From positions 416,825-480,824 of the forward strand of contig NZ_KE384554.1 in NCBI RefSeq assembly GCF_000426705.1: a DNA stretch of 64,000 bases, read 5' to 3'. Shown piece by piece: positions 1 to 64,000 of the stretch (its first letter is position 1; each line of letters opens with the position of its first letter). Position numbers and translations under genes: made by a program. Source of the DNA: Spirochaeta cellobiosiphila DSM 17781. Lineage in GTDB: Bacteria; Spirochaetota; Spirochaetia; DSM-17781. The notes below the pieces were generated by a model. The model saw only the letters and a program-made list of their open reading frames with translations. It had not been told where the DNA came from and made no database searches.

Positions 1-95
1 AAATTAAATCCATTTTTAATAAAAAAGGAAACAAGAAAGAAATAGGGAACGACTAATCCGATGATTGCTAATGTAAAATAAATTCTTTTTTTCAT
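1..95 (-). CDS. DUF2834-like small membrane protein (partial, 3' end outside window)
   Basis: The gene runs off the left edge on the minus strand. The visible N-terminus reads MKKRIYFTLAIIGLVVPYFF and continues into a hydrophobic stretch, a single membrane segment starting almost at residue 5. It is preceded by a good ribosome site (GGAGG about five bases upstream of the ATG). The LxxxGLxxPYxFxxSFxxxNG pattern resembles the start of DUF2834 proteins, small integral membrane proteins of unknown function of about 110 residues. Only about 31 residues are visible, so the family call rests on one motif. Confidence 0.55.
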   Translation of the reverse strand, partial: MKKRIYFTLAIIGLVVPYFFLVSFFIKNGFN

Positions 96-280
96 TTTTC
101 CTCCGATGGATGGTCCAATTTCGTGATTCAGCTTAGTACAAACATACTACTCAATAATGGGCTTTCCCATTTATAATATGTTGGTTTCCCCCTTTTGCAA
201 CTGATATTGAATCTTCATTGACTTTCATTATTTTTAGAAATAAATCGGACAAGCTAATAGAATATAACATTCTAGGTGTA

Positions 281-314
281 CCTGAAAGAAGTACCTGTTT
301 ATACTTCCTTCAGG
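281..314 (-). terminator. Hairpin downstream of the phosphotransferase gene
   Basis: CCTGAAAGAAGTA (281-293) and TACTTCCTTCAGG (302-314) form a 13-bp stem with one mismatch, just past the stop codon of the leftward gene that ends at 335. There is no clear U-run on the minus strand, so termination strength is uncertain. Confidence 0.4.
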
Positions 315-334
315 CTTACAATTATATTTCCTTT

Positions 335-1321
335 TTAAAATCCTATAAAATATGAATTCTTCCTATCAGTTAATTTTCTAATAAGATCATTCATCCAATC
401 AGAATTATCCTCACAGACAGCTAGGTCAATAGATCTTTGTAGCTTTTTATAAGATATAAAATGATGCAATCTATAGAAATTGGGCATCTGTAGGAGTTCT
501 TCCCTAGAGATATTATTTACGTTTCTATAGCCTTTAATAAACGATAGAAATCTTTCATCCTTTTCCTGGAGCTTTTTTCCATCATCAAATAAATCTCTTA
601 ATGCATAAGCAATATCTGCGACATACCATGAATAAAGGGAATCATCAAAGTCGATCGTATATAGTCCTTTTTCGTTCCAGATCACATTATCTAACTCGAA
701 ATCGTAATGGATAAGACCATAATTTTCCTTGTTCTTTCTTAAAGTCTTTAGCCAATTACTAAGATATTCATATTCCTTTAATTCTGCATAATCCATTGAT
801 TGAGATTCATTTAAATATTCTTCAATTATATCCATATGCGAACTTCTATGGACTGCAATCTCTTTAGGCATTTCTTTGAATGCGTTGTGAAGCTTTCCGA
901 GGGATTCCCCCCAAATAAGAAAGTCATTACTATCCATACTATCAATATCTTTATGCTCTCCGCATAGACGCTCAAATACACAGGTATGAAAAGTACCATA
1001 TTGAGTTTTCATGCTTTCAACATATTTATCATTGATGGAAAGAATAGGTCTTGAGATATGGATCTTTTTAGATTTTAAATACTGTAACAACGCAATCTCT
1101 GATTCAATGCTTTCTAATGAACGTTCTGAATCACTATTGAATCTGAGAACAAAGTGTTGTTCTTCCTTTTTAATATAGCATACAAAATTAGCGCTAGCAC
1201 GCCACATTTTAATCCAGTTTTCTTCATGTTTCCAATACTTTGCCAACTCTGCTGCCAATTCACAATCCCAATCTGAATTTACAGTAGAAAATACATCTCT
1301 CATTAGAGATAATTTCATCAT
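335..1321 (-). CDS. Aminoglycoside/choline-kinase-like phosphotransferase (APH family)
   Basis: This 328-residue protein has a protein-kinase-like fold of the APH phosphotransferase family, which moves the gamma phosphate of ATP to a small hydroxylated substrate. The Brenner motif HYDFELDNV (catalytic Asp, Mg-binding Asn) lies near residue 220, followed by the metal-binding IDFDD. The N-terminal region has the expected nucleotide-binding strands, with a QHFVLRFN strand. No signal peptide is present, so it should act in the cytoplasm. The start has AGGAG seven bases upstream; a second ATG follows directly. Such proteins range from antibiotic kinases to homoserine, choline or spore-coat kinases (CotS/YihE-like); the substrate cannot be told from sequence. 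The neighbours do not suggest a pathway. Confidence 0.8.
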   Translation of the reverse strand: MMKLSLMRDVFSTVNSDWDCELAAELAKYWKHEENWIKMWRASANFVCYIKKEEQHFVLRFNSDSERSLESIESEIALLQYLKSKKIHISRPILSINDKYVESMKTQYGTFHTCVFERLCGEHKDIDSMDSNDFLIWGESLGKLHNAFKEMPKEIAVHRSSHMDIIEEYLNESQSMDYAELKEYEYLSNWLKTLRKNKENYGLIHYDFELDNVIWNEKGLYTIDFDDSLYSWYVADIAYALRDLFDDGKKLQEKDERFLSFIKGYRNVNNISREELLQMPNFYRLHHFISYKKLQRSIDLAVCEDNSDWMNDLIRKLTDRKNSYFIGF

Positions 1322-1586
1322 AAGTCGCTCCTATAATTTTGCGATGTTTTAGAGTTCTCTTGATTAAAGGAAAGACTTATAATATTTATTATACTATTCG
1401 TCTTTCCACCGTTTAACTATTCTTATGTAATTATTAGTAGTACTATTCATATATTTTCTGCCTCCTTATATTTTCCCAGCCAGGAATAGCCAGAAACCGA
1501 TTTGAATTTAATTTAGACCTGAGTATAACATGTCATGTTTTTGAGATATAAGAAGAATCGTAACAACCTAATAGTTTCTTTATCAT

Positions 1587-2075
1587 TCATGAACAAATAA
1601 TTTCATAGTCAATATATGATCCACTGAAACTCGTATCAGTATTATTTTCCCTTACACGAATCTTATTAAATCCGACACTTTCGTAATTCTTTTGAGCAGC
1701 TATTAGATCCCTATTTGTTGTGACCCTAATCTTCTTCACAGTATTTTCAAAGATTCTTGAAATAGCATTTTGAAGTTGTTGCTTTCCATATTTTAAGCCT
1801 TTGTATTCTGAAATAATACAGTTATGACCTAACTCCACATACTCTGGAATATTTCTTGGATCCCAACAAACAAAACCTATAGCCTTATCTTCTAAACAAG
1901 TGATAATACAACAGCTATCAGCTATTGTTAGGTTGTCATAAAAGAAGTCATCACATTCTTGCCAATTAGACAGAAAATGTTCCTTGTATCTAATATCAAA
2001 TGAATAGGCCTTTTCAAGGAGATTGAACAATATCCCTCTTTTAAAATCACTCGGTTTTCGAAACTCAATTTTCAT
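1587..2075 (-). CDS. GNAT-family N-acetyltransferase
   Basis: This 162-residue protein fits the single-domain GNAT fold, which transfers an acetyl group from acetyl-CoA to an amine. An N-terminal strand-helix (KIEFRKPSDF) is followed by a central beta-bulge region (KAIGFVCWDP). The acetyl-CoA loop region is EYKGLKYGKQQLQNAI near residues 90-105, and the C-terminus has the usual ...RDLIAAQKNYESVGFNKI helix-strand. The canonical Q/RxxGxG/A loop is degenerate (KGLKYGK). It is soluble, with no signal peptide. Substrate unknown. It lies downstream of a decayed gene and appears monocistronic. Confidence 0.75.
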   Translation of the reverse strand: MKIEFRKPSDFKRGILFNLLEKAYSFDIRYKEHFLSNWQECDDFFYDNLTIADSCCIITCLEDKAIGFVCWDPRNIPEYVELGHNCIISEYKGLKYGKQQLQNAISRIFENTVKKIRVTTNRDLIAAQKNYESVGFNKIRVRENNTDTSFSGSYIDYEIICS

Positions 2076-2141
2076 ATAGCTTCCCCTTTTTTATATCTTT
2101 TATTCCAAGGTATAATTCAAACTCTTCTGTATACACAAGAA

Positions 2142-2441
2142 CTACTTAGGCTCCAAGCTTTTATAGGAACTCTCAATCCTATCCATTTCCTTTGTAACTT
2201 CTCTAATTAACCCGTTATAGTCCTCATTGAATTCAAGATATTTGAATCTGCTAAATAAAATTTGCAATTATGAAAGTATATAACTGAAGAGTTCAACCAG
2301 GAAACACTTTATAGATCATGAATATTTCTAATTAACAACAATGTCCAGGTAGGGGCACAGCTTCATAGTTCTCCTCCCATTGCCCCCCTTTCCCTATATC
2401 CTCGATCCTGTTTCATAATAGACAACTTGGTCATTCATCAT
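2142..2441 (-). pseudogene. Decayed gene remnant between GNAT and TPR genes
   Basis: The minus strand holds disconnected coding-like pieces. An ATG at 2441/2438 behind AGAGG opens MNDQVVYYETGSRI and then stops. A second ATG near 2373 behind GGAGGAG gives MKLCPYLDIVVN and stops. Downstream, an open stretch (2267 to 2142) reads SRFKYLEFNEDYNGLIREV, then KEMDRIESSYKSLEPK and a TAG stop, which has protein-like composition. I read this as one short gene broken by several lesions, but I do not recognise the family. The 22-bp palindrome array lies directly upstream, where its promoter would be. Confidence 0.35.
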
Positions 2442-2476
2442 AGCCTCTTTACTTCTTTCATACTTACCTTTCAATA

Positions 2477-2564
2477 TTAGAAGGGCCTTCTAACAACTTT
2501 AGAAAGACCAGCTAACTTTTTTAGAAGGCCCTTCTAAAACTTTTAGATGCCCTTTCTAATTGAA
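2477..2564. repeat. Four tandem 22-bp units, each with a 17-bp palindrome
   Basis: Units start at 2477, 2499, 2521 and 2543, an exact 22-bp period. Units 1 and 3 contain perfect palindromes TTAGAAGG-N-CCTTCTAA. Units 2 and 4 keep TTAG...CTAA at the same positions, with mismatches in the inner arms. The spacers (about 5 bp) are AT-rich. A period of two helical turns puts all sites on the same DNA face, which suggests a cooperative operator array rather than a random satellite. Confidence 0.8.
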
Positions 2565-2614
2565 TAATGCTTACAGGAGAAGTCAATAGATTATGATTTG
2601 AAAAGTAAAAATAA

Positions 2615-2641
2615 GCTGTCACAAACTATCCTTGTGACAGC
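2615..2641 (-). terminator. Rho-independent terminator of the TPR gene
   Basis: The perfect 10-bp stem GCTGTCACAA (2615-2624) / TTGTGACAGC (2632-2641) has a 7-base loop. On the minus strand it is followed by TTATTTTTAC, giving a U-rich tail. It sits 14 bases past the stop of the leftward gene ending at 2656. Confidence 0.8.
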
Positions 2642-2655
2642 CATGATAGCAGTCC

Positions 2656-3543
2656 CTAAGACCATTCTTTCAGCAACATCCTTGCCTCTTTAGCATAGGC
2701 TTGCTGATCGATATTTAAGGAGGATTGTTGTCCCTCTAGTTTATTAAAAACATCTGATATAATGGTCAAAGCTTCCTCTTTGTCATCCATAGTAGGCTTA
2801 ACCTGAGCTTCATAAGCCCGAGCCTTTTCATTAGGACTAGAGGCTTTGTTATAATCAGACTTAATGTCCTCCCATTCTTTTAATCGTTTCTTAAGACTCC
2901 AGCCTCTAGCATAGAGATGACGAGCTAATTGGATGTTATAGTCATAGCGGAAGAATCCTACATCTTGTTTCTGTATTTGTTCCTTATATAAGGCCAAAGT
3001 ATAGTAACCATAACTTACTGCCCACACTTTATCACCAAACATTAATCCTCCTGGTACTTGTTCATACATTTGCCCGAGGACAAAATAAGAATCGACGAAG
3101 TCCGGATCCAATTCAACCACCTTAAGAAGATCATCACGCATAGGCTTGGCCTTTGATAAGGAATCCATAATACCATTGATGGTAGCTATCCTTCCCACAT
3201 TACCAGCTCTCCAGAAGTAACCTAATCCATTACCAGGATCAGCGGCGATGGCTTTATCAGCAGCTTCTAGACCTGATTCATATAAGGAAAGGGCTTTATC
3301 TTCATCACCGCTCCCCTGCTCTTCTAGGAATCCTGCTTGATTATAGAAGCGGGCGATTCTCCAAAGGATCTCAGCTTTTTCTTTAGAACGGGAAGCGGAA
3401 CTAAGATCTTGATTAGCTTGTTTAATACCCTCATCAATCTTGTAATCACTGAATAAATTATCTAATACAGCTAGTTTCTCCTGTGCATACACCGAAGCAA
3501 GCATTGATAGGAACAACACAATTAGTACGGTATTTCTTTTCAT
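2656..3543 (-). CDS. Secreted TPR-repeat protein
   Basis: This 295-residue protein has a cleavable signal peptide (MKRNTVLIVLFLSMLASVYA, then Gln), so it is periplasmic or surface-exposed. The mature part is helical. TPR-like units are visible around residues 75-100 (ALSLYESGLEAADKAIAADP), 100-125 (GNGLGYFWRAGNVGRIATI) and 140-160 (LLKVVELDPDFVDSYFVLG). The layout recalls the T-component (TatT-like) TPR lipoproteins of spirochaetes, but there is no lipobox cysteine and no TRAP transporter gene nearby. No enzymatic motif is seen. It is transcribed divergently from the ugpB-like gene and ends at a strong terminator. Confidence 0.7.
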   Translation of the reverse strand: MKRNTVLIVLFLSMLASVYAQEKLAVLDNLFSDYKIDEGIKQANQDLSSASRSKEKAEILWRIARFYNQAGFLEEQGSGDEDKALSLYESGLEAADKAIAADPGNGLGYFWRAGNVGRIATINGIMDSLSKAKPMRDDLLKVVELDPDFVDSYFVLGQMYEQVPGGLMFGDKVWAVSYGYYTLALYKEQIQKQDVGFFRYDYNIQLARHLYARGWSLKKRLKEWEDIKSDYNKASSPNEKARAYEAQVKPTMDDKEEALTIISDVFNKLEGQQSSLNIDQQAYAKEARMLLKEWS

Positions 3544-3602
3544 ATTTTTTTCCTTAAAATGATTTCAATAACACACTTATACCCATCGTATCCTACATTT
3601 TC

Positions 3603-3629
3603 TGTTAGAAACAATACGCAAATCTAACA
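3603..3629. promoter_or_regulatory. Inverted repeat in the divergent TPR / ugpB intergenic region
   Basis: TGTTAGA (3603-3609) and TCTAACA (3623-3629) form perfect 7-bp arms around a 13-bp spacer, roughly midway between the two divergent start codons. It is a plausible regulator site, but no cognate regulator is adjacent. Confidence 0.35.
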
Positions 3630-3698
3630 ATCAGATAATTCACAATTAACAAGGCCGTTCAACAATGTCACATCATTTAAACTGAAAGGAGAGCTTTT

Positions 3699-5045
3699 AT
3701 GAAAAGCCTTGCTAGTGTATTAAAAACAGCTTCTTTAATACTTATCACAGCCCTAACATTGATGGGGTGTCAAAAAAAACAAACACCCCAAACAGTCTCG
3801 AAATCATCTGATGGACCTGTAGAAATAGAGTTTTGGCATGCCTTCAGTGATGCCCCACGATCCGATTGGATTCAAGAACGTGCGGATGAATGGAATGCAC
3901 AACACAAGGATTACAAAGTAGTTCCCGCTCGAAAGGGAAGTTATCGAGAGACACTTCAAGCCGCCGTATTAGCCGCACGACAGGGAGATGCTCCCCATAT
4001 CGTCCAGCTATTTGAAGTCGGTAGTCAGCTAGCTAAAGATTCAGGGATATTTGAACCGGTAGGTAACATCGGACAATTTGATACTTCCGATTACATTGCC
4101 CCTGTTTTAAATTACTATACCCTTGACGGAACTGTTAATTCCATTCCTTTCAATAGTTCTAGCCCCATCCTTTATTACAACAAAGATATGATGAAACAAG
4201 CCGGGTTAGATCCATCCAATCCTCCTACAACATTGGAAGAACTAACAGCGGCTTGTGAAAAAGCTCAAGCTGCAGGAATCAAAAATGCAAAAATCACATT
4301 CGCCCTTCATAGCTGGTATGTAGAAGAATGGCTGGCAGAACAAGGAGCTCCCTTAGTTAATAATGATAATGGCCGAAAAGGCAGAGCAACGGAAGTTCTT
4401 CTCGAAAGCAAAGCTGTTAAGAAAATCTTTAACTGGTTCAAAGATACGAATGACAAAGGGCTCTATTCCTACACTGGTAAACTAGAAGACTGGAATGGTT
4501 CAGAAGCTATCTTTGAAGAAGGTAAGGCGATGTTTTTTATCACATCAACAGCAGATGTAGGGAATGTAGAGACTAACGTATCTGGTAAGTTTGAAATGGG
4601 TACTGGTTTATATCCCATCCCTTCTGGAACCAAAAGAAATGGGACCGTTATTGGAGGAGCTAGTGTCTGGATCACTAAAGGACATTCTGATGAAGAATTG
4701 GAGGCCTCCCGTGACTTCGTTCTCTTTATGACAAACACCGATAATATGATCAGCTGGCATAAATTAACAGGTTACTATCCTGTGCGCACAAGCTCTGTTA
4801 ACAAACTAAAAGAAGAAGGCTGGTTTGAAACCGAACCTTTAAGAACGATAGCTTTTAAGCAATTACTTGAAACCATTCCTAACAGTTACACTGCCGGTGC
4901 TTTAATGGGCTCCTTCATGGATACTAGAACCATAGTGGAAGAAGCCTTACAAAAGGTTATCTCCGGTAAAAGTGTTGAGGAATCACTTAAGGAAGCAAAA
5001 GTTTTGGCGGATACAAAACTTAAAGAATATAACGATTCTCTTTAA
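3699..5045 (+). CDS. ugpB: Sugar / glycerol-3-phosphate ABC transporter binding lipoprotein
   Basis: This is a 448-residue family 1 extracellular solute-binding protein. The N-terminus is a lipoprotein signal with lipobox LMGC (Cys about residue 24). Mature features include VEIEFWHAFSD, the pre-hinge motif APHIVQLFEVG, NSIPFNSSSPILYYNKDMMKQAGLDP and GGASVWITKG, all typical of the UgpB branch. It would bind a glycerol phosphodiester or an oligosaccharide at the outer face of the inner membrane and deliver it to the two permeases that follow. The ribosome site AAAGGAGAG precedes the ATG. A hairpin separates it from the permease genes, consistent with higher expression of the binding protein. 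The gene symbol is by family resemblance only; the substrate is not proven. Confidence 0.82.
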   Translation: MKSLASVLKTASLILITALTLMGCQKKQTPQTVSKSSDGPVEIEFWHAFSDAPRSDWIQERADEWNAQHKDYKVVPARKGSYRETLQAAVLAARQGDAPHIVQLFEVGSQLAKDSGIFEPVGNIGQFDTSDYIAPVLNYYTLDGTVNSIPFNSSSPILYYNKDMMKQAGLDPSNPPTTLEELTAACEKAQAAGIKNAKITFALHSWYVEEWLAEQGAPLVNNDNGRKGRATEVLLESKAVKKIFNWFKDTNDKGLYSYTGKLEDWNGSEAIFEEGKAMFFITSTADVGNVETNVSGKFEMGTGLYPIPSGTKRNGTVIGGASVWITKGHSDEELEASRDFVLFMTNTDNMISWHKLTGYYPVRTSSVNKLKEEGWFETEPLRTIAFKQLLETIPNSYTAGALMGSFMDTRTIVEEALQKVISGKSVEESLKEAKVLADTKLKEYNDSL

Positions 5046-5054
5046 TAATCTCCT

Positions 5055-5087
5055 AAGCCTGTTCCTTAGGACAAAGGGAACAGGCTT
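5055..5087 (+). terminator. Intercistronic hairpin between binding protein and permease genes
   Basis: AAGCCTGTTCC (5055-5065) pairs with GGAACAGGCTT (5077-5087), an 11-bp stem followed by TTATTC. Its place between the binding-protein and permease genes suggests partial termination or 3'-end protection that lowers permease relative to binding protein. Confidence 0.65.
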
Positions 5088-5108
5088 TTATTCAATGATG
5101 AAACAACT

Positions 5109-6038
5109 ATGAAAAAGAACCCCCTATTTAAGAGCAAAAAGACCATTATCATTGGTCTAGTCCCTACTATCATCATATTGATAGTGTTCCTGTACATACC
5201 TGTATTTCAGGGTATCTCATTGAGTTTTCACAGAGCGAACTTACTACTGGGTACTCGTAAATTCATAGGTTGGGATAATTATCTGAACCTTTGGCGACCA
5301 CCTCTATCGCCCGCTTATTTTCAAGCCCTATTCCAGACTATCCTGTTATCTGTATTTATTATATTTCCCGGGATAGCCCTGTCCTATATCTTAGCCCTTC
5401 TTGCTCATCAACCCATAAAAGGGGCCAGGCTCTATAGGATACTTCTCATTTGGCCCTTTGCCCTGTCACCAGCTGTGGCAGGAACCATTATGTCCTTTAT
5501 TTTTAATCCTGAAGTTGGGATTGTTAATCAAATACTCGAACCAGTGTTCCACATCAAACCCAGGTGGCTTGATACGCCAATCCTTACTTTTTTCCTAGTC
5601 GTAGGAGCTAGTATCTGGAAAAACCTCGGTTATAATATTGTCTTTTATCTGGCCGCCTTTCGTAATGTTCCTAAGGAATTAATGGAAGCGGCAGAAATAG
5701 ATGGTGCAGGATGGCTTAGACGTAATGTTTTCATTCGATTTCCCCTGGTAGGACCAATCACTTTTTTCCTCATCTTTACAAATCTATCCTACAGTTTCTT
5801 TGAGATATTTGGATTAGTCGACATCCTGACAAAAGGAGGCCCTATTGGATCGGGTGTTTTTGATAACACAGGAGTGACGACGAACTTAATCTATAAGATA
5901 TTCCAGGATGGATTCGGAGGATCCAGTAATATTGGATTTGCCGCCAGTCAGGGAGTCATACTTCTGATCATCATTGCAGGACTGACTTTTCTCCAGTTCA
6001 GATTAGGTTCTGCAAAAGTTTATTATGGAGGTGAATGA
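5109..6038 (+). CDS. ugpA: ABC sugar transporter permease, UgpA/MalF type
   Basis: This 309-residue inner-membrane protein has about six membrane segments, the first at residues 13-35. The cytoplasmic EAA loop ELMEAAEIDGAGWLRRNVFIRFP is the docking site for the ATPase. The N-terminal LVPTIIILIVFLYIPVFQGI and the C-terminal segment fit UgpA. The start has no recognisable ribosome site. A tiny open frame (MMKQL, 5095-5112) ends in a TGA overlapping this ATG as ATGA, so translation may be coupled. It partners with the following UgpE-like permease, whose start overlaps its stop by four bases. No ATPase gene is adjacent. Confidence 0.85.
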   Translation: MKKNPLFKSKKTIIIGLVPTIIILIVFLYIPVFQGISLSFHRANLLLGTRKFIGWDNYLNLWRPPLSPAYFQALFQTILLSVFIIFPGIALSYILALLAHQPIKGARLYRILLIWPFALSPAVAGTIMSFIFNPEVGIVNQILEPVFHIKPRWLDTPILTFFLVVGASIWKNLGYNIVFYLAAFRNVPKELMEAAEIDGAGWLRRNVFIRFPLVGPITFFLIFTNLSYSFFEIFGLVDILTKGGPIGSGVFDNTGVTTNLIYKIFQDGFGGSSNIGFAASQGVILLIIIAGLTFLQFRLGSAKVYYGGE

Positions 6039-6937
6039 TGAAGCATAATAAGTTGAATCACTTTTTTATTCATATCATTCTTAGTGTTGCCTGTTTCTTT
6101 ATAGTATTCCCCATCCTCTATGCTCTTATTAAGGCTTCCCAATCGGAGGCTTATGTATTAGGCCCTAGCCTTATGCCCGGTAAGGAATTATTCCGTAACA
6201 TAATAAGGGTATGGGATTCGGCAAATATGTCCCAGTTTATGGGCAATACCTTTATCATTGCCCTTATAGTGACTATAGGGAAAACTATCTTGTCCCTAGG
6301 AGCTGCTTTGGTCTTGGTCTATTTTTCCTTCCCCTTGCAAAATGCCCTATTTGTCTTCATCCTCATCACGTTATTAATGCCTACAGAAATCTTAATCGTA
6401 GGTCTGTTTGATCTTATTAGTCTGCAGCCACCCGGTTCATTGACAGAACTAATGACTTACCTCATTAATCCTCTGAATTATCTCGTCCATCCTCTGGAAT
6501 ATGGCTTGGGTTGGAATAATAGTTATCTGGCTATTATTGTTCCTTTCTTAGCCTCTGCAACAGGAACCTTTCTCTTTAGGCAACACTTTCTCTCTATTCC
6601 AAAAGCCTTAGGAGACGCGGCCCGAATGGACGGCGCCGGCCCCTTACGATACCTTTGGCACGTCCTCATTCCTATGAGTTGGAATACCATTGGTGCTTTG
6701 AGTGTGATTCAATTTGTCTATGTCTGGAATCAATACTTATGGCCGAGAGTCATCATCCGCAGAGAAGAACAGCAGATGGTTCAAGTAGGACTTAACCTAC
6801 TGATTGGTGTGGGGGAAGGAATACAGTGGAATGTGGTCATGGCAGGAGTCATCATCACCATGATTCCTCCCCTACTGGTCTTCCTTGTACTCCATGAACA
6901 ATTTATTAAGGGCTTTGCTCTAACAGAAAGTAAATAG
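6035..6937 (+). CDS. ugpE: ABC sugar transporter permease, UgpE/MalG type
   Basis: This 300-residue inner-membrane permease has six predicted membrane helices. The EAA loop reads ALGDAARMDGAGPLRYLWHVLIP. The C-terminus MAGVIITMIPPLLVFLVLHE followed by QFIKGFALTESK closely follows the UgpE pattern, which supports the glycerol-3-phosphate/sugar branch assignment of the operon. The start overlaps the ugpA-like stop by four bases (ATGA), indicating translational coupling. The gene ends two bases from the convergent DUF445 gene, with no terminator hairpin visible in between. Confidence 0.85.
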   Translation: MMKHNKLNHFFIHIILSVACFFIVFPILYALIKASQSEAYVLGPSLMPGKELFRNIIRVWDSANMSQFMGNTFIIALIVTIGKTILSLGAALVLVYFSFPLQNALFVFILITLLMPTEILIVGLFDLISLQPPGSLTELMTYLINPLNYLVHPLEYGLGWNNSYLAIIVPFLASATGTFLFRQHFLSIPKALGDAARMDGAGPLRYLWHVLIPMSWNTIGALSVIQFVYVWNQYLWPRVIIRREEQQMVQVGLNLLIGVGEGIQWNVVMAGVIITMIPPLLVFLVLHEQFIKGFALTESK

Positions 6938-6939
6938 AA

Positions 6940-8412
6940 TTAGTATCCCAGTAGTTTTAATAAAACCTGGGATCCTCCAATGACGCCCCCTAATAAAGCA
7001 CCGAAAAGATTGATATATCTGAGGTGCTTTTTAATAACAATTAGAAGAAGTTCTTCTACCTGTTCTATATCCAAAGTATTAATACGATCTTCAACAAGAG
7101 CTTGCAAATTAAGACTGGCCAAGGCTTGGGGAGCTTTCTGACGTACTAAAGACAAAGCCCCCTTCGTTAATTGATTATCCACAGTTTCTTTTAAAGATCC
7201 TGTATTTGGTAGCCAGGATTTTAATTCAAGATGGAAACCACCCTTATTTTGGTTATCAGCTAAAATGGTAGTGATTCGACGAGAAAGATGTTCTGACAAG
7301 ACTTGGTAGTCCTTGCCATAGAATAAATGAATCAGACTTTTAATGTCTGTGCTTGTTAATTTATTAACAACACTGTGAACCATATTATATAACTGATTCT
7401 GAGGACCTTCTGAAGTAATGGCATTAAGAATCCTTTCATGGGCATTCATAACCATAGAAACCAGGTCCTCTTTGTCTTTACCAATAATCTGGGCTATGGT
7501 CTTACCTTTATATTCTTCCCAATATTTGTTCATGTTCTGTAAGAAGAGAGACTTTTGTTCACCATCCTTGAATAACATCTCTGCTTGAGAGATGAAATCC
7601 TCAATGATATCGGGCATCCTTTCATGAAGGGTCTTATCATACTGTGCTGCAGATACGAAGAACTTCTGCATAGTGTTTAATTTCTGTAGAACATCCTGGA
7701 TGAAGAAACGGCCCCGAAGGGCTAAGTCCTGCCTGGTTTTATCTTGACTCAATAAATATAAAACCAGATGACCTAAAGGTTCCCAAAGGAAGCCCAGTAG
7801 GGACTGAACCTTATGGAATTTATCATCCCCAATGATTCTATCGAGGGGATAATCCTCTTTGATCCAGAGGAGGACACGATCCCTAATGACCTCAGTAATC
7901 TGATACCAGATATTAGAATGGATAAGAGTATTTGTAAGAGTCTGTGAATCCTGATGAGGGTCAAAACCTTTGAGAAGATCAATTATTTTATCATCTTCCC
8001 AGTTTTGAATGAGGATATTAATCCTTTCACTTATCCACTTACGAGTGTCTGCTTGGGTTAAGAAATCCTTAAACCAATCACCGTTACCCTGTAGATATTG
8101 GCCTAAATCTGTAGATAGGATCTGGGTGGTAAATTGACTGACCTGTTCATGAACCGTAGCTTCAAAGCCTCCTCCCTCCAGGTGTTTGGATAAAACTTCT
8201 TCTGTTAATAGCTTTTCAGATACCATCTTACCAATATTACGGGCCAGGCTTTCCCTTTGTCTGGGGATGATACCAGGTGTAAAAGGAAGGGGAATACCAA
8301 ATATTTTCTTCTTGGTAAAAGGTCTGAATAACATTTTGATTGCTAAAGCATTAGTAACATAGCCAATGATAGCACCTAACAAAGGAGGAAGAACGTAAGT
8401 TATCCACTCCAT
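6940..8412 (-). CDS. DUF445 family membrane-anchored protein
   Basis: This 490-residue protein belongs to the DUF445 (YheB-like) family of unknown function. The N-terminal signature is WITYVLPPLLGAIIGYVTNA, followed by LAIKMLFRP and a proline-rich segment PFTPGIIPRQRESLARNIG. A C-terminal membrane segment (NLFGALLGGVIGGSQVLLKL) ends the protein, so both termini are membrane-associated around a long, helical soluble centre. The ATG follows directly on the stop of the SH3 lipoprotein gene. It is the last gene of the leftward htrA-uvrB-SH3-DUF445 operon. No catalytic motif is visible. Confidence 0.85.
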   Translation of the reverse strand: MEWITYVLPPLLGAIIGYVTNALAIKMLFRPFTKKKIFGIPLPFTPGIIPRQRESLARNIGKMVSEKLLTEEVLSKHLEGGGFEATVHEQVSQFTTQILSTDLGQYLQGNGDWFKDFLTQADTRKWISERINILIQNWEDDKIIDLLKGFDPHQDSQTLTNTLIHSNIWYQITEVIRDRVLLWIKEDYPLDRIIGDDKFHKVQSLLGFLWEPLGHLVLYLLSQDKTRQDLALRGRFFIQDVLQKLNTMQKFFVSAAQYDKTLHERMPDIIEDFISQAEMLFKDGEQKSLFLQNMNKYWEEYKGKTIAQIIGKDKEDLVSMVMNAHERILNAITSEGPQNQLYNMVHSVVNKLTSTDIKSLIHLFYGKDYQVLSEHLSRRITTILADNQNKGGFHLELKSWLPNTGSLKETVDNQLTKGALSLVRQKAPQALASLNLQALVEDRINTLDIEQVEELLLIVIKKHLRYINLFGALLGGVIGGSQVLLKLLGY

Positions 8413-8781
8413 CTATCGAGTCGCCTCTGAGGCCGCTTCTGCCTGAAAGATAGAATCGTACTTATCCACATAGGCCCCGAAGACCCAGCCATTTACATCT
8501 TTATATTCTACTTTATGCCAAGGGGCATTAATATTATCTAAGCGTTCCTGCCAGGCTGTTGTTGATACAATCTTCACAACATACCCCGGTCGTAACCTGG
8601 TCTCTACTTCCGAATCCCGTGTGGGCTCTGCAAAGACCCTTAGGTAAGCTGATTTGATCACCCCATATTCATAATCTTTTGTTAGTATGGGATTACTTGG
8701 TAAATCAATCTGTCCGATTGGTTCTGGTTTATCACAAGATAACAATACAAATAAAATAAATAAGGATAGGAAAAGCCTCAA
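8413..8781 (-). CDS. SH3-domain lipoprotein
   Basis: This 122-residue lipoprotein has the signal sequence MRLFLSLFILFVLLSC with the lipid cysteine at residue 16. A bacterial SH3-like domain spans about residues 40-110 (SAYLRVFAEPTRDSEVETRL, then GYVVKI, WHKVEYKDVNGWVFGAYVD). Such domains often bind peptidoglycan or mediate cell-wall contacts. The start is a TTG, seven bases after GGAG, and overlaps the uvrB stop as TTGA, so it is probably translated by coupling. The pairing of an envelope lipoprotein with uvrB is unexplained. Confidence 0.8.
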   Translation of the reverse strand: MRLFLSLFILFVLLSCDKPEPIGQIDLPSNPILTKDYEYGVIKSAYLRVFAEPTRDSEVETRLRPGYVVKIVSTTAWQERLDNINAPWHKVEYKDVNGWVFGAYVDKYDSIFQAEAASEATR

Positions 8782-10769
8782 TTATCAGCTCCTTGTAGTT
8801 TTTTAATTTCATCTCGTATTTTGGCAGCCTTTTCGAATTCCAGATTCTTAGCATGTTCAAGCATTTCTTTCTCAAGGGCTTTCACAAGGGCAGCACGCTG
8901 CTTGGGAACCAGAATATTATATCCATCTTTAATATCATCGATAGAAGTTTCTGTGTCCTTAGTATCCTCTTCTATTTCCCGTTCGAGAATATCATGAAGA
9001 GCTTTCTTTATGGTTGTAGGAGTAATGCCATGTTTCTCATTATACTCGATTTGAACCTGACGGCGTCTTTTGGTTTCAGAGATGGCCTCATCCATAGCCG
9101 GACTCATACGGTCGGCATACATAATAACATGACCATTCTGATTTCGGGCCGCCCGGCCAATTGTTTGAATAAGAGCTGTCGTTGAACGAAGGAAGCCAAT
9201 CTTATCAGCATCAAGGATAGCGACCAGGGATACCTCAGGTAAATCCAGGCCTTCCCGTAATAAGTTGATTCCTATTATACAATCATAGATACCCGCTCTA
9301 AGGTCTTTTAGGATCTCAACACGCTCTATGGTCTCGATCTCCGAATGGAGATAACGGACTTTCATTCCCATCCCGAGAAAATAATCACTCAAGTCTTCTG
9401 ACATTTTCTTTGTAAGGGTAGTAACGAGTACCCGTTCATTCAACTTAATTCGTTTTTGGATCTCTCCATAAAGGTCTTCAATCTGACCTTCAGTAGGTCG
9501 AACATCCACTTCAGGATCAAGAAGCCCTGTAGGTCGTATAAGCTGTTCGACAACATGGCCATTTACCTTATCCATCTCCTCTTTACCAGGAGTTGCTGTA
9601 ACATAGATGGTTTGTTGAGTAAGGTCTTCAAATTCTTTATAGAATAAGGGCCTATTATCCAAGGCACTAGGTAAACGGAAACCGAAATTAACAAGATTGC
9701 TTTTACGGCTCTTATCCCCTTCATACATTGCCCGGATCTGTCCCAGAGTTACATGACTTTCATCAATTATGGTAAGGAAGTTATCAGGAAAATAATCTAA
9801 TAAAACAGAAGGGCGTTCTCCCTTCCGGCGTCCGGCCAGATGTCGGGAGTAATTCTCGATACCGCTACAGTATCCCATCTCTTCCATCATTTCCAGGTCA
9901 TATTCTGTACGGCTCTTGATACGCTGAGCCTCGACAATCATATTCTTCTCTGTAAAGTAATCCACTTGATCTTTCAATTCCTGGCGTATGATCTCCAAAC
10001 TGCTGTGGATTTGGTCTTCAGGCATAACAAAGTGTTTGGCGGGATAAATAATACAGGAATCAAGGTTTTCCAATGTTTCCATAGTTAGAGGATCGAAGCG
10101 CTTGATGTTGACAACCTCGTCAAACTCCAAATCAATACGGAAAGCATCCTCTGCATAGGCAGGATAGACCTCAATAATATCTCCCCGGACTCTAAAAGCG
10201 GCTCTATCCAAGATGGTGTTATTACGCTCGTACTGTAGGCTTACAAGATGACGTTTGAAATCATCTAAATCTAATTCATCCCCTACGTGAAGGGTGATTC
10301 GCATATCAAAATAGCTCTTGGGGTTACCTAGACCATAGATACAACTGACGGTGGAGACGATGATTACATCTTCTCTCGTCATTAGGTTAGCTGTAGCAGC
10401 CAATCGCATTCGGTCTATCTCGTCATTGATGGACGAATCTTTTTCTATATAGAGATCTTTACTGGGAACATAAGCTTCCGGTTGATAGTAATCATAATAA
10501 CTTACAAAATAGTTCACCGCGTTATGGGGGAAGAATTCTTTTAACTCCCTGTATAATTGGGCGGCTAATGTCTTATTATGACTAATGACCAAAGTTGGTC
10601 TTTGCGCTCTGGCGATCACATTAGCCATAGTAAAAGTCTTACCTGATCCAGTCACGCCTCTTAAAGTCTGATACTGTTTACCTTCAAGGACACCTTTAGT
10701 GAGTTCCTCAATAGCAGGACCTTGATCGCCAGAAGGAGAATATTCACTGACGACTTCGAATTTAGGCAT
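8778..10769 (-). CDS. uvrB: Excinuclease ABC subunit B
   Basis: This 663-residue protein is full length for UvrB, the damage-verification helicase of nucleotide excision repair that receives DNA from UvrA and recruits UvrC. Helicase motif I is GVTGSGKTFTMA (about residue 40). The beta-hairpin region is YYDYYQPEAYVP. Motif II is IDESH, and motifs V-VI include GINLLREGLDLPEVSLVAIL and QTIGRAARN. The C-terminal UVR domain (KEMLEHAKNLEFEKAAKIRD) contacts UvrC. It starts four bases after the stop of the htrA-like gene, indicating co-transcription of a repair and an envelope-stress gene. No uvrA or uvrC is in the window. Confidence 0.98.
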   Translation of the reverse strand: MPKFEVVSEYSPSGDQGPAIEELTKGVLEGKQYQTLRGVTGSGKTFTMANVIARAQRPTLVISHNKTLAAQLYRELKEFFPHNAVNYFVSYYDYYQPEAYVPSKDLYIEKDSSINDEIDRMRLAATANLMTREDVIIVSTVSCIYGLGNPKSYFDMRITLHVGDELDLDDFKRHLVSLQYERNNTILDRAAFRVRGDIIEVYPAYAEDAFRIDLEFDEVVNIKRFDPLTMETLENLDSCIIYPAKHFVMPEDQIHSSLEIIRQELKDQVDYFTEKNMIVEAQRIKSRTEYDLEMMEEMGYCSGIENYSRHLAGRRKGERPSVLLDYFPDNFLTIIDESHVTLGQIRAMYEGDKSRKSNLVNFGFRLPSALDNRPLFYKEFEDLTQQTIYVTATPGKEEMDKVNGHVVEQLIRPTGLLDPEVDVRPTEGQIEDLYGEIQKRIKLNERVLVTTLTKKMSEDLSDYFLGMGMKVRYLHSEIETIERVEILKDLRAGIYDCIIGINLLREGLDLPEVSLVAILDADKIGFLRSTTALIQTIGRAARNQNGHVIMYADRMSPAMDEAISETKRRRQVQIEYNEKHGITPTTIKKALHDILEREIEEDTKDTETSIDDIKDGYNILVPKQRAALVKALEKEMLEHAKNLEFEKAAKIRDEIKKLQGADN

Positions 10770-10772
10770 TAA

Positions 10773-12005
10773 TTACTCCCATTGAAATTGTTCGGGACGC
10801 TCTGATAGCACCACGTTGAAAGTTAATGATTTTTTGTTTCTTAGTACAACAACTTTTATTGTTTCACCAGGTTTATTATCTTCCAATGCCGCATAAAGGT
10901 CATAAAGATTCTTAACTTCATCTCCATCAATATGGGTGATAATATCTCCCCCCAGATAAATAACTGTTTGTCCAGAGCGAACAGCTTGTGTTCTGTCCCC
11001 TCCTTTGATCCCTACCTTGTCTGCATTACCACCGGGAGTAACCCGACTAACCAGAATTCCCTTTGAAGTAGGAAGCTTAGCATATTGCACTAAGGAGGAA
11101 AACAATTGTACGGGTATAATATCAATCCAGCCTCTGTTAACTTTACCAAACTTAATAAGATCAGGAATAACTCTTCTAGCAGTATTAACAGGTACGGCAA
11201 AGCCAATACCTACGGAACCACCAGAAGGAGAATAGATCATTGTGTTGATACCAATCATTTGACCAAGGGAGTTCAATAAAGGCCCACCAGAATTACCGGG
11301 ATTAATGGAAGCATCAGTCTGAATCATATCTCTCATGACCAAGCCCTTCTCATTCTTGAGTGGTCGTCCTAAACCAGAGACGATTCCCGTAGTCAGGGTT
11401 CGTTCATAACCAAAGGGATTACCTATGGCTAATACCTTTTGTCCCACTTTCAATTGCTCAGAGGATCCTAAGGGGATAGTTACCAGGTCAACATCTTCTG
11501 CCTGGATCTTAATAACAGCGAGATCATTTTCAGCATCAGTACCAATAACTTTCCCATCAAATTGATGACCATCAGCCATAGAGACATAGACTTTATAGGC
11601 CTTATCCACAACATGTTGATTGGTAAGGATATAGCCTTCTTTATCGAAAATAATACCCGACCCGGATCCCCCTGATTGAGGAACAGGATCTAGAAACCAA
11701 TTATAAGTAATAACTTCTGTATTAATATTAACAACAGCGGCATTCAGACTATTATACACTTGAATATTCTCCCGCTCATCAGAGGAGTACTGTTGTAGAC
11801 CATTATTGGTAGGCTGGAGTAAAGGAGGATCTTCAGGAAGCATCTCTGTTGTATTCTTAACAGTAGCTATAGGATCTATATTATCGAGGGGTTCACTGTT
11901 ATCTTTTGGAAATTTAATAACACCGAATCCTAACGCAAGAAGCAAAGCCAGGCAAAAACTACTGATCGAAAATAATACAACTTGTCCACGAGAATACAAT
12001 CGCAT
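10773..12005 (-). CDS. HtrA/DegP-like membrane-anchored serine protease
   Basis: This 410-residue S1C protease has an N-terminal signal anchor (residues 8-31), a trypsin-like domain and one C-terminal PDZ domain (about 300-400). The catalytic triad is visible as His131 (TNQHVV), Asp161 (ENDLAVIK) and Ser239 (NPGNSGGPL). It degrades or refolds misfolded envelope proteins. A single PDZ and a membrane anchor match DegS/HhoB-type or Gram-positive HtrA enzymes rather than DegP. A strong ribosome site (AAGGAGGGG) precedes the ATG. It is the first gene of the operon that continues into uvrB. Confidence 0.92.
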   Translation of the reverse strand: MRLYSRGQVVLFSISSFCLALLLALGFGVIKFPKDNSEPLDNIDPIATVKNTTEMLPEDPPLLQPTNNGLQQYSSDERENIQVYNSLNAAVVNINTEVITYNWFLDPVPQSGGSGSGIIFDKEGYILTNQHVVDKAYKVYVSMADGHQFDGKVIGTDAENDLAVIKIQAEDVDLVTIPLGSSEQLKVGQKVLAIGNPFGYERTLTTGIVSGLGRPLKNEKGLVMRDMIQTDASINPGNSGGPLLNSLGQMIGINTMIYSPSGGSVGIGFAVPVNTARRVIPDLIKFGKVNRGWIDIIPVQLFSSLVQYAKLPTSKGILVSRVTPGGNADKVGIKGGDRTQAVRSGQTVIYLGGDIITHIDGDEVKNLYDLYAALEDNKPGETIKVVVLRNKKSLTFNVVLSERPEQFQWE

Positions 12006-12079
12006 ACACCCCTCCTTTTCTAACTATAATACACTAGCAAATTTGTGAGAAGAGGAGATAGTAGGAAGAACAAAAAACT

Positions 12080-13084
12080 CTATTTTCTATTCCTATCTAA
12101 AAGAGAAGGACCTGTAAGGAAACCAAAGACTCCAGTCGCTAGTAAAAGAACACCCCATATCAGTTCTGACATTCCATATTTTGGTAAATAGGAAAGGAAA
12201 TATTCTACAAATATATGGGCCATATTATGAACATTCAATGTCAAAGCCAGATTCCCCCATAAACCTATCATCCTGGCTAAAATGATTTGATTGATCCCCA
12301 TAAGGGCAATCCACATTCGGGATAGAACGCCATAATCTTTCTCTTTAATCGATCGGAATAGATAGTAATGACATACGTATACACCAAGAAAAGGAATGAA
12401 AACAACATTAACATTAATCAAAAAGAGGATAAGACCATAGAGGGCTCCGAAGACAAGAGATCCTAAAAAGGAATATCCCAATCCTTTAAACCAGTTTGAA
12501 TACTCCGGTGATAAAGTAGGGACAGACAAGTCTTTTTGATGGATATGGCATTGATAGTTATTAAAGAAGGTTTGAACCCTATCGACGAAATCCTGTTTAT
12601 CCATCCCCTTAAGATGGTCAAGAGGAATAGATAATTCTGAATAACCACTGGTTATGGCATTAACAGAAGAGAGAAAACCAGACTCCCCTGCTTCATTCAT
12701 CATCTTTTGGGTGGCAAATCCCAGATAATGCTGATCATTAATCTGATATTGAACTACATCTGTTACGTCAGCCCAAGGTAGGGTCTGTCCTTTAAATAAA
12801 CCTTGTAGAAGTATGATTTTGTTATCAATAAGGACTTTGTAATTGCCCATATATTTTTTATAGATAACAACAGCATCTAATAGAATACCCATCAAAATGA
12901 TAATGGATCTAACAATATTAGCTCTCCAGTATCCTATTTGGAATAGTTCTCCAATAGGAAGAGAGAGCCCTAGAACAATCAAAATTATTCCTATACTGAA
13001 TAAGAGCAAGAGCTGTTTTAATGATATTTCTAAAGAAGCCTCAAGGAACCAGTCATGAATATTCGTTTTTGGACAATCACTCAT
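12080..13084 (-). CDS. Polytopic membrane protein with a PH-like central region
   Basis: I do not recognise a named family. From the ATG at 13084 the protein has 334 residues; the open frame extends upstream only to a TTG without a ribosome site, so the shorter start (MSDCPKTN) is preferred. Two membrane helices (about residues 22-45 and 50-72) are followed by a soluble region (75-180) whose VLIDNKIILLQGLFKGQTLP and WADVTDVV pattern resembles bacterial PH domains. At least four further membrane helices follow, ending with LLLATGVFGFLTGPSLL. It is monocistronic, upstream of and facing the same way as the htrA operon. Confidence 0.6.
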   Translation of the reverse strand: MSDCPKTNIHDWFLEASLEISLKQLLLLFSIGIILIVLGLSLPIGELFQIGYWRANIVRSIIILMGILLDAVVIYKKYMGNYKVLIDNKIILLQGLFKGQTLPWADVTDVVQYQINDQHYLGFATQKMMNEAGESGFLSSVNAITSGYSELSIPLDHLKGMDKQDFVDRVQTFFNNYQCHIHQKDLSVPTLSPEYSNWFKGLGYSFLGSLVFGALYGLILFLINVNVVFIPFLGVYVCHYYLFRSIKEKDYGVLSRMWIALMGINQIILARMIGLWGNLALTLNVHNMAHIFVEYFLSYLPKYGMSELIWGVLLLATGVFGFLTGPSLLDRNRK

Positions 13085-13275
13085 TCTTTTATTACCTAAC
13101 TTTAATTTTATTAATAGATAACAAAGTATACAGTTATATACGCAATTTAACAATAATGTTAGGCTTCAATCGTACTATATTTATATATTAAAACTATCCC
13201 CCCGGAAAACCTATCATGGTTAAACAGGAGGATTATTATCATTCACAAACAGTGCTTATATCCTCTCGTCCTTTT

Positions 13276-13851
13276 TTAAGATAAATGTTTCGATACTCGT
13301 TGAAGAAATTTCTCTCTGCTGGCTTTTGAACCACTACTGGTCATAGGGTTATTTAACCATTTAACCTTTTTCAAACCAAGGCTCTTAAGTGTACTGCCTA
13401 TAAAAGTCTTTTGGATCGCATTACCAGCCAATAGTTTTAAATACCATGTAGGAAACTCAGAAGTAGTAATGACCGTTGTTTTCCGAATATTGGTCAATAA
13501 CCCTTTTAATCCCACAGAAGTTTCTATATAGGCGTAGTCTTTTAACATAACCTTATCTATAAATCCCTTTACAATAGCCGGCATTTCAAACCACCAGATT
13601 GGGAAAATAAAAATCAACTCATCAGAATCTTTTATCATGGTTTGATATTTGTTTACTAATTCATCCTTTGACTTGCCTTTTGAGAACAAAGCTAGATCTC
13701 TTTCAGCCAGTACAGGATTAAAATTATCTTTATGTAGATCAATAAGCTGATAGTCCTTTTTTTTCTTTTGTAATTGGGACTCAACTTGATCTAATATCCC
13801 CTTATTAAAGCTTCCATGCCAGGGGTGAGCAAACACGATGGTACTCTTCAT
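13276..13851 (-). CDS. NAD(P)H:quinone oxidoreductase, flavodoxin-like fold
   Basis: This 191-residue protein belongs to the flavodoxin-like quinone reductase family (YwrO/MdaB/KefF type), which uses FMN or FAD to reduce quinones by two electrons. The N-terminal strand and loop STIVFAHPWHGSFNKGI is the flavin phosphate-binding region. The central ELIFIFPIWWFEMPAIVKGF is the classic FPxWWxxxPAxLKGxxD signature. It is cytoplasmic. GAGAGG lies seven bases before the ATG. A divergent TetR-type regulator and a palindrome just upstream suggest induction by electrophiles or quinones, by analogy with similar pairs. Confidence 0.85.
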   Translation of the reverse strand: MKSTIVFAHPWHGSFNKGILDQVESQLQKKKKDYQLIDLHKDNFNPVLAERDLALFSKGKSKDELVNKYQTMIKDSDELIFIFPIWWFEMPAIVKGFIDKVMLKDYAYIETSVGLKGLLTNIRKTTVITTSEFPTWYLKLLAGNAIQKTFIGSTLKSLGLKKVKWLNNPMTSSGSKASREKFLQRVSKHLS

Positions 13852-13886
13852 CTAACAACCTCTCTTGTTATTTTATCTCTATTTGT

Positions 13887-13910
13887 CAACTGCGCATTTT
13901 TGAGCAGTTG
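13887..13910. promoter_or_regulatory. Candidate operator of the divergent TetR regulator
   Basis: Perfect 7-bp arms CAACTGC (13887-13893) and GCAGTTG (13904-13910) flank a 10-bp spacer. The site lies about 36 bp upstream of the quinone reductase start and 110 bp upstream of the TetR start, where a repressor could control both. Confidence 0.5.
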
Positions 13911-14018
13911 TTCATATGTTTCAAAAGGAATATAATCGCCCCAGTACTTCAGGTCAATGTAGAGAAAAGTATTAATACAAATGAGTCTAAGTGTATGAAT
14001 TTGAACAAAGAGGTATAA

Positions 14019-14561
14019 ATGCTAAAGCAAGAACCTAGCAACAGAAATTCCCTAAGATCTATAAGGTTAATAAGGGACACATTATTATCACTTATGTTAA
14101 AGGAATCGTTTCAAAATATATCCATATCCCAGATAACAAAGCAGGCGGGATTAGTGAGGAATACATTTTACTCCCATTTTCAAAAAAAAGAGGATGTTCT
14201 CTCTTATCACATGTTTGATTTGTTCAAGGCCAAAATAGAGAACTTAAATCTGGCTTGGGAATCTCAGGAGATCGATTGGATAGCCATCTATTTTGAGTTT
14301 TGGAGTGAAAACCTGGAGTTTCTAGAACTTCTCTATAAACAGGATCTATTAGATGTTCTCTATTCCTTTGAATTCCATATAGACAAACTCCATATTAACT
14401 CCTATCTAGAGGATATATGCACCATATCTGACAGGGCAAAGAAATATGCGAACTCTGTTTATGTTAATACCATGGCCAGTATGATTAGAAGGTGGATAAC
14501 AACAGGCAAAGAAGAAACTAACGAAGAGCTCACCAGCATATTCTATGAACTCTTTGAGTAA
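14019..14561 (+). CDS. TetR/AcrR family transcriptional regulator
   Basis: This 180-residue protein has an N-terminal TetR helix-turn-helix (residues about 12-60): LIRDTLLSLMLKESFQNISI then SQITKQAGLVRNTFYSHFQKK. The C-terminal helical ligand domain is short and ends IRRWITTGKEETNEELTSIF, as in the TetR_C DhaS/YbiH-like group. It is divergent from the quinone reductase gene, with a shared intergenic palindrome, so it most likely represses that gene and itself. The ligand is unknown. Confidence 0.85.
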   Translation: MLKQEPSNRNSLRSIRLIRDTLLSLMLKESFQNISISQITKQAGLVRNTFYSHFQKKEDVLSYHMFDLFKAKIENLNLAWESQEIDWIAIYFEFWSENLEFLELLYKQDLLDVLYSFEFHIDKLHINSYLEDICTISDRAKKYANSVYVNTMASMIRRWITTGKEETNEELTSIFYELFE

Positions 14562-14568
14562 AACAGGA

Positions 14569-14603
14569 AAGGAAAAGCTCCTTTATTAGATGAGCTTTTC
14601 CTT
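14569..14603. terminator. Bidirectional terminator between tetR and mcp genes
   Basis: AAGGAAAAGCTC (14569-14580) and GAGCTTTTCCTT (14592-14603) form a perfect 12-bp stem with an 11-base loop between two convergent genes. U-rich ends occur on both strands. Confidence 0.8.
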
Positions 14604-14612
14604 CTCCCCGAT

Positions 14613-16685
14613 TTAGGCAGTCTTAAAGCCGTCTATCTTGGCGACTAGAGTATCTAAACTATTACGGGAACTTTCTCCAAGTGTTTGGACAAACTGGACG
14701 GCTTCATTAATCTGTAAGGCACCGGCAGCCATCTCACTCGTTCCTACTTTGATCTCTTCGGTTACATTATTGAGCTGATTCATCTCAGTTAGAACTTCTT
14801 CTGCTCCCGTTGCCATGGCTTTGGAGGAAGAGGTAACAACAGAGCCTTTTTGTTTGATCTGCATAAGAGACTCTAACACCTGTCCGCTTCCTACGACCTG
14901 TTCTTCCATGGATTGATTAATCAATTTTTCCTGATTCGCCACATGCTCACTTAATTTATTGACGACTTCAAAACGGCTTGTCGTTACATTAAGAGCATCA
15001 CCTATACTCTTGATACTTTCCTGAAGGGAAAGGAGAACCTGGGAAATACGACCGCCCTGTAGACTAGAGTCTTCTGCTAATTTACGAATCTCTTCAGCAA
15101 CAACAGCAAAGCCATTACCTGCATTGCCGGCATGTGCTGCTTCAATAGCCGCATTCATAGCCAATAAGTTGGTTTGTGCGGCAATGCTCTGTATCACTTC
15201 AGAGGCCTCACCTAATCCTTCTGAATCAATAAGCATTTGTTGAGCTATATAGCTTGAGTTTTCTATAGCTTCCATCCCAGACAAACTGGCACTAAGAAGC
15301 TCCTTCATACTGGCGGCATTCATCTCCAGAGTACTATTCACGGAATTAATATTAGCAGTCATTTCTTCAATAGCACTGGAAGACTCAGTAATATCAGACA
15401 TTTGATTTTCGATCTGTTCATCTAAATTATCTATGCCTCCTGTAATGGAACCAATAGTTGCAGCCATTTCCTCCACACCTGCGGCCTGGTTAATAATCCT
15501 ATGTTCTATATTAGTTATGTTTACACTTATCTGCTGTGTAGCCGCTGCTGTTTCTGTCATATGAGAAGCTAAGTCATGATTAACCTCGATAAGATTACGG
15601 CATTCTTCCTTTATGGAATTAACAATCGACTGCATACTTTCCATTGTTTTGTTCACATAAAGTCCAACTTGATCAATCTCATCTGATCCTTTGATTTCTA
15701 TACGTTGAGTTAAATCCCCTGCTCCTTCGGATAGTTTCATTAAGCTGCTAACGGTCCCAGCTAAGCGCTTAATGATTGATTCCACACTCCAATACAAGAC
15801 AAAGGTCATAACCAGGAGAATGGCTGCAAATATGGATATAATATATAATTGTAAATAATGAAGAGTCCTGAATACTTCATTGTAATCTGCAGTGATTACA
15901 AGTATCCAATCGGAAGAAGGCACTATATGATAACTACTAAGTAGGTGCTGACCTTCTAGATGATAATCTTCAAAACCTGTTTGTTCTGATAATATTTTCC
16001 GTCCGTATTCATAGTCTATAATATCTAGCTGATTGATCTGGGAGGAATCAGGATGAGCCACAACAAGGCCGCCGGAGTTCGTCAGATAAGCATAACCATG
16101 CTCGCCCACGTCGATATCTGTAACCATTTCATCTGATAAAGTGGTTAAGGATATACTGACAATCACAACACCAAGAGGAACTTTGTTTTCTCCAATCAAT
16201 ACAGGGTAAGCCAAGACGCTAATGATACTATTATTATCACTTAAGCTGTGTAAAGGATCGGATATGACAGCATATCCAGCCATGGCTTTAGAAAAATATT
16301 CCCGATCAGACACATTGAGATTACTAGTCCCATTCACGATATGCCCCGTACTATCAGCTATAGAAATCGTGTCATATTCCTTATACAACTGGCTTATATC
16401 ATCCAGACTTTCATTGACAGCCATTACGGCATTGCTATCATCGGGAGCTTGGAGCACTTCCTTGACCTCATAGGAATGGGCGATAAGTTTAACCGCATTC
16501 AGACTCTGAACCAACCAGTTATTGATCTGTTCACTACTAACTTCAGCAAGCTGTTCCAATTCAAATTTCTGATTAGAATAAATTTCCTGTGTCATTAGAC
16601 TAATCATTAAAACGAGAGCTGCTAACACACCAGTAACCACAATGCCTATTGTAGGCAGAAGGATCTTACCTTTAAGTTTCATCAT
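14613..16685 (-). CDS. Methyl-accepting chemotaxis protein
   Basis: This 690-residue chemoreceptor starts at the ATG at 16685 (GAGGGAA just upstream); the open frame upstream lacks a ribosome site and would add 28 residues. TM1 lies at about residues 10-32, then a periplasmic dCache-type sensor region to about 280 ([40 protein letters not shown]). TM2 is near 285-308 ([20 protein letters not shown]), followed by a HAMP domain and the signalling hairpin with tip [11 protein letters not shown]...GRIS preceded by [10 protein letters not shown]. The tip and [20 protein letters not shown] motif bind CheA/CheW. Hairpin glutamates are likely methylation sites. The ligand is unknown; dCache receptors often bind amino acids or carboxylates. 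It is monocistronic. Confidence 0.93.
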
Positions 16686-17011
16686 TTCCCTCACATAGAT
16701 GTTTTTCTTACTTGCTATTGATAACTTTTTTATTTGATCAGTGTAATCGATACACAAGAAAAACATCAATTAATTTTTTATAATATAACGATTTAGCAAA
16801 ACCTTGGATTCATTCGGATTTTATATGAGTATATCACTATAATAAAAAGACTTAACTGAGCTGGTATGAAAGATTCCCTTGGTGAGGTAGTTTTATTTAA
16901 GATAATAAATATTTACTAATACTTCATAAAAGAGAGCACAGGAGCTTCCTCAAAGGTACAAATGGAGTCCAGGATTGATCTGTCTGTGGTCATCAGGGTC
17001 ATATAATTCTT

Positions 17012-18247
17012 CTACCGCTTCATAGATATCCTGTTCATGTTTGTTATAGAGCCAGGAACTTCCAAGGTCATGGAGATAATAAAAGATCCCACTCCTATAA
17101 GAGCCGCAGCACTAAACAAATATTCAACACCCATAAATTCCCATAGATAGCCCCCTAAAATAGCTATAATGATACTAACTAGGTGATTCATACTTAAGCC
17201 TGTAGACAGGGTTACTGTAAATTCCTCATTTGTCTCGGATTTTGTCTTAGCGTATAAGTCACGGGCCATTCCCATAGCAAAAGAAATAGAATCCAAAACA
17301 AAAACAACACTAGTGATCACCAAGGCCATCTGATTACTAAATAAATGCCCTGAGAATCCATAGAGAAAACACAATACAATGAGGGCTAGAGAATCCCAGA
17401 TAAGTACATTCTTATACCCTACCTTATCTAGCATTTTGCCAATAAAAGGAGCTAAGAACATATTCACAATAGACCAGATTCCATACAACAAGGATATGTA
17501 AGCGGCACTTGCTCCATATTGTAGTATTAAAACAAAAGGAGCAAAGGTAATAAAAACTTGTTTACGTGCACCGAAAAAGATCTCCAATAAGTAGTATTTT
17601 TTATATTTCCTGCTAATAAACAAACGTTTTCGAGGAAGGGATTTATGAGTTTCTTTAATAAGGGAAGTCATGAGGAAAGCTAAAAGAATCAGCAACATAC
17701 CTATAAAAAAGATGACACGATAACGGGAGAAGGCCTCATTAATACCCAAAGACGTAAGAATAAGCATAACCACAGGGCCTACATAATATCCTGCCGCTTG
17801 ACCACCATTAAGAAATCCTCTCAAAGTTCCTAGGGCAGCCCCTTCCTGACCGGGATTTGCATAGAACAGAGCAATGGCCTTACGTGCAGGCATCATTAAG
17901 TGTTCCCCTATACTCCAAAAGCATACCATGATAATACCGATAACCATGATATCTCCCTTAATAAAGAATCCAGTCATTCCTATAAAAGTGGAGATTAAAG
18001 CTATTTTAACAAGGTTTAGTTCGGAAAAACGGTACAATAAGGCCATAACAAGAAAAATGAGAAGACCGGGCATCTCACGAGGGAATTCTAATAAGCCTCT
18101 ACCTGTTTTTCCAATACCCAATACTTCATGAAGATAGTTATTCAGAATACCCGTATACATTCCAGATATCAATCCAAACAACAATACGGTCATAAGGAAA
18201 GGAAGGATTTTGTTATCCTTGAAGGTTTTTGTTAAGCTATTTTTCAT
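17012..18247 (-). CDS. MFS permease, probably frameshifted at the 3' end
   Basis: The visible frame encodes 411 residues with about 12 membrane helices typical of the major facilitator superfamily (for example LLEFPREMPGLLIFLVMALL; GTLRGFLNGGQAAGYYVGPV). The start at 18247 is favoured by GGAG ten bases upstream. The substrate is unknown. The last 19 residues look wrong. From about 17065 the adjacent minus-strand frame continues as HDLGSSWLYNKHEQDIYEAV and EELYDPDDHRQINPGLHLYL to a TGA at 16950-16952, a protein-like cytoplasmic tail. A one-base indel near 17065 would restore a protein about 20 residues longer. Confidence 0.75.
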   Translation of the reverse strand: MKNSLTKTFKDNKILPFLMTVLLFGLISGMYTGILNNYLHEVLGIGKTGRGLLEFPREMPGLLIFLVMALLYRFSELNLVKIALISTFIGMTGFFIKGDIMVIGIIMVCFWSIGEHLMMPARKAIALFYANPGQEGAALGTLRGFLNGGQAAGYYVGPVVMLILTSLGINEAFSRYRVIFFIGMLLILLAFLMTSLIKETHKSLPRKRLFISRKYKKYYLLEIFFGARKQVFITFAPFVLILQYGASAAYISLLYGIWSIVNMFLAPFIGKMLDKVGYKNVLIWDSLALIVLCFLYGFSGHLFSNQMALVITSVVFVLDSISFAMGMARDLYAKTKSETNEEFTVTLSTGLSMNHLVSIIIAILGGYLWEFMGVEYLFSAAALIGVGSFIISMTLEVPGSITNMNRISMKR

Positions 18248-18382
18248 TAATTGAACTCTCCACTTCTTCATAAGCCTTATGCATGGCTATTGGGATCAAG
18301 AACAGAGAAAGGATAAAGGAAATTTTAAGGCAAGGGAATAAGAATAGGGAAAACAGGGAAGATTTTTCAATAGACCAATACT

Positions 18383-18408
18383 CACAGCCCAAGCGGACTT
18401 GGACTGTG
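18383..18408 (-). terminator. Hairpin downstream of the histidine phosphatase gene
   Basis: CACAGCCCAAG (18383-18393) and CTTGGACTGTG (18398-18408) form an 11-bp stem with one mismatch, just past the stop of the leftward gene ending at 18427. The U-tail is weak. Confidence 0.5.
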
Positions 18409-18426
18409 GTTGTTGGAAAAACGAAT

Positions 18427-19818
18427 CTAATATTGTTCTTTTAATATCTGTATATCATCTGTTAGTTCACCTGTCATAGAAAAGCCTAGTTTTTCTATCT
18501 TTTGAGTATAATATGATTTAACATCTTCCCAAGAATAATAATATCCAGAGACTGGTTTAATCTGTTCAGGGAAATTGATTTCTACTTCGTTGTAGGTCAT
18601 TTTCACAAGCTTATCCTGATCATTGCTATAAATGATCCATTGAATATTGGCGGCCATAGGAGAAATATTCTTAATATCCCACAATGCCATAACTTGATTA
18701 GGATCATCACAACTAATATTAGCACCTTTGATATCCAAGAAAGCAGCCAAGGGAATAATAGTCTCAGCATGAGCAAATCGAAAGACACCAGCATATGAAG
18801 CATCATTATCAACAGAATTGATCATGTCTTTAACAAGGGGGGCAATGATATTAATTTGTATATCCGAATCACTTAAAGAGGGTCCTTTTGCATAGAAATC
18901 TTCGATAGCCAAAACACTTTCATACCATTCCAATTGATCATCAGTGAAGTACTTCCTGAAGTTAAGATCACTTTCGGCTCTTAGATTAGCGGATATGATA
19001 TATAGGTTGTACAGGTTACTGGCAGCAGATTCTGGATTGTCTAATTTAACTCGCCCTTTTTCATCTTTTAACTGGAATTCTCCCCTTTCTAATCGATCGT
19101 AGAAGCTTTGAGAAAACAGTTGTGTAAGAACTTCGTGAGTATACTGTGTGCCTTTAGGATTCTTTTCATAGGCTTTGTATAGATCTTCCCAGCCCTCTCC
19201 TTCTTCATGTTCCATGAAACGGGGTGCTATATCATAGGGTCTTAAATAGGGGTCTTCCTCTTCCCCATAAACTACATTCTCAGTAATGATTTGACTGCCC
19301 CCTTCCTTTAATCCTTTAACAAAATTATCCCGGCTATCTTGGGCACGGCTTTTGAAGGTGGCCTCAGTGCGAATCATCCCTTTGGCTTTCAACAATTCTG
19401 GGAAATTCTGATACATTCTTAATCCGATTCCCTGTAGCTCTAAACGCCCCTGCTTCGTTAATTCTCCATAATTACCTGTTTCGATTTTGATAAGTTGGGC
19501 GATTTCATGACGCAATTCGTTACCTGTTTCACTAATCTCGTTATCTTCACTGGCAATATTTAATAACTCTAAAAGAGTAATATCATATTTAGCACTGGAT
19601 AAATGTCTTGATCCATGGCGACCTACATATTCAATAAAGACAGGTTCATACCCTCTGGGGACCGGCGTGTACTCTGTTCCTTTGAAGGGATAGGGCGCTT
19701 TTGAAGTTAAATACTCAGGGGAAGAAGAATCATTGCTTGTCCAATGATCACTATTGGTAGCACAGGATTGCAGTAAGAGAAGCATTAATAGGACATAAGC
19801 AATAGGCTTTGTTTTCAT
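18427..19818 (-). CDS. Histidine acid phosphatase lipoprotein (phytase/MINPP-like)
   Basis: This 463-residue branch 2 histidine phosphatase hydrolyses phosphomonoesters, probably inositol phosphates, outside the cytoplasm. The lipoprotein signal ends at Cys19 (LLQSC). The catalytic motif is RHGSRH at residues 67-72, where His68 is the phospho-acceptor. The distal motif is HAE at residue 350 (FAHAET), rather than the HD of bacterial phytases. HAE with RHGSRH is the pattern of multiple inositol polyphosphate phosphatases. Length fits that family. The neighbouring genes do not suggest a pathway; phosphate scavenging from phytate in sediment is an inference. Confidence 0.82.
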   Translation of the reverse strand: MKTKPIAYVLLMLLLLQSCATNSDHWTSNDSSSPEYLTSKAPYPFKGTEYTPVPRGYEPVFIEYVGRHGSRHLSSAKYDITLLELLNIASEDNEISETGNELRHEIAQLIKIETGNYGELTKQGRLELQGIGLRMYQNFPELLKAKGMIRTEATFKSRAQDSRDNFVKGLKEGGSQIITENVVYGEEEDPYLRPYDIAPRFMEHEEGEGWEDLYKAYEKNPKGTQYTHEVLTQLFSQSFYDRLERGEFQLKDEKGRVKLDNPESAASNLYNLYIISANLRAESDLNFRKYFTDDQLEWYESVLAIEDFYAKGPSLSDSDIQINIIAPLVKDMINSVDNDASYAGVFRFAHAETIIPLAAFLDIKGANISCDDPNQVMALWDIKNISPMAANIQWIIYSNDQDKLVKMTYNEVEINFPEQIKPVSGYYYSWEDVKSYYTQKIEKLGFSMTGELTDDIQILKEQY

Positions 19819-19928
19819 TATTATTCCTTTTTGTTGTTGGATAATTCAACCTAGCGGGATTAGAAAAGGAGATCAACTTTTTAGCATCTAATTAACACAA
19901 TTCTCAAAATATAGGATAGCATAAGAGT

Positions 19929-20129
19929 ATGAATGGACAAAATAGAGACAACATTAAACCTGGAATACTTGTTGATATCGTACTAAAACAAGACCAGAGA
20001 TCAGGAAAACTAACGAGGGGAATCGTAAAGGATCTGTTAACAAAATCATCCTACCATCCCCATGGAATAAAGGTGCGATTAGAATCTGGGGACGTGGGAA
20101 GGGTTCAAGTTATTGTACAGGATGATTAG
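19929..20129 (+). CDS. YwbE family small protein
   Basis: This 66-residue protein matches the YwbE (DUF2196) family: GQNRDNIKPGILVDIVLKQD, then QRSGKLTRGIVKDLLTKSSYHPHGIKVRL and a final GRVQVI strand. It is a small beta-rich protein, usually found alone, of unknown biochemical role, sometimes suggested to bind nucleic acid. It is cytoplasmic with no signal peptide. It precedes the PtsP-like gene by about 150 bp, without a hairpin, so the two may be co-transcribed. Confidence 0.8.
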   Translation: MNGQNRDNIKPGILVDIVLKQDQRSGKLTRGIVKDLLTKSSYHPHGIKVRLESGDVGRVQVIVQDD

Positions 20130-20282
20130 AATGGATGAGGTAAAGGGTTTGGATATCTTAGCCTAGAGAAACTTAAGAATTATGCTTTTATAAGTAGAGT
20201 CAAAGTGGTCTTTAGTAAACAATAATAAACAAGAAACGGGAAAAACTTGATTCAATATACTCCCCTAGACTATATTTGAACA

Positions 20283-22649
20283 ATGATAAAGCCCAACCAG
20301 CAAGTACTTAAGCTAATTAAAGCTATCGAAGAAATGGCCGCTACTATTAATCCTTCCGTTCCTTTTGAACAAAGAGCCAAAAAGGTAGCAGAGATACTGA
20401 CCAAGTTCCTCAATGCTAATTCCATAACCATTTATTTACATTCCCATGTTCAGGATATTTATACCGTTTGGCCCGAGTCTTTTGAGAATAAAGAACGAAA
20501 AGATCATATATACAACTTTTGGTTAGGCAAAGAAAAAACGTATAAAGGCGAAGTTGGGACTGTTCTAAAACGTGGACGAAATAAAATTGGAGCTATCCTG
20601 GGATCATTTGACACTAACGCTCCTAATGAACCGGACTTTAACGATATAAGAAAGGTCATAGCCTTTCATAGTATTGCCCATAGAATATCCCTTATTTTTG
20701 AGAATGGCCTTTTACTACAAATGAGAGGGAGGTTTCCTGATCAAAAGGGATGGGACCCCTTCTCCAGAGATATGGATAGGAGAGGCTTACGTTTCTATGG
20801 CAAGCAACGTCGCCCCTATCCCTATAGAGATTTTTTTGATGATACAAATGCGGAATTAGAACTTCCACCTCCCCTACCCGAAATGGACGAAGATAGCTCC
20901 TCCTCTATTCCTGAATCGCCAATCTTTGCCGAGACAGTATCCAGTGGATTTTTTGAAGGGGATTCAATCCTGTGGGAATCAAATCTGGATATAGATATGG
21001 AAGGAGACAAAGAGCTAAAGGTTGAAGACCTGGAAGAAGCCTATAAAGCGACAAAATCCCAACTTATTCAAATAAAACAGGAAGCTTCAGAAAAATTAGA
21101 TAATGCTGTTGCAGCTATCTTTGATGCCCACCTTCTTATGCTATCTGATGCCCAGTTTTATGGAAGAATTAAGGAAAAGTCAGAAAAGGGAAAACCCATT
21201 ATAGAAGCCATTCGTGATGTAGTGCAGGAGCTGGAGTCGGTCTTTCAATCCCTGGAAGACAAGGGAATTAGGGAGAAAGCCCAGGATATAAAGGATTTAG
21301 GCGCCCGCCTGATTCGTAACTTGCGGGGAGACTCAACAGTATCGGAGCTAAGGTATTCGGACAAAGTCATCCTGGCCGAAGAGATGTTCCCTTCTGAACT
21401 GGTAGCATTAGCAGCTCAAAATGTGGGGGCCATTATCTTAATTGATTCAGGAATGACCTCTCACTTATCCATTCTAGCCAGGTCACTTGAAATCCCAACA
21501 ATGCTGACTTTGGATAGCAGTCTATTAAAAATACCTGATAAGACAAGATTGGCATTAGACCCTTATAACAGTCAAATTCTGTTCAACCCCCAACCTGAGC
21601 ATATTCAACAATTAAGAATCTATGAGAAGCAGCGAAAACAGGAGATTGATGATGTTTCTGTATTATCAGCTGTTCATTTAAGATTGGAACAACATTTATT
21701 AGATGTTATTCCAGCGATCAGGGCTAATGTCAATCTCTATCATGATGCGCAAAGAGCTAAAACCTTATGTGCAGAAGGAATAGGTCTTTATCGAAGTGAA
21801 TTCCCCTACATTATCCGTAGTGATTATCTGGGAGAGGAAGACCAATATGCCATCTATAGCCGTATTGCTGATACTTTTCCAGAAGCACCTCTCTATTTTA
21901 GAACGGCTGATATTGGGGGAGATAAAGAATTATCCTGGAACAAGCAAAATGAAGCGAACCCTTTCTTAGGGGTAAGGGGAATACGTTTTTCTTTATCCAA
22001 CCCAGAAATGTTTCAAGATCAACTTAGAGCGATGTTACGTGCTGGTTATGAAAGGGATCTTAGAATCATGTTCCCTATGGTATCCGGAGTAGAAGAGATA
22101 CATTCAGCCAAGGAACATATTAAGAAAGCTATTGATTGTCTTGTTCAGGAAGGATACGACTGTAACAGAAACCCTAAATTAGGGGCTATGATTGAATTAC
22201 CTTCTGCTGTCATTATAGCAGAAAGATTAGCTGAAGAATTAGATTTCTTCTCAATTGGTACCAATGATTTGGTTATGTACCTATTAGGAGCAGACAGAAC
22301 GAATGGCAATTTGATTGACCTATACTGTATCCATCATCCCGCTGTTTTAATAACCCTCGATTCTTTGATTAAGCGCTTATCCACGTATGACGTGGAAATA
22401 AGTGTGTGCGGGGATTCTGCTTCAGATCCAGCTATGTTGCCCTTTTATCTAGCTCTTAAGATTTCTTCCATTAGTGTCTCTCCTGACAATCTGATTAAGG
22501 TCAGGAAATACATCGCCGCTCTAGATCAGGCAAAAGTAGAGGAAATCCATGATAGAATGCTGGCCATAAGAGATAGTGCTGAAATGAATGCCTATGTTAA
22601 ATCTGTAGCTCAGGAGATAGAAGAAAGAGTCCATGAGCTTTTTGAATAA
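20283..22649 (+). CDS. ptsP: PtsP-like phosphoenolpyruvate-protein phosphotransferase (GAF + enzyme I)
   Basis: This 788-residue protein combines an N-terminal GAF-like sensor (about residues 10-150) with a full enzyme I module. The phosphorylated histidine is His394 in GMTSHLSILAR. The PEP-binding barrel shows GIGLYRSEFPYI, RTADIGGDKELSW, GVRGIRFSL, IMFPMVSGVEEI, GAMIELPSAVI, FFSIGTNDLVMYLLGADR and VCGDSASDP with the catalytic cysteine. It would move phosphate from PEP to an HPr-like protein, probably the nitrogen-type regulatory PTS. Unusual is an acidic, proline- and serine-rich linker (about 150-215) where the usual GIAASPGIA motif of enzyme I is missing. No HPr or EIIA gene is adjacent. 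The gene symbol is by architecture. Confidence 0.88.
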   Translation: MIKPNQQVLKLIKAIEEMAATINPSVPFEQRAKKVAEILTKFLNANSITIYLHSHVQDIYTVWPESFENKERKDHIYNFWLGKEKTYKGEVGTVLKRGRNKIGAILGSFDTNAPNEPDFNDIRKVIAFHSIAHRISLIFENGLLLQMRGRFPDQKGWDPFSRDMDRRGLRFYGKQRRPYPYRDFFDDTNAELELPPPLPEMDEDSSSSIPESPIFAETVSSGFFEGDSILWESNLDIDMEGDKELKVEDLEEAYKATKSQLIQIKQEASEKLDNAVAAIFDAHLLMLSDAQFYGRIKEKSEKGKPIIEAIRDVVQELESVFQSLEDKGIREKAQDIKDLGARLIRNLRGDSTVSELRYSDKVILAEEMFPSELVALAAQNVGAIILIDSGMTSHLSILARSLEIPTMLTLDSSLLKIPDKTRLALDPYNSQILFNPQPEHIQQLRIYEKQRKQEIDDVSVLSAVHLRLEQHLLDVIPAIRANVNLYHDAQRAKTLCAEGIGLYRSEFPYIIRSDYLGEEDQYAIYSRIADTFPEAPLYFRTADIGGDKELSWNKQNEANPFLGVRGIRFSLSNPEMFQDQLRAMLRAGYERDLRIMFPMVSGVEEIHSAKEHIKKAIDCLVQEGYDCNRNPKLGAMIELPSAVIIAERLAEELDFFSIGTNDLVMYLLGADRTNGNLIDLYCIHHPAVLITLDSLIKRLSTYDVEISVCGDSASDPAMLPFYLALKISSISVSPDNLIKVRKYIAALDQAKVEEIHDRMLAIRDSAEMNAYVKSVAQEIEERVHELFE

Positions 22650-22668
22650 AGGATAATAGTGAAATATC

Positions 22669-23949
22669 ATGAATAGTATTAAGAGAGTTTTTATCATTTG
22701 CCTGTTTTCTTCCTTCTTTATGGCCTGTGCCGGTAGTATCCCCCAGGATAGGATAGCAGAGGCCATTTCCGGCCCTTTCGTTCCTACTTCTATTATTAAG
22801 CCATCCCTTGAACAATCCAAGCTTGATGCTCAACTCCTCAACTTTTATAGAGAGTGGAAATCTTTTTACTTAAAACAAGGATGTGGACCTAATCGCTACC
22901 TTGTTGACGTCTCTGCTGATGGTAACAAAGTGGAAGGGGGAACAGCTCCTGAAACTTTAACTATTTCAGAAGCCCATGGCTACGGTATGCTTATTTCTGT
23001 CATGATGGCCGATTTTGACCCTGAAAGTCAGAAAATATTTGATGGTATGGTGTCTTACTTTCATGACCATCCTGCAAGATCAAATCCAGGGCTTATGGCA
23101 TGGAATCAATTGAGTAATTGTCAGGATGCAGGTGATGATGTGGGAGGATACAATAGTGCTAGTGACGGGGATCTCGACATAGCCTATGCCCTTCTTTTAG
23201 CCGACAGAAAATGGGGAAGTGAGGGGCCATTCAACTATAAGAAGGAAGCCCTCAAGGTCATTTCTGCTATTAAGGAACTGGATATTGATCCTGACAATCA
23301 CTTTGTTCGTATTGGAGACTGGGTCAATCGTGTTGATGAAGGGCAGTATGCTTATACGACCAGGTCTTCAGATTTTATGGTTTCCCATTTTAAGGCTTTT
23401 GGTGATTTTACAGGTGACAGCAGCTGGTATGCTGTAAGGGACACAACCTATTCTATCATGGATAGCATTAGCAGTTCCTATAGTAGCGATACTTATCTGA
23501 TTCCGGATTTTATAGTGGGTCTTCCAGAGAATCCACAACCTGCGGATCCCTGGTTCCTGGAAGGAAGTGATGATGGCTTGTATTCATGGAATGCAGCCCG
23601 CTATCCCTGGCGTATTGCCCTTGATTATTTACTTTACGATGATGATAGGGCCTTTCAAGCCCTTATGCCCCTTAACGTATGGATCAAAAGAGTTAGTGAT
23701 GGCCTTCCTGAAAATATTGCAGATACCTATAGCCTGAATGGTAAGTACTCAAGAAAAAGTGGTTTTGACTCAATGGCATTTGTCTCTATGTTTGCTGTGG
23801 CTGCTACAATCGATGAGTCTAATCAGCAATGGCTCGATGACCTATGGCAGGATATAAATGAAAAAAGCATCAGTGATGAAGACTATTATGGCAATACCCT
23901 TAAACTTCTCGCCATGATCACAATAACAGGACATTGGACGAAGCCTTAA
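22669..23949 (+). CDS. Glycoside hydrolase family 8 lipoprotein (endoglucanase/xylanase type)
   Basis: This 426-residue lipoprotein has lipobox FMAC (Cys20) and a GH8 catalytic domain filling the rest. The general acid is Glu101 in TISEAHGYGM, matching the GH8 SEGMSYGM motif. The downstream SASDGDLDIAYALLLADRKW carries the second catalytic aspartate region. GH8 enzymes are inverting endo-acting hydrolases of cellulose, xylan, chitosan or lichenan; the substrate cannot be assigned. The gene follows ptsP by 19 bases. A two-component system and a TIM-barrel secreted protein follow, suggesting a regulated extracellular glucan module. Confidence 0.85.
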   Translation: MNSIKRVFIICLFSSFFMACAGSIPQDRIAEAISGPFVPTSIIKPSLEQSKLDAQLLNFYREWKSFYLKQGCGPNRYLVDVSADGNKVEGGTAPETLTISEAHGYGMLISVMMADFDPESQKIFDGMVSYFHDHPARSNPGLMAWNQLSNCQDAGDDVGGYNSASDGDLDIAYALLLADRKWGSEGPFNYKKEALKVISAIKELDIDPDNHFVRIGDWVNRVDEGQYAYTTRSSDFMVSHFKAFGDFTGDSSWYAVRDTTYSIMDSISSSYSSDTYLIPDFIVGLPENPQPADPWFLEGSDDGLYSWNAARYPWRIALDYLLYDDDRAFQALMPLNVWIKRVSDGLPENIADTYSLNGKYSRKSGFDSMAFVSMFAVAATIDESNQQWLDDLWQDINEKSISDEDYYGNTLKLLAMITITGHWTKP

Positions 23950-24028
23950 GCCTCCTGATTAGATACTCCTTTTTGTTTTGCCATAAGAATGTCATATTCT
24001 CGCAATAATTCGGATATACTATTTAGAA

Positions 24029-24715
24029 ATGGAAACATTAATTGCCATAATAGATGACGATATAAGTTTGCAAGGGACTCTTACTATAGCCTTAAAGAAG
24101 AAGGGCTATAAGGTTGTCACTTACTCCACAGGCGCTGAGGCCATACTTAATATCACAAGGGAAAAGCCAAACCTTATCATTCTGGACATCATGATGCCTT
24201 TAATGGATGGTATAAATTTTTGCAAAGTTTTTCGTTCCCAAAATCAAAGTACACCTATCATCTTTTTATCAAGTCGAAATGATGAGGTGTCCAAGATTGA
24301 GGCCTTACAAAATGGAGGGGATGATTATGTCATCAAACCTTTTTCTCTAAAAGAACTGTTGGTAAGAATAGAAGTATGTTTACGAAGATCCCTACTAATG
24401 GAATCAAGTAGGATAATGCCCATAGAAGAGACTTCCCCATTTCAAGTAAATAAACTGTCCTATGAATTAAGGCATAGAAATAAGGTAATCAATCTGACGG
24501 TTACAGAATTCAGGATATTCACTACTTTATATGACAATAAGGGAATTGTGTTTACACGTGATCAACTAATGAATGCCGCCTATCCCAATGATGCCTTTAT
24601 TTCTGATCGCAATATAGATGCCCATATAACCAGAATACGTAGAAAAATTGAAAGAGTTTATCCCGAATATAATGACATTGAATCCGTATATGGTGTGGGA
24701 TATAAATATGTCTAA
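24029..24715 (+). CDS. OmpR-family response regulator
   Basis: This 228-residue two-domain regulator has a receiver domain (1-118) with the acidic pocket IIDDD, phospho-acceptor Asp53 (LIILDIMMP), a switch serine (FLSSR) and the conserved Lys in VIKPFS. The C-terminal winged helix (about 135-228) ends RNIDAHITRIRRKIERV and YGVGYKY, the OmpR/PhoB DNA-binding signature. Its stop overlaps the start of the histidine kinase gene by eight bases, so the two form a cognate pair. Targets are unknown; the adjacent GH8 and TIM-barrel genes are the nearest candidates. Confidence 0.93.
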   Translation: METLIAIIDDDISLQGTLTIALKKKGYKVVTYSTGAEAILNITREKPNLIILDIMMPLMDGINFCKVFRSQNQSTPIIFLSSRNDEVSKIEALQNGGDDYVIKPFSLKELLVRIEVCLRRSLLMESSRIMPIEETSPFQVNKLSYELRHRNKVINLTVTEFRIFTTLYDNKGIVFTRDQLMNAAYPNDAFISDRNIDAHITRIRRKIERVYPEYNDIESVYGVGYKYV

Positions 24716-26126
24716 AACATGGAAAACCTATCTTAATAGTAAGTTTGTATTCATTATTGCCCTTAATATTTTACTTATAATCATTCCCCTCTACGGTTTT
24801 ACAGTGATTCGCTCCAGTAATTATCAAGCTCAATACATAAGATTATTATCTGCACAGGAAATAAACTATTATAAAGCGTACGCTAGTGTCCCTGTCATTG
24901 CCCCCTATCAAAGAACATTAATCATTGACCCACTCAATCTGGATATAAAAGAAGATAGTGATTGGATAAAAAATGATGTTTTCACCTATCAACCAAAGTT
25001 AGATAAGGTCCCCTCTTTTATCAGAGGATTTTTTAGCGGACCCTCTAGACCTACCCTGTCTTCCTTTATGATAATAGAGCAACTAAAAGAATCCATCACT
25101 AAGAACAAAAGACAAACAGGCACTCTGAAAGGACGTTACCTCTATGGAATGATACCATTTAAGAAGGATCACACAAGGGGGTTGATGGCCCTTACGATTG
25201 TTGATAAATCAGATATTCAAATCAATAATTTTCTAGCCAAAGGAGAACTCTTTATACTGACTATATTTAGTGGACTCCTCGCTTTTTTATCTTCCTGTCT
25301 TTACTATAGACAACTTATTAAGCCCCTTAATATTTTAAGCAAAGCTATTCAAGAATCACATCTACTATCTTCAGAACCTTACATACAGGGACTAACTAAA
25401 AAGAAAGATGAGTTAGGACAACTAACAAGAGCCTTTATAAGAAAATCTCGTGTTATCCATCAAAAAGGGGAAGAAATTATATCCTTTACAGAGGATGTCC
25501 TTCATGAGTTGAAGAATCCTTTGGCTAGTATCCGGAATAGTCTGGAGCTATTGGAAGATCACACCACCTCGATAACAGATCAGGATCATCTTATTGAAAT
25601 ACTACAGAATGAAACAGGAAGAATGGAATTATTGTTACATGAAATACGGGAGTATAGTTTATTTGGAACTGAGAAGGAGAATAAACACATATCATCGACT
25701 ATCTATCCTCATCTCATTCTGCTACAAATCATTAAACTATATAATAGTTATGATATTCAGCTTTCCTGTAACTGCAAAAAAGCTATCAATATGAAAGAAA
25801 ATGACTTTATATCTATTATGACCAATATACTGGATAATGGCACCAGTTTTTCACCCCAACCCGGATCTATTCATATCACTTATGAACAGGATAAGGAAAA
25901 AACAATACTTAAAATAGGTGATAAAGGTCCTGGTGTTGCTGATAAGAACAAAATATTTGATCGTTTCTACAGTTATCGACCTGGTGAAACCATAAAAAAT
26001 AAACATTCCGGCCTAGGACTAGCCATTGTCAAGCGAATCATAGATTCCTATGGCTATTCCATTATCTGTGAAGAGAATAAGCCAGAAGGGACTTGTTTCC
26101 TCCTGTATTTCCCCACCTTCTCCTAA
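24708..26126 (+). CDS. Membrane sensor histidine kinase
   Basis: From the ATG at 24708 this is a 472-residue HAMP-type kinase. TM1 lies at about 14-35 and an extracytoplasmic sensor region follows to about 170. TM2 is near 177-200 (LFILTIFSGLLAFLSSCLYY) and a HAMP linker follows. The H box is DVLHELKNPLASIRNSLELL with phospho-accepting His266. The N box (IMTNILDNGTSFSP) and the G boxes (IGDKGPGVADKN; HSGLGLAIVKRI) complete an intact ATPase domain. A longer frame opens at 24648, but it lies inside the response regulator gene and lacks support. The signal sensed is unknown. Confidence 0.92.
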   Translation: MSKTWKTYLNSKFVFIIALNILLIIIPLYGFTVIRSSNYQAQYIRLLSAQEINYYKAYASVPVIAPYQRTLIIDPLNLDIKEDSDWIKNDVFTYQPKLDKVPSFIRGFFSGPSRPTLSSFMIIEQLKESITKNKRQTGTLKGRYLYGMIPFKKDHTRGLMALTIVDKSDIQINNFLAKGELFILTIFSGLLAFLSSCLYYRQLIKPLNILSKAIQESHLLSSEPYIQGLTKKKDELGQLTRAFIRKSRVIHQKGEEIISFTEDVLHELKNPLASIRNSLELLEDHTTSITDQDHLIEILQNETGRMELLLHEIREYSLFGTEKENKHISSTIYPHLILLQIIKLYNSYDIQLSCNCKKAINMKENDFISIMTNILDNGTSFSPQPGSIHITYEQDKEKTILKIGDKGPGVADKNKIFDRFYSYRPGETIKNKHSGLGLAIVKRIIDSYGYSIICEENKPEGTCFLLYFPTFS

Positions 26127-26208
26127 TGTCATCATTTGGTAATAAAATAGTAACAAAGATACAATTGTTTAGAAGCTTTTTTTATTCATCATGAATAAAG
26201 GAGTTAAA

Positions 26209-27270
26209 ATGACTAAGAAATATTTTTGTTTACTATTTACAATTTTTACTGTCCTCTGTTCCTCTTATGGGCAATGGGAAAATCCGAGTGAAAAATACGC
26301 CAGATCCTACAAAGCCTATGAAAATGTTCCTAATAAGATTCCCCAAAGTGAGGTAAAGAATTTTGTCTATTTCGCCAGAGATAGAAAGATACTAAGAAAT
26401 CATCCTTTTCTTAAGAATCCTAGATTTGCAGGGGCTCAAATTATGTATACCTGGAAAGAACTGGAACCTGAAAAAGATATCTATGATTTTTCCCCCATTG
26501 AAGAGGATCTTGCTTACCTGGAAGGATATGGAAAAAAGCTTTTCATTCAAATACAAGATACGACTTTTTATAACCGCTATAAGGCGATTCCTAATTATCT
26601 ATTGAATAAAAAATATGATAATGGAATAACAGGTCAATATGACGATAATGGTCTACAAGAAGGCTGGGTAGCTAAACGCTGGAATCCTAAAGTTAGGCAA
26701 CGTTTTGCCAAGCTTCTTTTAGCCTTGGGAAAAGCATTAGATGGTCGCATAGAAGGGGTTAATTTACAAGAAACCAGTATTGGTGTATCACAAGAATCGG
26801 ATCCAAGCTTTTCAACAACAGCCTATGTAGAGGCCATAAAAGCCAATATGCTTGCCCTCAAGAGAGCCTTTCCCCTATCCACAACCATTCAATATGCAAA
26901 TTTTATGCCGGGAGAATGGCTACCTTGGGAAGATGAAGGTTATCTACGTTCAATATATGCCTTTGGAGAAGCTCATGGTATAGGGTTAGGAGCTCCCGAT
27001 TTGATGCCAACAAGAAAAGGACAACAGAATCATGTCATTACTATGATGCATGAACATGAATATTCTGTACCTCTCTCGATAGCTGTTCAAGATGGTAATT
27101 ATCTTGGAGAAACAGGCACTTACTCAGTAACAAAGGAAATAATCAATACTCATAAAAACATCGTTCCTATGCTTGAAGCTTTTGCCAGAGATTTTTTAGG
27201 AGTTAATTACATCTTTTGGTCCAATGAAGAACCTTATTTTACAAAAGATGTTTTACCCTGTTTTAACTAA
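26209..27270 (+). CDS. Secreted TIM-barrel protein, probable glycoside hydrolase
   Basis: The start at 26209 has AAGGAG six bases upstream; an ATG 18 bases earlier does not. The 353-residue protein has a signal peptide (MTKKYFCLLFTIFTVLCSSYG). The mature part has the barrel layout of clan A-type hydrolases: PRFAGAQIMYTWKELEPEKD followed by IYDFSPIEEDLAYLEGYGKK is the GH42/GH5-like second-strand region. NLQETSIGV could hold the acid/base Glu, and YIFWSNEEPYF could hold a nucleophile. I cannot place it in a numbered family. It follows the two-component genes and ends at a hairpin. Confidence 0.6.
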   Translation: MTKKYFCLLFTIFTVLCSSYGQWENPSEKYARSYKAYENVPNKIPQSEVKNFVYFARDRKILRNHPFLKNPRFAGAQIMYTWKELEPEKDIYDFSPIEEDLAYLEGYGKKLFIQIQDTTFYNRYKAIPNYLLNKKYDNGITGQYDDNGLQEGWVAKRWNPKVRQRFAKLLLALGKALDGRIEGVNLQETSIGVSQESDPSFSTTAYVEAIKANMLALKRAFPLSTTIQYANFMPGEWLPWEDEGYLRSIYAFGEAHGIGLGAPDLMPTRKGQQNHVITMMHEHEYSVPLSIAVQDGNYLGETGTYSVTKEIINTHKNIVPMLEAFARDFLGVNYIFWSNEEPYFTKDVLPCFN

Positions 27271-27287
27271 TATTTATGTTGCCCTGT

Positions 27288-27312
27288 CCCCTGATCAATC
27301 AAGAATCAGGGG
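27288..27312 (+). terminator. Terminator hairpin after the TIM-barrel gene
   Basis: CCCCTGAT (27288-27295) and ATCAGGGG (27305-27312) form a perfect 8-bp stem with a 9-base loop, followed by a modest T-rich tail. It separates the secreted TIM-barrel gene from the MATE gene. Confidence 0.65.
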
Positions 27313-27410
27313 CTTATTCGTTACAAATTTATTTATCTAAAATTGTGAATAAAAGTATTCCTTATTTTGACAAAAACCATTAGAGTCTGCTGGTTTTAAT
27401 CGGGGAGATA

Positions 27411-28790
27411 ATGACTAAAGATCTGACAAAAGGAAAAACTTTTAACTTAATACTCAATTTTGCTTTACCCGTATTATTGGGATACCTTTTTCAGCAATTT
27501 TATAATTTGGTTGATACTATTATTGTAGGAAAAGGAATTGGTGTAGGAGCACTGGCAGCAGTAGGCTCAACAGGATCAGTTAATTTTTTAATTATTGGGT
27601 TCTGCGTAGGAATTAGTACAGGAGTCTCTATTCCTGTGGCTCAATGTTTTGGTGCAGGCGACTATAGTAAAATGCGTCAATACATCTATAACTCTGTCAT
27701 TCTTATGGCATCAGTGGCTGTTGTATTCACAATCATTACAGTTATATTCTGTAAACAATTATTAATAATCATGCTCACACCATATGATATTATCGATCAA
27801 GCATCCAAGTATATCAGTATTATTTTTATGGGTATTCCTTTCATCCTTTTGTTCAATCTTGTAGCTTCCATATTGAGAGCTGTAGGAGATAACAAGACTC
27901 CCCTCGTGTTTTTAGTTGTTGCTTCCATAATTAATATTTTTCTGGATCTCCTGTTGATTCTTGTCTTCCAATGGGGTGTTGCCGGTGCGGCAATAGCCAC
28001 TATCGTATCTCAGGGAATATCAGGAATAGCTTGTTTAGTATATATGCTAAAGAAATTCCCCATCCTTATACCGGAACACCGAGATAGACAACTCGACAAA
28101 TCTTTATTATTAAATTTAACTAATTCAGGTCTACCCATGGGGCTTCAGTACTCTGTGACAGCGATAGGCTCTGTTCTTCTTCAGGTTTCCATTAACACGT
28201 TAGGTTCGGAGATTGTTGCAGCAGTCACAGCGGCCAGTAAGATAAATATCTTTTTCTGTGCCCCTTTTGACGCACTAGGGACAACGATGGCAACCTTTGC
28301 CGGACAAAATGTAGGGGCCAAAAAATGGAAACGCTTAAAGAAAGGTTTACGAGAAAGTCTACAAATTGGTTTTGTATATTCGATTGGTGCTTTTGTATTT
28401 ATGATCTTGTTTGGAAAACATCTGGGAACTCTATTTGTTGATTCCTCTCAAATAACTATTCTAAATGAAATCTATATCTTCCTTATCTTCCAGAGTGCCT
28501 TCTTCTGTCTACTTGCGATAGTTAATATCGTTAGATTCATGATACAGGGAATGGGGTTTGGAACTTTTTCCATATTCTCTGGAGTATTCGAAATGATAGC
28601 AAGAGCTGTCATGGGTTTATATATTGTGCCCATATTTGGGTTCTCAGCTGTGTGTATAGCTTCTCCTATGGCTTGGTTACTAGCAGATTTATTTCTTATT
28701 CCAGCCTTTTACTTCTGCTTAAGAAGATTACTAAGTAGTCACAAAAAAGCCCGTCTTAAATTACAACTCTTGTATTCAGGAAATGTTTAG
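27411..28790 (+). CDS. MATE family multidrug/metabolite antiporter
   Basis: This 459-residue inner-membrane protein has twelve hydrophobic segments in two six-helix halves. The first half contains FALPVLLGYLFQQFYNLVDT followed by IIVGKGIGVGALAAVG. The second half has the matching NSGLPMGLQYSVTAIGSVLL and ATFAGQNVGAKKWKRLKKGL. This is the usual MATE signature of an Na+ or H+ coupled exporter. It is preceded by GGGGAG and ends within the 3' end of a convergent unknown gene (15-base overlap). Confidence 0.9.
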   Translation: MTKDLTKGKTFNLILNFALPVLLGYLFQQFYNLVDTIIVGKGIGVGALAAVGSTGSVNFLIIGFCVGISTGVSIPVAQCFGAGDYSKMRQYIYNSVILMASVAVVFTIITVIFCKQLLIIMLTPYDIIDQASKYISIIFMGIPFILLFNLVASILRAVGDNKTPLVFLVVASIINIFLDLLLILVFQWGVAGAAIATIVSQGISGIACLVYMLKKFPILIPEHRDRQLDKSLLLNLTNSGLPMGLQYSVTAIGSVLLQVSINTLGSEIVAAVTAASKINIFFCAPFDALGTTMATFAGQNVGAKKWKRLKKGLRESLQIGFVYSIGAFVFMILFGKHLGTLFVDSSQITILNEIYIFLIFQSAFFCLLAIVNIVRFMIQGMGFGTFSIFSGVFEMIARAVMGLYIVPIFGFSAVCIASPMAWLLADLFLIPAFYFCLRRLLSSHKKARLKLQLLYSGNV

Positions 28791-29288
28791 AATCCAATGT
28801 CCATTAATCAATTTCCATTCATGGATAAGATTATTTTGTTCTCCTACCTTTCTTTGGATATGAGGTTCGGATATATAGGGAAGCATACTGAATTGAGAAA
28901 TATTAGTCTGAATGATATCAGAATGAACTATACCCATTTCAATTTTAAGTGATATGAGGGAAGAAGTCAGTATTAAAATCTTCTTACTTATTATCTCATG
29001 AGAGCCTTCACTAAAAGTATGGGAAGACTTTGTACACATGGATGATTGTATAATGTGATGGGCTTTGATCAGAGCCTGATAGCGTTTGGAAAGAAAAGGA
29101 ACAAGAGTTGAAGCGCCATCATCATCCACTAACTGAGATAAATAAAACCTTTCCTCTTCTGTACTCCATAAAACGATAAAGTTAAATGATTTATAATAGC
29201 TTTCAATTTCAGGGGGAAGCTGGGTGTTATAGGCATAACATATTGGCAGACTAAACCATAATACTAGCAAACTGAATCCTATTCTCAT
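28776..29288 (-). CDS. Secreted protein of unknown function
   Basis: I do not recognise this 170-residue protein. It has a clear signal peptide (MRIGFSLLVLWFSLPICYA), then a soluble, mixed alpha/beta region without repeats or metal-binding motifs. It is convergent with the MATE gene and overlaps its end by 15 bases. The ATG has no strong ribosome site, though it lies within a plausible minus-strand frame. It could be a small periplasmic or surface protein. Confidence 0.5.
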   Translation of the reverse strand: MRIGFSLLVLWFSLPICYAYNTQLPPEIESYYKSFNFIVLWSTEEERFYLSQLVDDDGASTLVPFLSKRYQALIKAHHIIQSSMCTKSSHTFSEGSHEIISKKILILTSSLISLKIEMGIVHSDIIQTNISQFSMLPYISEPHIQRKVGEQNNLIHEWKLINGHWILNIS

Positions 29289-29535
29289 GGATTAGAAGTC
29301 TATGTCTATTTAGGCAAATAACAAATGTTTTATTAATTAATGGGCAAAGGGAACCATTGGTATGATATTTCCATACATCAATTGAGGTCTCAAAGTAGGG
29401 AATACTACTGGACTTCTGGTAAATTTGATATATAAAAGAATAAGACATTAGGTCAAATGATCCTGTATCCAAGCTTCCACCTTTGAAGAGGGATAATATT
29501 GACTTTATATGATCTAAAGGAGACAATCATAGGCT
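29289..29535. other. Intergenic stretch between two divergent unknown genes
   Basis: There is no convincing gene here. A 91-codon minus-strand frame exists but has only a TTG start without a ribosome site. AAGGAG at 29516-29521 could serve the rightward gene at 29536, although the spacing of 14 bases is long. Confidence 0.4.
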
Positions 29536-30174
29536 ATGAGATTTAATGAAATAGATACATTTGTGACACGAATATTAAGTTATGGAATACCTGGTTTTAT
29601 ATTATCCTACTTCTTTCTAGAGATTTATGATCCTCTTCAATACTTGGTATGGACACGCTCTTATGAGTGGATGGTGCTTCTATTATCCTCTTATGTACTG
29701 GGACAATCATTAGCAGTTATTCAAAATCAAATAAATGGCCAGCTATCTGTTTTAGTCTTTGGTGATGATAAAAAAATATTTTCCAGTACCAATAGTTCTA
29801 TGAGCAAATTTACAAAAGCCTTGCTTAATATTAGGGATATTGATTCTCTTAATAAAGAAAAGTTAATAAAAACACTACAACTACCTGAGGAAGAGATCCC
29901 ACATAAGTCTATTCCTGATTTGGTTTATGATAAAGCTATCCTTAATAGTGTTTCACATAGTAGATATGTATATCTTATGGAATTAATGGGGAACCTAAGT
30001 ATAGCAATGCTAGTCATTACTATCGCTTCCTTAATTGTTTTCAAATACTACAGTATGTTAGCTATCGTGACTTTTCTATTTATGATTTTATTCTTTGTGG
30101 GATATGCCCGGTATAGATTTATGTTAACAAGATACTTATTTAATGTACTAATTAATACTAATGAAAATCATTGA
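29536..30174 (+). CDS. Membrane protein of unknown function
   Basis: This 212-residue protein has four predicted membrane helices in two pairs: about 12-30 and 42-60, then 150-168 and 172-192. They flank a soluble segment (65-145) containing LSVLVFGDDKKIFSSTNSSM. The N-terminal FVTRILSYGIPGFILSYFFL recalls small membrane proteins found beside phage or defence genes, but no such genes are adjacent and I do not assign a family. It is followed by the polysaccharide importer operon after a 154-bp gap. Confidence 0.55.
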   Translation: MRFNEIDTFVTRILSYGIPGFILSYFFLEIYDPLQYLVWTRSYEWMVLLLSSYVLGQSLAVIQNQINGQLSVLVFGDDKKIFSSTNSSMSKFTKALLNIRDIDSLNKEKLIKTLQLPEEEIPHKSIPDLVYDKAILNSVSHSRYVYLMELMGNLSIAMLVITIASLIVFKYYSMLAIVTFLFMILFFVGYARYRFMLTRYLFNVLINTNENH

Positions 30175-30202
30175 ATTAACAGAATATTTAACAAAAAGAC
30201 CA

Positions 30203-30232
30203 TGTAAATTACAGTTATAATAGGAATTTACA
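30203..30232. promoter_or_regulatory. Inverted repeat overlapping a TATAAT box upstream of the polysaccharide operon
   Basis: TGTAAATT (30203-30210) and AATTTACA (30225-30232) are perfect 8-bp arms around a 14-bp spacer. The spacer contains TATAAT (30216-30221), a good -10 box. A regulator bound here would block the promoter of the LplB-type operon. Confidence 0.5.
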
Positions 30233-30328
30233 TAATAAAATAGCAAGATAGTACACAAGCTGCACGATCTTTCGTCTTTTCAACTCTCAGACAGGTGGTA
30301 ATCTTACTCAACTTCACGAGGGGGTTCC

Positions 30329-31243
30329 ATGAGAAATAAGACGAATGAATTAAAAAAACATGGTCTGCTGTATTTGATGGCTATTCCAGCTTGTCTCTTT
30401 TTTATTCTTAATTCCTACTTACCGATGTTTGGAATATATTTAGCATTTACTAAATATAATTTTAGGGGAGGAATCTTCGGAAGCCCCTTCATTGGATTTG
30501 AAAATTTTAAATACCTATTAGAATCTGGTACTTTATTCCGCATTACCCGTAATACCTTTCTCTATAATCTTGTCTTCATTCTGCTTGGAAATTCATTACA
30601 GATTGTAACAGCTATATTATTATCAAAAATAGCAAACCGCTTTGTCAAACGGACAACACAATCCTTAATGTTTCTACCTTATTTTGTTTCCTATGTCATA
30701 TTAGGAGTGTTTGTCTACAATTTGTTAAACTATGAAAAAGGTCTCGTTAATAGTCTGCTTATTCAATGGGGTATGGAAAGGTTTGATGCCTTCAATACTC
30801 CCCTCTTCTGGATATTTGGACTTATTGCCGCTTATATATGGAAATGGTTAGGATATGGAACTGTCATCTATTTAGCCGCTATATCAGGAATTCCAGAAGA
30901 ATACTATGAAGCGGCTAATATAGATGGAGCGAATGCTTTTCAACAAATTCGTTATATAACCCTTCCCTCTTTAAAACCCACATTTATCACCCTGCTACTA
31001 CTTAGTATAGGTAGAATACTGAGAGGTCAATTTGATTTGTTTTTTAATATTATAGGAAATAATGGTGTCTTATTTTCTACTACTGATGTCATAGATACTT
31101 TTGTTTATCGCTCAGTAGCTAAGACATTTGATATTGGTCTTGGTTCTGCAGCTGGATTATACCAATCCCTTTTTGGCTTTGCTCTCATCATGATTGTTAA
31201 TGGCATTATTAAACATATAAATGAAGATTATGCATTATTTTAG
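30329..31243 (+). CDS. Polysaccharide-type ABC permease, LplB family
   Basis: This 304-residue inner-membrane permease has six membrane helices. The N-terminal LLYLMAIPACLFFILNSYLP followed by MFGIYLAFTKYNF is diagnostic of the LplB group, which imports oligosaccharides from plant polysaccharides. The EAA loop is EYYEAANIDGANAFQQIRYI followed by TLPSLKP. GAGGGGG precedes the ATG. It heads an operon with a YtcP-type permease, two binding proteins, an AraC-type sensor and a lyase. No ATPase is encoded nearby. Confidence 0.88.
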   Translation: MRNKTNELKKHGLLYLMAIPACLFFILNSYLPMFGIYLAFTKYNFRGGIFGSPFIGFENFKYLLESGTLFRITRNTFLYNLVFILLGNSLQIVTAILLSKIANRFVKRTTQSLMFLPYFVSYVILGVFVYNLLNYEKGLVNSLLIQWGMERFDAFNTPLFWIFGLIAAYIWKWLGYGTVIYLAAISGIPEEYYEAANIDGANAFQQIRYITLPSLKPTFITLLLLSIGRILRGQFDLFFNIIGNNGVLFSTTDVIDTFVYRSVAKTFDIGLGSAAGLYQSLFGFALIMIVNGIIKHINEDYALF

Positions 31244-31253
31244 GAGTGCCCCT

Positions 31254-32150
31254 GTGCAGAAAAAAATAAAGAAACCTGTATCTGAATTAATTATTCAAAT
31301 CGTAGCTATTATTGTTTGTGGCATTGCAGCCCTATTATGTCTGCTCCCCTTTTTACTAGTCATTTCAGGATCTCTAACAGATAATGACTACATACTACAA
31401 TACGGATACAATATTTTACCCGGTAAGTTTTCCCTTGAAGCCTATCAATTCATTTTTGAAATCCCCGGTCCTGTGCTTCAAGCTTACGGAGTCACCTTAC
31501 TTAATACTACAGTAGGAACTTCTATAGGATTATTTATTATTGCGATGACAGGATATGTTCTTCAACGTCCCGATTGTAAATATAGAAATAGGATTTCCTT
31601 TTTCATATATTTTACAACCCTATTCCAAGGGGGACTCATCGCCTGGTACATAATGATCACAAGATATTATCAGCTACAAGATAATCGACTGGTTCTTATT
31701 CTGCCCCTTCTAATGAATCCATTTTTAATTATCTTAATGAAGAATTTCATTAAAACTTCCGTACCTCACGACATTATTGAAGCCGCGATTATTGATGGTG
31801 CTAATGATTTTACTATTTTCACACAGATCGTTCTCAAATTAGCCACTCCCGGGCTGGCTACTATTGGATTATTTTTAGCTCTGGCCTATTGGAATGACTG
31901 GTTTCATTCTTCATTGTTCATTTCCACCCCGTCAAAATATTCCTTGCAGTTTTTCCTATATAACACATTGAACAATACTCAAGCAATGAGAGAATTATCG
32001 CAAACGGGGGCCTCTGTCAGTATGGAAGTTCCTACCGAATCAGTTCGTCTCGCTATGGCAGTAATCTGTACAGGACCAATTGTACTGCTATATCCCTTTG
32101 TACAACGTTATTTTGTCAAAGGATTAACTATAGGAGCGGTTAAAGGTTAA
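31254..32150 (+). CDS. Polysaccharide-type ABC permease, YtcP/LplC family
   Basis: I place the start at a GTG (31254), because AGGAG at 31242-31246 is seven bases upstream; ATG codons at 31221 and 31230 lie inside the previous gene without a ribosome site. The 298-residue protein has six membrane helices and the EAA loop HDIIEAAIIDGANDFTIFTQ. The C-terminus PFVQRYFVKGLTIGAVKG is a hallmark of this permease family. It forms the translocation pore with the preceding LplB-type subunit. Confidence 0.88.
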   Translation: MQKKIKKPVSELIIQIVAIIVCGIAALLCLLPFLLVISGSLTDNDYILQYGYNILPGKFSLEAYQFIFEIPGPVLQAYGVTLLNTTVGTSIGLFIIAMTGYVLQRPDCKYRNRISFFIYFTTLFQGGLIAWYIMITRYYQLQDNRLVLILPLLMNPFLIILMKNFIKTSVPHDIIEAAIIDGANDFTIFTQIVLKLATPGLATIGLFLALAYWNDWFHSSLFISTPSKYSLQFFLYNTLNNTQAMRELSQTGASVSMEVPTESVRLAMAVICTGPIVLLYPFVQRYFVKGLTIGAVKG

Positions 32151-32187
32151 TTCTGAGAAATCAGAAAACATAAAAAAGGAGTAGAAT

Positions 32188-33717
32188 ATGAAAAGGATTT
32201 TCTTGTTTTCACTATTATTTGCAATAATGGTGAGCTGGGTCTTCAGTGGGGGACAGCACAGTGATGTAGAGAATGGAAAGTTGGACTTATCCAAGAAAGT
32301 AGAACTGCAATTCTGGATGTTAGGTAATGCCCCCGGAGACCTAAAATTAATAGAAGAAGAAGTCAATAAGCTCGCCTTGGAAGACTTAAATTGTACAGTT
32401 AAGTTTAATTATACAACTTGGACGGACTGGTCTCAAAAATACAAATTACTACTAACCTCTGGACAGCAAATTGATTTGATATTTACGTCAGAATGGACAG
32501 ATTACCAGAGATATGCCCGTAGTGGAGCCTTTTTGGAATTGGAAAATATCGTCCCTATTGCGGCTCCTGAGTTAAATACGTTTATACCTGAAAACTATTG
32601 GAATGCGGTCAAAGTGGCAGGTCATATCTATACAATGCCAAATACCTGGAAAGAATATGTCTATGATGGCTTTGAGTATCGTGAAGATTTGAGGAAAAAA
32701 TATAAGCTTCCTGAAATAAACTCAATCGAAACTATTGAAATGTACCTAGAAGCCATAGCGGAAAACGAGCCATCCATGATGCCTCTGGGAGAAGGAGGAA
32801 CAGGCCCCAAAGGCTTCTTAATGGTCTATCCTATTACAGCAGAATTGCTTCATCCCTGGTCTGATCGTAGCATGGATAATTATGGACTTGTGTCAGATAA
32901 TGCTAATCCCAGAGTCATGTATCAATATTGGGGATCAGAAGAACATCTAAATGACCTCAAACGATGGAAGAAATGGGCTGATAATGGTTATTGGTCAAGA
33001 AGCATTTTATCCTCAACAGAAGATCCCGTAGCTGCTTTTCAAGCTGGAAAATTAGGCGCCAAAATATCAGGAATAAATCCAGTTAAGTATAGTCAGGATG
33101 TCATTGTGATGGGTAAGAATCATCCTGATTGGGAAGTTGGATATTATCCCTTTAGTTATGCCACTAGAATCGTACATCCTGTTCATCCTACACACAATGG
33201 TTTTGCCGTTCCCGTGAGCAGTAAGTACCCAGGAAGAGCTGTCGCCCTATTTGAAAAATTAGTCATGGATAAAAAGTATAATCGATTAACAAACTATGGT
33301 ATTGAGGGCGTTCATTATACCAATGATAATGGATACTACAAAATGCTAGGGAACGCTGAAACATCAGGCTTTAAAAGGGAGTCTATGAATTCCTGGGCCT
33401 GGCGAAATCCAGAATACATGCTCTTCGATCCTAGTTTTGATCTAGTAAAATCGATTTTTACTGAATTTGATAAGTTTTCCACTCCTGACCTTTATAATGG
33501 ATTTGCCGAAGACTATACCCCTTATCAGTCACAGAAAACGGCATTAGAACAAGTGATAGCAGAATATCTTGCTCCCTTACAGGCTGGTTTAGTAGAGGAT
33601 GTCGAAGCTGGACTAAATAAGTTTATGGTTGAAGCAAAAGCAGCCGGAATGGAAGAGATCCAGTCTGAATATTTAAACCAGTGGTATGCCTATTGCGATG
33701 AAATGAATATCCAATAA
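32188..33717 (+). CDS. Oligosaccharide-binding protein, LplA/YtcQ type with DUF3502-like C-terminus
   Basis: This 509-residue extracellular solute-binding protein has a signal peptide MKRIFLFSLLFAIMVSWVFS followed by GGQ. There is no lipobox cysteine, unlike its paralogue 3.8 kb downstream. The binding-protein core includes VELQFWMLGNAPGDLKLIEE and QIDLIFTSEWTDYQRYARSG. The C-terminal block MNSWAWRNPEYMLFDPSFDL to DVEAGLNKFMVEAKAAGM matches the DUF3502 end of LplA-type proteins. It follows the two permeases and presumably is their primary binding protein. Confidence 0.87.
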   Translation: MKRIFLFSLLFAIMVSWVFSGGQHSDVENGKLDLSKKVELQFWMLGNAPGDLKLIEEEVNKLALEDLNCTVKFNYTTWTDWSQKYKLLLTSGQQIDLIFTSEWTDYQRYARSGAFLELENIVPIAAPELNTFIPENYWNAVKVAGHIYTMPNTWKEYVYDGFEYREDLRKKYKLPEINSIETIEMYLEAIAENEPSMMPLGEGGTGPKGFLMVYPITAELLHPWSDRSMDNYGLVSDNANPRVMYQYWGSEEHLNDLKRWKKWADNGYWSRSILSSTEDPVAAFQAGKLGAKISGINPVKYSQDVIVMGKNHPDWEVGYYPFSYATRIVHPVHPTHNGFAVPVSSKYPGRAVALFEKLVMDKKYNRLTNYGIEGVHYTNDNGYYKMLGNAETSGFKRESMNSWAWRNPEYMLFDPSFDLVKSIFTEFDKFSTPDLYNGFAEDYTPYQSQKTALEQVIAEYLAPLQAGLVEDVEAGLNKFMVEAKAAGMEEIQSEYLNQWYAYCDEMNIQ

Positions 33718-33749
33718 AAACTTTGACCGATGATAGGGGCCAGTGTATC

Positions 33750-36038
33750 ATGTTATTAATGCAACAAGAATTGTCAGATAATAGAAAGAAGTTATTTGTC
33801 AAAATACTAGTATACACAGCCCTTATTCTCGCTGTAACCTTACTATCAACCTCAACGATTCTATATAAAAACTTTGAAAAAGTAACTCTTGATCAGATAG
33901 TTCAAAGAGACATAGAAGGATTGACTCATACTAGTCAATCGATCAACTCTATGCTGGAAGTAGCAGTGACCCTGTCTAATCAGATTTATAGGGATCTTAA
34001 TGTCAGTCAACTCATGCATTATGAAAATCCGAGTCCAGAATCTTTACGTGCAGCAGATGAACAACTATCCAATTATAGATTATCTATACCATTTATTGAC
34101 TCGGTCTACATATATAACGGATCTAACAAAAAGATATACATTAATTCTATCACTAAAAGAAATATCTATAGAAATGCTATTCAGGATTTAGAGTCCTTTG
34201 ATGATAAAGAAATCATTGAAATGCTAAAACATTACCAAGACTATCAAAGTTATATTCCTATACCAAGAGTGATGACCTTACATAATACATCCTCTATCGA
34301 AGAACAATATTACACTTTTTTGGTTTATGACTTACTTAACAAAGAACACTTAAATAGTGCAGTCATTGTAAATATAAGATCAGATTGGATCAGACAATTT
34401 ATGTATGATGCTCATTTTGATCAGGATAGTGCTGTTTTAATTGTCGATTCACAAAATAAGATTGTTGAAGGTAGTCAGTTATACCCTTTTAACAAAAAGA
34501 TCTCCGATCTGGCTTGGTATAAAAAACTATCACCGACTTCCCCGTTTACCATAACAGCTGTTTTTGACTCTCAATATTTAATAACAGCTACTAAATCCCC
34601 CAAGTATGGATGGACCTATCTCAAGTTCTCCTCTACCGGTAATATTTTTTTGAGTATAAAACGAATGAGATTCCTCACCATACTAATGGCTTGTGTTTTA
34701 CTTCTGATAGGACTAATTGTTGATTATTTTTTATCCCATCGAATCTACTCACCAATTAGCCAAATAATGATAAATTTGAATAAATTACAACTGGAACATA
34801 ATCGAAACACAAAACAGCTTCAAGATGTCTTATTCCGAGATCTATTACTTCATCGAAAAGAAATAACAGATGAGGATGTACAAGAATTTTTTGATCACTG
34901 GAAGCTGGAATTTGTGAGCACTGGGTACTATAGAGTCATTCTCTTGAAGATAGATAACTACAATAAATATATTCAAGATGTGAGTTCTCAGGAACGAGGT
35001 CAAATAAAGAACATTATTCAATTAGAAGGAAAAAAACAACTTAGTAAATTCCAACATACCTATTCAATAGAAATGGGTAAAGATGGAATCGCTTTTATTC
35101 TTAATAGTAAAGTAAATGATGTAACAAGAGATAGTTTAGGTAATATTCTCTTATCTCTGCGCGACTTTTATAAAAACCATTTAAACCTTGGGACTTCCTA
35201 TAGCATTAGTACAATATGTAAAAACTCTAATAAACTACATATTATTTATAAAGAATCACTGAAGACCTTTGTTTATAGACTATTCCATGGACATGGTTGC
35301 ATACTATTTACGGAGGATATCTATTTAGAGAACTTCCATGACTATACATATCCCCTTATACAGGAAAAACAATTAATTAATTATTTAATGACTGGCAAAA
35401 TAGATAACGCGATTAGTGTATTAGAAGAGATATTAAACTTATCTACCCACAATAATCCTGACGATATCATTAACCTTACCATTCCTAAATTAACCTTCTC
35501 TATCCAGGATGCTATCAGAGTTATCCAACAAAATAATGCTCTTACTAATGATTATTCCCATGTTATTAGCATTCCCAATATAAGTGAACAAGAAACAATA
35601 ACTGATATTATTGATATTTTCAGACATTGCTTTTATGAACTTCTAAAAGTTATTCAGGATAAGAAAGCATCCAAAAGTGATGATTTGATAGAGCTGATAG
35701 ACAGTATAATATTATCTGATTTTAGGCAGAATGATTTTTATATAGAAATCATTGCGGACAAGCTTGGTAAATCCTCTACCTATATCAGTCATGTCTATAA
35801 AACCCATACAGGCTATACTATATTGGAAAAAATAATTGAAGTGAGAATGCAGGAAGCACGAAAACTTTTAGAAAACAGTGAAAAAACAGTAACAGAGATT
35901 GCTGAAGAAACGGGATTTTCCAGCAGCTCTTATTTTTTTAAAGTATTTAAAAAAATACATGGAGCAACCCCCAGTGCCTATCGCCTTCAATTTCAAAATC
36001 AATTCAATCCAGTAATCAGGAATAAATTACATGTATAG
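33750..36038 (+). CDS. Membrane-bound AraC-family sensor-regulator (YesN/LplR type)
   Basis: This 762-residue protein begins at ATG 33750; the frame upstream starts at an unsupported TTG. TM1 is at about residues 16-38. An extracytoplasmic sensor domain with Cache-like character spans 40-300, and TM2 is near 308-328 (FLTILMACVLLLIGLIVDYF). A cytoplasmic region follows. The C-terminal AraC DNA-binding domain (about 655-755) has both helix-turn-helices: IIADKLGKSSTYISHVYKTH and VTEIAEETGFSSSSYFFKVF then KKIHGATPSAYR. Such one-component sensors read extracellular oligosaccharide and activate neighbouring genes. It sits between two paralogous binding-protein genes and overlaps the second by eight bases. 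Confidence 0.88.
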   Translation: MLLMQQELSDNRKKLFVKILVYTALILAVTLLSTSTILYKNFEKVTLDQIVQRDIEGLTHTSQSINSMLEVAVTLSNQIYRDLNVSQLMHYENPSPESLRAADEQLSNYRLSIPFIDSVYIYNGSNKKIYINSITKRNIYRNAIQDLESFDDKEIIEMLKHYQDYQSYIPIPRVMTLHNTSSIEEQYYTFLVYDLLNKEHLNSAVIVNIRSDWIRQFMYDAHFDQDSAVLIVDSQNKIVEGSQLYPFNKKISDLAWYKKLSPTSPFTITAVFDSQYLITATKSPKYGWTYLKFSSTGNIFLSIKRMRFLTILMACVLLLIGLIVDYFLSHRIYSPISQIMINLNKLQLEHNRNTKQLQDVLFRDLLLHRKEITDEDVQEFFDHWKLEFVSTGYYRVILLKIDNYNKYIQDVSSQERGQIKNIIQLEGKKQLSKFQHTYSIEMGKDGIAFILNSKVNDVTRDSLGNILLSLRDFYKNHLNLGTSYSISTICKNSNKLHIIYKESLKTFVYRLFHGHGCILFTEDIYLENFHDYTYPLIQEKQLINYLMTGKIDNAISVLEEILNLSTHNNPDDIINLTIPKLTFSIQDAIRVIQQNNALTNDYSHVISIPNISEQETITDIIDIFRHCFYELLKVIQDKKASKSDDLIELIDSIILSDFRQNDFYIEIIADKLGKSSTYISHVYKTHTGYTILEKIIEVRMQEARKLLENSEKTVTEIAEETGFSSSSYFFKVFKKIHGATPSAYRLQFQNQFNPVIRNKLHV

Positions 36039-37548
36039 AATGTCTATCATTTTACTGATTCTCATCTGTACTGGTTGTAATGGAAAATTAGAAGAGACAA
36101 AAGAACTGCCCTCGGAATTAGATTTGGTTAATCTTACCATTCAGATGGTAGGTGATCCTCCCCTGGATTTACCAATAATTGAATCTACACTTAATGAAAT
36201 GGCCCAACAAAAACTAAATTGTACTGTTCATTTTCAGTACACAACATGGTCAGATTATATGCAGAGATATCAACTGCTACTAAGTTCAGGAGAACCAATA
36301 GATTTAATATTTACATCGGATTGGTTATATTTTAGTCAATTTGCAATGAATGGTGCTTTTTTAGAGTTGGATAATCTCTTACCAATGTATGCTTCTGATT
36401 TATTAGAATACATACCTAGCCATTATTGGAAAACTGTCGCAATTAATAATAAAATTTATACAATCCCATCGATCTGGGAGGAATATGTAAATGAGGGCTT
36501 TCTATTTAGAGAAGATTTACGAAGTAAATATAACCTTCCTATCCCAGAAGATTTTAAGACAATAGAACAATATCTGGACACTATCCATCAAAAGCTTCCA
36601 GAACAGCCGATTACAGCAGCCATGGTAATAGACTCAGGTTACGGACCCTTCTTTTCTGCCATGAGTGTTCTAGAAATGAAATATTCATGGGTGGATAAAA
36701 ACATGCCCTATGGTTTAGTGGCCGATTATGCAAATCCTGATGAATTATATTGTTATTGGGAAACGTCAGAATTTAGAGAAGACATGAAAATGTTTAAAAG
36801 ATGGGCTGATAAAGGATTTTGGACCAAGAGTTCCCTATCTAATAAAAACCCTTTACAGGAAGCCTTTCTCAATCAACATAGTGTGGCCATACTTTATGGT
36901 CAGAATCCAATGAAATTCAGTAATATATCAACTCTATTCAAAAGGGAAGACTCAAGCATCAAAGTTGGTTATCATCCCTATAGTCAAAATAATAAACTGG
37001 TAAAACCAGTAAGTCCCATACATAATGGCATGGCCATTCCTCAGAGCTCAAAACATCCTGATAGAGCCCTTATGTTTTATCAGGAACTCTTACTCAATTC
37101 ATCCTGGAATAGACTGACCCAATACGGTATTCAAGATCAACATTACACCATAGACAAGGAAGGTTATTATGTAATGCTTGGCAATAAGGATACTAATGGA
37201 TTTACCCGTGAATCAATGAATAGCTGGGCTTGGAGAAATCCACAATCAATGCTATTTGATAGAAGTTATAACACAGTACTAAAGCTATTTAAAGAATTTG
37301 ACACTTATGCACAACCAGATATATTCTCAGGATTTGTAGAGGATTATTCTCCTTATGAAGCAGAACGATCAGCTCTTTATCAAATAGTTTCTCAATATCT
37401 CGTCCCAATTGAGGCGGGTTTTGTAGAGGATGTTGATCAATCAGTAAGTGATTTTTTAAAGAGAGCCAAAGAAGCAGGATTAGACAAAATTCATGAGGAT
37501 TACAAAAAACAATGGATCAACTATTGTAAAAATAAAGGATATCAGTAA
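36031..37548 (+). CDS. Second LplA/YtcQ-type binding lipoprotein (paralogue)
   Basis: This 505-residue lipoprotein has lipobox LICTGC (Cys16). It is clearly paralogous to the binding protein at 32188: both share LNCTV-F-YTTW-D, PIDLIFTS-W, IYT-P--W-EYV, REDLR-KY-LP and the ESMNSWAWRNP C-terminal block. The start lies inside the end of the AraC-type sensor gene (eight-base overlap) and the stop abuts the lyase gene, so it is co-translated with both. It might bind a different chain length, or present ligand to the sensor. Confidence 0.87.
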   Translation: MYRMSIILLILICTGCNGKLEETKELPSELDLVNLTIQMVGDPPLDLPIIESTLNEMAQQKLNCTVHFQYTTWSDYMQRYQLLLSSGEPIDLIFTSDWLYFSQFAMNGAFLELDNLLPMYASDLLEYIPSHYWKTVAINNKIYTIPSIWEEYVNEGFLFREDLRSKYNLPIPEDFKTIEQYLDTIHQKLPEQPITAAMVIDSGYGPFFSAMSVLEMKYSWVDKNMPYGLVADYANPDELYCYWETSEFREDMKMFKRWADKGFWTKSSLSNKNPLQEAFLNQHSVAILYGQNPMKFSNISTLFKREDSSIKVGYHPYSQNNKLVKPVSPIHNGMAIPQSSKHPDRALMFYQELLLNSSWNRLTQYGIQDQHYTIDKEGYYVMLGNKDTNGFTRESMNSWAWRNPQSMLFDRSYNTVLKLFKEFDTYAQPDIFSGFVEDYSPYEAERSALYQIVSQYLVPIEAGFVEDVDQSVSDFLKRAKEAGLDKIHEDYKKQWINYCKNKGYQ

Positions 37549-39272
37549 TGCAGAATTTATGTACTTCTATACTCAGTCCCTATCAAGAACTGGATAAACA
37601 AGGGTTCTATCAACAGTCAAGTCATATAAGTTACCAGGACTATATCCTTTATCAGGAGACAGGGGATAGAGCCCAATATGAGAAAAAATATTTTGCCCAA
37701 AGACGAAGATTAACAGGGCTAGCCCTGTTACTACTATATTCCCGAGAAAAAAAAGATTATGAAAAAAGCTTGGAGAATGTCATATGGGATATTTGCAATG
37801 AATATACCTGGGCTCTTCCTGCCCATCTACCTTCAGGAGGGACTCAAACTGATTTCGAGCATGACAAATTACTTGATCTCTTTAATTGTGAAACCGCTTT
37901 AGCTTTACTGGAGATCAAGAGACTATTTCATAATACACTACCCATATTTCTCCAGCAAAGAATTGAAAATGAAGTAAACAGGCGTGTTCTCCATGTCTAT
38001 CTAGATCAGAGTAGGCCCTCATGGAAATGGGAATCTTTACCTAATAACTGGAATGCTGTTTGTTCTTCCTCTATAGGATTGATCAGTTTGTATTCTATTG
38101 AAGATCCAGATCTACTTAAGAAAACCCTAAATAGAATTTTAACCAATCTGAATATTTACCTGAATAGTTTTATGCCTGATGGAATTAGTCTTGAAGGTTA
38201 TTATTATTGGTCATATGGATATTACTTTTTTGTTGCCTTTGCAGAGGAATTAAAGAAGAATCCTATATTTAAATTAGATTTATTATCTAAAGAGATATGC
38301 CTCAAGATTGCAAAGTTTCAAGAATACTGTTTTATTGGTGACCAAGTCACACTTAGTTTTTCTGATTCTTTGCCTAATGAACATTACCGTATTGGATTAA
38401 CTTATTATTTAAAGAATCGTTATCCTCAATTATCCATGCCACCTAAGGATATGGCTTTTCTTGAGGAAGATCCATACGGCCGTTGGCTAATGGCCTATCG
38501 AGATTTCAAATGGTATAAAGAATACAAGGATAATATCAATGTTGCATCCTCAAACTTAAAAGGAAATGGATTAATATCTCAAAAACAACAATGGGTAATC
38601 TACCCCATTACAAAAGACAATACAGGCCTTGGCTTCGCAGCAAAAGGGGGGAATAATGATGAACCTCACAATCACAACGATATTGGTTCCTTTATTATTA
38701 ATGACAACAACAGGCAATTGATATGTGATATAGGTCAAGGAAAATATAGTAAAAAATACTTTGGAACAGGACAATATGACATCTTTTGTAAGTCCTCCTT
38801 AGGTCATAATGTACCCATCATAGAAGGAAAACAACAAAGCTCGGGGCCTAACATAAAGAGCCTTTGGTTAGAAGATGATATCACTGAAAGTTCTATCAGC
38901 TTGAAGATGGATCTAAGCAAAGCTTATGAACTAATTCCTGGTAAATCTATCACCCGATATTTTAATTTTGATTACAATAAAAGTGTCCTGACACTCAAAG
39001 ACGTTTACCTTAATTGTCATAACTATACGGAAAGATTTATCACTCCTTTCCAACCAATACAGAACGAGAAAGTAGTAACCATTCCCACATCCGGGGGTAA
39101 TTTACTATTAGAAGTATTATCTCCCGAGCTGTCTAACATACAAATTCATGTTCATTCAGAGGAACATGTAAGCCATAATGATTCCAAAGAAATATATTGG
39201 GTTATCGATTATGAGAAGAAAACAGCAGAAAAGGAAGATCCCTTTCTCATTCAATTCCATTGGGAGAAATAA
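37548..39272 (+). CDS. Heparinase II/III-like polysaccharide lyase (cytoplasmic)
   Basis: This 574-residue protein has an N-terminal alpha/alpha-toroid region and a C-terminal beta-sandwich of the heparinase II/III type. In the toroid, WKWESLPNNWNAVCSSSIGL and DGISLEGYYYWSYGYYFFVA contain the Asn/His/Tyr-rich patches typical of the active site. The C-terminal domain opens with GGNNDEPHNHNDIGSFIIND, the metal/active-site motif of the superfamily. There is no signal peptide, so it would act on imported uronate-containing oligosaccharides. Its ATG overlaps the last base of the previous stop codon. The exact PL family and substrate are not assigned; hydrolase members of this fold also exist. Confidence 0.8.
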   Translation: MQNLCTSILSPYQELDKQGFYQQSSHISYQDYILYQETGDRAQYEKKYFAQRRRLTGLALLLLYSREKKDYEKSLENVIWDICNEYTWALPAHLPSGGTQTDFEHDKLLDLFNCETALALLEIKRLFHNTLPIFLQQRIENEVNRRVLHVYLDQSRPSWKWESLPNNWNAVCSSSIGLISLYSIEDPDLLKKTLNRILTNLNIYLNSFMPDGISLEGYYYWSYGYYFFVAFAEELKKNPIFKLDLLSKEICLKIAKFQEYCFIGDQVTLSFSDSLPNEHYRIGLTYYLKNRYPQLSMPPKDMAFLEEDPYGRWLMAYRDFKWYKEYKDNINVASSNLKGNGLISQKQQWVIYPITKDNTGLGFAAKGGNNDEPHNHNDIGSFIINDNNRQLICDIGQGKYSKKYFGTGQYDIFCKSSLGHNVPIIEGKQQSSGPNIKSLWLEDDITESSISLKMDLSKAYELIPGKSITRYFNFDYNKSVLTLKDVYLNCHNYTERFITPFQPIQNEKVVTIPTSGGNLLLEVLSPELSNIQIHVHSEEHVSHNDSKEIYWVIDYEKKTAEKEDPFLIQFHWEK

Positions 39273-39292
39273 AATAGGACAAAGCCTATTTT
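39271..39292 (+). terminator. Weak hairpin after the lyase gene
   Basis: AAAATAGG (39271-39278) and CCTATTTT (39285-39292) form an AT-rich 8-bp stem that overlaps the lyase stop codon. It may act as a weak terminator before the GH43 gene. Confidence 0.35.
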
Positions 39293-39305
39293 AGAGCCGT
39301 ATCAT

Positions 39306-39334
39306 AGAATATTACCTAAAAATCAGAATATTAC
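39306..39334 (+). promoter_or_regulatory. 10-bp direct repeat upstream of the GH43 gene (candidate AraC-type site)
   Basis: AGAATATTAC occurs at 39306-39315 and again at 39325-39334, 19 bp apart start to start. Direct half-sites spaced about two helical turns are typical AraC-family targets, and an AraC-type sensor is encoded in this locus. Confidence 0.45.
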
Positions 39335-39419
39335 AGTTCTCAACTTTTTCACTATAGAGGGATAATAAGACAAGTCAATGGCCATGACTTTTTATTTCTA
39401 TTCAAAATAAGGAGATGCT

Positions 39420-40919
39420 ATGAGCATTGTACGATTCTATTCTGTCATACTTGTCAGTTTCTTAATATTGGCTTGTGATGGTAATTATCTATTCAATAAT
39501 GAGATGCAAGTGGACCAGTCCAGATCTGAAACTAGTGGATCAAAATCAAGAATCATTAATGGCCTTCAATGGGCTGATGAAGAAGGAGCCCCTATTCATG
39601 CTCACGGAGGTGGATTTATAAAGGTAGATAATTACTATTATTGGTTTGGTGAAAATCGTAATAGTGATTATTCCTTCAAGGAAGTATCCTGTTATCGTTC
39701 AACGGATTTGATGAATTGGGAATATAGAGGCGCCGCTCTCAATTCTGGAGGGGAAGAAGAGTTGACAGGAACGAATATTGAGAGACCTAAAGTTATATAT
39801 AATGCTAGTACAGATACCTTCGTAATGTGGATGCATTGGGAAAATGGAGAACATTATGGAGAAGCGAGGACAGCAGTGGCTAGTGCAAGTAATGTAGAAG
39901 GTCCCTATACCTATCATGGAAGCTTTAGACCTTATGATGATACTGATGTGATGGATAATGGAAAACCAGGATACATGTCCAGAGATTGTAATCTTTTTGT
40001 AGATGATGATGGTACTGGATATTTTATTTCCTCCTCCAATGAAAACATGGATTTACACTTATATAAACTAACAGATGATTATTTGGAGATAGATTATTTA
40101 GTAACTAAGTTATTTGAAGGACAGCAGAGGGAGGCACCTGTACTTTTCAAGCGCGAAGGCACTTACTTTTTGTTAACTTCAGGATGCACAGGATGGTCTC
40201 CAAACCGGGCTAAGTACGCGGTATCAACATCCCTGTCATCAGGTTGGTCCTCCATGAAAAATATTGGGGATTCTACGACATACCATTCTCAACCCACCTA
40301 TGTTATTCCCGTAGCAGGGACTGAGGGAACGGAATATATATATGCAGGTGACCGATGGGCTGGTGCATGGAGTGGTCCCTATTTAACATCTTCTTATGTT
40401 TGGTTACCATTAGAATTTCCTACTTCCACCACTATGTCACTTGAATGGTGTAATAATTTGGTTATCAATACCAGTGCAGGAAAGGTTGAAGGAGACTATA
40501 ATCCCCTAGCCTTTACAAATGTAAATAGTTCAAAGGTAATGGAAGTCTTTAATGCATCAACATCTGATAGTGGAATTATCACTCAATACGATAATAACGA
40601 CTTAGGAAATCAGCATTGGGAATTGGTCTATGATAATGGTGGTTATTTTTATCTAGAGAATGTTAACAGCCGAAAAGTGATGGATGTTCCATCCTCATCA
40701 ACGATGGAAGGGAAAGGCTTGATACAATACAGTTCTAATGGTGGTAACAATCAGAAATGGCAATTAAAGGATCAAGGAGATGGGACCTATGGTCTCATAA
40801 ACAAAAATAGCTCTCTATATGTTACGGTTCCTGATTACTCCATAGAAAATGGAACTCAACTTATTCAAAGTTCTTTTAATGGTTCAACGAATCAGTTGTG
40901 GACCATCAGTACCTATTAA
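39420..40919 (+). CDS. Secreted GH43 glycosidase with C-terminal ricin-type lectin domain
   Basis: This 499-residue lipoprotein has lipobox LILAC (Cys19). The five-bladed propeller domain (about 45-360) begins WADEEGAPIHAHGGGFIKVD then YYYWFGENR. This motif is characteristic of GH43 subfamily 24-like enzymes (exo-beta-1,3-galactanase group). A beta-trefoil lectin (RICIN/CBM13) follows at about 365-499, with three repeats ending QHWELV, QKWQLK and QLWTIS. It would trim arabinogalactan-like chains at the cell surface. The gene follows the lyase after 147 bp with its own candidate regulatory repeat and ribosome site AAGGAG. The subfamily call is tentative. Confidence 0.8.
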   Translation: MSIVRFYSVILVSFLILACDGNYLFNNEMQVDQSRSETSGSKSRIINGLQWADEEGAPIHAHGGGFIKVDNYYYWFGENRNSDYSFKEVSCYRSTDLMNWEYRGAALNSGGEEELTGTNIERPKVIYNASTDTFVMWMHWENGEHYGEARTAVASASNVEGPYTYHGSFRPYDDTDVMDNGKPGYMSRDCNLFVDDDGTGYFISSSNENMDLHLYKLTDDYLEIDYLVTKLFEGQQREAPVLFKREGTYFLLTSGCTGWSPNRAKYAVSTSLSSGWSSMKNIGDSTTYHSQPTYVIPVAGTEGTEYIYAGDRWAGAWSGPYLTSSYVWLPLEFPTSTTMSLEWCNNLVINTSAGKVEGDYNPLAFTNVNSSKVMEVFNASTSDSGIITQYDNNDLGNQHWELVYDNGGYFYLENVNSRKVMDVPSSSTMEGKGLIQYSSNGGNNQKWQLKDQGDGTYGLINKNSSLYVTVPDYSIENGTQLIQSSFNGSTNQLWTISTY

Positions 40920-40928
40920 ATCATAGAA

Positions 40929-40959
40929 GGGCTGTTACATAAATATTTTGTAACAGCCC
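40929..40959. terminator. Bidirectional terminator between the two glycosidase loci
   Basis: GGGCTGTTACA (40929-40939) and TGTAACAGCCC (40949-40959) form a perfect 11-bp stem with an AT-rich 9-base loop, between convergent genes. Its core resembles the terminator at 2615-2641. Confidence 0.85.
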
Positions 40960-40975
40960 ATAAGAACAGAGTCTT

Positions 40976-42487
40976 TTATTCGTTTATACTCAAGGTAATA
41001 AAGGATCGGGCTGGAAGTTTTATATTCAGAAGAGAACCTTCTCTACTGTAATCAGAAAACTCCTGAGGAGTTACTACAGATGGGGATTCAAAACTATTAT
41101 GACTATTTAGTTTTTCACCATGCAATATCCTGCCAGATATATTCCTAACCTGATCCCCCCGTAGATCCAGAGTTATATCCTTATTCTTTTCTGGATTAAG
41201 GTTGGTCATTGAAACCAAATACTGATCCTTCTTCCTGGATGCTGATAGGGAGAAGTCTGAGTACTTTTGGTCCTTATAAGAATCCTGATGTTCCGTCTCA
41301 TCATAGAATATAGGCAAATTGGTAGCATCCATGTGATTCTTATTCATTTCCATTACATGATAAGTGGGAGTTAATACTAATTGGTCATCCTTTGTTAATA
41401 GAGGAGCCTGTAAGACATTCACTGCCTGGGCTAAATTAGCCATGTGTAATCTATCGCTATGTTTATGAAATATATCAAAATGAAGACTAGCGCTTAGTGC
41501 ATCCCGAATTGTATTCTGCTGATAAAGAAATCCTGGATTCGTGTCCTTTTCCACTTTATGCCAGATACCCCATTCATCGAAAATTAGACCTATCTTTTTG
41601 TGGGGATCGTAATGATCCATTATTGTTTTATGACGCTCCAGCAGTGTATTGGATTTCCAGCTATTTAACATGAGTTCTTTCCATAAGCCGATATCCGAGT
41701 CTAGGGCATGACCTTTATTATCCCAATCACCATTGATAGTGTAATAATGTAATGATATTCCCTTGCAAAATCTGTCTTCAGGTAATCCAGAAGGACAAGC
41801 AACTAACTTTTGCATCATCACTTCCATCCAATGATAATCATCGCTATTAGGGCCACAGATGATTTTATACAACTCATTATCCCCATAATTTCTACAATAG
41901 GTGGAATATCTTCTAGCCTGGTCAGCATAGAAGTCAGCCTTCATTCCTCCTCCGCATCCCCAGTTTTCGTTACCGACTCCCCAATATTTAATCTTCCATG
42001 GTTGTTCACGCCCATTTTTCTTTCGTAATTCTGACATGGGACTTTTACCATCAAATGTCATGTATTCAACCCATTGAGACATCTCTCTAACGCTGCCGGA
42101 ACCTACATTGCCTGTTATATATGGTTCCGTACCTAGTAGATCACAGAGCTCCATAAACTCATGCGTACCAAAATGGTTGTTTTCCACGACACCACCCCAA
42201 TGGGTGTTAATCATTTCTGGACGGGTCTCTTTGGGGCCTATCCCATCTTCCCAGTGATATTCATCAGCAAAGCATCCACCGGGCCATCGTAGATTAGGGA
42301 TACCCAGCTTTTTAAAAGCTTCCACGATATCAAGACGAATACCATTTTTATTGGGAATAGGACTATCTGGACCAACATAGAAACCATCATAGATACATCG
42401 ACCTAGATGTTCAGCAAAATGACCATAGATGTGCCTGCTTATTGTTGATCCAGGTGCATCTAGATTAATTATTACCTTGTTTTTCAA
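40976..42487 (-). CDS. abfA: Alpha-L-arabinofuranosidase, GH51
   Basis: This 503-residue retaining arabinofuranosidase is full length for intracellular GH51 (AbfA). The N-terminal [18 protein letters not shown] and [20 protein letters not shown] are hallmark motifs. The acid/base Glu is in [11 protein letters not shown] and the nucleophile Glu in [12 protein letters not shown]-terminal beta domain ends the protein. No signal peptide: it removes arabinose from imported arabino-oligosaccharides in the cytoplasm. It is the third gene of the leftward operon after the ArsR-like regulator and the GH43 gene. Confidence 0.95.
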
Positions 42488-42503
42488 TTTACCACTCCTT
42501 AAT

Positions 42504-43469
42504 TTATCTTGACTCAGGTATAGGTTTCCCCAAAATGGGATATCCTTTCTCGTCCCAGAGTATTTTTTGTATTCTTGTATGTCGATTAGGATCGTCTAAA
42601 GGGTCACCGGCTGTGTTCTTATAATTACGAGCATGGTAGACAAGATAATCCTCACTATCATCTTCAGACTTTGTAAAACTATTATGTCCAGGACCATAGA
42701 TATGGTTATCCTCTGAACTCTTAAAGACAGGATCCGAACTCTTTTTCCATGAATCAACATTAAGTAAATCATCTGTCACACTAGCAATGAGCATCCCCAT
42801 ACAATAATGATGATCTGTTCCGCTAGCAGAATAGGTTAAGAAAACTTTACCATTTCTTATTAAAACAGCAGGACCTTCATTCACTTCATGCAAATGTTGT
42901 TCCCATGAGAACTCTGGTTGACTAAGTAATAAGGGTTCCCCTTTTATACACCAGGGGCTTTCCATTTCAGCAATATAAAGGTTACTAATATCTGGAGTGG
43001 AATCAGGTTTCTGAGCCCAAACAAGATATCTTTTATTATTACATTCAAACACAGTGGCATCTAAGGTAAAATGAGTTTGTCCTGTATCAATTCTCCCTTT
43101 TTCTATCCACTCTCCCTGTAGAGGATTGTCAGAACTATTCTCTAACACATATTTATGAATGTTCCATGTATCTTTAGAATCACCAGCAGCAAAATAGATA
43201 TACCACTTATTATCCAGGTAATGGATTTCCGGAGCCCAGATATGAGATCCCATCATTCCAGTAGGATGCTTATGCCAGATATTGACAGGACGAGCCTGTT
43301 CTAACTCAGCCAGAGTTTTACTTCTTCTGAGTTCAATTAAGTCATAGTCAGGGACTGTCCCTGTAAAATAGTAATACCCATCTTTATGCTTATATATCCA
43401 GGGATCAGCACGAAATGGGATAAATGGATTTGATAATCCTTCGATGACTAAATCATTTATCGTAAACAT
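42504..43469 (-). CDS. GH43 arabinosidase/xylosidase (cytoplasmic)
   Basis: The start is the ATG at 43469, one base after the regulator stop codon and preceded by GGAAGGAA; an upstream extension of the frame lies inside the regulator gene. The 321-residue five-bladed propeller shows the three GH43 acids: base Asp in [10 protein letters not shown], pKa-modulating Asp in HFTLDATVF, and acid Glu in [10 protein letters not shown]. There is no signal peptide. The sequence resembles exo-acting alpha-1,5-arabinofuranosidases of the GH43_26-like group. With GH51 it would complete arabinan oligosaccharide breakdown. Confidence 0.88.
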
Positions 43470-43470
43470 C

Positions 43471-44385
43471 TTATATTTCCTTCCATTTGATTTGAACTCG
43501 GATGCCCTGATTGTAATTACCAAAGCCTTTTCCAAATAATGTTAATCCACCACAGTTAACCGCTTCATTAGGAACACCGATTTTTAATGAAATATCTGCT
43601 GTATGATTTGTATTTATTTGGCTGATATCAATATCTGAGATCTTTAAACCATCAATAAATGTACCAGAATCATTAATGATTAACCTTTTCAATAACCCGA
43701 ATTGATTGAGATCCTGATACCACCAACTTGGTGTTAATAAGCCCCGAGGTTCACCAAAATCACCGGGACTGGTCCAAAATCCAAGGAGGACATCATTGAT
43801 GTGAAAATGAATATCTGAAGGATAGTTCTCATTAACACCCGGAGCTTCTGAGCTTAATTCAAAACTTATTTCCAATTCTTCAATGACTTGTTTTGGTTTT
43901 AAAAAATTCGGGATCCGATACTCTACATATCCCTGAGCAAGCCATAAAATACCTGCATTGATTCGATCAGGATGGGTAAAAAATCTGTTATCATCAAAAC
44001 AACCAATAACGTGGTCAACTGTGGCAATTCCACAGGTTGGTGTTACATCAAAGTTAAAATAATGCCCCACATCAAGTTCAAGTTCATAAACAGAATCTTT
44101 TTTTATAGAATGTTTGAAATCAGCTACTAAGGTTTCATGAGTGAGACTACAAAGCTTTTGTGTTCCTTTCTTGCCAGTAGCCATTGTAATATTAATGAGG
44201 TTAGCCTCCTGGAGTAGCTTAATATGACTCGTTAAGGCGCCCTTGGTTAAATTCAAATGAGTGGCTATATCATTTATTTTCAACTGACCGTGTTCTGCTA
44301 TTAATGACAGGATTTCCAGTCTGACATCAGAACCTAATGCTTTAAAAATGATGGAGCCATCACGAATATCTTTCAAATGTATCAA
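43471..44385 (-). CDS. ArsR-like regulator with a large C-terminal sensor domain
   Basis: This protein of about 304 residues has a winged helix at residues 10-85 (IFKALGSDVRLEILSLIAEH; INDIATHLNLTKGALTSHIK LLQEANLI), the ArsR pattern, but lacks a metal-binding ELCVCDL box. A beta-rich domain of about 200 residues follows, with PSDIHFHINDVLLGFWTSPG and a CGGLTLFGKGFGNYNQGIRV end, suggestive of a jelly-roll sugar sensor. The best start is a TTG at 44385, five bases after AGGTGA; a GTG at 44394 is possible. It heads the GH43-GH51 operon and is divergent from the importer, so it probably controls both. Confidence 0.78.
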   Translation of the reverse strand: MIHLKDIRDGSIIFKALGSDVRLEILSLIAEHGQLKINDIATHLNLTKGALTSHIKLLQEANLINITMATGKKGTQKLCSLTHETLVADFKHSIKKDSVYELELDVGHYFNFDVTPTCGIATVDHVIGCFDDNRFFTHPDRINAGILWLAQGYVEYRIPNFLKPKQVIEELEISFELSSEAPGVNENYPSDIHFHINDVLLGFWTSPGDFGEPRGLLTPSWWYQDLNQFGLLKRLIINDSGTFIDGLKISDIDISQINTNHTADISLKIGVPNEAVNCGGLTLFGKGFGNYNQGIRVQIKWKEI

Positions 44386-44415
44386 AGTTATCACCTATAT
44401 TTCTGCTAGTTATAG

Positions 44416-44513
44416 TTTAGATATTAATAAATTAGTACATATATAATTTTAGAACAAGACTTTTATGTAATTAAATAGGGATTATATTTAGATATATCTA
44501 TATTAGTTTAGAT
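44416..44513. promoter_or_regulatory. Three TTTAGAT boxes and a TAGATATATCTA palindrome in the divergent arabinan promoter region
   Basis: TTTAGAT occurs at 44416-44422, 44487-44493 and 44507-44513. The middle copy forms the 12-bp palindrome TAGATATATCTA (44489-44500). The region separates the ArsR-like regulator and the importer genes. The sequence is AT-rich, so part of this could be chance. Confidence 0.4.
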
Positions 44514-44568
44514 TTCTGTTGACCACAAAAAAAACTCATCATAAAGTGTTCTTGTAAGGAGAGTATGT

Positions 44569-45846
44569 ATGATAAAGAGTTCAATTTGTAATCTTTTAAG
44601 GATTTTACTCATAGGAGTAATGATTCTATTTGCGGGATGTCAAAAGAATGGTAATGAAAATGAATCTGGTAAGAAAGTTACAGATATTACCTTTCTAACA
44701 CCACTATCAGGTGCAGATGGATCTTATATGGATAAGATTATCCAAGGGTTTAATGAAGCAAATCCGGATATAAAAGTATCCCATTTCGTTGTAGAACAAT
44801 CTACAGAATACAAGCAAAAGCTTTCAACAGGAGTATCAAGCGGCTCAGCTCCAGAGGTTGTTCTAATAAGAAAATTTGATATGCCACTATATTTTGATCA
44901 ATTTGAAGAAATTCCAATAGAAGATTTGATGAATCATGGTATTGATACTAATGATATCTACCCTAACCTATTATCAGGTCTTGAAAGGGAAAACAGTATC
45001 CTTGGTATACCTTTAGATGTATGGATTTTTTATATGGCCTACAACAGAGCCAACTTCCTTGAGGCGGGACTTGATCCAGACAATCCTCCCATAAATAGAG
45101 AAGAATTTGTAGCAGATATGAAGGCTTTAAAGAGGATAACCCCCAAAGGAGTAACTCCCTATTACGAAGATTTAACCTGGGGTTGGATATGGGCCCATCT
45201 GTTATGGCAATTTGGAGGAGATTTTCTAAGTGAAGACTTTAAGAGTCCTGCTTTTAAAGAAAAAGGAGTAGAAGTCATCAAGTTCCTTATGCAATTGCAG
45301 GAGGAAGGAATCATACCAGATACTGTAGTAGATGCAGGTCCTGCCTTTGAATCGGGAGATTCTTCTGTACTGATAACAGGGGTATGGACAATAAATGCCT
45401 GGTATGAACTATTCGGATCAGACTTTGGATATGCAGCAGCACCTCAACTGGGATCAACTCAATCCGTCTTTGGAGGTTCCCATATTATTGCTTTAACAAA
45501 GGATGGAAATGCAGATCCTATCAAACGGGAAGCCTCTATGCGATGGGTTAAATACTTGTGGGATCATATGCTGGATTGGTACAGAGCTGGTCAAACACCC
45601 TCCAGAATCTCTATTGCAGAAAGCGATGAATTAAAAGAACAGCTGCCTTTGATTTGGACAGTGGCTCAACAAGTTCCTTATGTAAAATCATTTCAAATGT
45701 TTCCCTATATCTCTGAAGTTCAGGATGAAATATCCGTGTATCTTCAATCAGCCTTACTCACAAAAGAGTTATCACCAGAAGAAGCAATGGAAAAGGCCTC
45801 TGAGGCCGTACAGTATGTATTGGATGATTATTGGGCTATGCAGTAA
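44569..45846 (+). CDS. Arabino-oligosaccharide-type ABC binding lipoprotein
   Basis: This 425-residue family 1 solute-binding lipoprotein has lipobox LFAGC (Cys25). The core includes VTDITFLTPLSGADGSYMDK, the pre-hinge GSAPEVVLIRKFDMPLYFDQ and GIPLDVWIFYMAYNRANFLE. AAGGAGAG precedes the ATG. It is the first gene of the second importer operon and is followed by a hairpin and two permeases. Its position opposite the arabinofuranosidase operon suggests arabinan or xylan oligosaccharides as ligand; this is inference. Confidence 0.85.
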   Translation: MIKSSICNLLRILLIGVMILFAGCQKNGNENESGKKVTDITFLTPLSGADGSYMDKIIQGFNEANPDIKVSHFVVEQSTEYKQKLSTGVSSGSAPEVVLIRKFDMPLYFDQFEEIPIEDLMNHGIDTNDIYPNLLSGLERENSILGIPLDVWIFYMAYNRANFLEAGLDPDNPPINREEFVADMKALKRITPKGVTPYYEDLTWGWIWAHLLWQFGGDFLSEDFKSPAFKEKGVEVIKFLMQLQEEGIIPDTVVDAGPAFESGDSSVLITGVWTINAWYELFGSDFGYAAAPQLGSTQSVFGGSHIIALTKDGNADPIKREASMRWVKYLWDHMLDWYRAGQTPSRISIAESDELKEQLPLIWTVAQQVPYVKSFQMFPYISEVQDEISVYLQSALLTKELSPEEAMEKASEAVQYVLDDYWAMQ

Positions 45847-45858
45847 GGAAGAAGAATG

Positions 45859-45884
45859 GGGAGATAATCCGGTTATTATCTCCC
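45859..45884 (+). terminator. Intercistronic hairpin between binding protein and permease genes
   Basis: GGGAGATAAT (45859-45868) and ATTATCTCCC (45875-45884) form a perfect 10-bp stem with a six-base loop. Placement matches the hairpin in the ugp-like operon and probably sets binding protein above permease expression. Confidence 0.65.
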
Positions 45885-45912
45885 TCCTGCCTAACAGTAA
45901 AGAGAGGTCTAT

Positions 45913-46794
45913 ATGAAAAAAAATTTATCCCCCTGGTTATATCTATTACCACATCTAATGTTCTTTATGATTTTTATCTTTATTCCCTTAATTATTAACA
46001 GTGGAATTAGCTTTTTTAATTGGAGTTTATTAGGCAAGAAAGCATTTATAGGAATTGAAAACTATCGTCGGATAGCCTCAGATCCTCGATTCTGGCAAAC
46101 GGTTAAAAACACTGTGATCTTTGCCGCCGTTAGTTCTCCCCTGGTTATTGTCACAGGCCTATTATTTGCCAGTATTTTAACGAAGGATATCAAAGGAAAA
46201 CTCTGGATTCTTATAGCCATTGTCTCTCCCACTTTCTTCGGTTCCGTAGGAATACTAACAACATGGAAATGGATATTTGCCTCTCACCCCGGAGGTTTAG
46301 CCAATTACTACCTCAGTCATCTAGGAATTATTGATAACGCTATTTCCTGGTTTGGTACAAGCACTAGATCATGGATAATCATAGTAATCGTTACTATTTG
46401 GTGGATTGTCGGCTTTAGTGTTCTACTTTATATAGGGGCCTTGAAACGCATTCCTTCAGAACAGTATGAAGCCGCACAATTAGATGGTGCTGGTGCCTTT
46501 AGACGCTTTGTCTACATAACGTTGCCCTGGATCCGCAATGTTCTGTTCTTTGATATCATTAGGCAGATTTTATTAGCTTTTGGCCTATTTGATCAGGTGT
46601 ACTTCTTTACAGAAGGAGGTCCGGCGGGTTCAACAAGAACCATGGTTTATTATCTATTTTCCACTGGAATCAATAGACAAGCCTTGGGCCGTTCTGCGGC
46701 TATTTCTTGGTATATCTTTGCTGTCATTTTAATATTTGCAGTGATCCAATTAATGGGAATGACCAAATCTATCTCAAATGCGGAGGATAACTAA
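45913..46794 (+). CDS. ABC sugar transporter permease, MalF/UgpA type
   Basis: This 293-residue inner-membrane protein has six membrane helices, beginning with WLYLLPHLMFFMIFIFIPLI. The EAA loop is EQYEAAQLDGAGAFRRFVYI followed by TLPWIRN. Near the C-terminus FTEGGPAGSTRTMVYYLFST is a typical MalF-group motif. AGAGAGG lies upstream of the ATG. It pairs with the next permease, two bases away. Confidence 0.88.
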   Translation: MKKNLSPWLYLLPHLMFFMIFIFIPLIINSGISFFNWSLLGKKAFIGIENYRRIASDPRFWQTVKNTVIFAAVSSPLVIVTGLLFASILTKDIKGKLWILIAIVSPTFFGSVGILTTWKWIFASHPGGLANYYLSHLGIIDNAISWFGTSTRSWIIIVIVTIWWIVGFSVLLYIGALKRIPSEQYEAAQLDGAGAFRRFVYITLPWIRNVLFFDIIRQILLAFGLFDQVYFFTEGGPAGSTRTMVYYLFSTGINRQALGRSAAISWYIFAVILIFAVIQLMGMTKSISNAEDN

Positions 46795-46796
46795 AT

Positions 46797-47645
46797 ATGA
46801 TTAAGAGAAAGACATTAGGAAATGCAGTATTATCTGTCTTTTCATGGATAATAGGCTTACTATGGTTCTCCCCCATACTATGGATGCTTTCGACCTCCCT
46901 TAAGCCGACAAAAGAAGCTATTCAAGAAGTCAAACCCCATTGGATACCGGAGCATATTACCTTTGAGAACTATTCCTATCTATTTGCCTCTATTAGCGGT
47001 ATTAGTGTGACTAAGGGAATACTGAATAGCTTTCTAGTTGGACTACTGACTATTCTGCTTACTATTGCCGTGTGTATACCAGCGGCGTATGCCTTGTCAC
47101 GACTTAAATTCAAAGGTCAAAGAACGATCTTTCTTCTGTATATCTGTGTACTAGCCTTCCCACCTATTTTGTTTTTAGTTCCTAATTATTTCATTGTCCA
47201 TACCCTGGGGTTGATGGATAGCTTTGCTGCTTTAATCTTTCCTGCAGTGGGTGGCACCTTTGGAGTTTTCTTACTTAGACAGTATATGGTGGGTATTGCC
47301 AAAGATTTAGAAGATGCTGCCTGGATTGATGGATGCTCAAAGTTCCGATTCATGATTTCCATTGTGACACCCTTCGTTAAGCCTGCTCTGGTGGTTCTAT
47401 CTTTGATGACCTTTATAAACTCATGGAATAACTTCCTATGGCCCTTATTAGTACTCAATTCCCCTCAGAAATTAACGTTACCAATAACCTTAGTTCGCTT
47501 TACCGCAGGTTGGGGTGATCCCTACCGGGGAATTGGGGTACTCATGGCAGGAGCTTTTATCTCTACGATTCCAACCTTAATCTTATTCTTAGGATTCTAT
47601 AAATACCTACTAGAAGGAGTCACTGTAGGGACTGTAAGTAAGTAA
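46797..47645 (+). CDS. ABC sugar transporter permease, MalG type
   Basis: This 282-residue inner-membrane permease has six membrane helices. The EAA loop is KDLEDAAWIDGCSKFRFMIS followed by IVTPFVKP. The NSWNNFLWPLLVLNSPQKLT region and the C-terminal YKYLLEGVTVGTVSK are MalG/AraQ-like. It is two bases after the partner permease gene and is followed by a hairpin that covers the ribosome site of the CBM9-like gene. No ATPase gene follows. Confidence 0.88.
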   Translation: MIKRKTLGNAVLSVFSWIIGLLWFSPILWMLSTSLKPTKEAIQEVKPHWIPEHITFENYSYLFASISGISVTKGILNSFLVGLLTILLTIAVCIPAAYALSRLKFKGQRTIFLLYICVLAFPPILFLVPNYFIVHTLGLMDSFAALIFPAVGGTFGVFLLRQYMVGIAKDLEDAAWIDGCSKFRFMISIVTPFVKPALVVLSLMTFINSWNNFLWPLLVLNSPQKLTLPITLVRFTAGWGDPYRGIGVLMAGAFISTIPTLILFLGFYKYLLEGVTVGTVSK

Positions 47646-47662
47646 TATAAGATGATATTGTA

Positions 47663-47697
47663 TCTCCCATAATGTAATTATTTACTTTTATGGGAGA
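47663..47697 (+). promoter_or_regulatory. Hairpin that sequesters the ribosome site of the CBM9-like gene
   Basis: TCTCCCATAA (47663-47672) pairs perfectly with TTATGGGAGA (47688-47697). The 3' arm contains GGGAGA, the only ribosome site for the ATG at 47706. The hairpin could limit translation, act as an attenuator, or protect upstream mRNA. Confidence 0.55.
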
Positions 47698-47705
47698 AAA
47701 TATCT

Positions 47706-48347
47706 ATGACAGAACTTCACATAACACAGCTTCCCTATGTTACTCCAGATATAGAAGTTATAGGAACTTACCTAGAGGAGCACACACAAGAGCACCCCAT
47801 TAATACTGTTAATTGGCAAGCTTATCCCTATACTCCGGAAGTTCATTTTTGGACAGCTTATAACAAGGATTCTCTTTTCATACATTATAAAGTTCAAGAA
47901 GATTACACAAAAGCAATTCACACAGACAATAACTCAGAGGTTCATAAGGATAGTTGTGTAGAGTTCTTTGTAAGCCCTATAGACGAGTATTACTTTAATT
48001 TTGAATTTAATGCCATTGGGACGAAATATGCGGCCAGAAGAAAGTCACGACAGGAATACCAATTCCTGGATCAAAACTCACTAGATAGAATTGAAACATT
48101 CTCATCATTAGGAAATACTCCCTTCTCTGAGGTTCAATTAAAAGATAAATGGACATTGACCATTAAAATCCCTCTGGACATTTTGTGGATAGATCGCCTT
48201 CCTTCAAAAGGGGACTGCTTTAGGGCCAATTTCTATAAATGCGGTGATGAATTAACACAGGCTCACTTTTTGACTTGGAGTGAGATAAACACTCCTGAAC
48301 CAGATTTTCACAGACCAGAATATTTTGGGAAAGTGATATTAGAGTGA
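47706..48347 (+). CDS. CBM9-like carbohydrate-binding protein without signal peptide
   Basis: This 213-residue protein matches the CBM9-like (family 9 carbohydrate-binding, DOMON-related) beta-sandwich: NTVNWQAYPYTPEVHFWTAY, SLFIHYKVQEDYTKAIH, a DSCVEFFVSP strand, YYFNFEFNAIGT and C-terminal FRANFYKCGDEL with FHRPEYFGKVIL. In other bacteria such domains end secreted xylanases or stand alone beside sugar transporters. Here there is no signal peptide, so it would be cytoplasmic. Role unknown: sensing or binding imported oligosaccharide is a guess. It overlaps the 3' end of the convergent comM-like gene by nine bases. Confidence 0.72.
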   Translation: MTELHITQLPYVTPDIEVIGTYLEEHTQEHPINTVNWQAYPYTPEVHFWTAYNKDSLFIHYKVQEDYTKAIHTDNNSEVHKDSCVEFFVSPIDEYYFNFEFNAIGTKYAARRKSRQEYQFLDQNSLDRIETFSSLGNTPFSEVQLKDKWTLTIKIPLDILWIDRLPSKGDCFRANFYKCGDELTQAHFLTWSEINTPEPDFHRPEYFGKVILE

Positions 48348-49859
48348 TGTTGTCAGTGGCCATCCTGGTTCATTCCCATATTGTCGATACTTAATCGCTT
48401 CCCATAAGCAATTTTTGGTAATATTAGAACCATCATAATCACTAATGGTCAGTGCAAGCTTTAATACGGAATGCACAGCCCGAGAGCTTAGACCAGTATT
48501 TTTTACCTCTGCAAAAAATACTAATTCTAACTCAGATGGGAGCTTGATATATTGGGCTATCTCTCTACTTGATAAATGGGAGTTCAACTTACCATTATTA
48601 CGCCTTATCTGGCGTTTCCAGGCTGCCTTTACATTATTCTGTACTATAAGGGTAGAATCTTCTGAGGATGGTTCTTTCAATAATTCCGCCTGATTTGTAG
48701 GAGATACGGGAATTCTAATATCAATACGATCCAGGAGAGGACCTCCTAATTTTTTCCAATAGGTTTCGATCTCTCTACTTGAACAAAGACATCTTGCGTC
48801 TAGTTTGCCTAAATTCCCGCAAGGACAGGGGTTTGCTGTCAATATAAGTTGAAAACGACTAGGGAACCAATACTCATTATCAGCTCTGGCCAAATCAACA
48901 CGGCCGGATTCCAGAGGTTCTCTAAGGGCTTGTAAAAAAGAAGACTTAAATTCCGGAGCTTCATCAAGAAATAAAATACCTCTATGGGCTAATGAGACTT
49001 CTCCCGGTAATAATTCCCGACCACCTCCAATTAAACCTTCCCGGGAAGAAGTATGATGAGGCATCCTAAAGGGGCGCCTTAGGATTAAATCATGTCTGGT
49101 ATTTGATTTTAAGGAATGGATTTGTGATACTTCCAAGATCTCTGTTTTAGTCATAGAGGGAAGCAAAGCGGGTAAACGCAGGGCCGCCATTGTTTTCCCA
49201 CCACCAGGGGGCCCCCATAGGAGGAGATTATGATATCCAGAGGCAGCTATGCACATAGCTCTTTTCAAAGCCTTTTGACCATGAATATCTTCTAACAATA
49301 ATTCAGGCTGACTTGGGGTATCTATTGATTTTGACCATTTAATTTTAGAATATTGACAGTCTCTTAGTTTATTGACTACCTCCGTTAAAGAAGTACCTAA
49401 GATAATATGTTCCCCAGGAAATAAGGAGGCCTGGGATACGTTGTCAGAAGGCAATATTAATGTAGATATTTCATTTTGTTTTGCCATTTTTATAGCACCC
49501 AAACTGCCAGGAACAGCTCTCACAGAACCGGAGAGCTCCAATTCTCCTAGAACCAGCATACTTCTTTCTTTAACGGTAATCTGCTTTGATTCTATCAAAA
49601 TGGACAATGCGATTGATAGGTCGAATCTTGATCCAAGTTTTTTTAAACTGGCTGGAGCCAGGTTAATAACAATCCGGCCTCTAGGCATTTCAAATCCTGA
49701 CTTTTTAAGTGCTATTCGCACTCGTTCACGACTTTCTCTAACAGCAGCATCCGGTAAGCCTACGATATCCATACCAGGAATACCAGGACGGATGTCAACT
49801 TCTATTAATACAAGATACCCTTCATATCCAACAGGACAATGGCTATATATGGTGTTCAT
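48339..49859 (-). CDS. comM: ComM/YifB family AAA+ ATPase (Mg-chelatase-like)
   Basis: This 506-residue protein has the three-part YifB layout. The N-terminal Lon-like domain includes VDIRPGIPGMDIVGLPDAAV and RIVINLAPASLKKLGSRFDL. The AAA+ core has Walker A GPPGGGKT, Walker B ILFLDEAPEF and FRMPHHTSS. The C-terminal Mg-chelatase region contains a Cys cluster CPCGNLGKLDARCLCS and LSSRAVHSVLKLA. ComM homologues are hexameric helicases that drive branch migration of D-loops during transformation and recombination. The bounds are typical for the family. No competence genes are adjacent. Confidence 0.93.
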   Translation of the reverse strand: MNTIYSHCPVGYEGYLVLIEVDIRPGIPGMDIVGLPDAAVRESRERVRIALKKSGFEMPRGRIVINLAPASLKKLGSRFDLSIALSILIESKQITVKERSMLVLGELELSGSVRAVPGSLGAIKMAKQNEISTLILPSDNVSQASLFPGEHIILGTSLTEVVNKLRDCQYSKIKWSKSIDTPSQPELLLEDIHGQKALKRAMCIAASGYHNLLLWGPPGGGKTMAALRLPALLPSMTKTEILEVSQIHSLKSNTRHDLILRRPFRMPHHTSSREGLIGGGRELLPGEVSLAHRGILFLDEAPEFKSSFLQALREPLESGRVDLARADNEYWFPSRFQLILTANPCPCGNLGKLDARCLCSSREIETYWKKLGGPLLDRIDIRIPVSPTNQAELLKEPSSEDSTLIVQNNVKAAWKRQIRRNNGKLNSHLSSREIAQYIKLPSELELVFFAEVKNTGLSSRAVHSVLKLALTISDYDGSNITKNCLWEAIKYRQYGNEPGWPLTTSL

Positions 49860-49891
49860 ACTAAGAGGACACTATTTTAGCCCTTATTGCT

Positions 49892-51310
49892 TCACCTTCC
49901 TCTTGTTAGTAAGTTACTAGATCTCTTAAACAGAAAGGTCACAAGAAAGCCAATAAAAATAATAAAAACAGATATGAGATAGATGTCATTAATACTTTGA
50001 ATAAGGGACAGCTTATCATTGTTTATGAGGGGCATGATCTTCTTGTAATGTATGGTACGGGATGACAAAAGAGAGGTAAAGATTCCAATGGAAAAGCAAC
50101 CAATACTCTGTGAAATCCAGTTATTAATAGCCGATCCATTCCCTGAGACCTTTCGATCTAAGGAGGCCATACCAAACATGGTAGTTGTGATAAGGGCCAT
50201 GGCAATTCCTATATTTCTAAAGGCCAGACTCCCCATTATATAGAGATGACTGGTTGAGATTGAAGTCTTGGATAATAAATAGGAACCAATGCACATACTT
50301 AATATTCCTATCTGAATGATCATAACAGGTTTAACTTTATTATAGATTCTACCAATGATGATCGTTGTGATGGCCATAGCGAATGATGCTGGTAATAGCA
50401 CCAACCCAGCGTGGAGAGCTGAACTACCCTGCCCATCCTGTAAGAACAGAGGTGTTAATAAAGATCCTGCATATAACCCCATGGTCACAATACCTCTCAA
50501 TAACATACTTATGGAAAAGGTCGTATTTTTAAAAACACTTATATCGAGTATAGGATAGGTAGCATATTTTTGTCGCAACATAAAAATGACGAATAACACC
50601 AAACCACCCGTTATAAAAGTAAGAAACTTTATAGAGTCCCAGCCCCATATAGAAATATTACTAACCCCTACGAGCAATAATGTGGTAGCCATTATACTGG
50701 TTATAAAGCCAATAAGATCAAAACCTTCCGGGGGATTTAGCTTATAAAAGGGAATGGATTTAATAACTAATAAGGTAGTTATCAAACCTATGGGAATGTT
50801 GAAGATAAAGATTGATTTCCATCCGAAGGATTCAATAAGGAATCCACTCAAGGTTGGACCAATTGCAGGAGCGATTGTAAGGGCAAAACTAACAAGACTC
50901 ATGGCTAAAGCTTGACGATGCCTTTCGATAACCTGATAAATGATAGACATAGAAGCAGGCATGGCAATTCCGTTAAAAATACCCTGTAGGATACGAAAAA
51001 GAATCAGGGTTTGAATATTAGTGGCAAGGGCGCAGCCGACGGAACTTAAGGTAAATCCTAATAAAGCCGTTACGTAAAGGTATTTGTAGCTGAACCTCTC
51101 CCCTAAGTAGCAAGTAATGGGGGCGATTATACCTGTGGCCAGCATAAATCCTGTTATAGTCCACCTGACCATATCCAGTGAGCTGTTAAAAGCAGCCATA
51201 AAATTAGGAATCGCAATATTAACAGTACTGGTAGAAAGCTGGGTCAGCACTCCTCCTATTAATAAACTGAATATCATTAAATTCTCATTACGCTTTTGCA
51301 TTTCAACCAT
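49892..51310 (-). CDS. MFS drug efflux transporter, DHA2 (EmrB/QacA) type
   Basis: This 472-residue inner-membrane protein has about 14 membrane helices. Family motifs include STSTVNIAIPNFMAAFNSSL, WTITGFMLATGIIAPITCYL and the motif C region APAIGPTLSGFLIESFGWKS. It would export cationic or lipophilic compounds by proton antiport. The start at 51310 follows AAGG by seven bases; a GTG two codons upstream is less likely. A divergent PadR regulator and two palindromic operators immediately upstream indicate ligand-induced expression. Confidence 0.9.
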   Translation of the reverse strand: MVEMQKRNENLMIFSLLIGGVLTQLSTSTVNIAIPNFMAAFNSSLDMVRWTITGFMLATGIIAPITCYLGERFSYKYLYVTALLGFTLSSVGCALATNIQTLILFRILQGIFNGIAMPASMSIIYQVIERHRQALAMSLVSFALTIAPAIGPTLSGFLIESFGWKSIFIFNIPIGLITTLLVIKSIPFYKLNPPEGFDLIGFITSIMATTLLLVGVSNISIWGWDSIKFLTFITGGLVLFVIFMLRQKYATYPILDISVFKNTTFSISMLLRGIVTMGLYAGSLLTPLFLQDGQGSSALHAGLVLLPASFAMAITTIIIGRIYNKVKPVMIIQIGILSMCIGSYLLSKTSISTSHLYIMGSLAFRNIGIAMALITTTMFGMASLDRKVSGNGSAINNWISQSIGCFSIGIFTSLLSSRTIHYKKIMPLINNDKLSLIQSINDIYLISVFIIFIGFLVTFLFKRSSNLLTRGR

Positions 51311-51321
51311 CAACACACCTT

Positions 51322-51341
51322 ATATGTCAAAAAAGACATAT
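51322..51341. promoter_or_regulatory. PadR-type operator 1
   Basis: ATATGTC-AAAAAA-GACATAT is a perfect 20-bp palindrome. It carries ATGT-N8-ACAT, the known spacing of PadR-family operators. It lies 12 bp upstream of the MFS start, overlapping its likely promoter or leader. Confidence 0.75.
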
Positions 51342-51365
51342 GGCGATATTATAAAAGCCATGTTA

Positions 51366-51385
51366 ATATGTCAATATATACATAT
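51366..51385. promoter_or_regulatory. PadR-type operator 2
   Basis: ATATGT-N8-ACATAT repeats the architecture of operator 1, centred 44 bp away, about four helical turns. It lies 26 bp upstream of the padR start and could give autoregulation. Confidence 0.72.
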
Positions 51386-51410
51386 CCATGAGTAGCGAGG
51401 AATCATTGTA

Positions 51411-51974
51411 ATGAATAAATTAACCTATGGTCTTCTTAGTTTATTGGCTTCCGAATCATTAACCGGTTATGAATTAACCTCGAGAATCAAAACCTTCTGG
51501 CACACGAATCATAGTGCTATCTACCCACTACTCACGAATATGGTAAAGAATGATTTGCTTAGTTATGTATGGATAAAACAAAAGGGAAAGCCAGATAAAA
51601 AACTTTACTCAATAACCGAACAGGGCATCACAAAATTAAAAGAATGGATACATGATGATCTAGAGATGCCCACAAAAAAAGATGAATTAACGATGAGATT
51701 CTTTTCTATTCAGATATTGAATGATGAGGAAATACGACAATTACTGGGGAAAGCCAAACAGAGGTGCCTAACCCGCATAGATATGTATAATAAAAAACTT
51801 AGTGACTTAAAGAAGAAATTTGGAGATAAGTTTATGACTCTCAAGTCACCTAAGATCGGATCATTCCTCTTATTGCAAAAAGGAATAAAGGATGTTGAAC
51901 TGGAATTAGAATGGTGTGAATGGGTTGAAGGACTGATTTCTAAGGAGGATAAGACTCCTATTAGGGAACTTTGA
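51411..51974 (+). CDS. PadR family transcriptional regulator
   Basis: This 187-residue PadR regulator has an N-terminal winged helix (TYGLLSLLASESLTGYELTS; HSAIYPLLTNMVKNDLLSYV; KLYSITEQGITKLKEWI). A C-terminal helical dimerisation domain of the Vir_act_alpha_C type spans about 95-180. PadR proteins repress efflux genes and release on binding the drug or phenolic ligand. It is divergent from the DHA2 transporter, with two matching operators in between, so this is very likely its repressor. Confidence 0.9.
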   Translation: MNKLTYGLLSLLASESLTGYELTSRIKTFWHTNHSAIYPLLTNMVKNDLLSYVWIKQKGKPDKKLYSITEQGITKLKEWIHDDLEMPTKKDELTMRFFSIQILNDEEIRQLLGKAKQRCLTRIDMYNKKLSDLKKKFGDKFMTLKSPKIGSFLLLQKGIKDVELELEWCEWVEGLISKEDKTPIREL

Positions 51975-52144
51975 TTATCTGAGGGAAATTCTAAATGATT
52001 AGTAAGACCGCATATAACAAGTGGGCCTCTTTCAAAATTCAATTAATTTGGTTACTATTCCAAACTCTAGACTCTTATAATCCCCTTTTCTAAATTTATA
52101 TTGTATAGGTGAGACTAGGAATAGTACTTTAAATGGGAGACTGA

Positions 52145-52866
52145 ATGATAATTATAGATTTTTTTAATAACCTACCTACATTACTTAAGATCGCATTTTC
52201 GAATTTACTGGTAGCTAGTGTAGCTCAATTTTTGTTATTTCCCATGATCGCCAATCTCATCAAGAAAAGATGTAGTAGTATTGGAATAGAAATGCAATCA
52301 AATCCCTATTTTAGCTTTGCAAGGCAGTCACATTTTTGGAAGGAAACTAAAGAGATAAATTCAAGAATCAATGACATAAAGGTAACTGAGTATCTAAGAT
52401 ATAGGATATATTTCTGGGGATATATCATCTTGTCCTTTATTTTCTGGTGTGTAGCCCTATTTACTACGGGGTAGTACTCTTATTATCAATACTCCCCCTT
52501 TCCTTCTACTTCATTGACTGTGATGCTGCCGGGGAATATTATGAGAACTACAACCCCCTTCATCCCACTACAAGCGAAGAGAGTCATAAAGCCTGGTTGA
52601 GAAAAGAAATTAGCCGTAAGCTCGGAAGGAGGAGATTCCTTTACCCTTCCTGAAATCCTTGTATCCTCAGGAGGTTATTGGCCACCGGAAGCCCCTGGGG
52701 ATCGGATATGTATAAATTCAAGAACGAGGCAAAGGTCCAGGAACTATTAGAAATGTTCTACCTCAATCCTCCCCTATATAAAATGAGTAGGAATAGGCTG
52801 AAGGAGAAAAAGAAAGAGCTTATTCATAACTACCAGTCCTTTTTCCCCCTCCCGACTATCTACTAA
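52145..52866 (+). pseudogene. Broken membrane-protein gene with frameshift and internal stop
   Basis: An ATG behind GGGAG opens 109 residues with one membrane helix near 17-40 and a second starting near 95 (YIILSFIFWCVALFTTG), then stops at 52472-52474. At the four-G run 52468-52471, an added base would continue the helix as VVLLLSILPLSFYFIDCDAA in the next frame (open to 52651). That frame then meets a TGA at 52651-52653, resumes, and runs YKFKNEAKVQELLEMFYLNP to a stop at 52866. A single ancestral gene of about 240 codons explains all three pieces. Family unknown. The first piece alone might still be translated. Confidence 0.5.
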
Positions 52867-54089
52867 TGCCTAGACATCTGTATTTCCAGCAGATGGCCAG
52901 AGCCCCTAATATGTACCGTGCCTGCAATAAACTGACTGAGAAATCCAACAAAGCATACGCCTATCCAACCAAAGTGCTGAAAACTTAAGGCTCCTAATAA
53001 AGAACCTAATGATCCGCCTAAAAGATAAAAGACCATATAAATAGAAGTGACACGACTACGTGCCTCATCACTTAACTGATGGATTCTGGTCTGATTACTG
53101 ACATTACAAGATTGAATCCCTAAATCAAGGAGTATGACACCAATAATGAGTCCAGAGACCTTAAATCCCCAAAAGGCAAAAACGACATAAGCAGCAATGA
53201 TAACAACAATATTTATTCCCACAGTAAATCTTGGCCCCCTTTTATCCGAAAGCTTGCCTGCCAATGGTGAAAATAATGCACCTACGACTCCAACTAAACC
53301 AAATAAGCCAGCTACATCCGCCCCCATATGATAATTAGAACTTTGCAGTAAAAATGTTAATGCTGTCCAAAAGGCACTGAATGCAAGCATACCCATAAAT
53401 CCAATAATTGAGGATTCTCTCAATACTGGAAACTGCTTCAGTAAAGAGGACATTGATTTTAGAGATTCGGTGTATTTAATATTGGAGTCTCCATATCTTT
53501 GGGGGAGAGCAAAACGTAATACCAACCAAAGCAACAACATACAACAAGCGGCTATGGCATAAATGTTTTTCCAAACCATATATTTTCCAATGAAGCCACT
53601 AACCACTCGTGATAGTAAAATACCGATCAACAAACCACTCATTATACTCCCAATTACCTTTCCCCTTTCCTTTGGTGATGACAGCTGTACAGCAAAAGGT
53701 ATTATTAGCTGGGGAACAACAGAGCAAAAGCCAATTCCAAAAGATGCAAATAATGCTATGCTCATCGTTGGAGAGAAAAATAGTATTAACAGAAATATAA
53801 ACGCCCCTGATAACATTGTCAGGATGAGTTTTCGTTTTTCCCAAATATCGGCCATAGGCAGAATTAGCAATAACCCTAAGGCATCTCCAACTTGTGTAAA
53901 AGTAGCCATCAGACCTGAATATCCTAATCCAATATGAAAATAAGCAGCAATTTCTGCCAACAATGGCTGAACATAATATAGATTGGCGACCGTCAACCCA
54001 CTAGCTATAGACATAATCAGAATTAGGGACTTATTCAAAGAATCTTTTCCAGCCATTTTCGATTCTTGTTTGTACTCTACTCTATTCAT
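52863..54089 (-). CDS. MFS transporter (AraJ/YgaY-like)
   Basis: This 408-residue protein has about 12 membrane helices: LILIMSIASGLTVANLYYVQ with PLLAEIAAYF is the typical first-helix motif, then GDALGLLLILPMADIWEKRK is motif A. The second half has SPLAGKLSDKRGPRFTVGI and GGSLGSLLGALSFQHFGWIG. It would export a small molecule by proton antiport; substrate unknown. GGAG lies ten bases before the ATG. It is divergent from an AraC-type regulator that probably controls it. Confidence 0.88.
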   Translation of the reverse strand: MNRVEYKQESKMAGKDSLNKSLILIMSIASGLTVANLYYVQPLLAEIAAYFHIGLGYSGLMATFTQVGDALGLLLILPMADIWEKRKLILTMLSGAFIFLLILFFSPTMSIALFASFGIGFCSVVPQLIIPFAVQLSSPKERGKVIGSIMSGLLIGILLSRVVSGFIGKYMVWKNIYAIAACCMLLLWLVLRFALPQRYGDSNIKYTESLKSMSSLLKQFPVLRESSIIGFMGMLAFSAFWTALTFLLQSSNYHMGADVAGLFGLVGVVGALFSPLAGKLSDKRGPRFTVGINIVVIIAAYVVFAFWGFKVSGLIIGVILLDLGIQSCNVSNQTRIHQLSDEARSRVTSIYMVFYLLGGSLGSLLGALSFQHFGWIGVCFVGFLSQFIAGTVHIRGSGHLLEIQMSRH

Positions 54090-54234
54090 TCACTCACAAC
54101 TCCTTCTTAATTTTCAGAAAAAGCTTAATGAGTTTCCTAATATGGAATCCTGCCTGATGCATCCTCAGACTTGCCTATTTCTACCAAATGACCTAATCTC
54201 ATGTATAAAATCCTAAAGGAGATACAAACTGGAA

Positions 54235-55146
54235 ATGATCATTCAAGAGCTGAGAAAAATGGTTTATCCCATTATTGCATCAGAATTTAATGAAGAAAGA
54301 ACAAGGGTAAGCAATCTTCTTTCCCATCTTAAGTTTTCCTATCTACAACAAGAAACGACTTTTGAGAGAATCATATATGAACCACTCATTAGCCTTATAT
54401 TGCAAGGATCAAAAGAAACTATATGGAATGATAAGACTTTCAAGATAGGAACGGGGGATTGTCTATGCATCTGTCATGATATGCCTCTGATCTCCAGAGT
54501 CGTAGAATATCCCTATATGTCGATCGTTTTCCGTGTGGATATAAATATATTAAGAAGTCTGTATGATGATATAAAGGATGTTCCCTTTTCTTCCTTTGAT
54601 AACAAAGCAGTTGAGGTTCATCAGCCGGATAATGAGCTCACTGATGCCTTAAAACGCTATCTTATGCTTGCACAATCTGAGGGTGATGTAAAAATAATGG
54701 GACCTATGATTATCAAAGAAATTCATTACAGATTAATCACAGGTTCATTTGGTCCCATTTTTAGAAATTTAGTTTACTTTAACAGTAATGCAAGTACGAT
54801 TTCGAGAGCCATCACCTTTATTCGAAACAACTTCAACGACCGGATAAATATGCCTGAATTAGCAGGGACTCTGGGAATGAGCTCCACCTCCTTTTATAGG
54901 CACTTTAAAAAAATCACAGCCATAAGCCCTTTACAATATCAAAAAGAGATACGCCTCATTACAGCAAGGAATTTACTGTTAATGAATGCCAAAACAGTGA
55001 CAGATGTGGCTTATCAAGTAGGCTATGAAAGTCCAAATCAATTTTCCAGAGAGTACTCTCATAAATTTGGAGTATCCCCCAAAGAAGATTTCAATAAGAA
55101 TAAAATCCAAAAACAGAACTCTTTAGATATATATTCTCAAACATAA
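54235..55146 (+). CDS. AraC-family transcriptional regulator (AraC_N type)
   Basis: This 303-residue protein has an N-terminal cupin-like AraC_N domain (about 25-165): FERIIYEPLISLILQGSKET then GDCLCICHDMPLISRVVEYP. The C-terminal AraC double helix-turn-helix (about 190-285) shows NMPELAGTLGMSSTSFYRHF and VTDVAYQVGYESPNQFSREY followed by SHKFGVSP. Cytoplasmic one-component activator. It is divergent from the MFS gene 146 bp away, the usual regulator-target pair. AAGGAG is 14 bases from the ATG, an unusually long gap. Confidence 0.88.
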   Translation: MIIQELRKMVYPIIASEFNEERTRVSNLLSHLKFSYLQQETTFERIIYEPLISLILQGSKETIWNDKTFKIGTGDCLCICHDMPLISRVVEYPYMSIVFRVDINILRSLYDDIKDVPFSSFDNKAVEVHQPDNELTDALKRYLMLAQSEGDVKIMGPMIIKEIHYRLITGSFGPIFRNLVYFNSNASTISRAITFIRNNFNDRINMPELAGTLGMSSTSFYRHFKKITAISPLQYQKEIRLITARNLLLMNAKTVTDVAYQVGYESPNQFSREYSHKFGVSPKEDFNKNKIQKQNSLDIYSQT

Positions 55147-55159
55147 TAGTTAATAGCCT

Positions 55160-55948
55160 TTACAACCAGCTTACCGTTCCTACTTTCCGGGGTGGTATCT
55201 TATAATATTTTTGATTGGTAGGTCCTAATATTAAAGCACCGCCTACGATGTATCCTTCAGGTACGCCCAAGACATCTCTTAGCTTAGGATCAGATTTACT
55301 TGCTGAGGTAACCAATCCAGCCCAGCACGCTCCCAGGTCCATGGAAGAAGCATGGAGTTCCATATATGTTAGTGCGATAGCACAATCCCCTTGGGCCCAA
55401 GTGTATTCTTCAGGACTATAAGCAACCACCAAATTAGGTCCCCCACGTAAAACGACATCCCTGCCTTGTTCTTCCATTTTAGTATAAATGGAAAGTCGTC
55501 TTGCTTTTGAAATCCAATCAAGGGTTAATGTCCTAATTCGCTCAAGCCGATCAGCATCTGCTATGATATTCCAACTCACCTGTTGAGAATTTGAGGCAGT
55601 AGGAGCCCTTCGTGCAACTTCCAGGAGTTGTTCAATTTGCTCTTTTGGTACAGGGGATTTCTTAAAGATTCTAACGGATCTTCTGGAACTTAGAAAATGA
55701 CCGATAGATTTTGAATCAAGAGGAAGGTCATATACGGGCTTAAACTCATCCGGAGCCAACATAGAATGTTCAAAAGAGCCCTTTGAACATATTGCTACAC
55801 AGTGTCCGCATAAGATACAGCTGTCTTTATCGGCTTCTACTCCATAGGGTAATTGTCCTTTGTCCTGCCTAATAATACCAACAGGACAATCCTTTACACA
55901 GGCGCCACAGTGAGTGCAGTTTTCTGAATCAATTGTTATAAATGACAT
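55160..55948 (-). CDS. Ferredoxin-nitroreductase fusion protein
   Basis: This 262-residue protein fuses two 4Fe-4S ferredoxin motifs to a nitroreductase domain. The clusters are CTHCGACVKDCP and CILCGHCVAICS (residues about 10-55), and the nitroreductase starts near 75 (SRRSVRIFKKSPVPKEQIEQ; ARRAPTASNSQQVSWNIIAD). It reduces nitro or quinone compounds with FMN; the ferredoxin domain can feed electrons. There is a good ribosome site (GAAGGAG) before the ATG. The truncated HxlR-type regulator remnant upstream was probably its former regulator. Confidence 0.9.
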   Translation of the reverse strand: MSFITIDSENCTHCGACVKDCPVGIIRQDKGQLPYGVEADKDSCILCGHCVAICSKGSFEHSMLAPDEFKPVYDLPLDSKSIGHFLSSRRSVRIFKKSPVPKEQIEQLLEVARRAPTASNSQQVSWNIIADADRLERIRTLTLDWISKARRLSIYTKMEEQGRDVVLRGGPNLVVAYSPEEYTWAQGDCAIALTYMELHASSMDLGACWAGLVTSASKSDPKLRDVLGVPEGYIVGGALILGPTNQKYYKIPPRKVGTVSWL

Positions 55949-56039
55949 GGTCTGTTCTCCTTCGGAAAGTTCTTTTTTTTAAGCTTGAAAATGATCATGT
56001 CACTCTATCACATATTCGTTCTAATACTTAGTACCTAAA

Positions 56040-56225
56040 ATGTTGACTCAACAACTTCGGGAACTTGAAGCTTCCAGATTGATTTCACGTGAGGTTTATC
56101 CAGTGGTTCCTCCCAGAACGGAATACAGTTTGACTGACTTTGGAAGAACATTATTACCTGTATTGGATTCATTACACGAATGGGGTAAGACTCATATCTA
56201 CAATGAGAAGACAGAAATAGAATGA
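56040..56225 (+). pseudogene. Truncated HxlR-type regulator
   Basis: The 61-residue open frame is the C-terminal half of an HxlR/MarR-type winged helix: MLTQQLRELEASRLISREVY then PVVPPRTEYSLTDFGRTLLP. The normal N-terminus (conserved Cys, IGGKWK, RRFNELRR) is missing. The in-frame codons upstream reach a TAA within 18 bases, and the 90-bp gap to the nitroreductase gene is too short to hold it. HxlR-type proteins often regulate adjacent nitroreductases. Confidence 0.75.
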
Positions 56226-56249
56226 AAGTAGAGAGTCAAAAGACGTAAG

Positions 56250-56560
56250 TTTCGCTTCAAGAATCCTTTCTACAATATTGATGCTAGAATGTGCTCCTGG
56301 GACTCCTTTAGAAAAAGAAAGGTGGAATTAAACTCCATGTCAAACGTAATCACTCTGGCTATATTCCTTCTGCTGTAACCATGACAAAGGCTAGTGAACA
56401 TGAAATTATATCATCGTATTTAATAGAGGTATTTATTTTGTGACTAGGTGAAAATTTTTCTTGGAACAAGTCGATATGCCTTCATGACACAGATCTGGAT
56501 AGTTATGATAGCCAAAGAAGCAAGTAGGCTGTCATGGCCAGAATATCCACCCTATTAAAA
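56250..56560 (+). mobile_element. IS4-family transposase remnant
   Basis: Pieces of an IS4-type (DDE) transposase appear in changing frames. From about 56270 come FYNIDARMCSWDSFRKRK, then after a one-base shift GGIKLHVKRNHSGYIPSAVT with MTKASEHEI (56324-56407). Near 56429 is GIYFVTR followed by a stop, and near 56480 YAFMTQIWIVMIA. Each matches a known segment of IS4 transposases (FRKTKGAIKLH..., GVYFVTR, NAVMTQIWIA) in the correct order, with large internal deletions. No inverted terminal repeats were found. Confidence 0.7.
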
Positions 56561-56587
56561 GTAATATATTCAAGTTCAGATTTTCAA

Positions 56588-56890
56588 TCATTCAAATATA
56601 ATGTTTATTTTCTTGGAAAATATCATACCCATATAATTTCCGCCTACTCTTACCCATGCATCAGTTTTTTTCTTATACTTTGTCGATATCGAAATTTTAA
56701 AGACAAAAGAGGTGATAACACCACTAAAAAAGGGGCCCTTCCATAAATATCTATACTCTATTTTGTCTATTATGTAATTATTATTCTTAGCCCAAATATT
56801 AATCAACTTCACAGCTGATTTTATCAGATATATATGTATAAAATAAAAAACTAACATTATCACAATGGTTAATATCATTTCTATATTCAA
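56588..56890 (-). CDS. Small membrane protein with conserved C-terminal domain
   Basis: This 100-residue protein has one N-terminal membrane helix (EMILTIVIMLVFYFIHIYLI) followed by a beta-rich domain: DKIEYRYLWKGPFFSG, then KISISTKYKKKTDAWVRVGG and a closing MIFSKKINIIFE. The YRYLFxGPFFxxxxxGQxVYRVxVxDxxGxxRxGWVRxG pattern is a conserved hypothetical family that I recall from several phyla; function unknown. The start is TTG, eight bases after AGGGG, and overlaps the stop of an upstream decayed gene as TTGA. This argues that the two were once translationally coupled. Confidence 0.65.
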   Translation of the reverse strand: MNIEMILTIVIMLVFYFIHIYLIKSAVKLINIWAKNNNYIIDKIEYRYLWKGPFFSGVITSFVFKISISTKYKKKTDAWVRVGGNYMGMIFSKKINIIFE

Positions 56891-57178
56891 TTTGCTTCCC
56901 CTTTAATGTCTGGATCTTCATTATTGGAACTACTTGTAAAAAAGGTTTTAAAACTATTACCTATTTCTTCAAAAAAGATATAACCACTTTTTTAAACAAA
57001 ACAGAAAGGTCAACTGGTGCTGGCGAAATTGATACACAAAGCGTAACTTGGTATAAGGGTTCCTCCAGCTCCTATTTCTCCATAAATACCCTTTTTTAGT
57101 GTGACTAAGCCCATCCTTAATAGCTTTCAATAGATTTTTACCATACTGAATAGGATCCACATTAATAATAATGCTCTA
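56887..57178 (-). pseudogene. Decayed gene upstream of the small membrane protein
   Basis: Three minus-strand frames join into one protein-like reading: NVDPIQYGKNLLKAIKDGLS with HTKKG, then after a shift IYGEIGAGGTLIPSYALCIN with FAST, then VDLSVLFKK and SGYIFFEEIGNSFKTFFTSS followed by SNNEDPDIKGEAN and a TGA at 56887-56889. The shifts fall at A-runs. The GAGGT and alternating hydrophobic pattern look like the C-terminal beta domain of a secreted or RHS-type protein, but this is only a resemblance. Confidence 0.45.
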
Positions 57179-57331
57179 AATCCATACCGAACCTCAACCA
57201 CTATCTGTAACTACTTTTGTTGAGTTAAAATGATCCAAATGATAATAGCGTCTCTTAACCTCACCATATTTGGTATACTAGAGTCGGTAAAATTCAACTG
57301 TAGGAGAAATTCTGATTATGGAAGATCAAGT

Positions 57332-58033
57332 ATGACTAGAACAGAACGACTGCTGGAACTCATTCAGATCTTGAGACGTAACAAATTTGCCACCTCAGGA
57401 GAAGAACTTGCAGAGGAATTGGGGGTCAGTCTTAGAACGGTTTATAGGGATATTGCCACCCTCAAAAACCAAGGAGCCCAGATAGATGGTGAAGCCGGCA
57501 TTGGTTTTCTTCTAAAGCCAGGGTTCACTATTCCTCCCCTTATGTTCTCCAACGATGAGCTTGAGGCTCTTCTCCTTGGTTCACGATGGGTGGATGCCAC
57601 TGTCGATCAAAAGCTTGCCCAATCGGCTAAAAATGCGATTGCCAAAATAAGCAATGTTCTACCACGTGATCTAAAACGAGAATTTGATACCTCCGCTCTC
57701 TGGATCGGAGAAAAGAAACATTCCGTTGAGGCGGATAGGATCATGGAGACGATCCGTATATCGATCCGTAACCGCCAGAAGATTACCATTGCCTATTGTG
57801 ATGAGGCAAAAAATATATCAGAAAGAACTATATGGCCCTTCTTAATGGGGTTTATGGAATCGTGTCAGATTGTTGCAGCATGGTGTGAATTAAGAAAAGC
57901 TTACCGTAGTTTTCGATTAGACAGAATCTCCAAATGTTATTGTAACCAATCAAAGTACCCAAAGGATCGGGAGGACCTTTTGAAAGAGTGGCAAATGGAC
58001 TCTCATATTTATCCTTCTATTATTGATTTCTAA
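57332..58033 (+). CDS. YafY-type regulator (HTH_11 + WYL)
   Basis: The start at 57332 gives 233 residues (MTRTERLLELIQILRRNKFA), the standard beginning of this family; the open frame upstream has no ribosome site. The winged helix spans 1-60 (SGEELAEELGVSLRTVYRDI). The C-terminal WYL domain covers about 140-210 (KITIAYCDEAKNISERTIWP; CELRKAYRSFRLDRISKC), although the eponymous W-Y-L triad is altered. WYL regulators sense ligands, sometimes nucleic acids or small metabolites. The VOC-domain gene 94 bp downstream is its probable partner. Confidence 0.87.
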   Translation: MTRTERLLELIQILRRNKFATSGEELAEELGVSLRTVYRDIATLKNQGAQIDGEAGIGFLLKPGFTIPPLMFSNDELEALLLGSRWVDATVDQKLAQSAKNAIAKISNVLPRDLKREFDTSALWIGEKKHSVEADRIMETIRISIRNRQKITIAYCDEAKNISERTIWPFLMGFMESCQIVAAWCELRKAYRSFRLDRISKCYCNQSKYPKDREDLLKEWQMDSHIYPSIIDF

Positions 58034-58127
58034 GACTGCTGACAGAAATTGACAAAAGCAAGGTTGTGGAAGTGTTATTCTCTCTATCAGATTCACGTCA
58101 TTGAAATGAGTATAAGGAGAAATAATA

Positions 58128-58532
58128 ATGAATTTTGTATCTATTCGCCTCATCACAAATAATGTTGCTAATCTTGTTCAATTCTATGAGCAAATTACAA
58201 ATTTGACTGCTATACGTTATACGGAGGACTTTGCTGAGTTGAAAATACCCTCATGTACAATAGCGATAGCTAGTACTCGTACCATTAAGGCATTTGGTAG
58301 TGAGGGAATCCATGCAGCAAACAACAACTCAACGATTATTGAATTCTTTGTTGAAGATGTTGACAAAACTTTTGATCAATTAAGAAAAATTGTGAACACA
58401 TTTGTTATGGAGCCAACTACCATGCCCTGGGGTAACCGTTCCATTTTATTTAAAGATCCCGATGGTAACTTGATTAACTTTTTTACACCAACTTCGGAAG
58501 AAGCACTCAAGAGATTCACAAAGCCAGAATAA
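58128..58532 (+). CDS. VOC-family (glyoxalase/bleomycin-resistance-like) protein
   Basis: This 134-residue single VOC domain has two beta-alpha-beta-beta-beta modules: SIRLITNNVANLVQFYEQIT in the first and IIEFFVEDVDKTFDQLRKIV then PWGNRSILFKDPDGNLINFF in the second. Members bind metal and act as glyoxalases, dioxygenases or drug-binding proteins. Reaction not assignable. AAGGAG precedes the ATG, and a strong terminator follows. Confidence 0.88.
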   Translation: MNFVSIRLITNNVANLVQFYEQITNLTAIRYTEDFAELKIPSCTIAIASTRTIKAFGSEGIHAANNNSTIIEFFVEDVDKTFDQLRKIVNTFVMEPTTMPWGNRSILFKDPDGNLINFFTPTSEEALKRFTKPE

Positions 58533-58546
58533 ATTAGGTGATTCCT

Positions 58547-58588
58547 AGCCTACCCCCTGATATGATAAAATCAGGGTAGGCTTTTAAG
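58547..58588 (+). terminator. Strong rho-independent terminator after the VOC gene
   Basis: AGCCTACC...CTGAT (58547-58561) pairs with ATCAGGGTAGGCT (58570-58582), a long GC-rich stem with one bulge, followed directly by TTTT. Confidence 0.85.
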
Positions 58589-58810
58589 ATAACAGGCAAA
58601 AGGACTTAGCATTCAAGGGGATTCTTAGTGATATGCCCAAGAAAAGTATTTATATAATCTATCCTGAGTTCTTTGATATAAAGGGAAGAAATATTAGATG
58701 ATACTAATTCCGTACCTACTTCACTTATATTTTCTCACTTTCAATGCATAAGGAAATAGAGTAGAGATAAGATTAAAATTGAACTATTAAAAGTCGTAAT
58801 TTTGATTAGC

Positions 58811-58960
58811 ATTTTATTGATAAGAGGCAAACATGAGATCAAGATACTTACTATTACTTGTAACACCAGTAACTATACTTCTAACTTATATGCTGACCTC
58901 GCATCTTCTATCTTCATTAGAATTTTCGCTAGATTCCTATTCTCTCCTATTAAAGGAGGA
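58811..58960. repeat. Source copy of a partial duplication (second copy at 60624-60752)
   Basis: These 150 bp match 60624-60752 on the same strand, apart from a 21-bp segment missing in the second copy and four mismatches counted by eye in the 129 shared bases. The block contains the ribosome site, start codon and first 40 or so codons of the gene at 58833. Confidence 0.9.
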
Positions 58961-59216
58961 TCACTATCTCAAAGTATTCTATTATCCTGCTTTAATGGCT
59001 ATATATTGGATGTGGGAGCTCTTTACTTCAGATATGTGGCCTAATGGGGCATATTTAGCATTACTCATTCCTATTGCTAGTGTTGTTGGTATAGTTTTTG
59101 GCGTCCTAAGGTATCTTAAATCTAAGAAGTTAATATGGGTATTTATGTATGGAATTTCTTTGATACTCTATATGTTTATGGGGATTATTATAACTGGGAT
59201 AGAAAATGGTTGTTGA
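58833..59216 (+). CDS. Small polytopic membrane protein of unknown function
   Basis: I do not recognise this 127-residue protein. It has four hydrophobic segments: about 4-24 (YLLLLVTPVTILLTYMLTSH), 48-66, 72-92 (GAYLALLIPIASVVGIVFGV) and 101-121. A short acidic/serine-rich loop follows the first. AGAGG lies before the ATG. A recently duplicated, truncated copy of its first third is found 1.8 kb downstream. Confidence 0.6.
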   Translation: MRSRYLLLLVTPVTILLTYMLTSHLLSSLEFSLDSYSLLLKEDHYLKVFYYPALMAIYWMWELFTSDMWPNGAYLALLIPIASVVGIVFGVLRYLKSKKLIWVFMYGISLILYMFMGIIITGIENGC

Positions 59217-59286
59217 TGCAAGTTCAAAGCTGAGTATATAGCCATTATGGGTGCTCACATCCTTATGAATCGAATTGGAGAAAGTT

Positions 59287-59504
59287 ATGTGGTTTAGTTG
59301 TCAATGCGGATATGGAATTCGTTTTGGGATGACATTGACAATACAATAGAAAAGTCAGGAACTTCGATTAAAGATAAGGAAATTGCTTGTATGAATTTAC
59401 GTAAGAAAAATGTGAATACCAACGTATCGATGGATAGCGAAAACTTAGTAAGTTTTAAGCCGGAAAGTCAAAATACACCAAATAAAATATTTCATAGTGA
59501 ATAG
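59287..59504 (+). pseudogene. Broken small gene, frameshifted after a Cys-rich start
   Basis: An ATG at 59287 six bases after GGAG gives MWFSCQCGYGI and then runs into a stop. The adjacent frame continues FWDDIDNTIEKSGTSIKDKE with IACMNLRKK. The order (MWFxCxCG, then FWDDI-IEKSG-KDKE-AC--LRK) recalls a small conserved hypothetical protein with an N-terminal zinc-ribbon-like start. The middle and the end appear deleted. No function known. Confidence 0.45.
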
Positions 59505-59633
59505 GGAAAATAGTCATCTGCTTTGTTCAAGAACATCCGTACTTGAATCTACATTCATATTTTATTTTAATTATCTACATACTTCGACTTTTAATAGGAG
59601 GATTACAGTCAAAAATGGCTTTTATCTTCCAAG

Positions 59634-59674
59634 AAAGCAGTTAGAGTATTTACTAAACTTTTGCCTAACTGCTT
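59634..59674 (-). terminator. Terminator of the lipoprotein gene
   Basis: AAGCAGTTAG and CTAACTGCTT form a 10-bp stem with a 20-base loop, just past the stop of the leftward gene ending at 59691; a TTTCTT tail follows on the minus strand. Confidence 0.6.
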
Positions 59675-59690
59675 AAACTATTTATAAATC

Positions 59691-60185
59691 CTATAGTGCA
59701 GAGGATTCTGACAACTTATCAATCAACTGGTCTGCGACATATTTAACAAATTCGTTCTGCCCTTTATGAAGTAAATGAACATTTTTTGATAAGAAAGACA
59801 TTCTACCTAATTCAAGTCCTTCTTTATCTGTGAATAAAACATCACATGTCATACCTAAATCTGAATCACCATATTTTCTAGTAATATTAATTAATATGTT
59901 AGCTTCATTTCCAGATTTTGCTATTTTAATTTGTCCTGAGTCTTTAAGTGCATAATACAAATCGTTGAAAAACTTTACATCATTTTTTGATTGACCTTCT
60001 GTGACTTTCTTTTCATCTGTTCCAGACTTCTCTTCAATCGTTATGTTATCATATTGAAAAGCTAAATTCCAACTTTTCACCATCGCCAACTTTTCTTGTT
60101 CATAAACCTTATCAACATCTACACTCAGACAACTAGTCAAGAGTACTGCTGAAATTACTAATAATAATACTATTATTTTTCTCAT
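59691..60185 (-). CDS. Lipoprotein of unknown function
   Basis: This 164-residue lipoprotein has lipobox LLTSC (Cys19). The mature domain has alternating strands and helices: EKLAMVKSWNLAFQYDNITI, then ANILINITRKYGDSDLGMTC and DVLFTDKEGLELGRMSF, with a final helix FVKYVADQLIDKLS. The layout resembles small envelope lipoproteins of the DUF4410/LPP20-like kind, but I do not assign a family. It is monocistronic, with its own candidate operator and terminator. Confidence 0.65.
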   Translation of the reverse strand: MRKIIVLLLVISAVLLTSCLSVDVDKVYEQEKLAMVKSWNLAFQYDNITIEEKSGTDEKKVTEGQSKNDVKFFNDLYYALKDSGQIKIAKSGNEANILINITRKYGDSDLGMTCDVLFTDKEGLELGRMSFLSKNVHLLHKGQNEFVKYVADQLIDKLSESSAL

Positions 60186-60203
60186 ATATACCGCCTATTT
60201 TTT

Positions 60204-60222
60204 TTGCATTATATCAATGCAA
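60204..60222. promoter_or_regulatory. Palindrome directly upstream of the lipoprotein gene
   Basis: TTGCATT-ATATC-AATGCAA is a perfect 7-bp-arm palindrome, 19 bp before the ATG at 60185. It could be an operator or form a hairpin in the leader. Confidence 0.35.
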
Positions 60223-60316
60223 TATACTCTAAGTAAAGGCCATAACGTCCCGAGTTCAAACCTGAAAGAAAGTGCATATTCCTGTAAAAACGGATAGTAA
60301 TGCCTATCATTTATAG

Positions 60317-60620
60317 TCAATCTTCAAGTTTGTTTTTCTTTTTATAAGACTTTCCTTTAAGCTCAATTCTAAAAGAATTGTAAACAAGACGATCCAGAAT
60401 AGCATCATCTACTATAGTAGGTCTACCAATTATGTCGTGCCATGATCAAACAGTCATCTGTGATACAATGATAATAGGTTTTCTTTTATGCCTATCTTCA
60501 ATAATTTCAAGTAAAGCCATACGACTTACTAAACCCAATTTTTCTAGTAGATCGGCGACAATTTTGATACAGTTTTTTTTAGATGGAATTAGCTCTTGAT
60601 AATATTTAAACCGGACAGCA
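60317..60620 (-). mobile_element. IS21-family istB remnant
   Basis: The minus strand encodes the C-terminal part of the IstB helper ATPase: MALLEIIEDRHKRKPIIIVS then QMTV, a TGA at 60446-60448, and SWHDIIGRPTIVDDAILDRL with VYNSFRIELKGKSYKKK. The match to the IstB end (LLEIIEDR...SQLPVxxWHDxIGxPTIADAILDRLVxNAxRIELKG) is unmistakable. The stop could be one base change from TCA (Ser). The N-terminal ATPase core, istA and terminal repeats are missing. Confidence 0.85.
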
Positions 60621-60623
60621 ATG

Positions 60624-60752
60624 ATTTTATTTATAAGAGGCAAACATGAGATCAAGATACTTACCATTACTTCTAACTTATATGCTGACCTCGCCTCTTC
60701 TATCTTCATTAGAATTTTCGCTAGATTCCTATTCTCTCTTATTAAAGGAGGA
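60624..60752. repeat. Truncated second copy of the 58811-58960 block
   Basis: This copy is about 97 percent identical (four mismatches by eye over 129 bases) to 58811-58960. It lacks 21 bp that in the source copy lie between two TACTT direct repeats, consistent with slipped-strand deletion. It ends at the sequence TTAAAGGAGGA, after which the two copies diverge. Confidence 0.9.
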
Positions 60753-60762
60753 GGCAGCTTAA
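60646..60762 (+). pseudogene. Truncated duplicate of the small membrane protein gene
   Basis: From the ATG at 60646 the frame reads MRSRYLPLLLTYMLTSPLLS and SLEFSLDSYSLLLKEEAA, then TAA at 60760-60762. It corresponds to the first 45 or so residues of the protein at 58833 with seven residues deleted in frame. The ribosome site is conserved, so a 38-residue peptide with one membrane helix could still be made. Confidence 0.75.
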
Positions 60763-60799
60763 GTCAGCTGCTTCCATTATTGACAGTACAAGTAAATCA

Positions 60800-62209
60800 C
60801 TAAGGGATTGGTGATATATACTTCTCGTCTTGACAACGTTCCTTTAGTTCTGCTTTAGCATAATCAACCAATTTGTGATTTTCAATCAAAGATATACCAG
60901 TCATGGCAAGAACTTTAGCAGCATAGATAATACCCTTATGTGCCAAAGTACTTTTTCCTTGTGCAACCACCTGCCAAGTATGTTCCATGGAATTAGCAAT
61001 CCATGTCAAACCAGCAATCTGACCAGTAGGACAAATCCAAGATACATCACCCACATCTGTAGAATAAGCCTGACAAATATTATTTGGTGTAAAGGGAATA
61101 ATGAAATCATTAACGGGCAATCCATACTTCTCCCGGATCCAAGCCTTATCTTTGGAATCAGCCCGTTCGACAACGCCCTCTAATGAATTGACCATTTCTT
61201 TCATGGACTTCTGCCATTGTATTCCTTCATTCAACTCTTGTTCTGTAATTTCTCCAAAAGGAATTTGCTGCATTTTCTCAAATAGTAATTGTCCTAAAAA
61301 GTCATTTGGAATGATGTTAGAAGTCGCTTTAACAAATACTTTTTCACACAGAGTTTCTGTCATAAGTGCAGCACCGTCGGCTATCTTATCCAATCGCTTT
61401 TTTATGTCCCGAACATCTTTTAGCTTTGGTGCTCGAATTAGATACAGTACTTCTGCATAAGGTTGAACAATCCCGGGCATGTTCCCACCACTATCTGTAA
61501 TCGCATAATGAATACGCGCATTGGATACAACATGTTCTCGTAAATAATTACAGCCAACATTCATTAGTTCAACGGCATCCAAGGCACTTCTTCCAAGATG
61601 CGGAACTGCTGCAGCATGTGCACTGGTTCCGTAAAATTTATATAGAATCTGCATATTGGCCAGAGACGTTCCACTGGATACTGCATTATAATCTGATGGA
61701 TGCCATGACAATGCTATATCCACATCATCGAAAACACCATCTTTAACCATAAACGTCTTCCCTGCACCCCCTTCCTCTGCGGGACAGCCAAAAAAGACGA
61801 CGGTTCCTGAGTTTGGATTATTCTCAAGGAATTTTTTAATTCCTAAGGCAGCAAGTAATGATCCCGAACCTAGAAGATTATGACCACAACCATGACCATT
61901 TTCCATGGTCGGATCCTTTTTTTTCTCAAAGCTTCCAGCTAATTGACTCATACCTGCCAATGCATCATATTCACCTAATATACCAATAACTGGGTAACCA
62001 CTTCCGTAAGTCCCCTTGAAAGCCGTCGAAATATTTGCAAGATTCTGCTCAACTATAAATCCATTTTCTTCCAATATGGGACAGATCTGTTCGACGGCAT
62101 AATTTTCCTGATATTTTAATTCAGGAAAATCCCATAACTGGTCACTCAACTTAAAGATATCCGCACTTTGCTCTTCTAACCAATCAAGTATTGATTTTTT
62201 ATCCATCAT
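60800..62209 (-). CDS. M20-family amidohydrolase, AbgB-like
   Basis: This 469-residue protein belongs to the M20D amidohydrolase group, closest in pattern to AbgB (p-aminobenzoyl-glutamate hydrolase subunit B). N-terminal IFKLSDQLWDFPELKYQENY is the family start. Metal ligands are in ENGHGCGHNLLG, CPAEEGGAGK and LSWHPSDYN. The dimerisation lid contains YGTSAHAAAVPHLGRSALDA. The C-terminal metal His lies in the DVGDVSWICPTGQIAGLTWI segment or after it. It hydrolyses an amide bond of an N-acylated amino acid or folate fragment. It is the last gene of a leftward operon with two isochorismatase-fold hydrolases and a MATE-like transporter. Confidence 0.88.
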   Translation of the reverse strand: MMDKKSILDWLEEQSADIFKLSDQLWDFPELKYQENYAVEQICPILEENGFIVEQNLANISTAFKGTYGSGYPVIGILGEYDALAGMSQLAGSFEKKKDPTMENGHGCGHNLLGSGSLLAALGIKKFLENNPNSGTVVFFGCPAEEGGAGKTFMVKDGVFDDVDIALSWHPSDYNAVSSGTSLANMQILYKFYGTSAHAAAVPHLGRSALDAVELMNVGCNYLREHVVSNARIHYAITDSGGNMPGIVQPYAEVLYLIRAPKLKDVRDIKKRLDKIADGAALMTETLCEKVFVKATSNIIPNDFLGQLLFEKMQQIPFGEITEQELNEGIQWQKSMKEMVNSLEGVVERADSKDKAWIREKYGLPVNDFIIPFTPNNICQAYSTDVGDVSWICPTGQIAGLTWIANSMEHTWQVVAQGKSTLAHKGIIYAAKVLAMTGISLIENHKLVDYAKAELKERCQDEKYISPIP

Positions 62210-62215
62210 GTCTTC

Positions 62216-62785
62216 TTAGTCTAGGTCCCGAACAGAGATTACAGAATTACTCTGAAAATAATTAATGCTGTCAAATACAGCTTCCGCATCTTCCACCGAA
62301 CTATGAGTACCGCATGCTTCTCTAACAACATGAATATGATAGTCCATCTGATGAGCTTCGACCGCTGTATAGTGGACACAAATATCAGTCATACCACCAC
62401 AGATAAACAAATGCTCTGTTTGAAGTCCACGTAACAAAATCTCAAGATCCGTACCAAAAAACGCACTATAACGACGTTTTTGTATAACATATTCCCCATC
62501 AATCGGTGCTGTTGGTTCCCAGAAAAAGCTATCCTTTTCCAAACAGTGGATATTTTCGGAGCCATCCAATTCCCGACCAAAATCCACTAAATCATCACGA
62601 TGCAATTCTATAACATGTATAATAGGAACGTTTCCCTTTTCTCGGAAATATTCTGTAACTTTCTTCACATTTTCATGATAAAAATCTCTGGATTTTCTTT
62701 GGTCATCGCTTTTGTATATTTCAGGAGGATTTTTGGAATCCTGCACATCAACAAGTAATAGAGCACTATTTTCTGGTATTTGCAT
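62216..62785 (-). CDS. Isochorismatase-family cysteine hydrolase (copy 2)
   Basis: The start at 62785 is preceded by GGAAGGGGAAG and lies 20 bases inside the previous gene; a longer frame has no ribosome site. The 189-residue alpha/beta hydrolase shows SALLLVDVQD (catalytic Asp region), VIQKRRYSAFFGTDLEILL with the catalytic Lys, and the nucleophile Cys in GGMTDICVHYTAVEA. Such enzymes hydrolyse amides, ureas, carbamates or vinyl ethers. It is paralogous to the gene just upstream. Confidence 0.87.
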   Translation of the reverse strand: MQIPENSALLLVDVQDSKNPPEIYKSDDQRKSRDFYHENVKKVTEYFREKGNVPIIHVIELHRDDLVDFGRELDGSENIHCLEKDSFFWEPTAPIDGEYVIQKRRYSAFFGTDLEILLRGLQTEHLFICGGMTDICVHYTAVEAHQMDYHIHVVREACGTHSSVEDAEAVFDSINYFQSNSVISVRDLD

Positions 62786-63353
62786 CGATAACTTCCCCTT
62801 CCAAAATATCTGCCGTTGTAATGTTCGAATCACGCTGTAGATACTTCATATTTTTAAGTGAATAATTATGAGCTTTCCATGTTGATCCAGTCACACAATC
62901 AGAAACAACATAAAAATGATAATCATACTGATGGGCATCAACAGCTGTAAAATGAACACATACATCTGTTAATCCGCCAATAAGATATAGATATTCTGCT
63001 TTCAAACCTCTTAAAAGAATATCTAAATCTGTTCCGATAAAGGCACTGTAACGTCGTTTTGATACAAGATAATCCTTGCCTTCGGGCTTTGTCAGAGGAT
63101 GGTATTCAACCGATCTTGTGCCCTCCAGACAATGCAGTCCCTCTGTTCCATCTAGTTCACGACCAAAATCCACATGATCTGCACGATGGACCTCTCTTAT
63201 CTGAATTACTGGTAAATCATGCTCCCTAAAAAAGCTTATGATTTTAGGTGCATTTTGATAGGTAGAGCTGCCTTCCATTACAGGAATATCATCTTCATCA
63301 TTTCCGTCCTGCAAATCAATAACCAATAAGGCACTGCCTTTTAATATATTCAT
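62766..63353 (-). CDS. Isochorismatase-family cysteine hydrolase (copy 1)
   Basis: This 195-residue protein starts at 63353 (AGAAGGA upstream). The triad regions are SALLVIDLQDGND, LVSKRRYSAFIGTDLDILLR and nucleophile Cys in GGLTDVCVHFTAVDA. It shares the HRADHVDFGRELDGTEGLHC block with copy 2 (HRDDLVDFGRELDGSENIHC), so the pair arose by tandem duplication. The two may work on related substrates or as a hetero-oligomer. The long DFGRELDG-HCLE block is specific to the two and may mark a subfamily. Confidence 0.87.
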   Translation of the reverse strand: MNILKGSALLVIDLQDGNDEDDIPVMEGSSTYQNAPKIISFFREHDLPVIQIREVHRADHVDFGRELDGTEGLHCLEGTRSVEYHPLTKPEGKDYLVSKRRYSAFIGTDLDILLRGLKAEYLYLIGGLTDVCVHFTAVDAHQYDYHFYVVSDCVTGSTWKAHNYSLKNMKYLQRDSNITTADILEGEVIDANTRK

Positions 63354-63370
63354 AAAGTTATCCTTCTTTC

Positions 63371-64000
63371 CTAAAGTTGCTGAGCCCATTTCATGGTTCT
63401 GGACCTATATATGCCCAAGGGCAATTTGTACAATTCAACGATGACGAAAACGAGATAAACAACAATCAACGGAAGATGTAGAACCTCTCCGAAAATAAAC
63501 GTCAATGGTAATCCAATGAGCCAAATTCCTCCCACATCCATCAACAATACAAATTTAACATCGCCACCACTTCTTAATAGCCCCTCGACATTCATTGAAT
63601 TAAAACAATGTATAATTACAAAACAGCTCATAGCTAGCAGACACTGGCTTAAGTATTCACCTGTCAGCGTTCCTTTAAGCTGATACAGTTCCAAAATTGA
63701 TCCTCTAAGGAAAAACAAAACTATTGACACGACTCCACCCACCATAAGAGCTAGTTTATGAAAACGGCCCGCAAGCAATGCCAATTCGTCCTTATTCCCT
63801 TTTCCTATTTCATTACCTAAAATAACAGCTCCAGCTCCAGAAAGACTAAGAGCAAAAGTCTGTTCCAATGTTTGTATCGTGTTCATGATACTCATGGCAG
63901 CTAACTGTGCCGTGCCCATTCTCCCATAAATCACAAAATACAAGGTGGTCCCGATTCCCCAGAACATTTCGTTTCCGGCTAAGGGAACCGCTTTGTACAG
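63371..64000 (-). CDS. MATE-like transporter (partial, 5' end outside window)
   Basis: The frame is open to the right edge, reading LYKAVPLAGNEMFWGIGTTL at its visible start. It shows the C-terminal half of a MATE-type antiporter: LYFVIYGRMGTAQLAAMSIM, GAGAVILGNEIGKGNKDELA and a closing six-helix bundle to the stop at 63371. About 210 residues are visible, so roughly half is missing. An internal ATG at 63967 is not the start. It is the upstream member of the hydrolase operon and presumably imports or exports the substrate or product. Confidence 0.82.
   Translation of the reverse strand: MYKAVPLAGNEMFWGIGTTLYFVIYGRMGTAQLAAMSIMNTIQTLEQTFALSLSGAGAVILGNEIGKGNKDELALLAGRFHKLALMVGGVVSIVLFFLRGSILELYQLKGTLTGEYLSQCLLAMSCFVIIHCFNSMNVEGLLRSGGDVKFVLLMDVGGIWLIGLPLTFIFGEVLHLPLIVVYLVFVIVELYKLPLGIYRSRTMKWAQQL

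Follow-up and report, generated by a model that had tools for sequence, protein, structure and literature searches.

Solute-binding proteins (SBPs) are described as activators of several classes of receptors, namely chemoreceptors, sensor kinases, diguanylate cyclases/phosphodiesterases, and Ser/Thr kinases (excerpt of PMC9602780). In the CuaDSR system of Ruminiclostridium cellulolyticum, the sensor domain of CuaS binds a second SBP, CuaD, and not the transport SBP CuaA, and on its own it showed no binding to any of the sugars assayed (PMC10384115). The locus described below resembles CuaD-CuaS-CuaR in having two SBPs with (here proposed) split roles, the second, lipidated one encoded beside the sensor, a sensor with two membrane helices and an outer alpha-beta domain, an AraC-type output, and an oligosaccharide ABC importer as the (putative) object of control (PMC10384115). 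CuaS and CuaR, however, are separate proteins, a histidine kinase and a response regulator, whereas sensor and DNA-binding domain reside here in one chain. Likewise, binding between SBP and sensor is demonstrated for CuaDSR (PMC10384115), whereas it is proposed here. A dedicated sensory SBP beside an uptake SBP also characterizes XylFII-LytS of Clostridium beijerinckii and a two-SBP carbohydrate system of Geobacillus stearothermophilus (PMC10384115; excerpt of PMC6321045); unlike the present locus, both are histidine-kinase systems. Division of labor between SBPs is thus already known from CuaDSR and XylFII-LytS, in both cases via histidine kinases.

Membrane transcription factors can be coupled to an extracytoplasmic partner as well. 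In the co-component systems VtrA/VtrC and ToxR/ToxS, the gene of the partner follows immediately after that of the transcription factor, often with an overlap, and the two proteins together make up the sensor (excerpt of PMC9214523). These systems use a CadC-like domain and a small lipocalin-like or ToxS partner (same excerpt), neither of which was found at the present locus, where an AraC-type HTH_18 domain, a dCache domain, and a two-lobed SBP occur instead. Bacillus subtilis YtcQ-YtcP-YteP with YtdP is a pectin-oligosaccharide importer that, as at the present locus, is encoded beside a regulator of this general type; it has one SBP as named, and a sensory SBP is not described in the excerpt of the source (PMC5730181). 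A membrane AraC regulator coupled to a binding protein was not encountered in the literature searched, which covers a minority of subscription journals.

The window, i.e. the whole stretch of DNA that was analyzed, comprises 64,000 nucleotides of Spirochaeta cellobiosiphila DSM 17781. Its positions 30329-39272 hold, all on the + strand, a collinear array of permease, permease, SBP1, membrane AraC regulator, SBP2, and PL33-like lyase (Table 1), which agrees in gene order, coordinates, and strands with an earlier sequence-only reading. Besides the sensor, no kinase or regulator gene was found within these positions, and a histidine kinase with a separate response regulator is absent from them. 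Since a promoter scan returned 48 promoter-like sites versus 41.8 expected, no operon promoter is claimed.

Table 1. Features of the importer-regulator-lyase locus (positions in the window).
Feature	Position	Strand	Remark
ABC permease 1 (BPD_transp_1)	30329..31243	+	74% identity to L019 permease
ABC permease 2 (BPD_transp_1), overlapping permease 1	31221..32150	+	
SBP1, DUF3502-type solute-binding protein, proposed importer SBP	32188..33717	+	
Membrane AraC-type regulator (sensor)	33750..36038	+	762 residues
Sensor, first membrane helix, residues 15-33	33792..33848	+	hydropathy peak
Sensor, outer dCache domain, segment modelled	33855..34667	+	
Sensor, second membrane helix, residues 306-324	34665..34721	+	hydropathy peak
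Sensor, AraC-type DNA-binding domain (HTH_18)	35751..35984	+	
8-base overlap, sensor end / SBP2 start	36031..36038	+	
SBP2, second DUF3502-type SBP, proposed sensory SBP	36031..37548	+	
Polysaccharide lyase	37548..39272	+	signal peptide not obvious by eye
Secreted GH43 with ricin-type lectin domains	39420..40919	+	147-base gap before

The sensor carries HTH_18/HTH_AraC domains (HTH_18 74.5 bits), and its hydropathy profile peaks twice, at residues 15 and 306 of 762; a domain search found no kinase or receiver domain in it. The listed open reading frame starts at TTG 33723, ATG 33750 or 33759 being the more likely start. A model of the outer domain (pLDDT 84.9, pTM 0.79) matched the tandem Cache structure 6mni with Z 20.6 and an rmsd of 3.5 over 239 residues. 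Pfam dCache_1 scored 22.3, below the cut-off of 45; membership in the dCache class is assigned by structure, the predicted model displaying a long N-terminal helix and two stacked PAS-like modules. 5xsj (LytS-XylFII) was not among the matches listed in the fold comparison, although a likeness may still exist. HTH_18, two helices, and a predicted dCache fold between them together make the protein a membrane-integrated AraC one-component regulator. YtdP of B. subtilis is presumably a membrane AraC regulator, too.

The two SBPs are paralogous, as had been read from the sequence: their alignment spans 487 columns with 45% identity (E 6e-159), and each matches SBP_bac_1 and DUF3502 (DUF3502 scores of 60.3 bits for SBP1 and 53.3 bits for SBP2, cut-off 24.4), which places both among the DUF3502-type SBPs, large oligosaccharide binders of family 1. 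SBP1 has a signal peptide that lacks a lipobox cysteine, so that SBP2, with the atypical lipobox LICTGC, is the only predicted lipoprotein of the pair; the lipid tether proposed earlier for SBP2 is in line with this prediction. Lipid anchoring alone was nevertheless dropped as an argument for a sensory role, because the SBPs encoded in the same genome include lipidated and unlipidated ones, the latter being common. The 8-base overlap of SBP2 with the sensor gene was also recovered; an alternative SBP2 start, ATG 36040, would abolish it. Among the closest solved folds to the SBP2 model are NgtS of Streptococcus pneumoniae (5suo/5swa; for 5suo Z 30.2, rmsd 3.1, 438 residues) and AlgQ2 (4tqu; Z 20.1, rmsd 4.9, 444 residues), both transport SBPs whose structure entries name no sensor partner, in contrast to the sensory role proposed for SBP2.

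The sensor-SBP2 pair recurs in Treponema UBA12037, Spirochaetales SZUA-416, and a Hungateiclostridiaceae MAG (Bacillota), which gives four pairing loci (the window, L019, L020, and L021), one of them cut at both ends. L020 shows only the sensor-SBP2 half; in the window, L019, and L021, a second SBP gene beside the sensor accompanies the putative transport SBP, and SBP1 is visible. In all four loci SBP2 is the next gene after the sensor and has the same orientation, usually overlapping it as in co-component systems (8 bases in the window, 4 in L019, 4 in L020, a 24-base gap instead in L021). Wherever SBP1 is visible (three loci), its end is separated from the sensor start by 32, 119, and 268 bases. 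A pattern search complemented by eye found a lipobox in 4/4 SBP2s and 0/3 SBP1s.

In trees from which redundant rows had been removed (identity thresholds, chosen sets), the four SBP2s form one clade (100/97), as do the four paired sensors (99/96), and L021 is outermost in both, i.e. the sensor and SBP2 trees run in parallel. A clade of the three visible SBP1s was rejected (AU p 2.6e-4). Sisterhood of SBP1 and SBP2 from the same locus was rejected for the window (p 1.7e-8) and for L021 (p 2.5e-66), and on the former value (AU test against sister copies) we reject the idea that one SBP was recently duplicated in place. For the window and L019, SBP1 falls into a group with lone importer SBPs (98/98); its nearest relatives are single SBPs that belong to two-permease importers of one Bacillota family. 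L021 SBP1 groups with L058 (100/100); for L021 and L058 sensors as sisters p was 0.033, and the L021 sensor, unlike its SBP1, does not go with L058. A permease tree and two tests placed the permeases with neither SBP (p about 0.25 for both alternatives). These results support an old origin of SBP2 and its joint inheritance with the sensors of this clade. A lineage-specific accident, which the sequence-only reading had listed as a possible refutation, is excluded for the SBP2 lineage by the recurrent pairing and the single SBP2 clade.

SBP1 is accordingly proposed to feed the importer, and SBP2 to be the co-inherited sensor partner in a binding-protein-coupled one-component regulator, a reading to which we give an even chance. 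SBP1 would load both permeases, and SBP2, the lipid-anchored paralogue, would be made together with the sensor and dock on its dCache domain when loaded with an oligosaccharide, or in a shape that depends on the ligand. From the dCache domain the signal might cross the membrane and reach the AraC DNA-binding domain, which would switch on, rather than repress, the transporter-lyase operon, the sensor gene included. The division of labor suggested before is partly supported: the long association of a lipidated SBP2 placed tightly behind the sensor and the affinity of SBP1 to single importer SBPs speak in favor; the small number of pairing loci (four, one of them truncated), the rarity of a duplicate elsewhere, a relative of SBP2 that has no sensor, and the importer features kept by SBP2 weigh against it.

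Instead, one pair of permeases could be served by both SBPs, whose ligand range or affinity would differ, with the sensor between the two genes having no SBP partner; we consider this unlikely, yet a serious contender. Two-SBP importers lacking the sensor-SBP pairing do recur (L058, L162, L163, and L179, in which SBPs flank the permease pair on both sides and the copies are 62-76% identical). SBP2s also keep 72-83% of the columns conserved in single importer SBPs (120/167 for the window), and many SBP2 signature residues are common to other single-SBP systems (L022-L026), so SBP2 is not visibly stripped of importer function. L022 itself, a sister of SBP2, is a lone transporter SBP in an operon with permeases and without such a sensor. 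However, the extra copies in the four two-SBP importers are young and lie beside permeases, whereas SBP2 is old, always behind the sensor, and tracks the phylogeny of the sensor and not that of SBP1. A first view of SBP2 as the derived copy, lone SBPs having seemed nearer SBP1, was dropped because of the residues shared with L022-L026, and for the same reason neither copy can be called ancestral.

Alternatively, the dCache pocket might bind a released sugar directly, or respond to another cue, SBP2 being linked by co-expression only. This fits the nearest folds of the outer domain, which are dCache domains, many of them solved with small ligands bound directly, and it fits the wider sensor family. 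In a survey of 142 sensor loci, one SBP was present in 125, none in 7, two in 9, and three in 1, i.e. at most one SBP lies near 132 sensors, and the expectation that a duplicate generally accompanies this kind of sensor is not supported, the stricter view that it always does being rejected. These loci stem mostly from one Bacillota family and are mutually non-independent; as the best 2 or 3 candidates per genome were scored, second sensors of a genome can be missed. One batch comprised 103 loci, of which 102 were counted, L022 being excluded because it has no sensor; L067, which is the contig of L020 again, is part of the tally, and the two-SBP class contains L176, where a single SBP seems to be split, and L120, where one of the SBPs is remote. 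Direct sensing does not explain why SBP2 is systematically paired with one sensor clade, and for dCache domains indirect sensing by way of binding proteins is described as well, these domains being cited as possibly SBP-stimulated (excerpt of PMC6321045); we regard direct sensing as improbable.

Swapped or shared roles, with unlipidated SBP1 informing the sensor (in single-SBP relatives, one SBP might do both) and lipidated SBP2 serving the importer, would suit the lipobox in 101/110 SBPs of relatives (permissive pattern) and the SBP1 of L021, the Bacillota member, an unlipidated Big_2 fusion that is odd in an importer of a single-membrane cell, but are very improbable given the grouping of SBP1 with lone importer SBPs, the frequency of unlipidated SBPs in the genome of the window, and the position of SBP1 as the looser neighbor of the sensor, with no shared tree.

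Returning to SBP2 as sensor partner, a dCache-AraC membrane factor that receives its input, without a kinase, through a dedicated lipoprotein SBP inherited along with it may have evolved at least twice, in the trio clade and in L140, a locus from another branch of the sensor family with the order sensor, SBP, permease, permease, SBP; we put forward this form of one-component signaling tentatively, at somewhat less than an even chance. If true, direct transcription factors would join the SBP-activated receptor classes, and binding proteins would drive gene expression by the shortest route across the membrane, without a phosphorelay, a paralogue of an importer SBP having been set aside as sensor input. 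This would constitute a simple, portable sugar-responsive switch and make the signal input of dCache-AraC membrane regulators directly testable; at the search threshold used, this regulator family occurs in 145/295 genomes of one Bacillota family. The single-SBP majority would then raise the question whether one SBP serves both jobs. At 61 single-SBP loci, distance trees gave a partial correlation of 0.38 between outer domain and SBP, which 0/999 shuffles reached; the test is not specific, since the value for outer domain and permeases (0.31) is almost equal.

Concerning the end of the array, membership of the GH43 gene in the operon is uncertain. The lyase, whose designation as PL33-like is tentative, matched Hepar_II_III_C weakly (E 8e-4, below the cut-off) and, as its nearest solved structures, the 'heparinase' entries 8r75/8r70 with a phmmer E of about 1e-32; both codes occur in a 2025 PL33 paper (excerpt of PMC11848413).

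The two DUF3502-type solute-binding proteins (SBPs) flanking the membrane AraC-type regulator (the sensor) appear, by their trees, to differ in ancestry: the sensor and SBP2, the copy behind it, have a common history that SBP1 does not share. In the SBP tree (36 rows), the SBP2s of the window, L019 (Treponema UBA12037), L020 (Spirochaetales SZUA-416) and L021 (a Hungateiclostridiaceae UBA1305 MAG, Bacillota) form one clade (100/97), with the SBP of locus L022 next (95/92). The window and L019 SBP1s pair as sisters (100/100), within a group that includes lone importer SBPs of a Bacillota family (98/98); the L021 SBP1 pairs with L058 (100/100). AU tests reject a sister relationship of SBP1 and SBP2 in the window (p 1.7e-8) and in L021 (p 2.5e-66), and also a single clade of the three SBP1s (p 2.6e-4), p values that are somewhat flattering as the groups were chosen from a first quick tree. 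In the sensor tree (22 rows), the four sensors stand together (99/96) with L021 outermost; a tree forced to put the L021 sensor beside that of L058 is rejected by a narrow margin only (p 0.033). The permease tree does not decide between the two SBPs. Gene spacing agrees that SBP2, not SBP1, goes with the sensor: the sensor-to-SBP2 distance is -8 (window), -4 (L019), -4 (L020) and +24 bases (L021), that from SBP1 to the sensor 32, 119 and 268 bases (window, L019, L021).

Genes of the operon and the gene behind it, with positions in the window
Feature	Position	Strand	Basis
ABC permease 1	30329-31243	+	ORF list, Pfam
ABC permease 2	31221-32150	+	ORF list, Pfam
SBP1	32188-33717	+	ORF list; Pfam SBP_bac_1 + DUF3502
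AraC-type regulator (sensor)	ends 36038, listed TTG start 33723	+	Pfam HTH_18/HTH_AraC
SBP2	36031-37548	+	ORF list; Pfam SBP_bac_1 + DUF3502
Lyase	37548-39272	+	ORF list
GH43-lectin protein	starts 39420, after lyase	+	ORF list

The sequence-only reading had the coordinates and the 8-base sensor-SBP2 overlap right, the overlap being likely rather than certain because SBP2 could start at an in-frame ATG (36040), which would abolish it. The sensor itself probably starts at ATG 33750 or 33759 instead of the listed TTG. SBP1 and SBP2 share 45% identity across an alignment of 487 columns.

Hydropathy places the membrane helices of the sensor at residues 15-33 and 306-324 of 762. Pfam dCache_1 matches it below threshold (22.3 bits, cut-off 45). 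An AlphaFold2 model of residues 36-306 from an eight-sequence input (mean pLDDT 84.9, pTM 0.79) has double-Cache sensor domains as its best Foldseek rows (4xmr, E 1.9e-10) and aligns with the tandem Cache of 6mni (Z 20.6, rmsd 3.5, 239 aligned). Since a domain search found no kinase or receiver domain in the sensor, these features together indicate a one-component dCache-membrane-AraC protein. The SBP2 model (pLDDT 88.8) displays a complete SBP fold, nearest to NgtS (5suo; Z 30.2, rmsd 3.1, 438 aligned).

It is probable, though unproven, that SBP1 would load the permeases and that ligand-bound SBP2 would signal via the dCache domain, with the AraC domain receiving the signal and activating the operon. 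In CuaDSR the sensor domain binds a dedicated SBP, CuaD, and not the transport SBP CuaA, and itself bound none of the sugars tested; XylFII-LytS is cited there as a further parallel (PMC10384115). The operon layout also matches that of VtrA/VtrC-type co-component systems, in which a membrane transcription factor is followed by its partner gene, usually with an overlap (PMC9214523). For receptors activated by SBPs, the accessible part of a review names chemoreceptors, sensor kinases, cyclic-di-GMP enzymes and Ser/Thr kinases but no transcription factors (PMC9602780), and the main text of a survey of transmembrane transcription regulators lacks the word AraC (PMC10269533). Because the former parallels exist and transcription factors are missing from the review's list, an SBP-coupled membrane AraC regulator would be an unproven variation on known SBP-coupled sensing.

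Against a sensory SBP2 stands that most sensor relatives do with one SBP. After L022, which has no sensor, was set aside from 103 loci, 102 sensors were left with one SBP nearby in 88 cases, two in 9, three in 1 and none in 4; 40 further sensors had one (37) or none (3). The duplicate thus does not always accompany the sensor, 125/142 loci having a single SBP. The window, L019, L021 and L140 have a second SBP gene beginning immediately after the sensor, in the same orientation; the L020 contig (L067) adds its sensor-SBP2 pair, giving five such loci. L140 (1909-10286; sensor, SBP, permease, permease, SBP; SBPs 49% identical) belongs to another branch of the sensor family and represents an independent occurrence of the order, its sensor-adjacent SBP ORF abutting or overlapping the sensor. 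L058, L162, L163 and L179 carry SBPs on either side of the permease pair (62-76% identical); their sensors are divergent or convergent.

A search of genome contigs with SBP2 yielded eight loci. L019 shows permease, permease, SBP1, sensor, SBP2; L021 SBP1, sensor, SBP2, beginning at a contig end; L020 sensor and SBP2 on a 3.8 kb contig; L023-L026 permease, permease, single SBP, sensor; and L022 (4033-11093) permeases and SBP without a membrane AraC sensor, with a LacI-like ORF downstream (by eye). At the search threshold, sensor relatives occur in 7/392 genomes of the window's phylum, in a collection where its order is a single genome and close relatives are missing. A four-sensor profile (E 1e-80) matched 145/295 genomes of one Bacillota family with large genomes, probably Paenibacillaceae, 6/58 of UBA1305's order, 6/398 of a Bacillota draw, 1/340 of L019's order (L019 itself), and 1/116, 0/29 and 1/196 in three further sets.

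An ordinary importer role for SBP2 is also favoured by its retention of 120/167 columns that lone importer SBPs conserve (SBP2s of L019 135/167, L020 131/164, L021 138/167; SBP1s: window 142/166, L019 145/167). Ten columns are kept in both SBP1s and altered in all four SBP2s, five the opposite way. With the importer columns largely kept and many SBP2 signature residues common to L022-L026, the sequence gives no sign of lost transport function. Divergence of the outer sensor domain tracks that of the SBP after controlling for the permeases and the remainder of the sensor (partial r 0.38, 0/999 shuffles, 61 loci), but is nearly as correlated with the permeases (0.31). Within the sensor clade that carries SBP2, conservation of the outer domain is 38-39% versus 26-30% for the cytoplasmic linker (the three pairs that include the window sensor), but 210 Bacillota-family pairs show the same excess more weakly (mean difference 6.5, sd 5.0).

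The proposed lipid tether of SBP2 is borne out as a prediction, its signal peptide ending in an atypical yet plausible lipobox (LICTGC), but fails as an argument for signalling. Lipoboxes are also present in the SBP2s of L019, L020 and L021 and absent from the SBP1s of the window, L019 and L021, the L020 SBP1 lying outside its contig. Because eleven other SBPs of the window's genome are mixed (five with, six without lipobox, by eye), lipidation alone would say little about signalling. The L021 SBP1 (102-1871) is a Big_2 (Ig-like)-SBP fusion that has a signal peptide and lacks a lipobox, which is unusual if it serves an importer in what is presumably a single-membrane cell.

The lyase most closely resembles heparinase-like structures apparently linked to PL33. 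Proteins that bind alginate or chondroitin disaccharide are among the fold neighbours of SBP2, and downstream lie GH43 and GH51 genes (GH51 from an arabinofuranosidase domain match). An acidic, uronic-acid-containing oligosaccharide is, for these reasons, a reasonable guess at the substrate, no more. At 40976-48347, minus-strand arabinofuranosidase (GH51-like), GH43 and ArsR/MarR-like regulator genes face a plus-strand SBP-permease-permease-CBM9_2 set (both permeases by position and size only). Directly upstream (20283-26126) lie a PEP-utilising enzyme, a GH8 and a response-regulator/histidine-kinase pair (kinase by eye).
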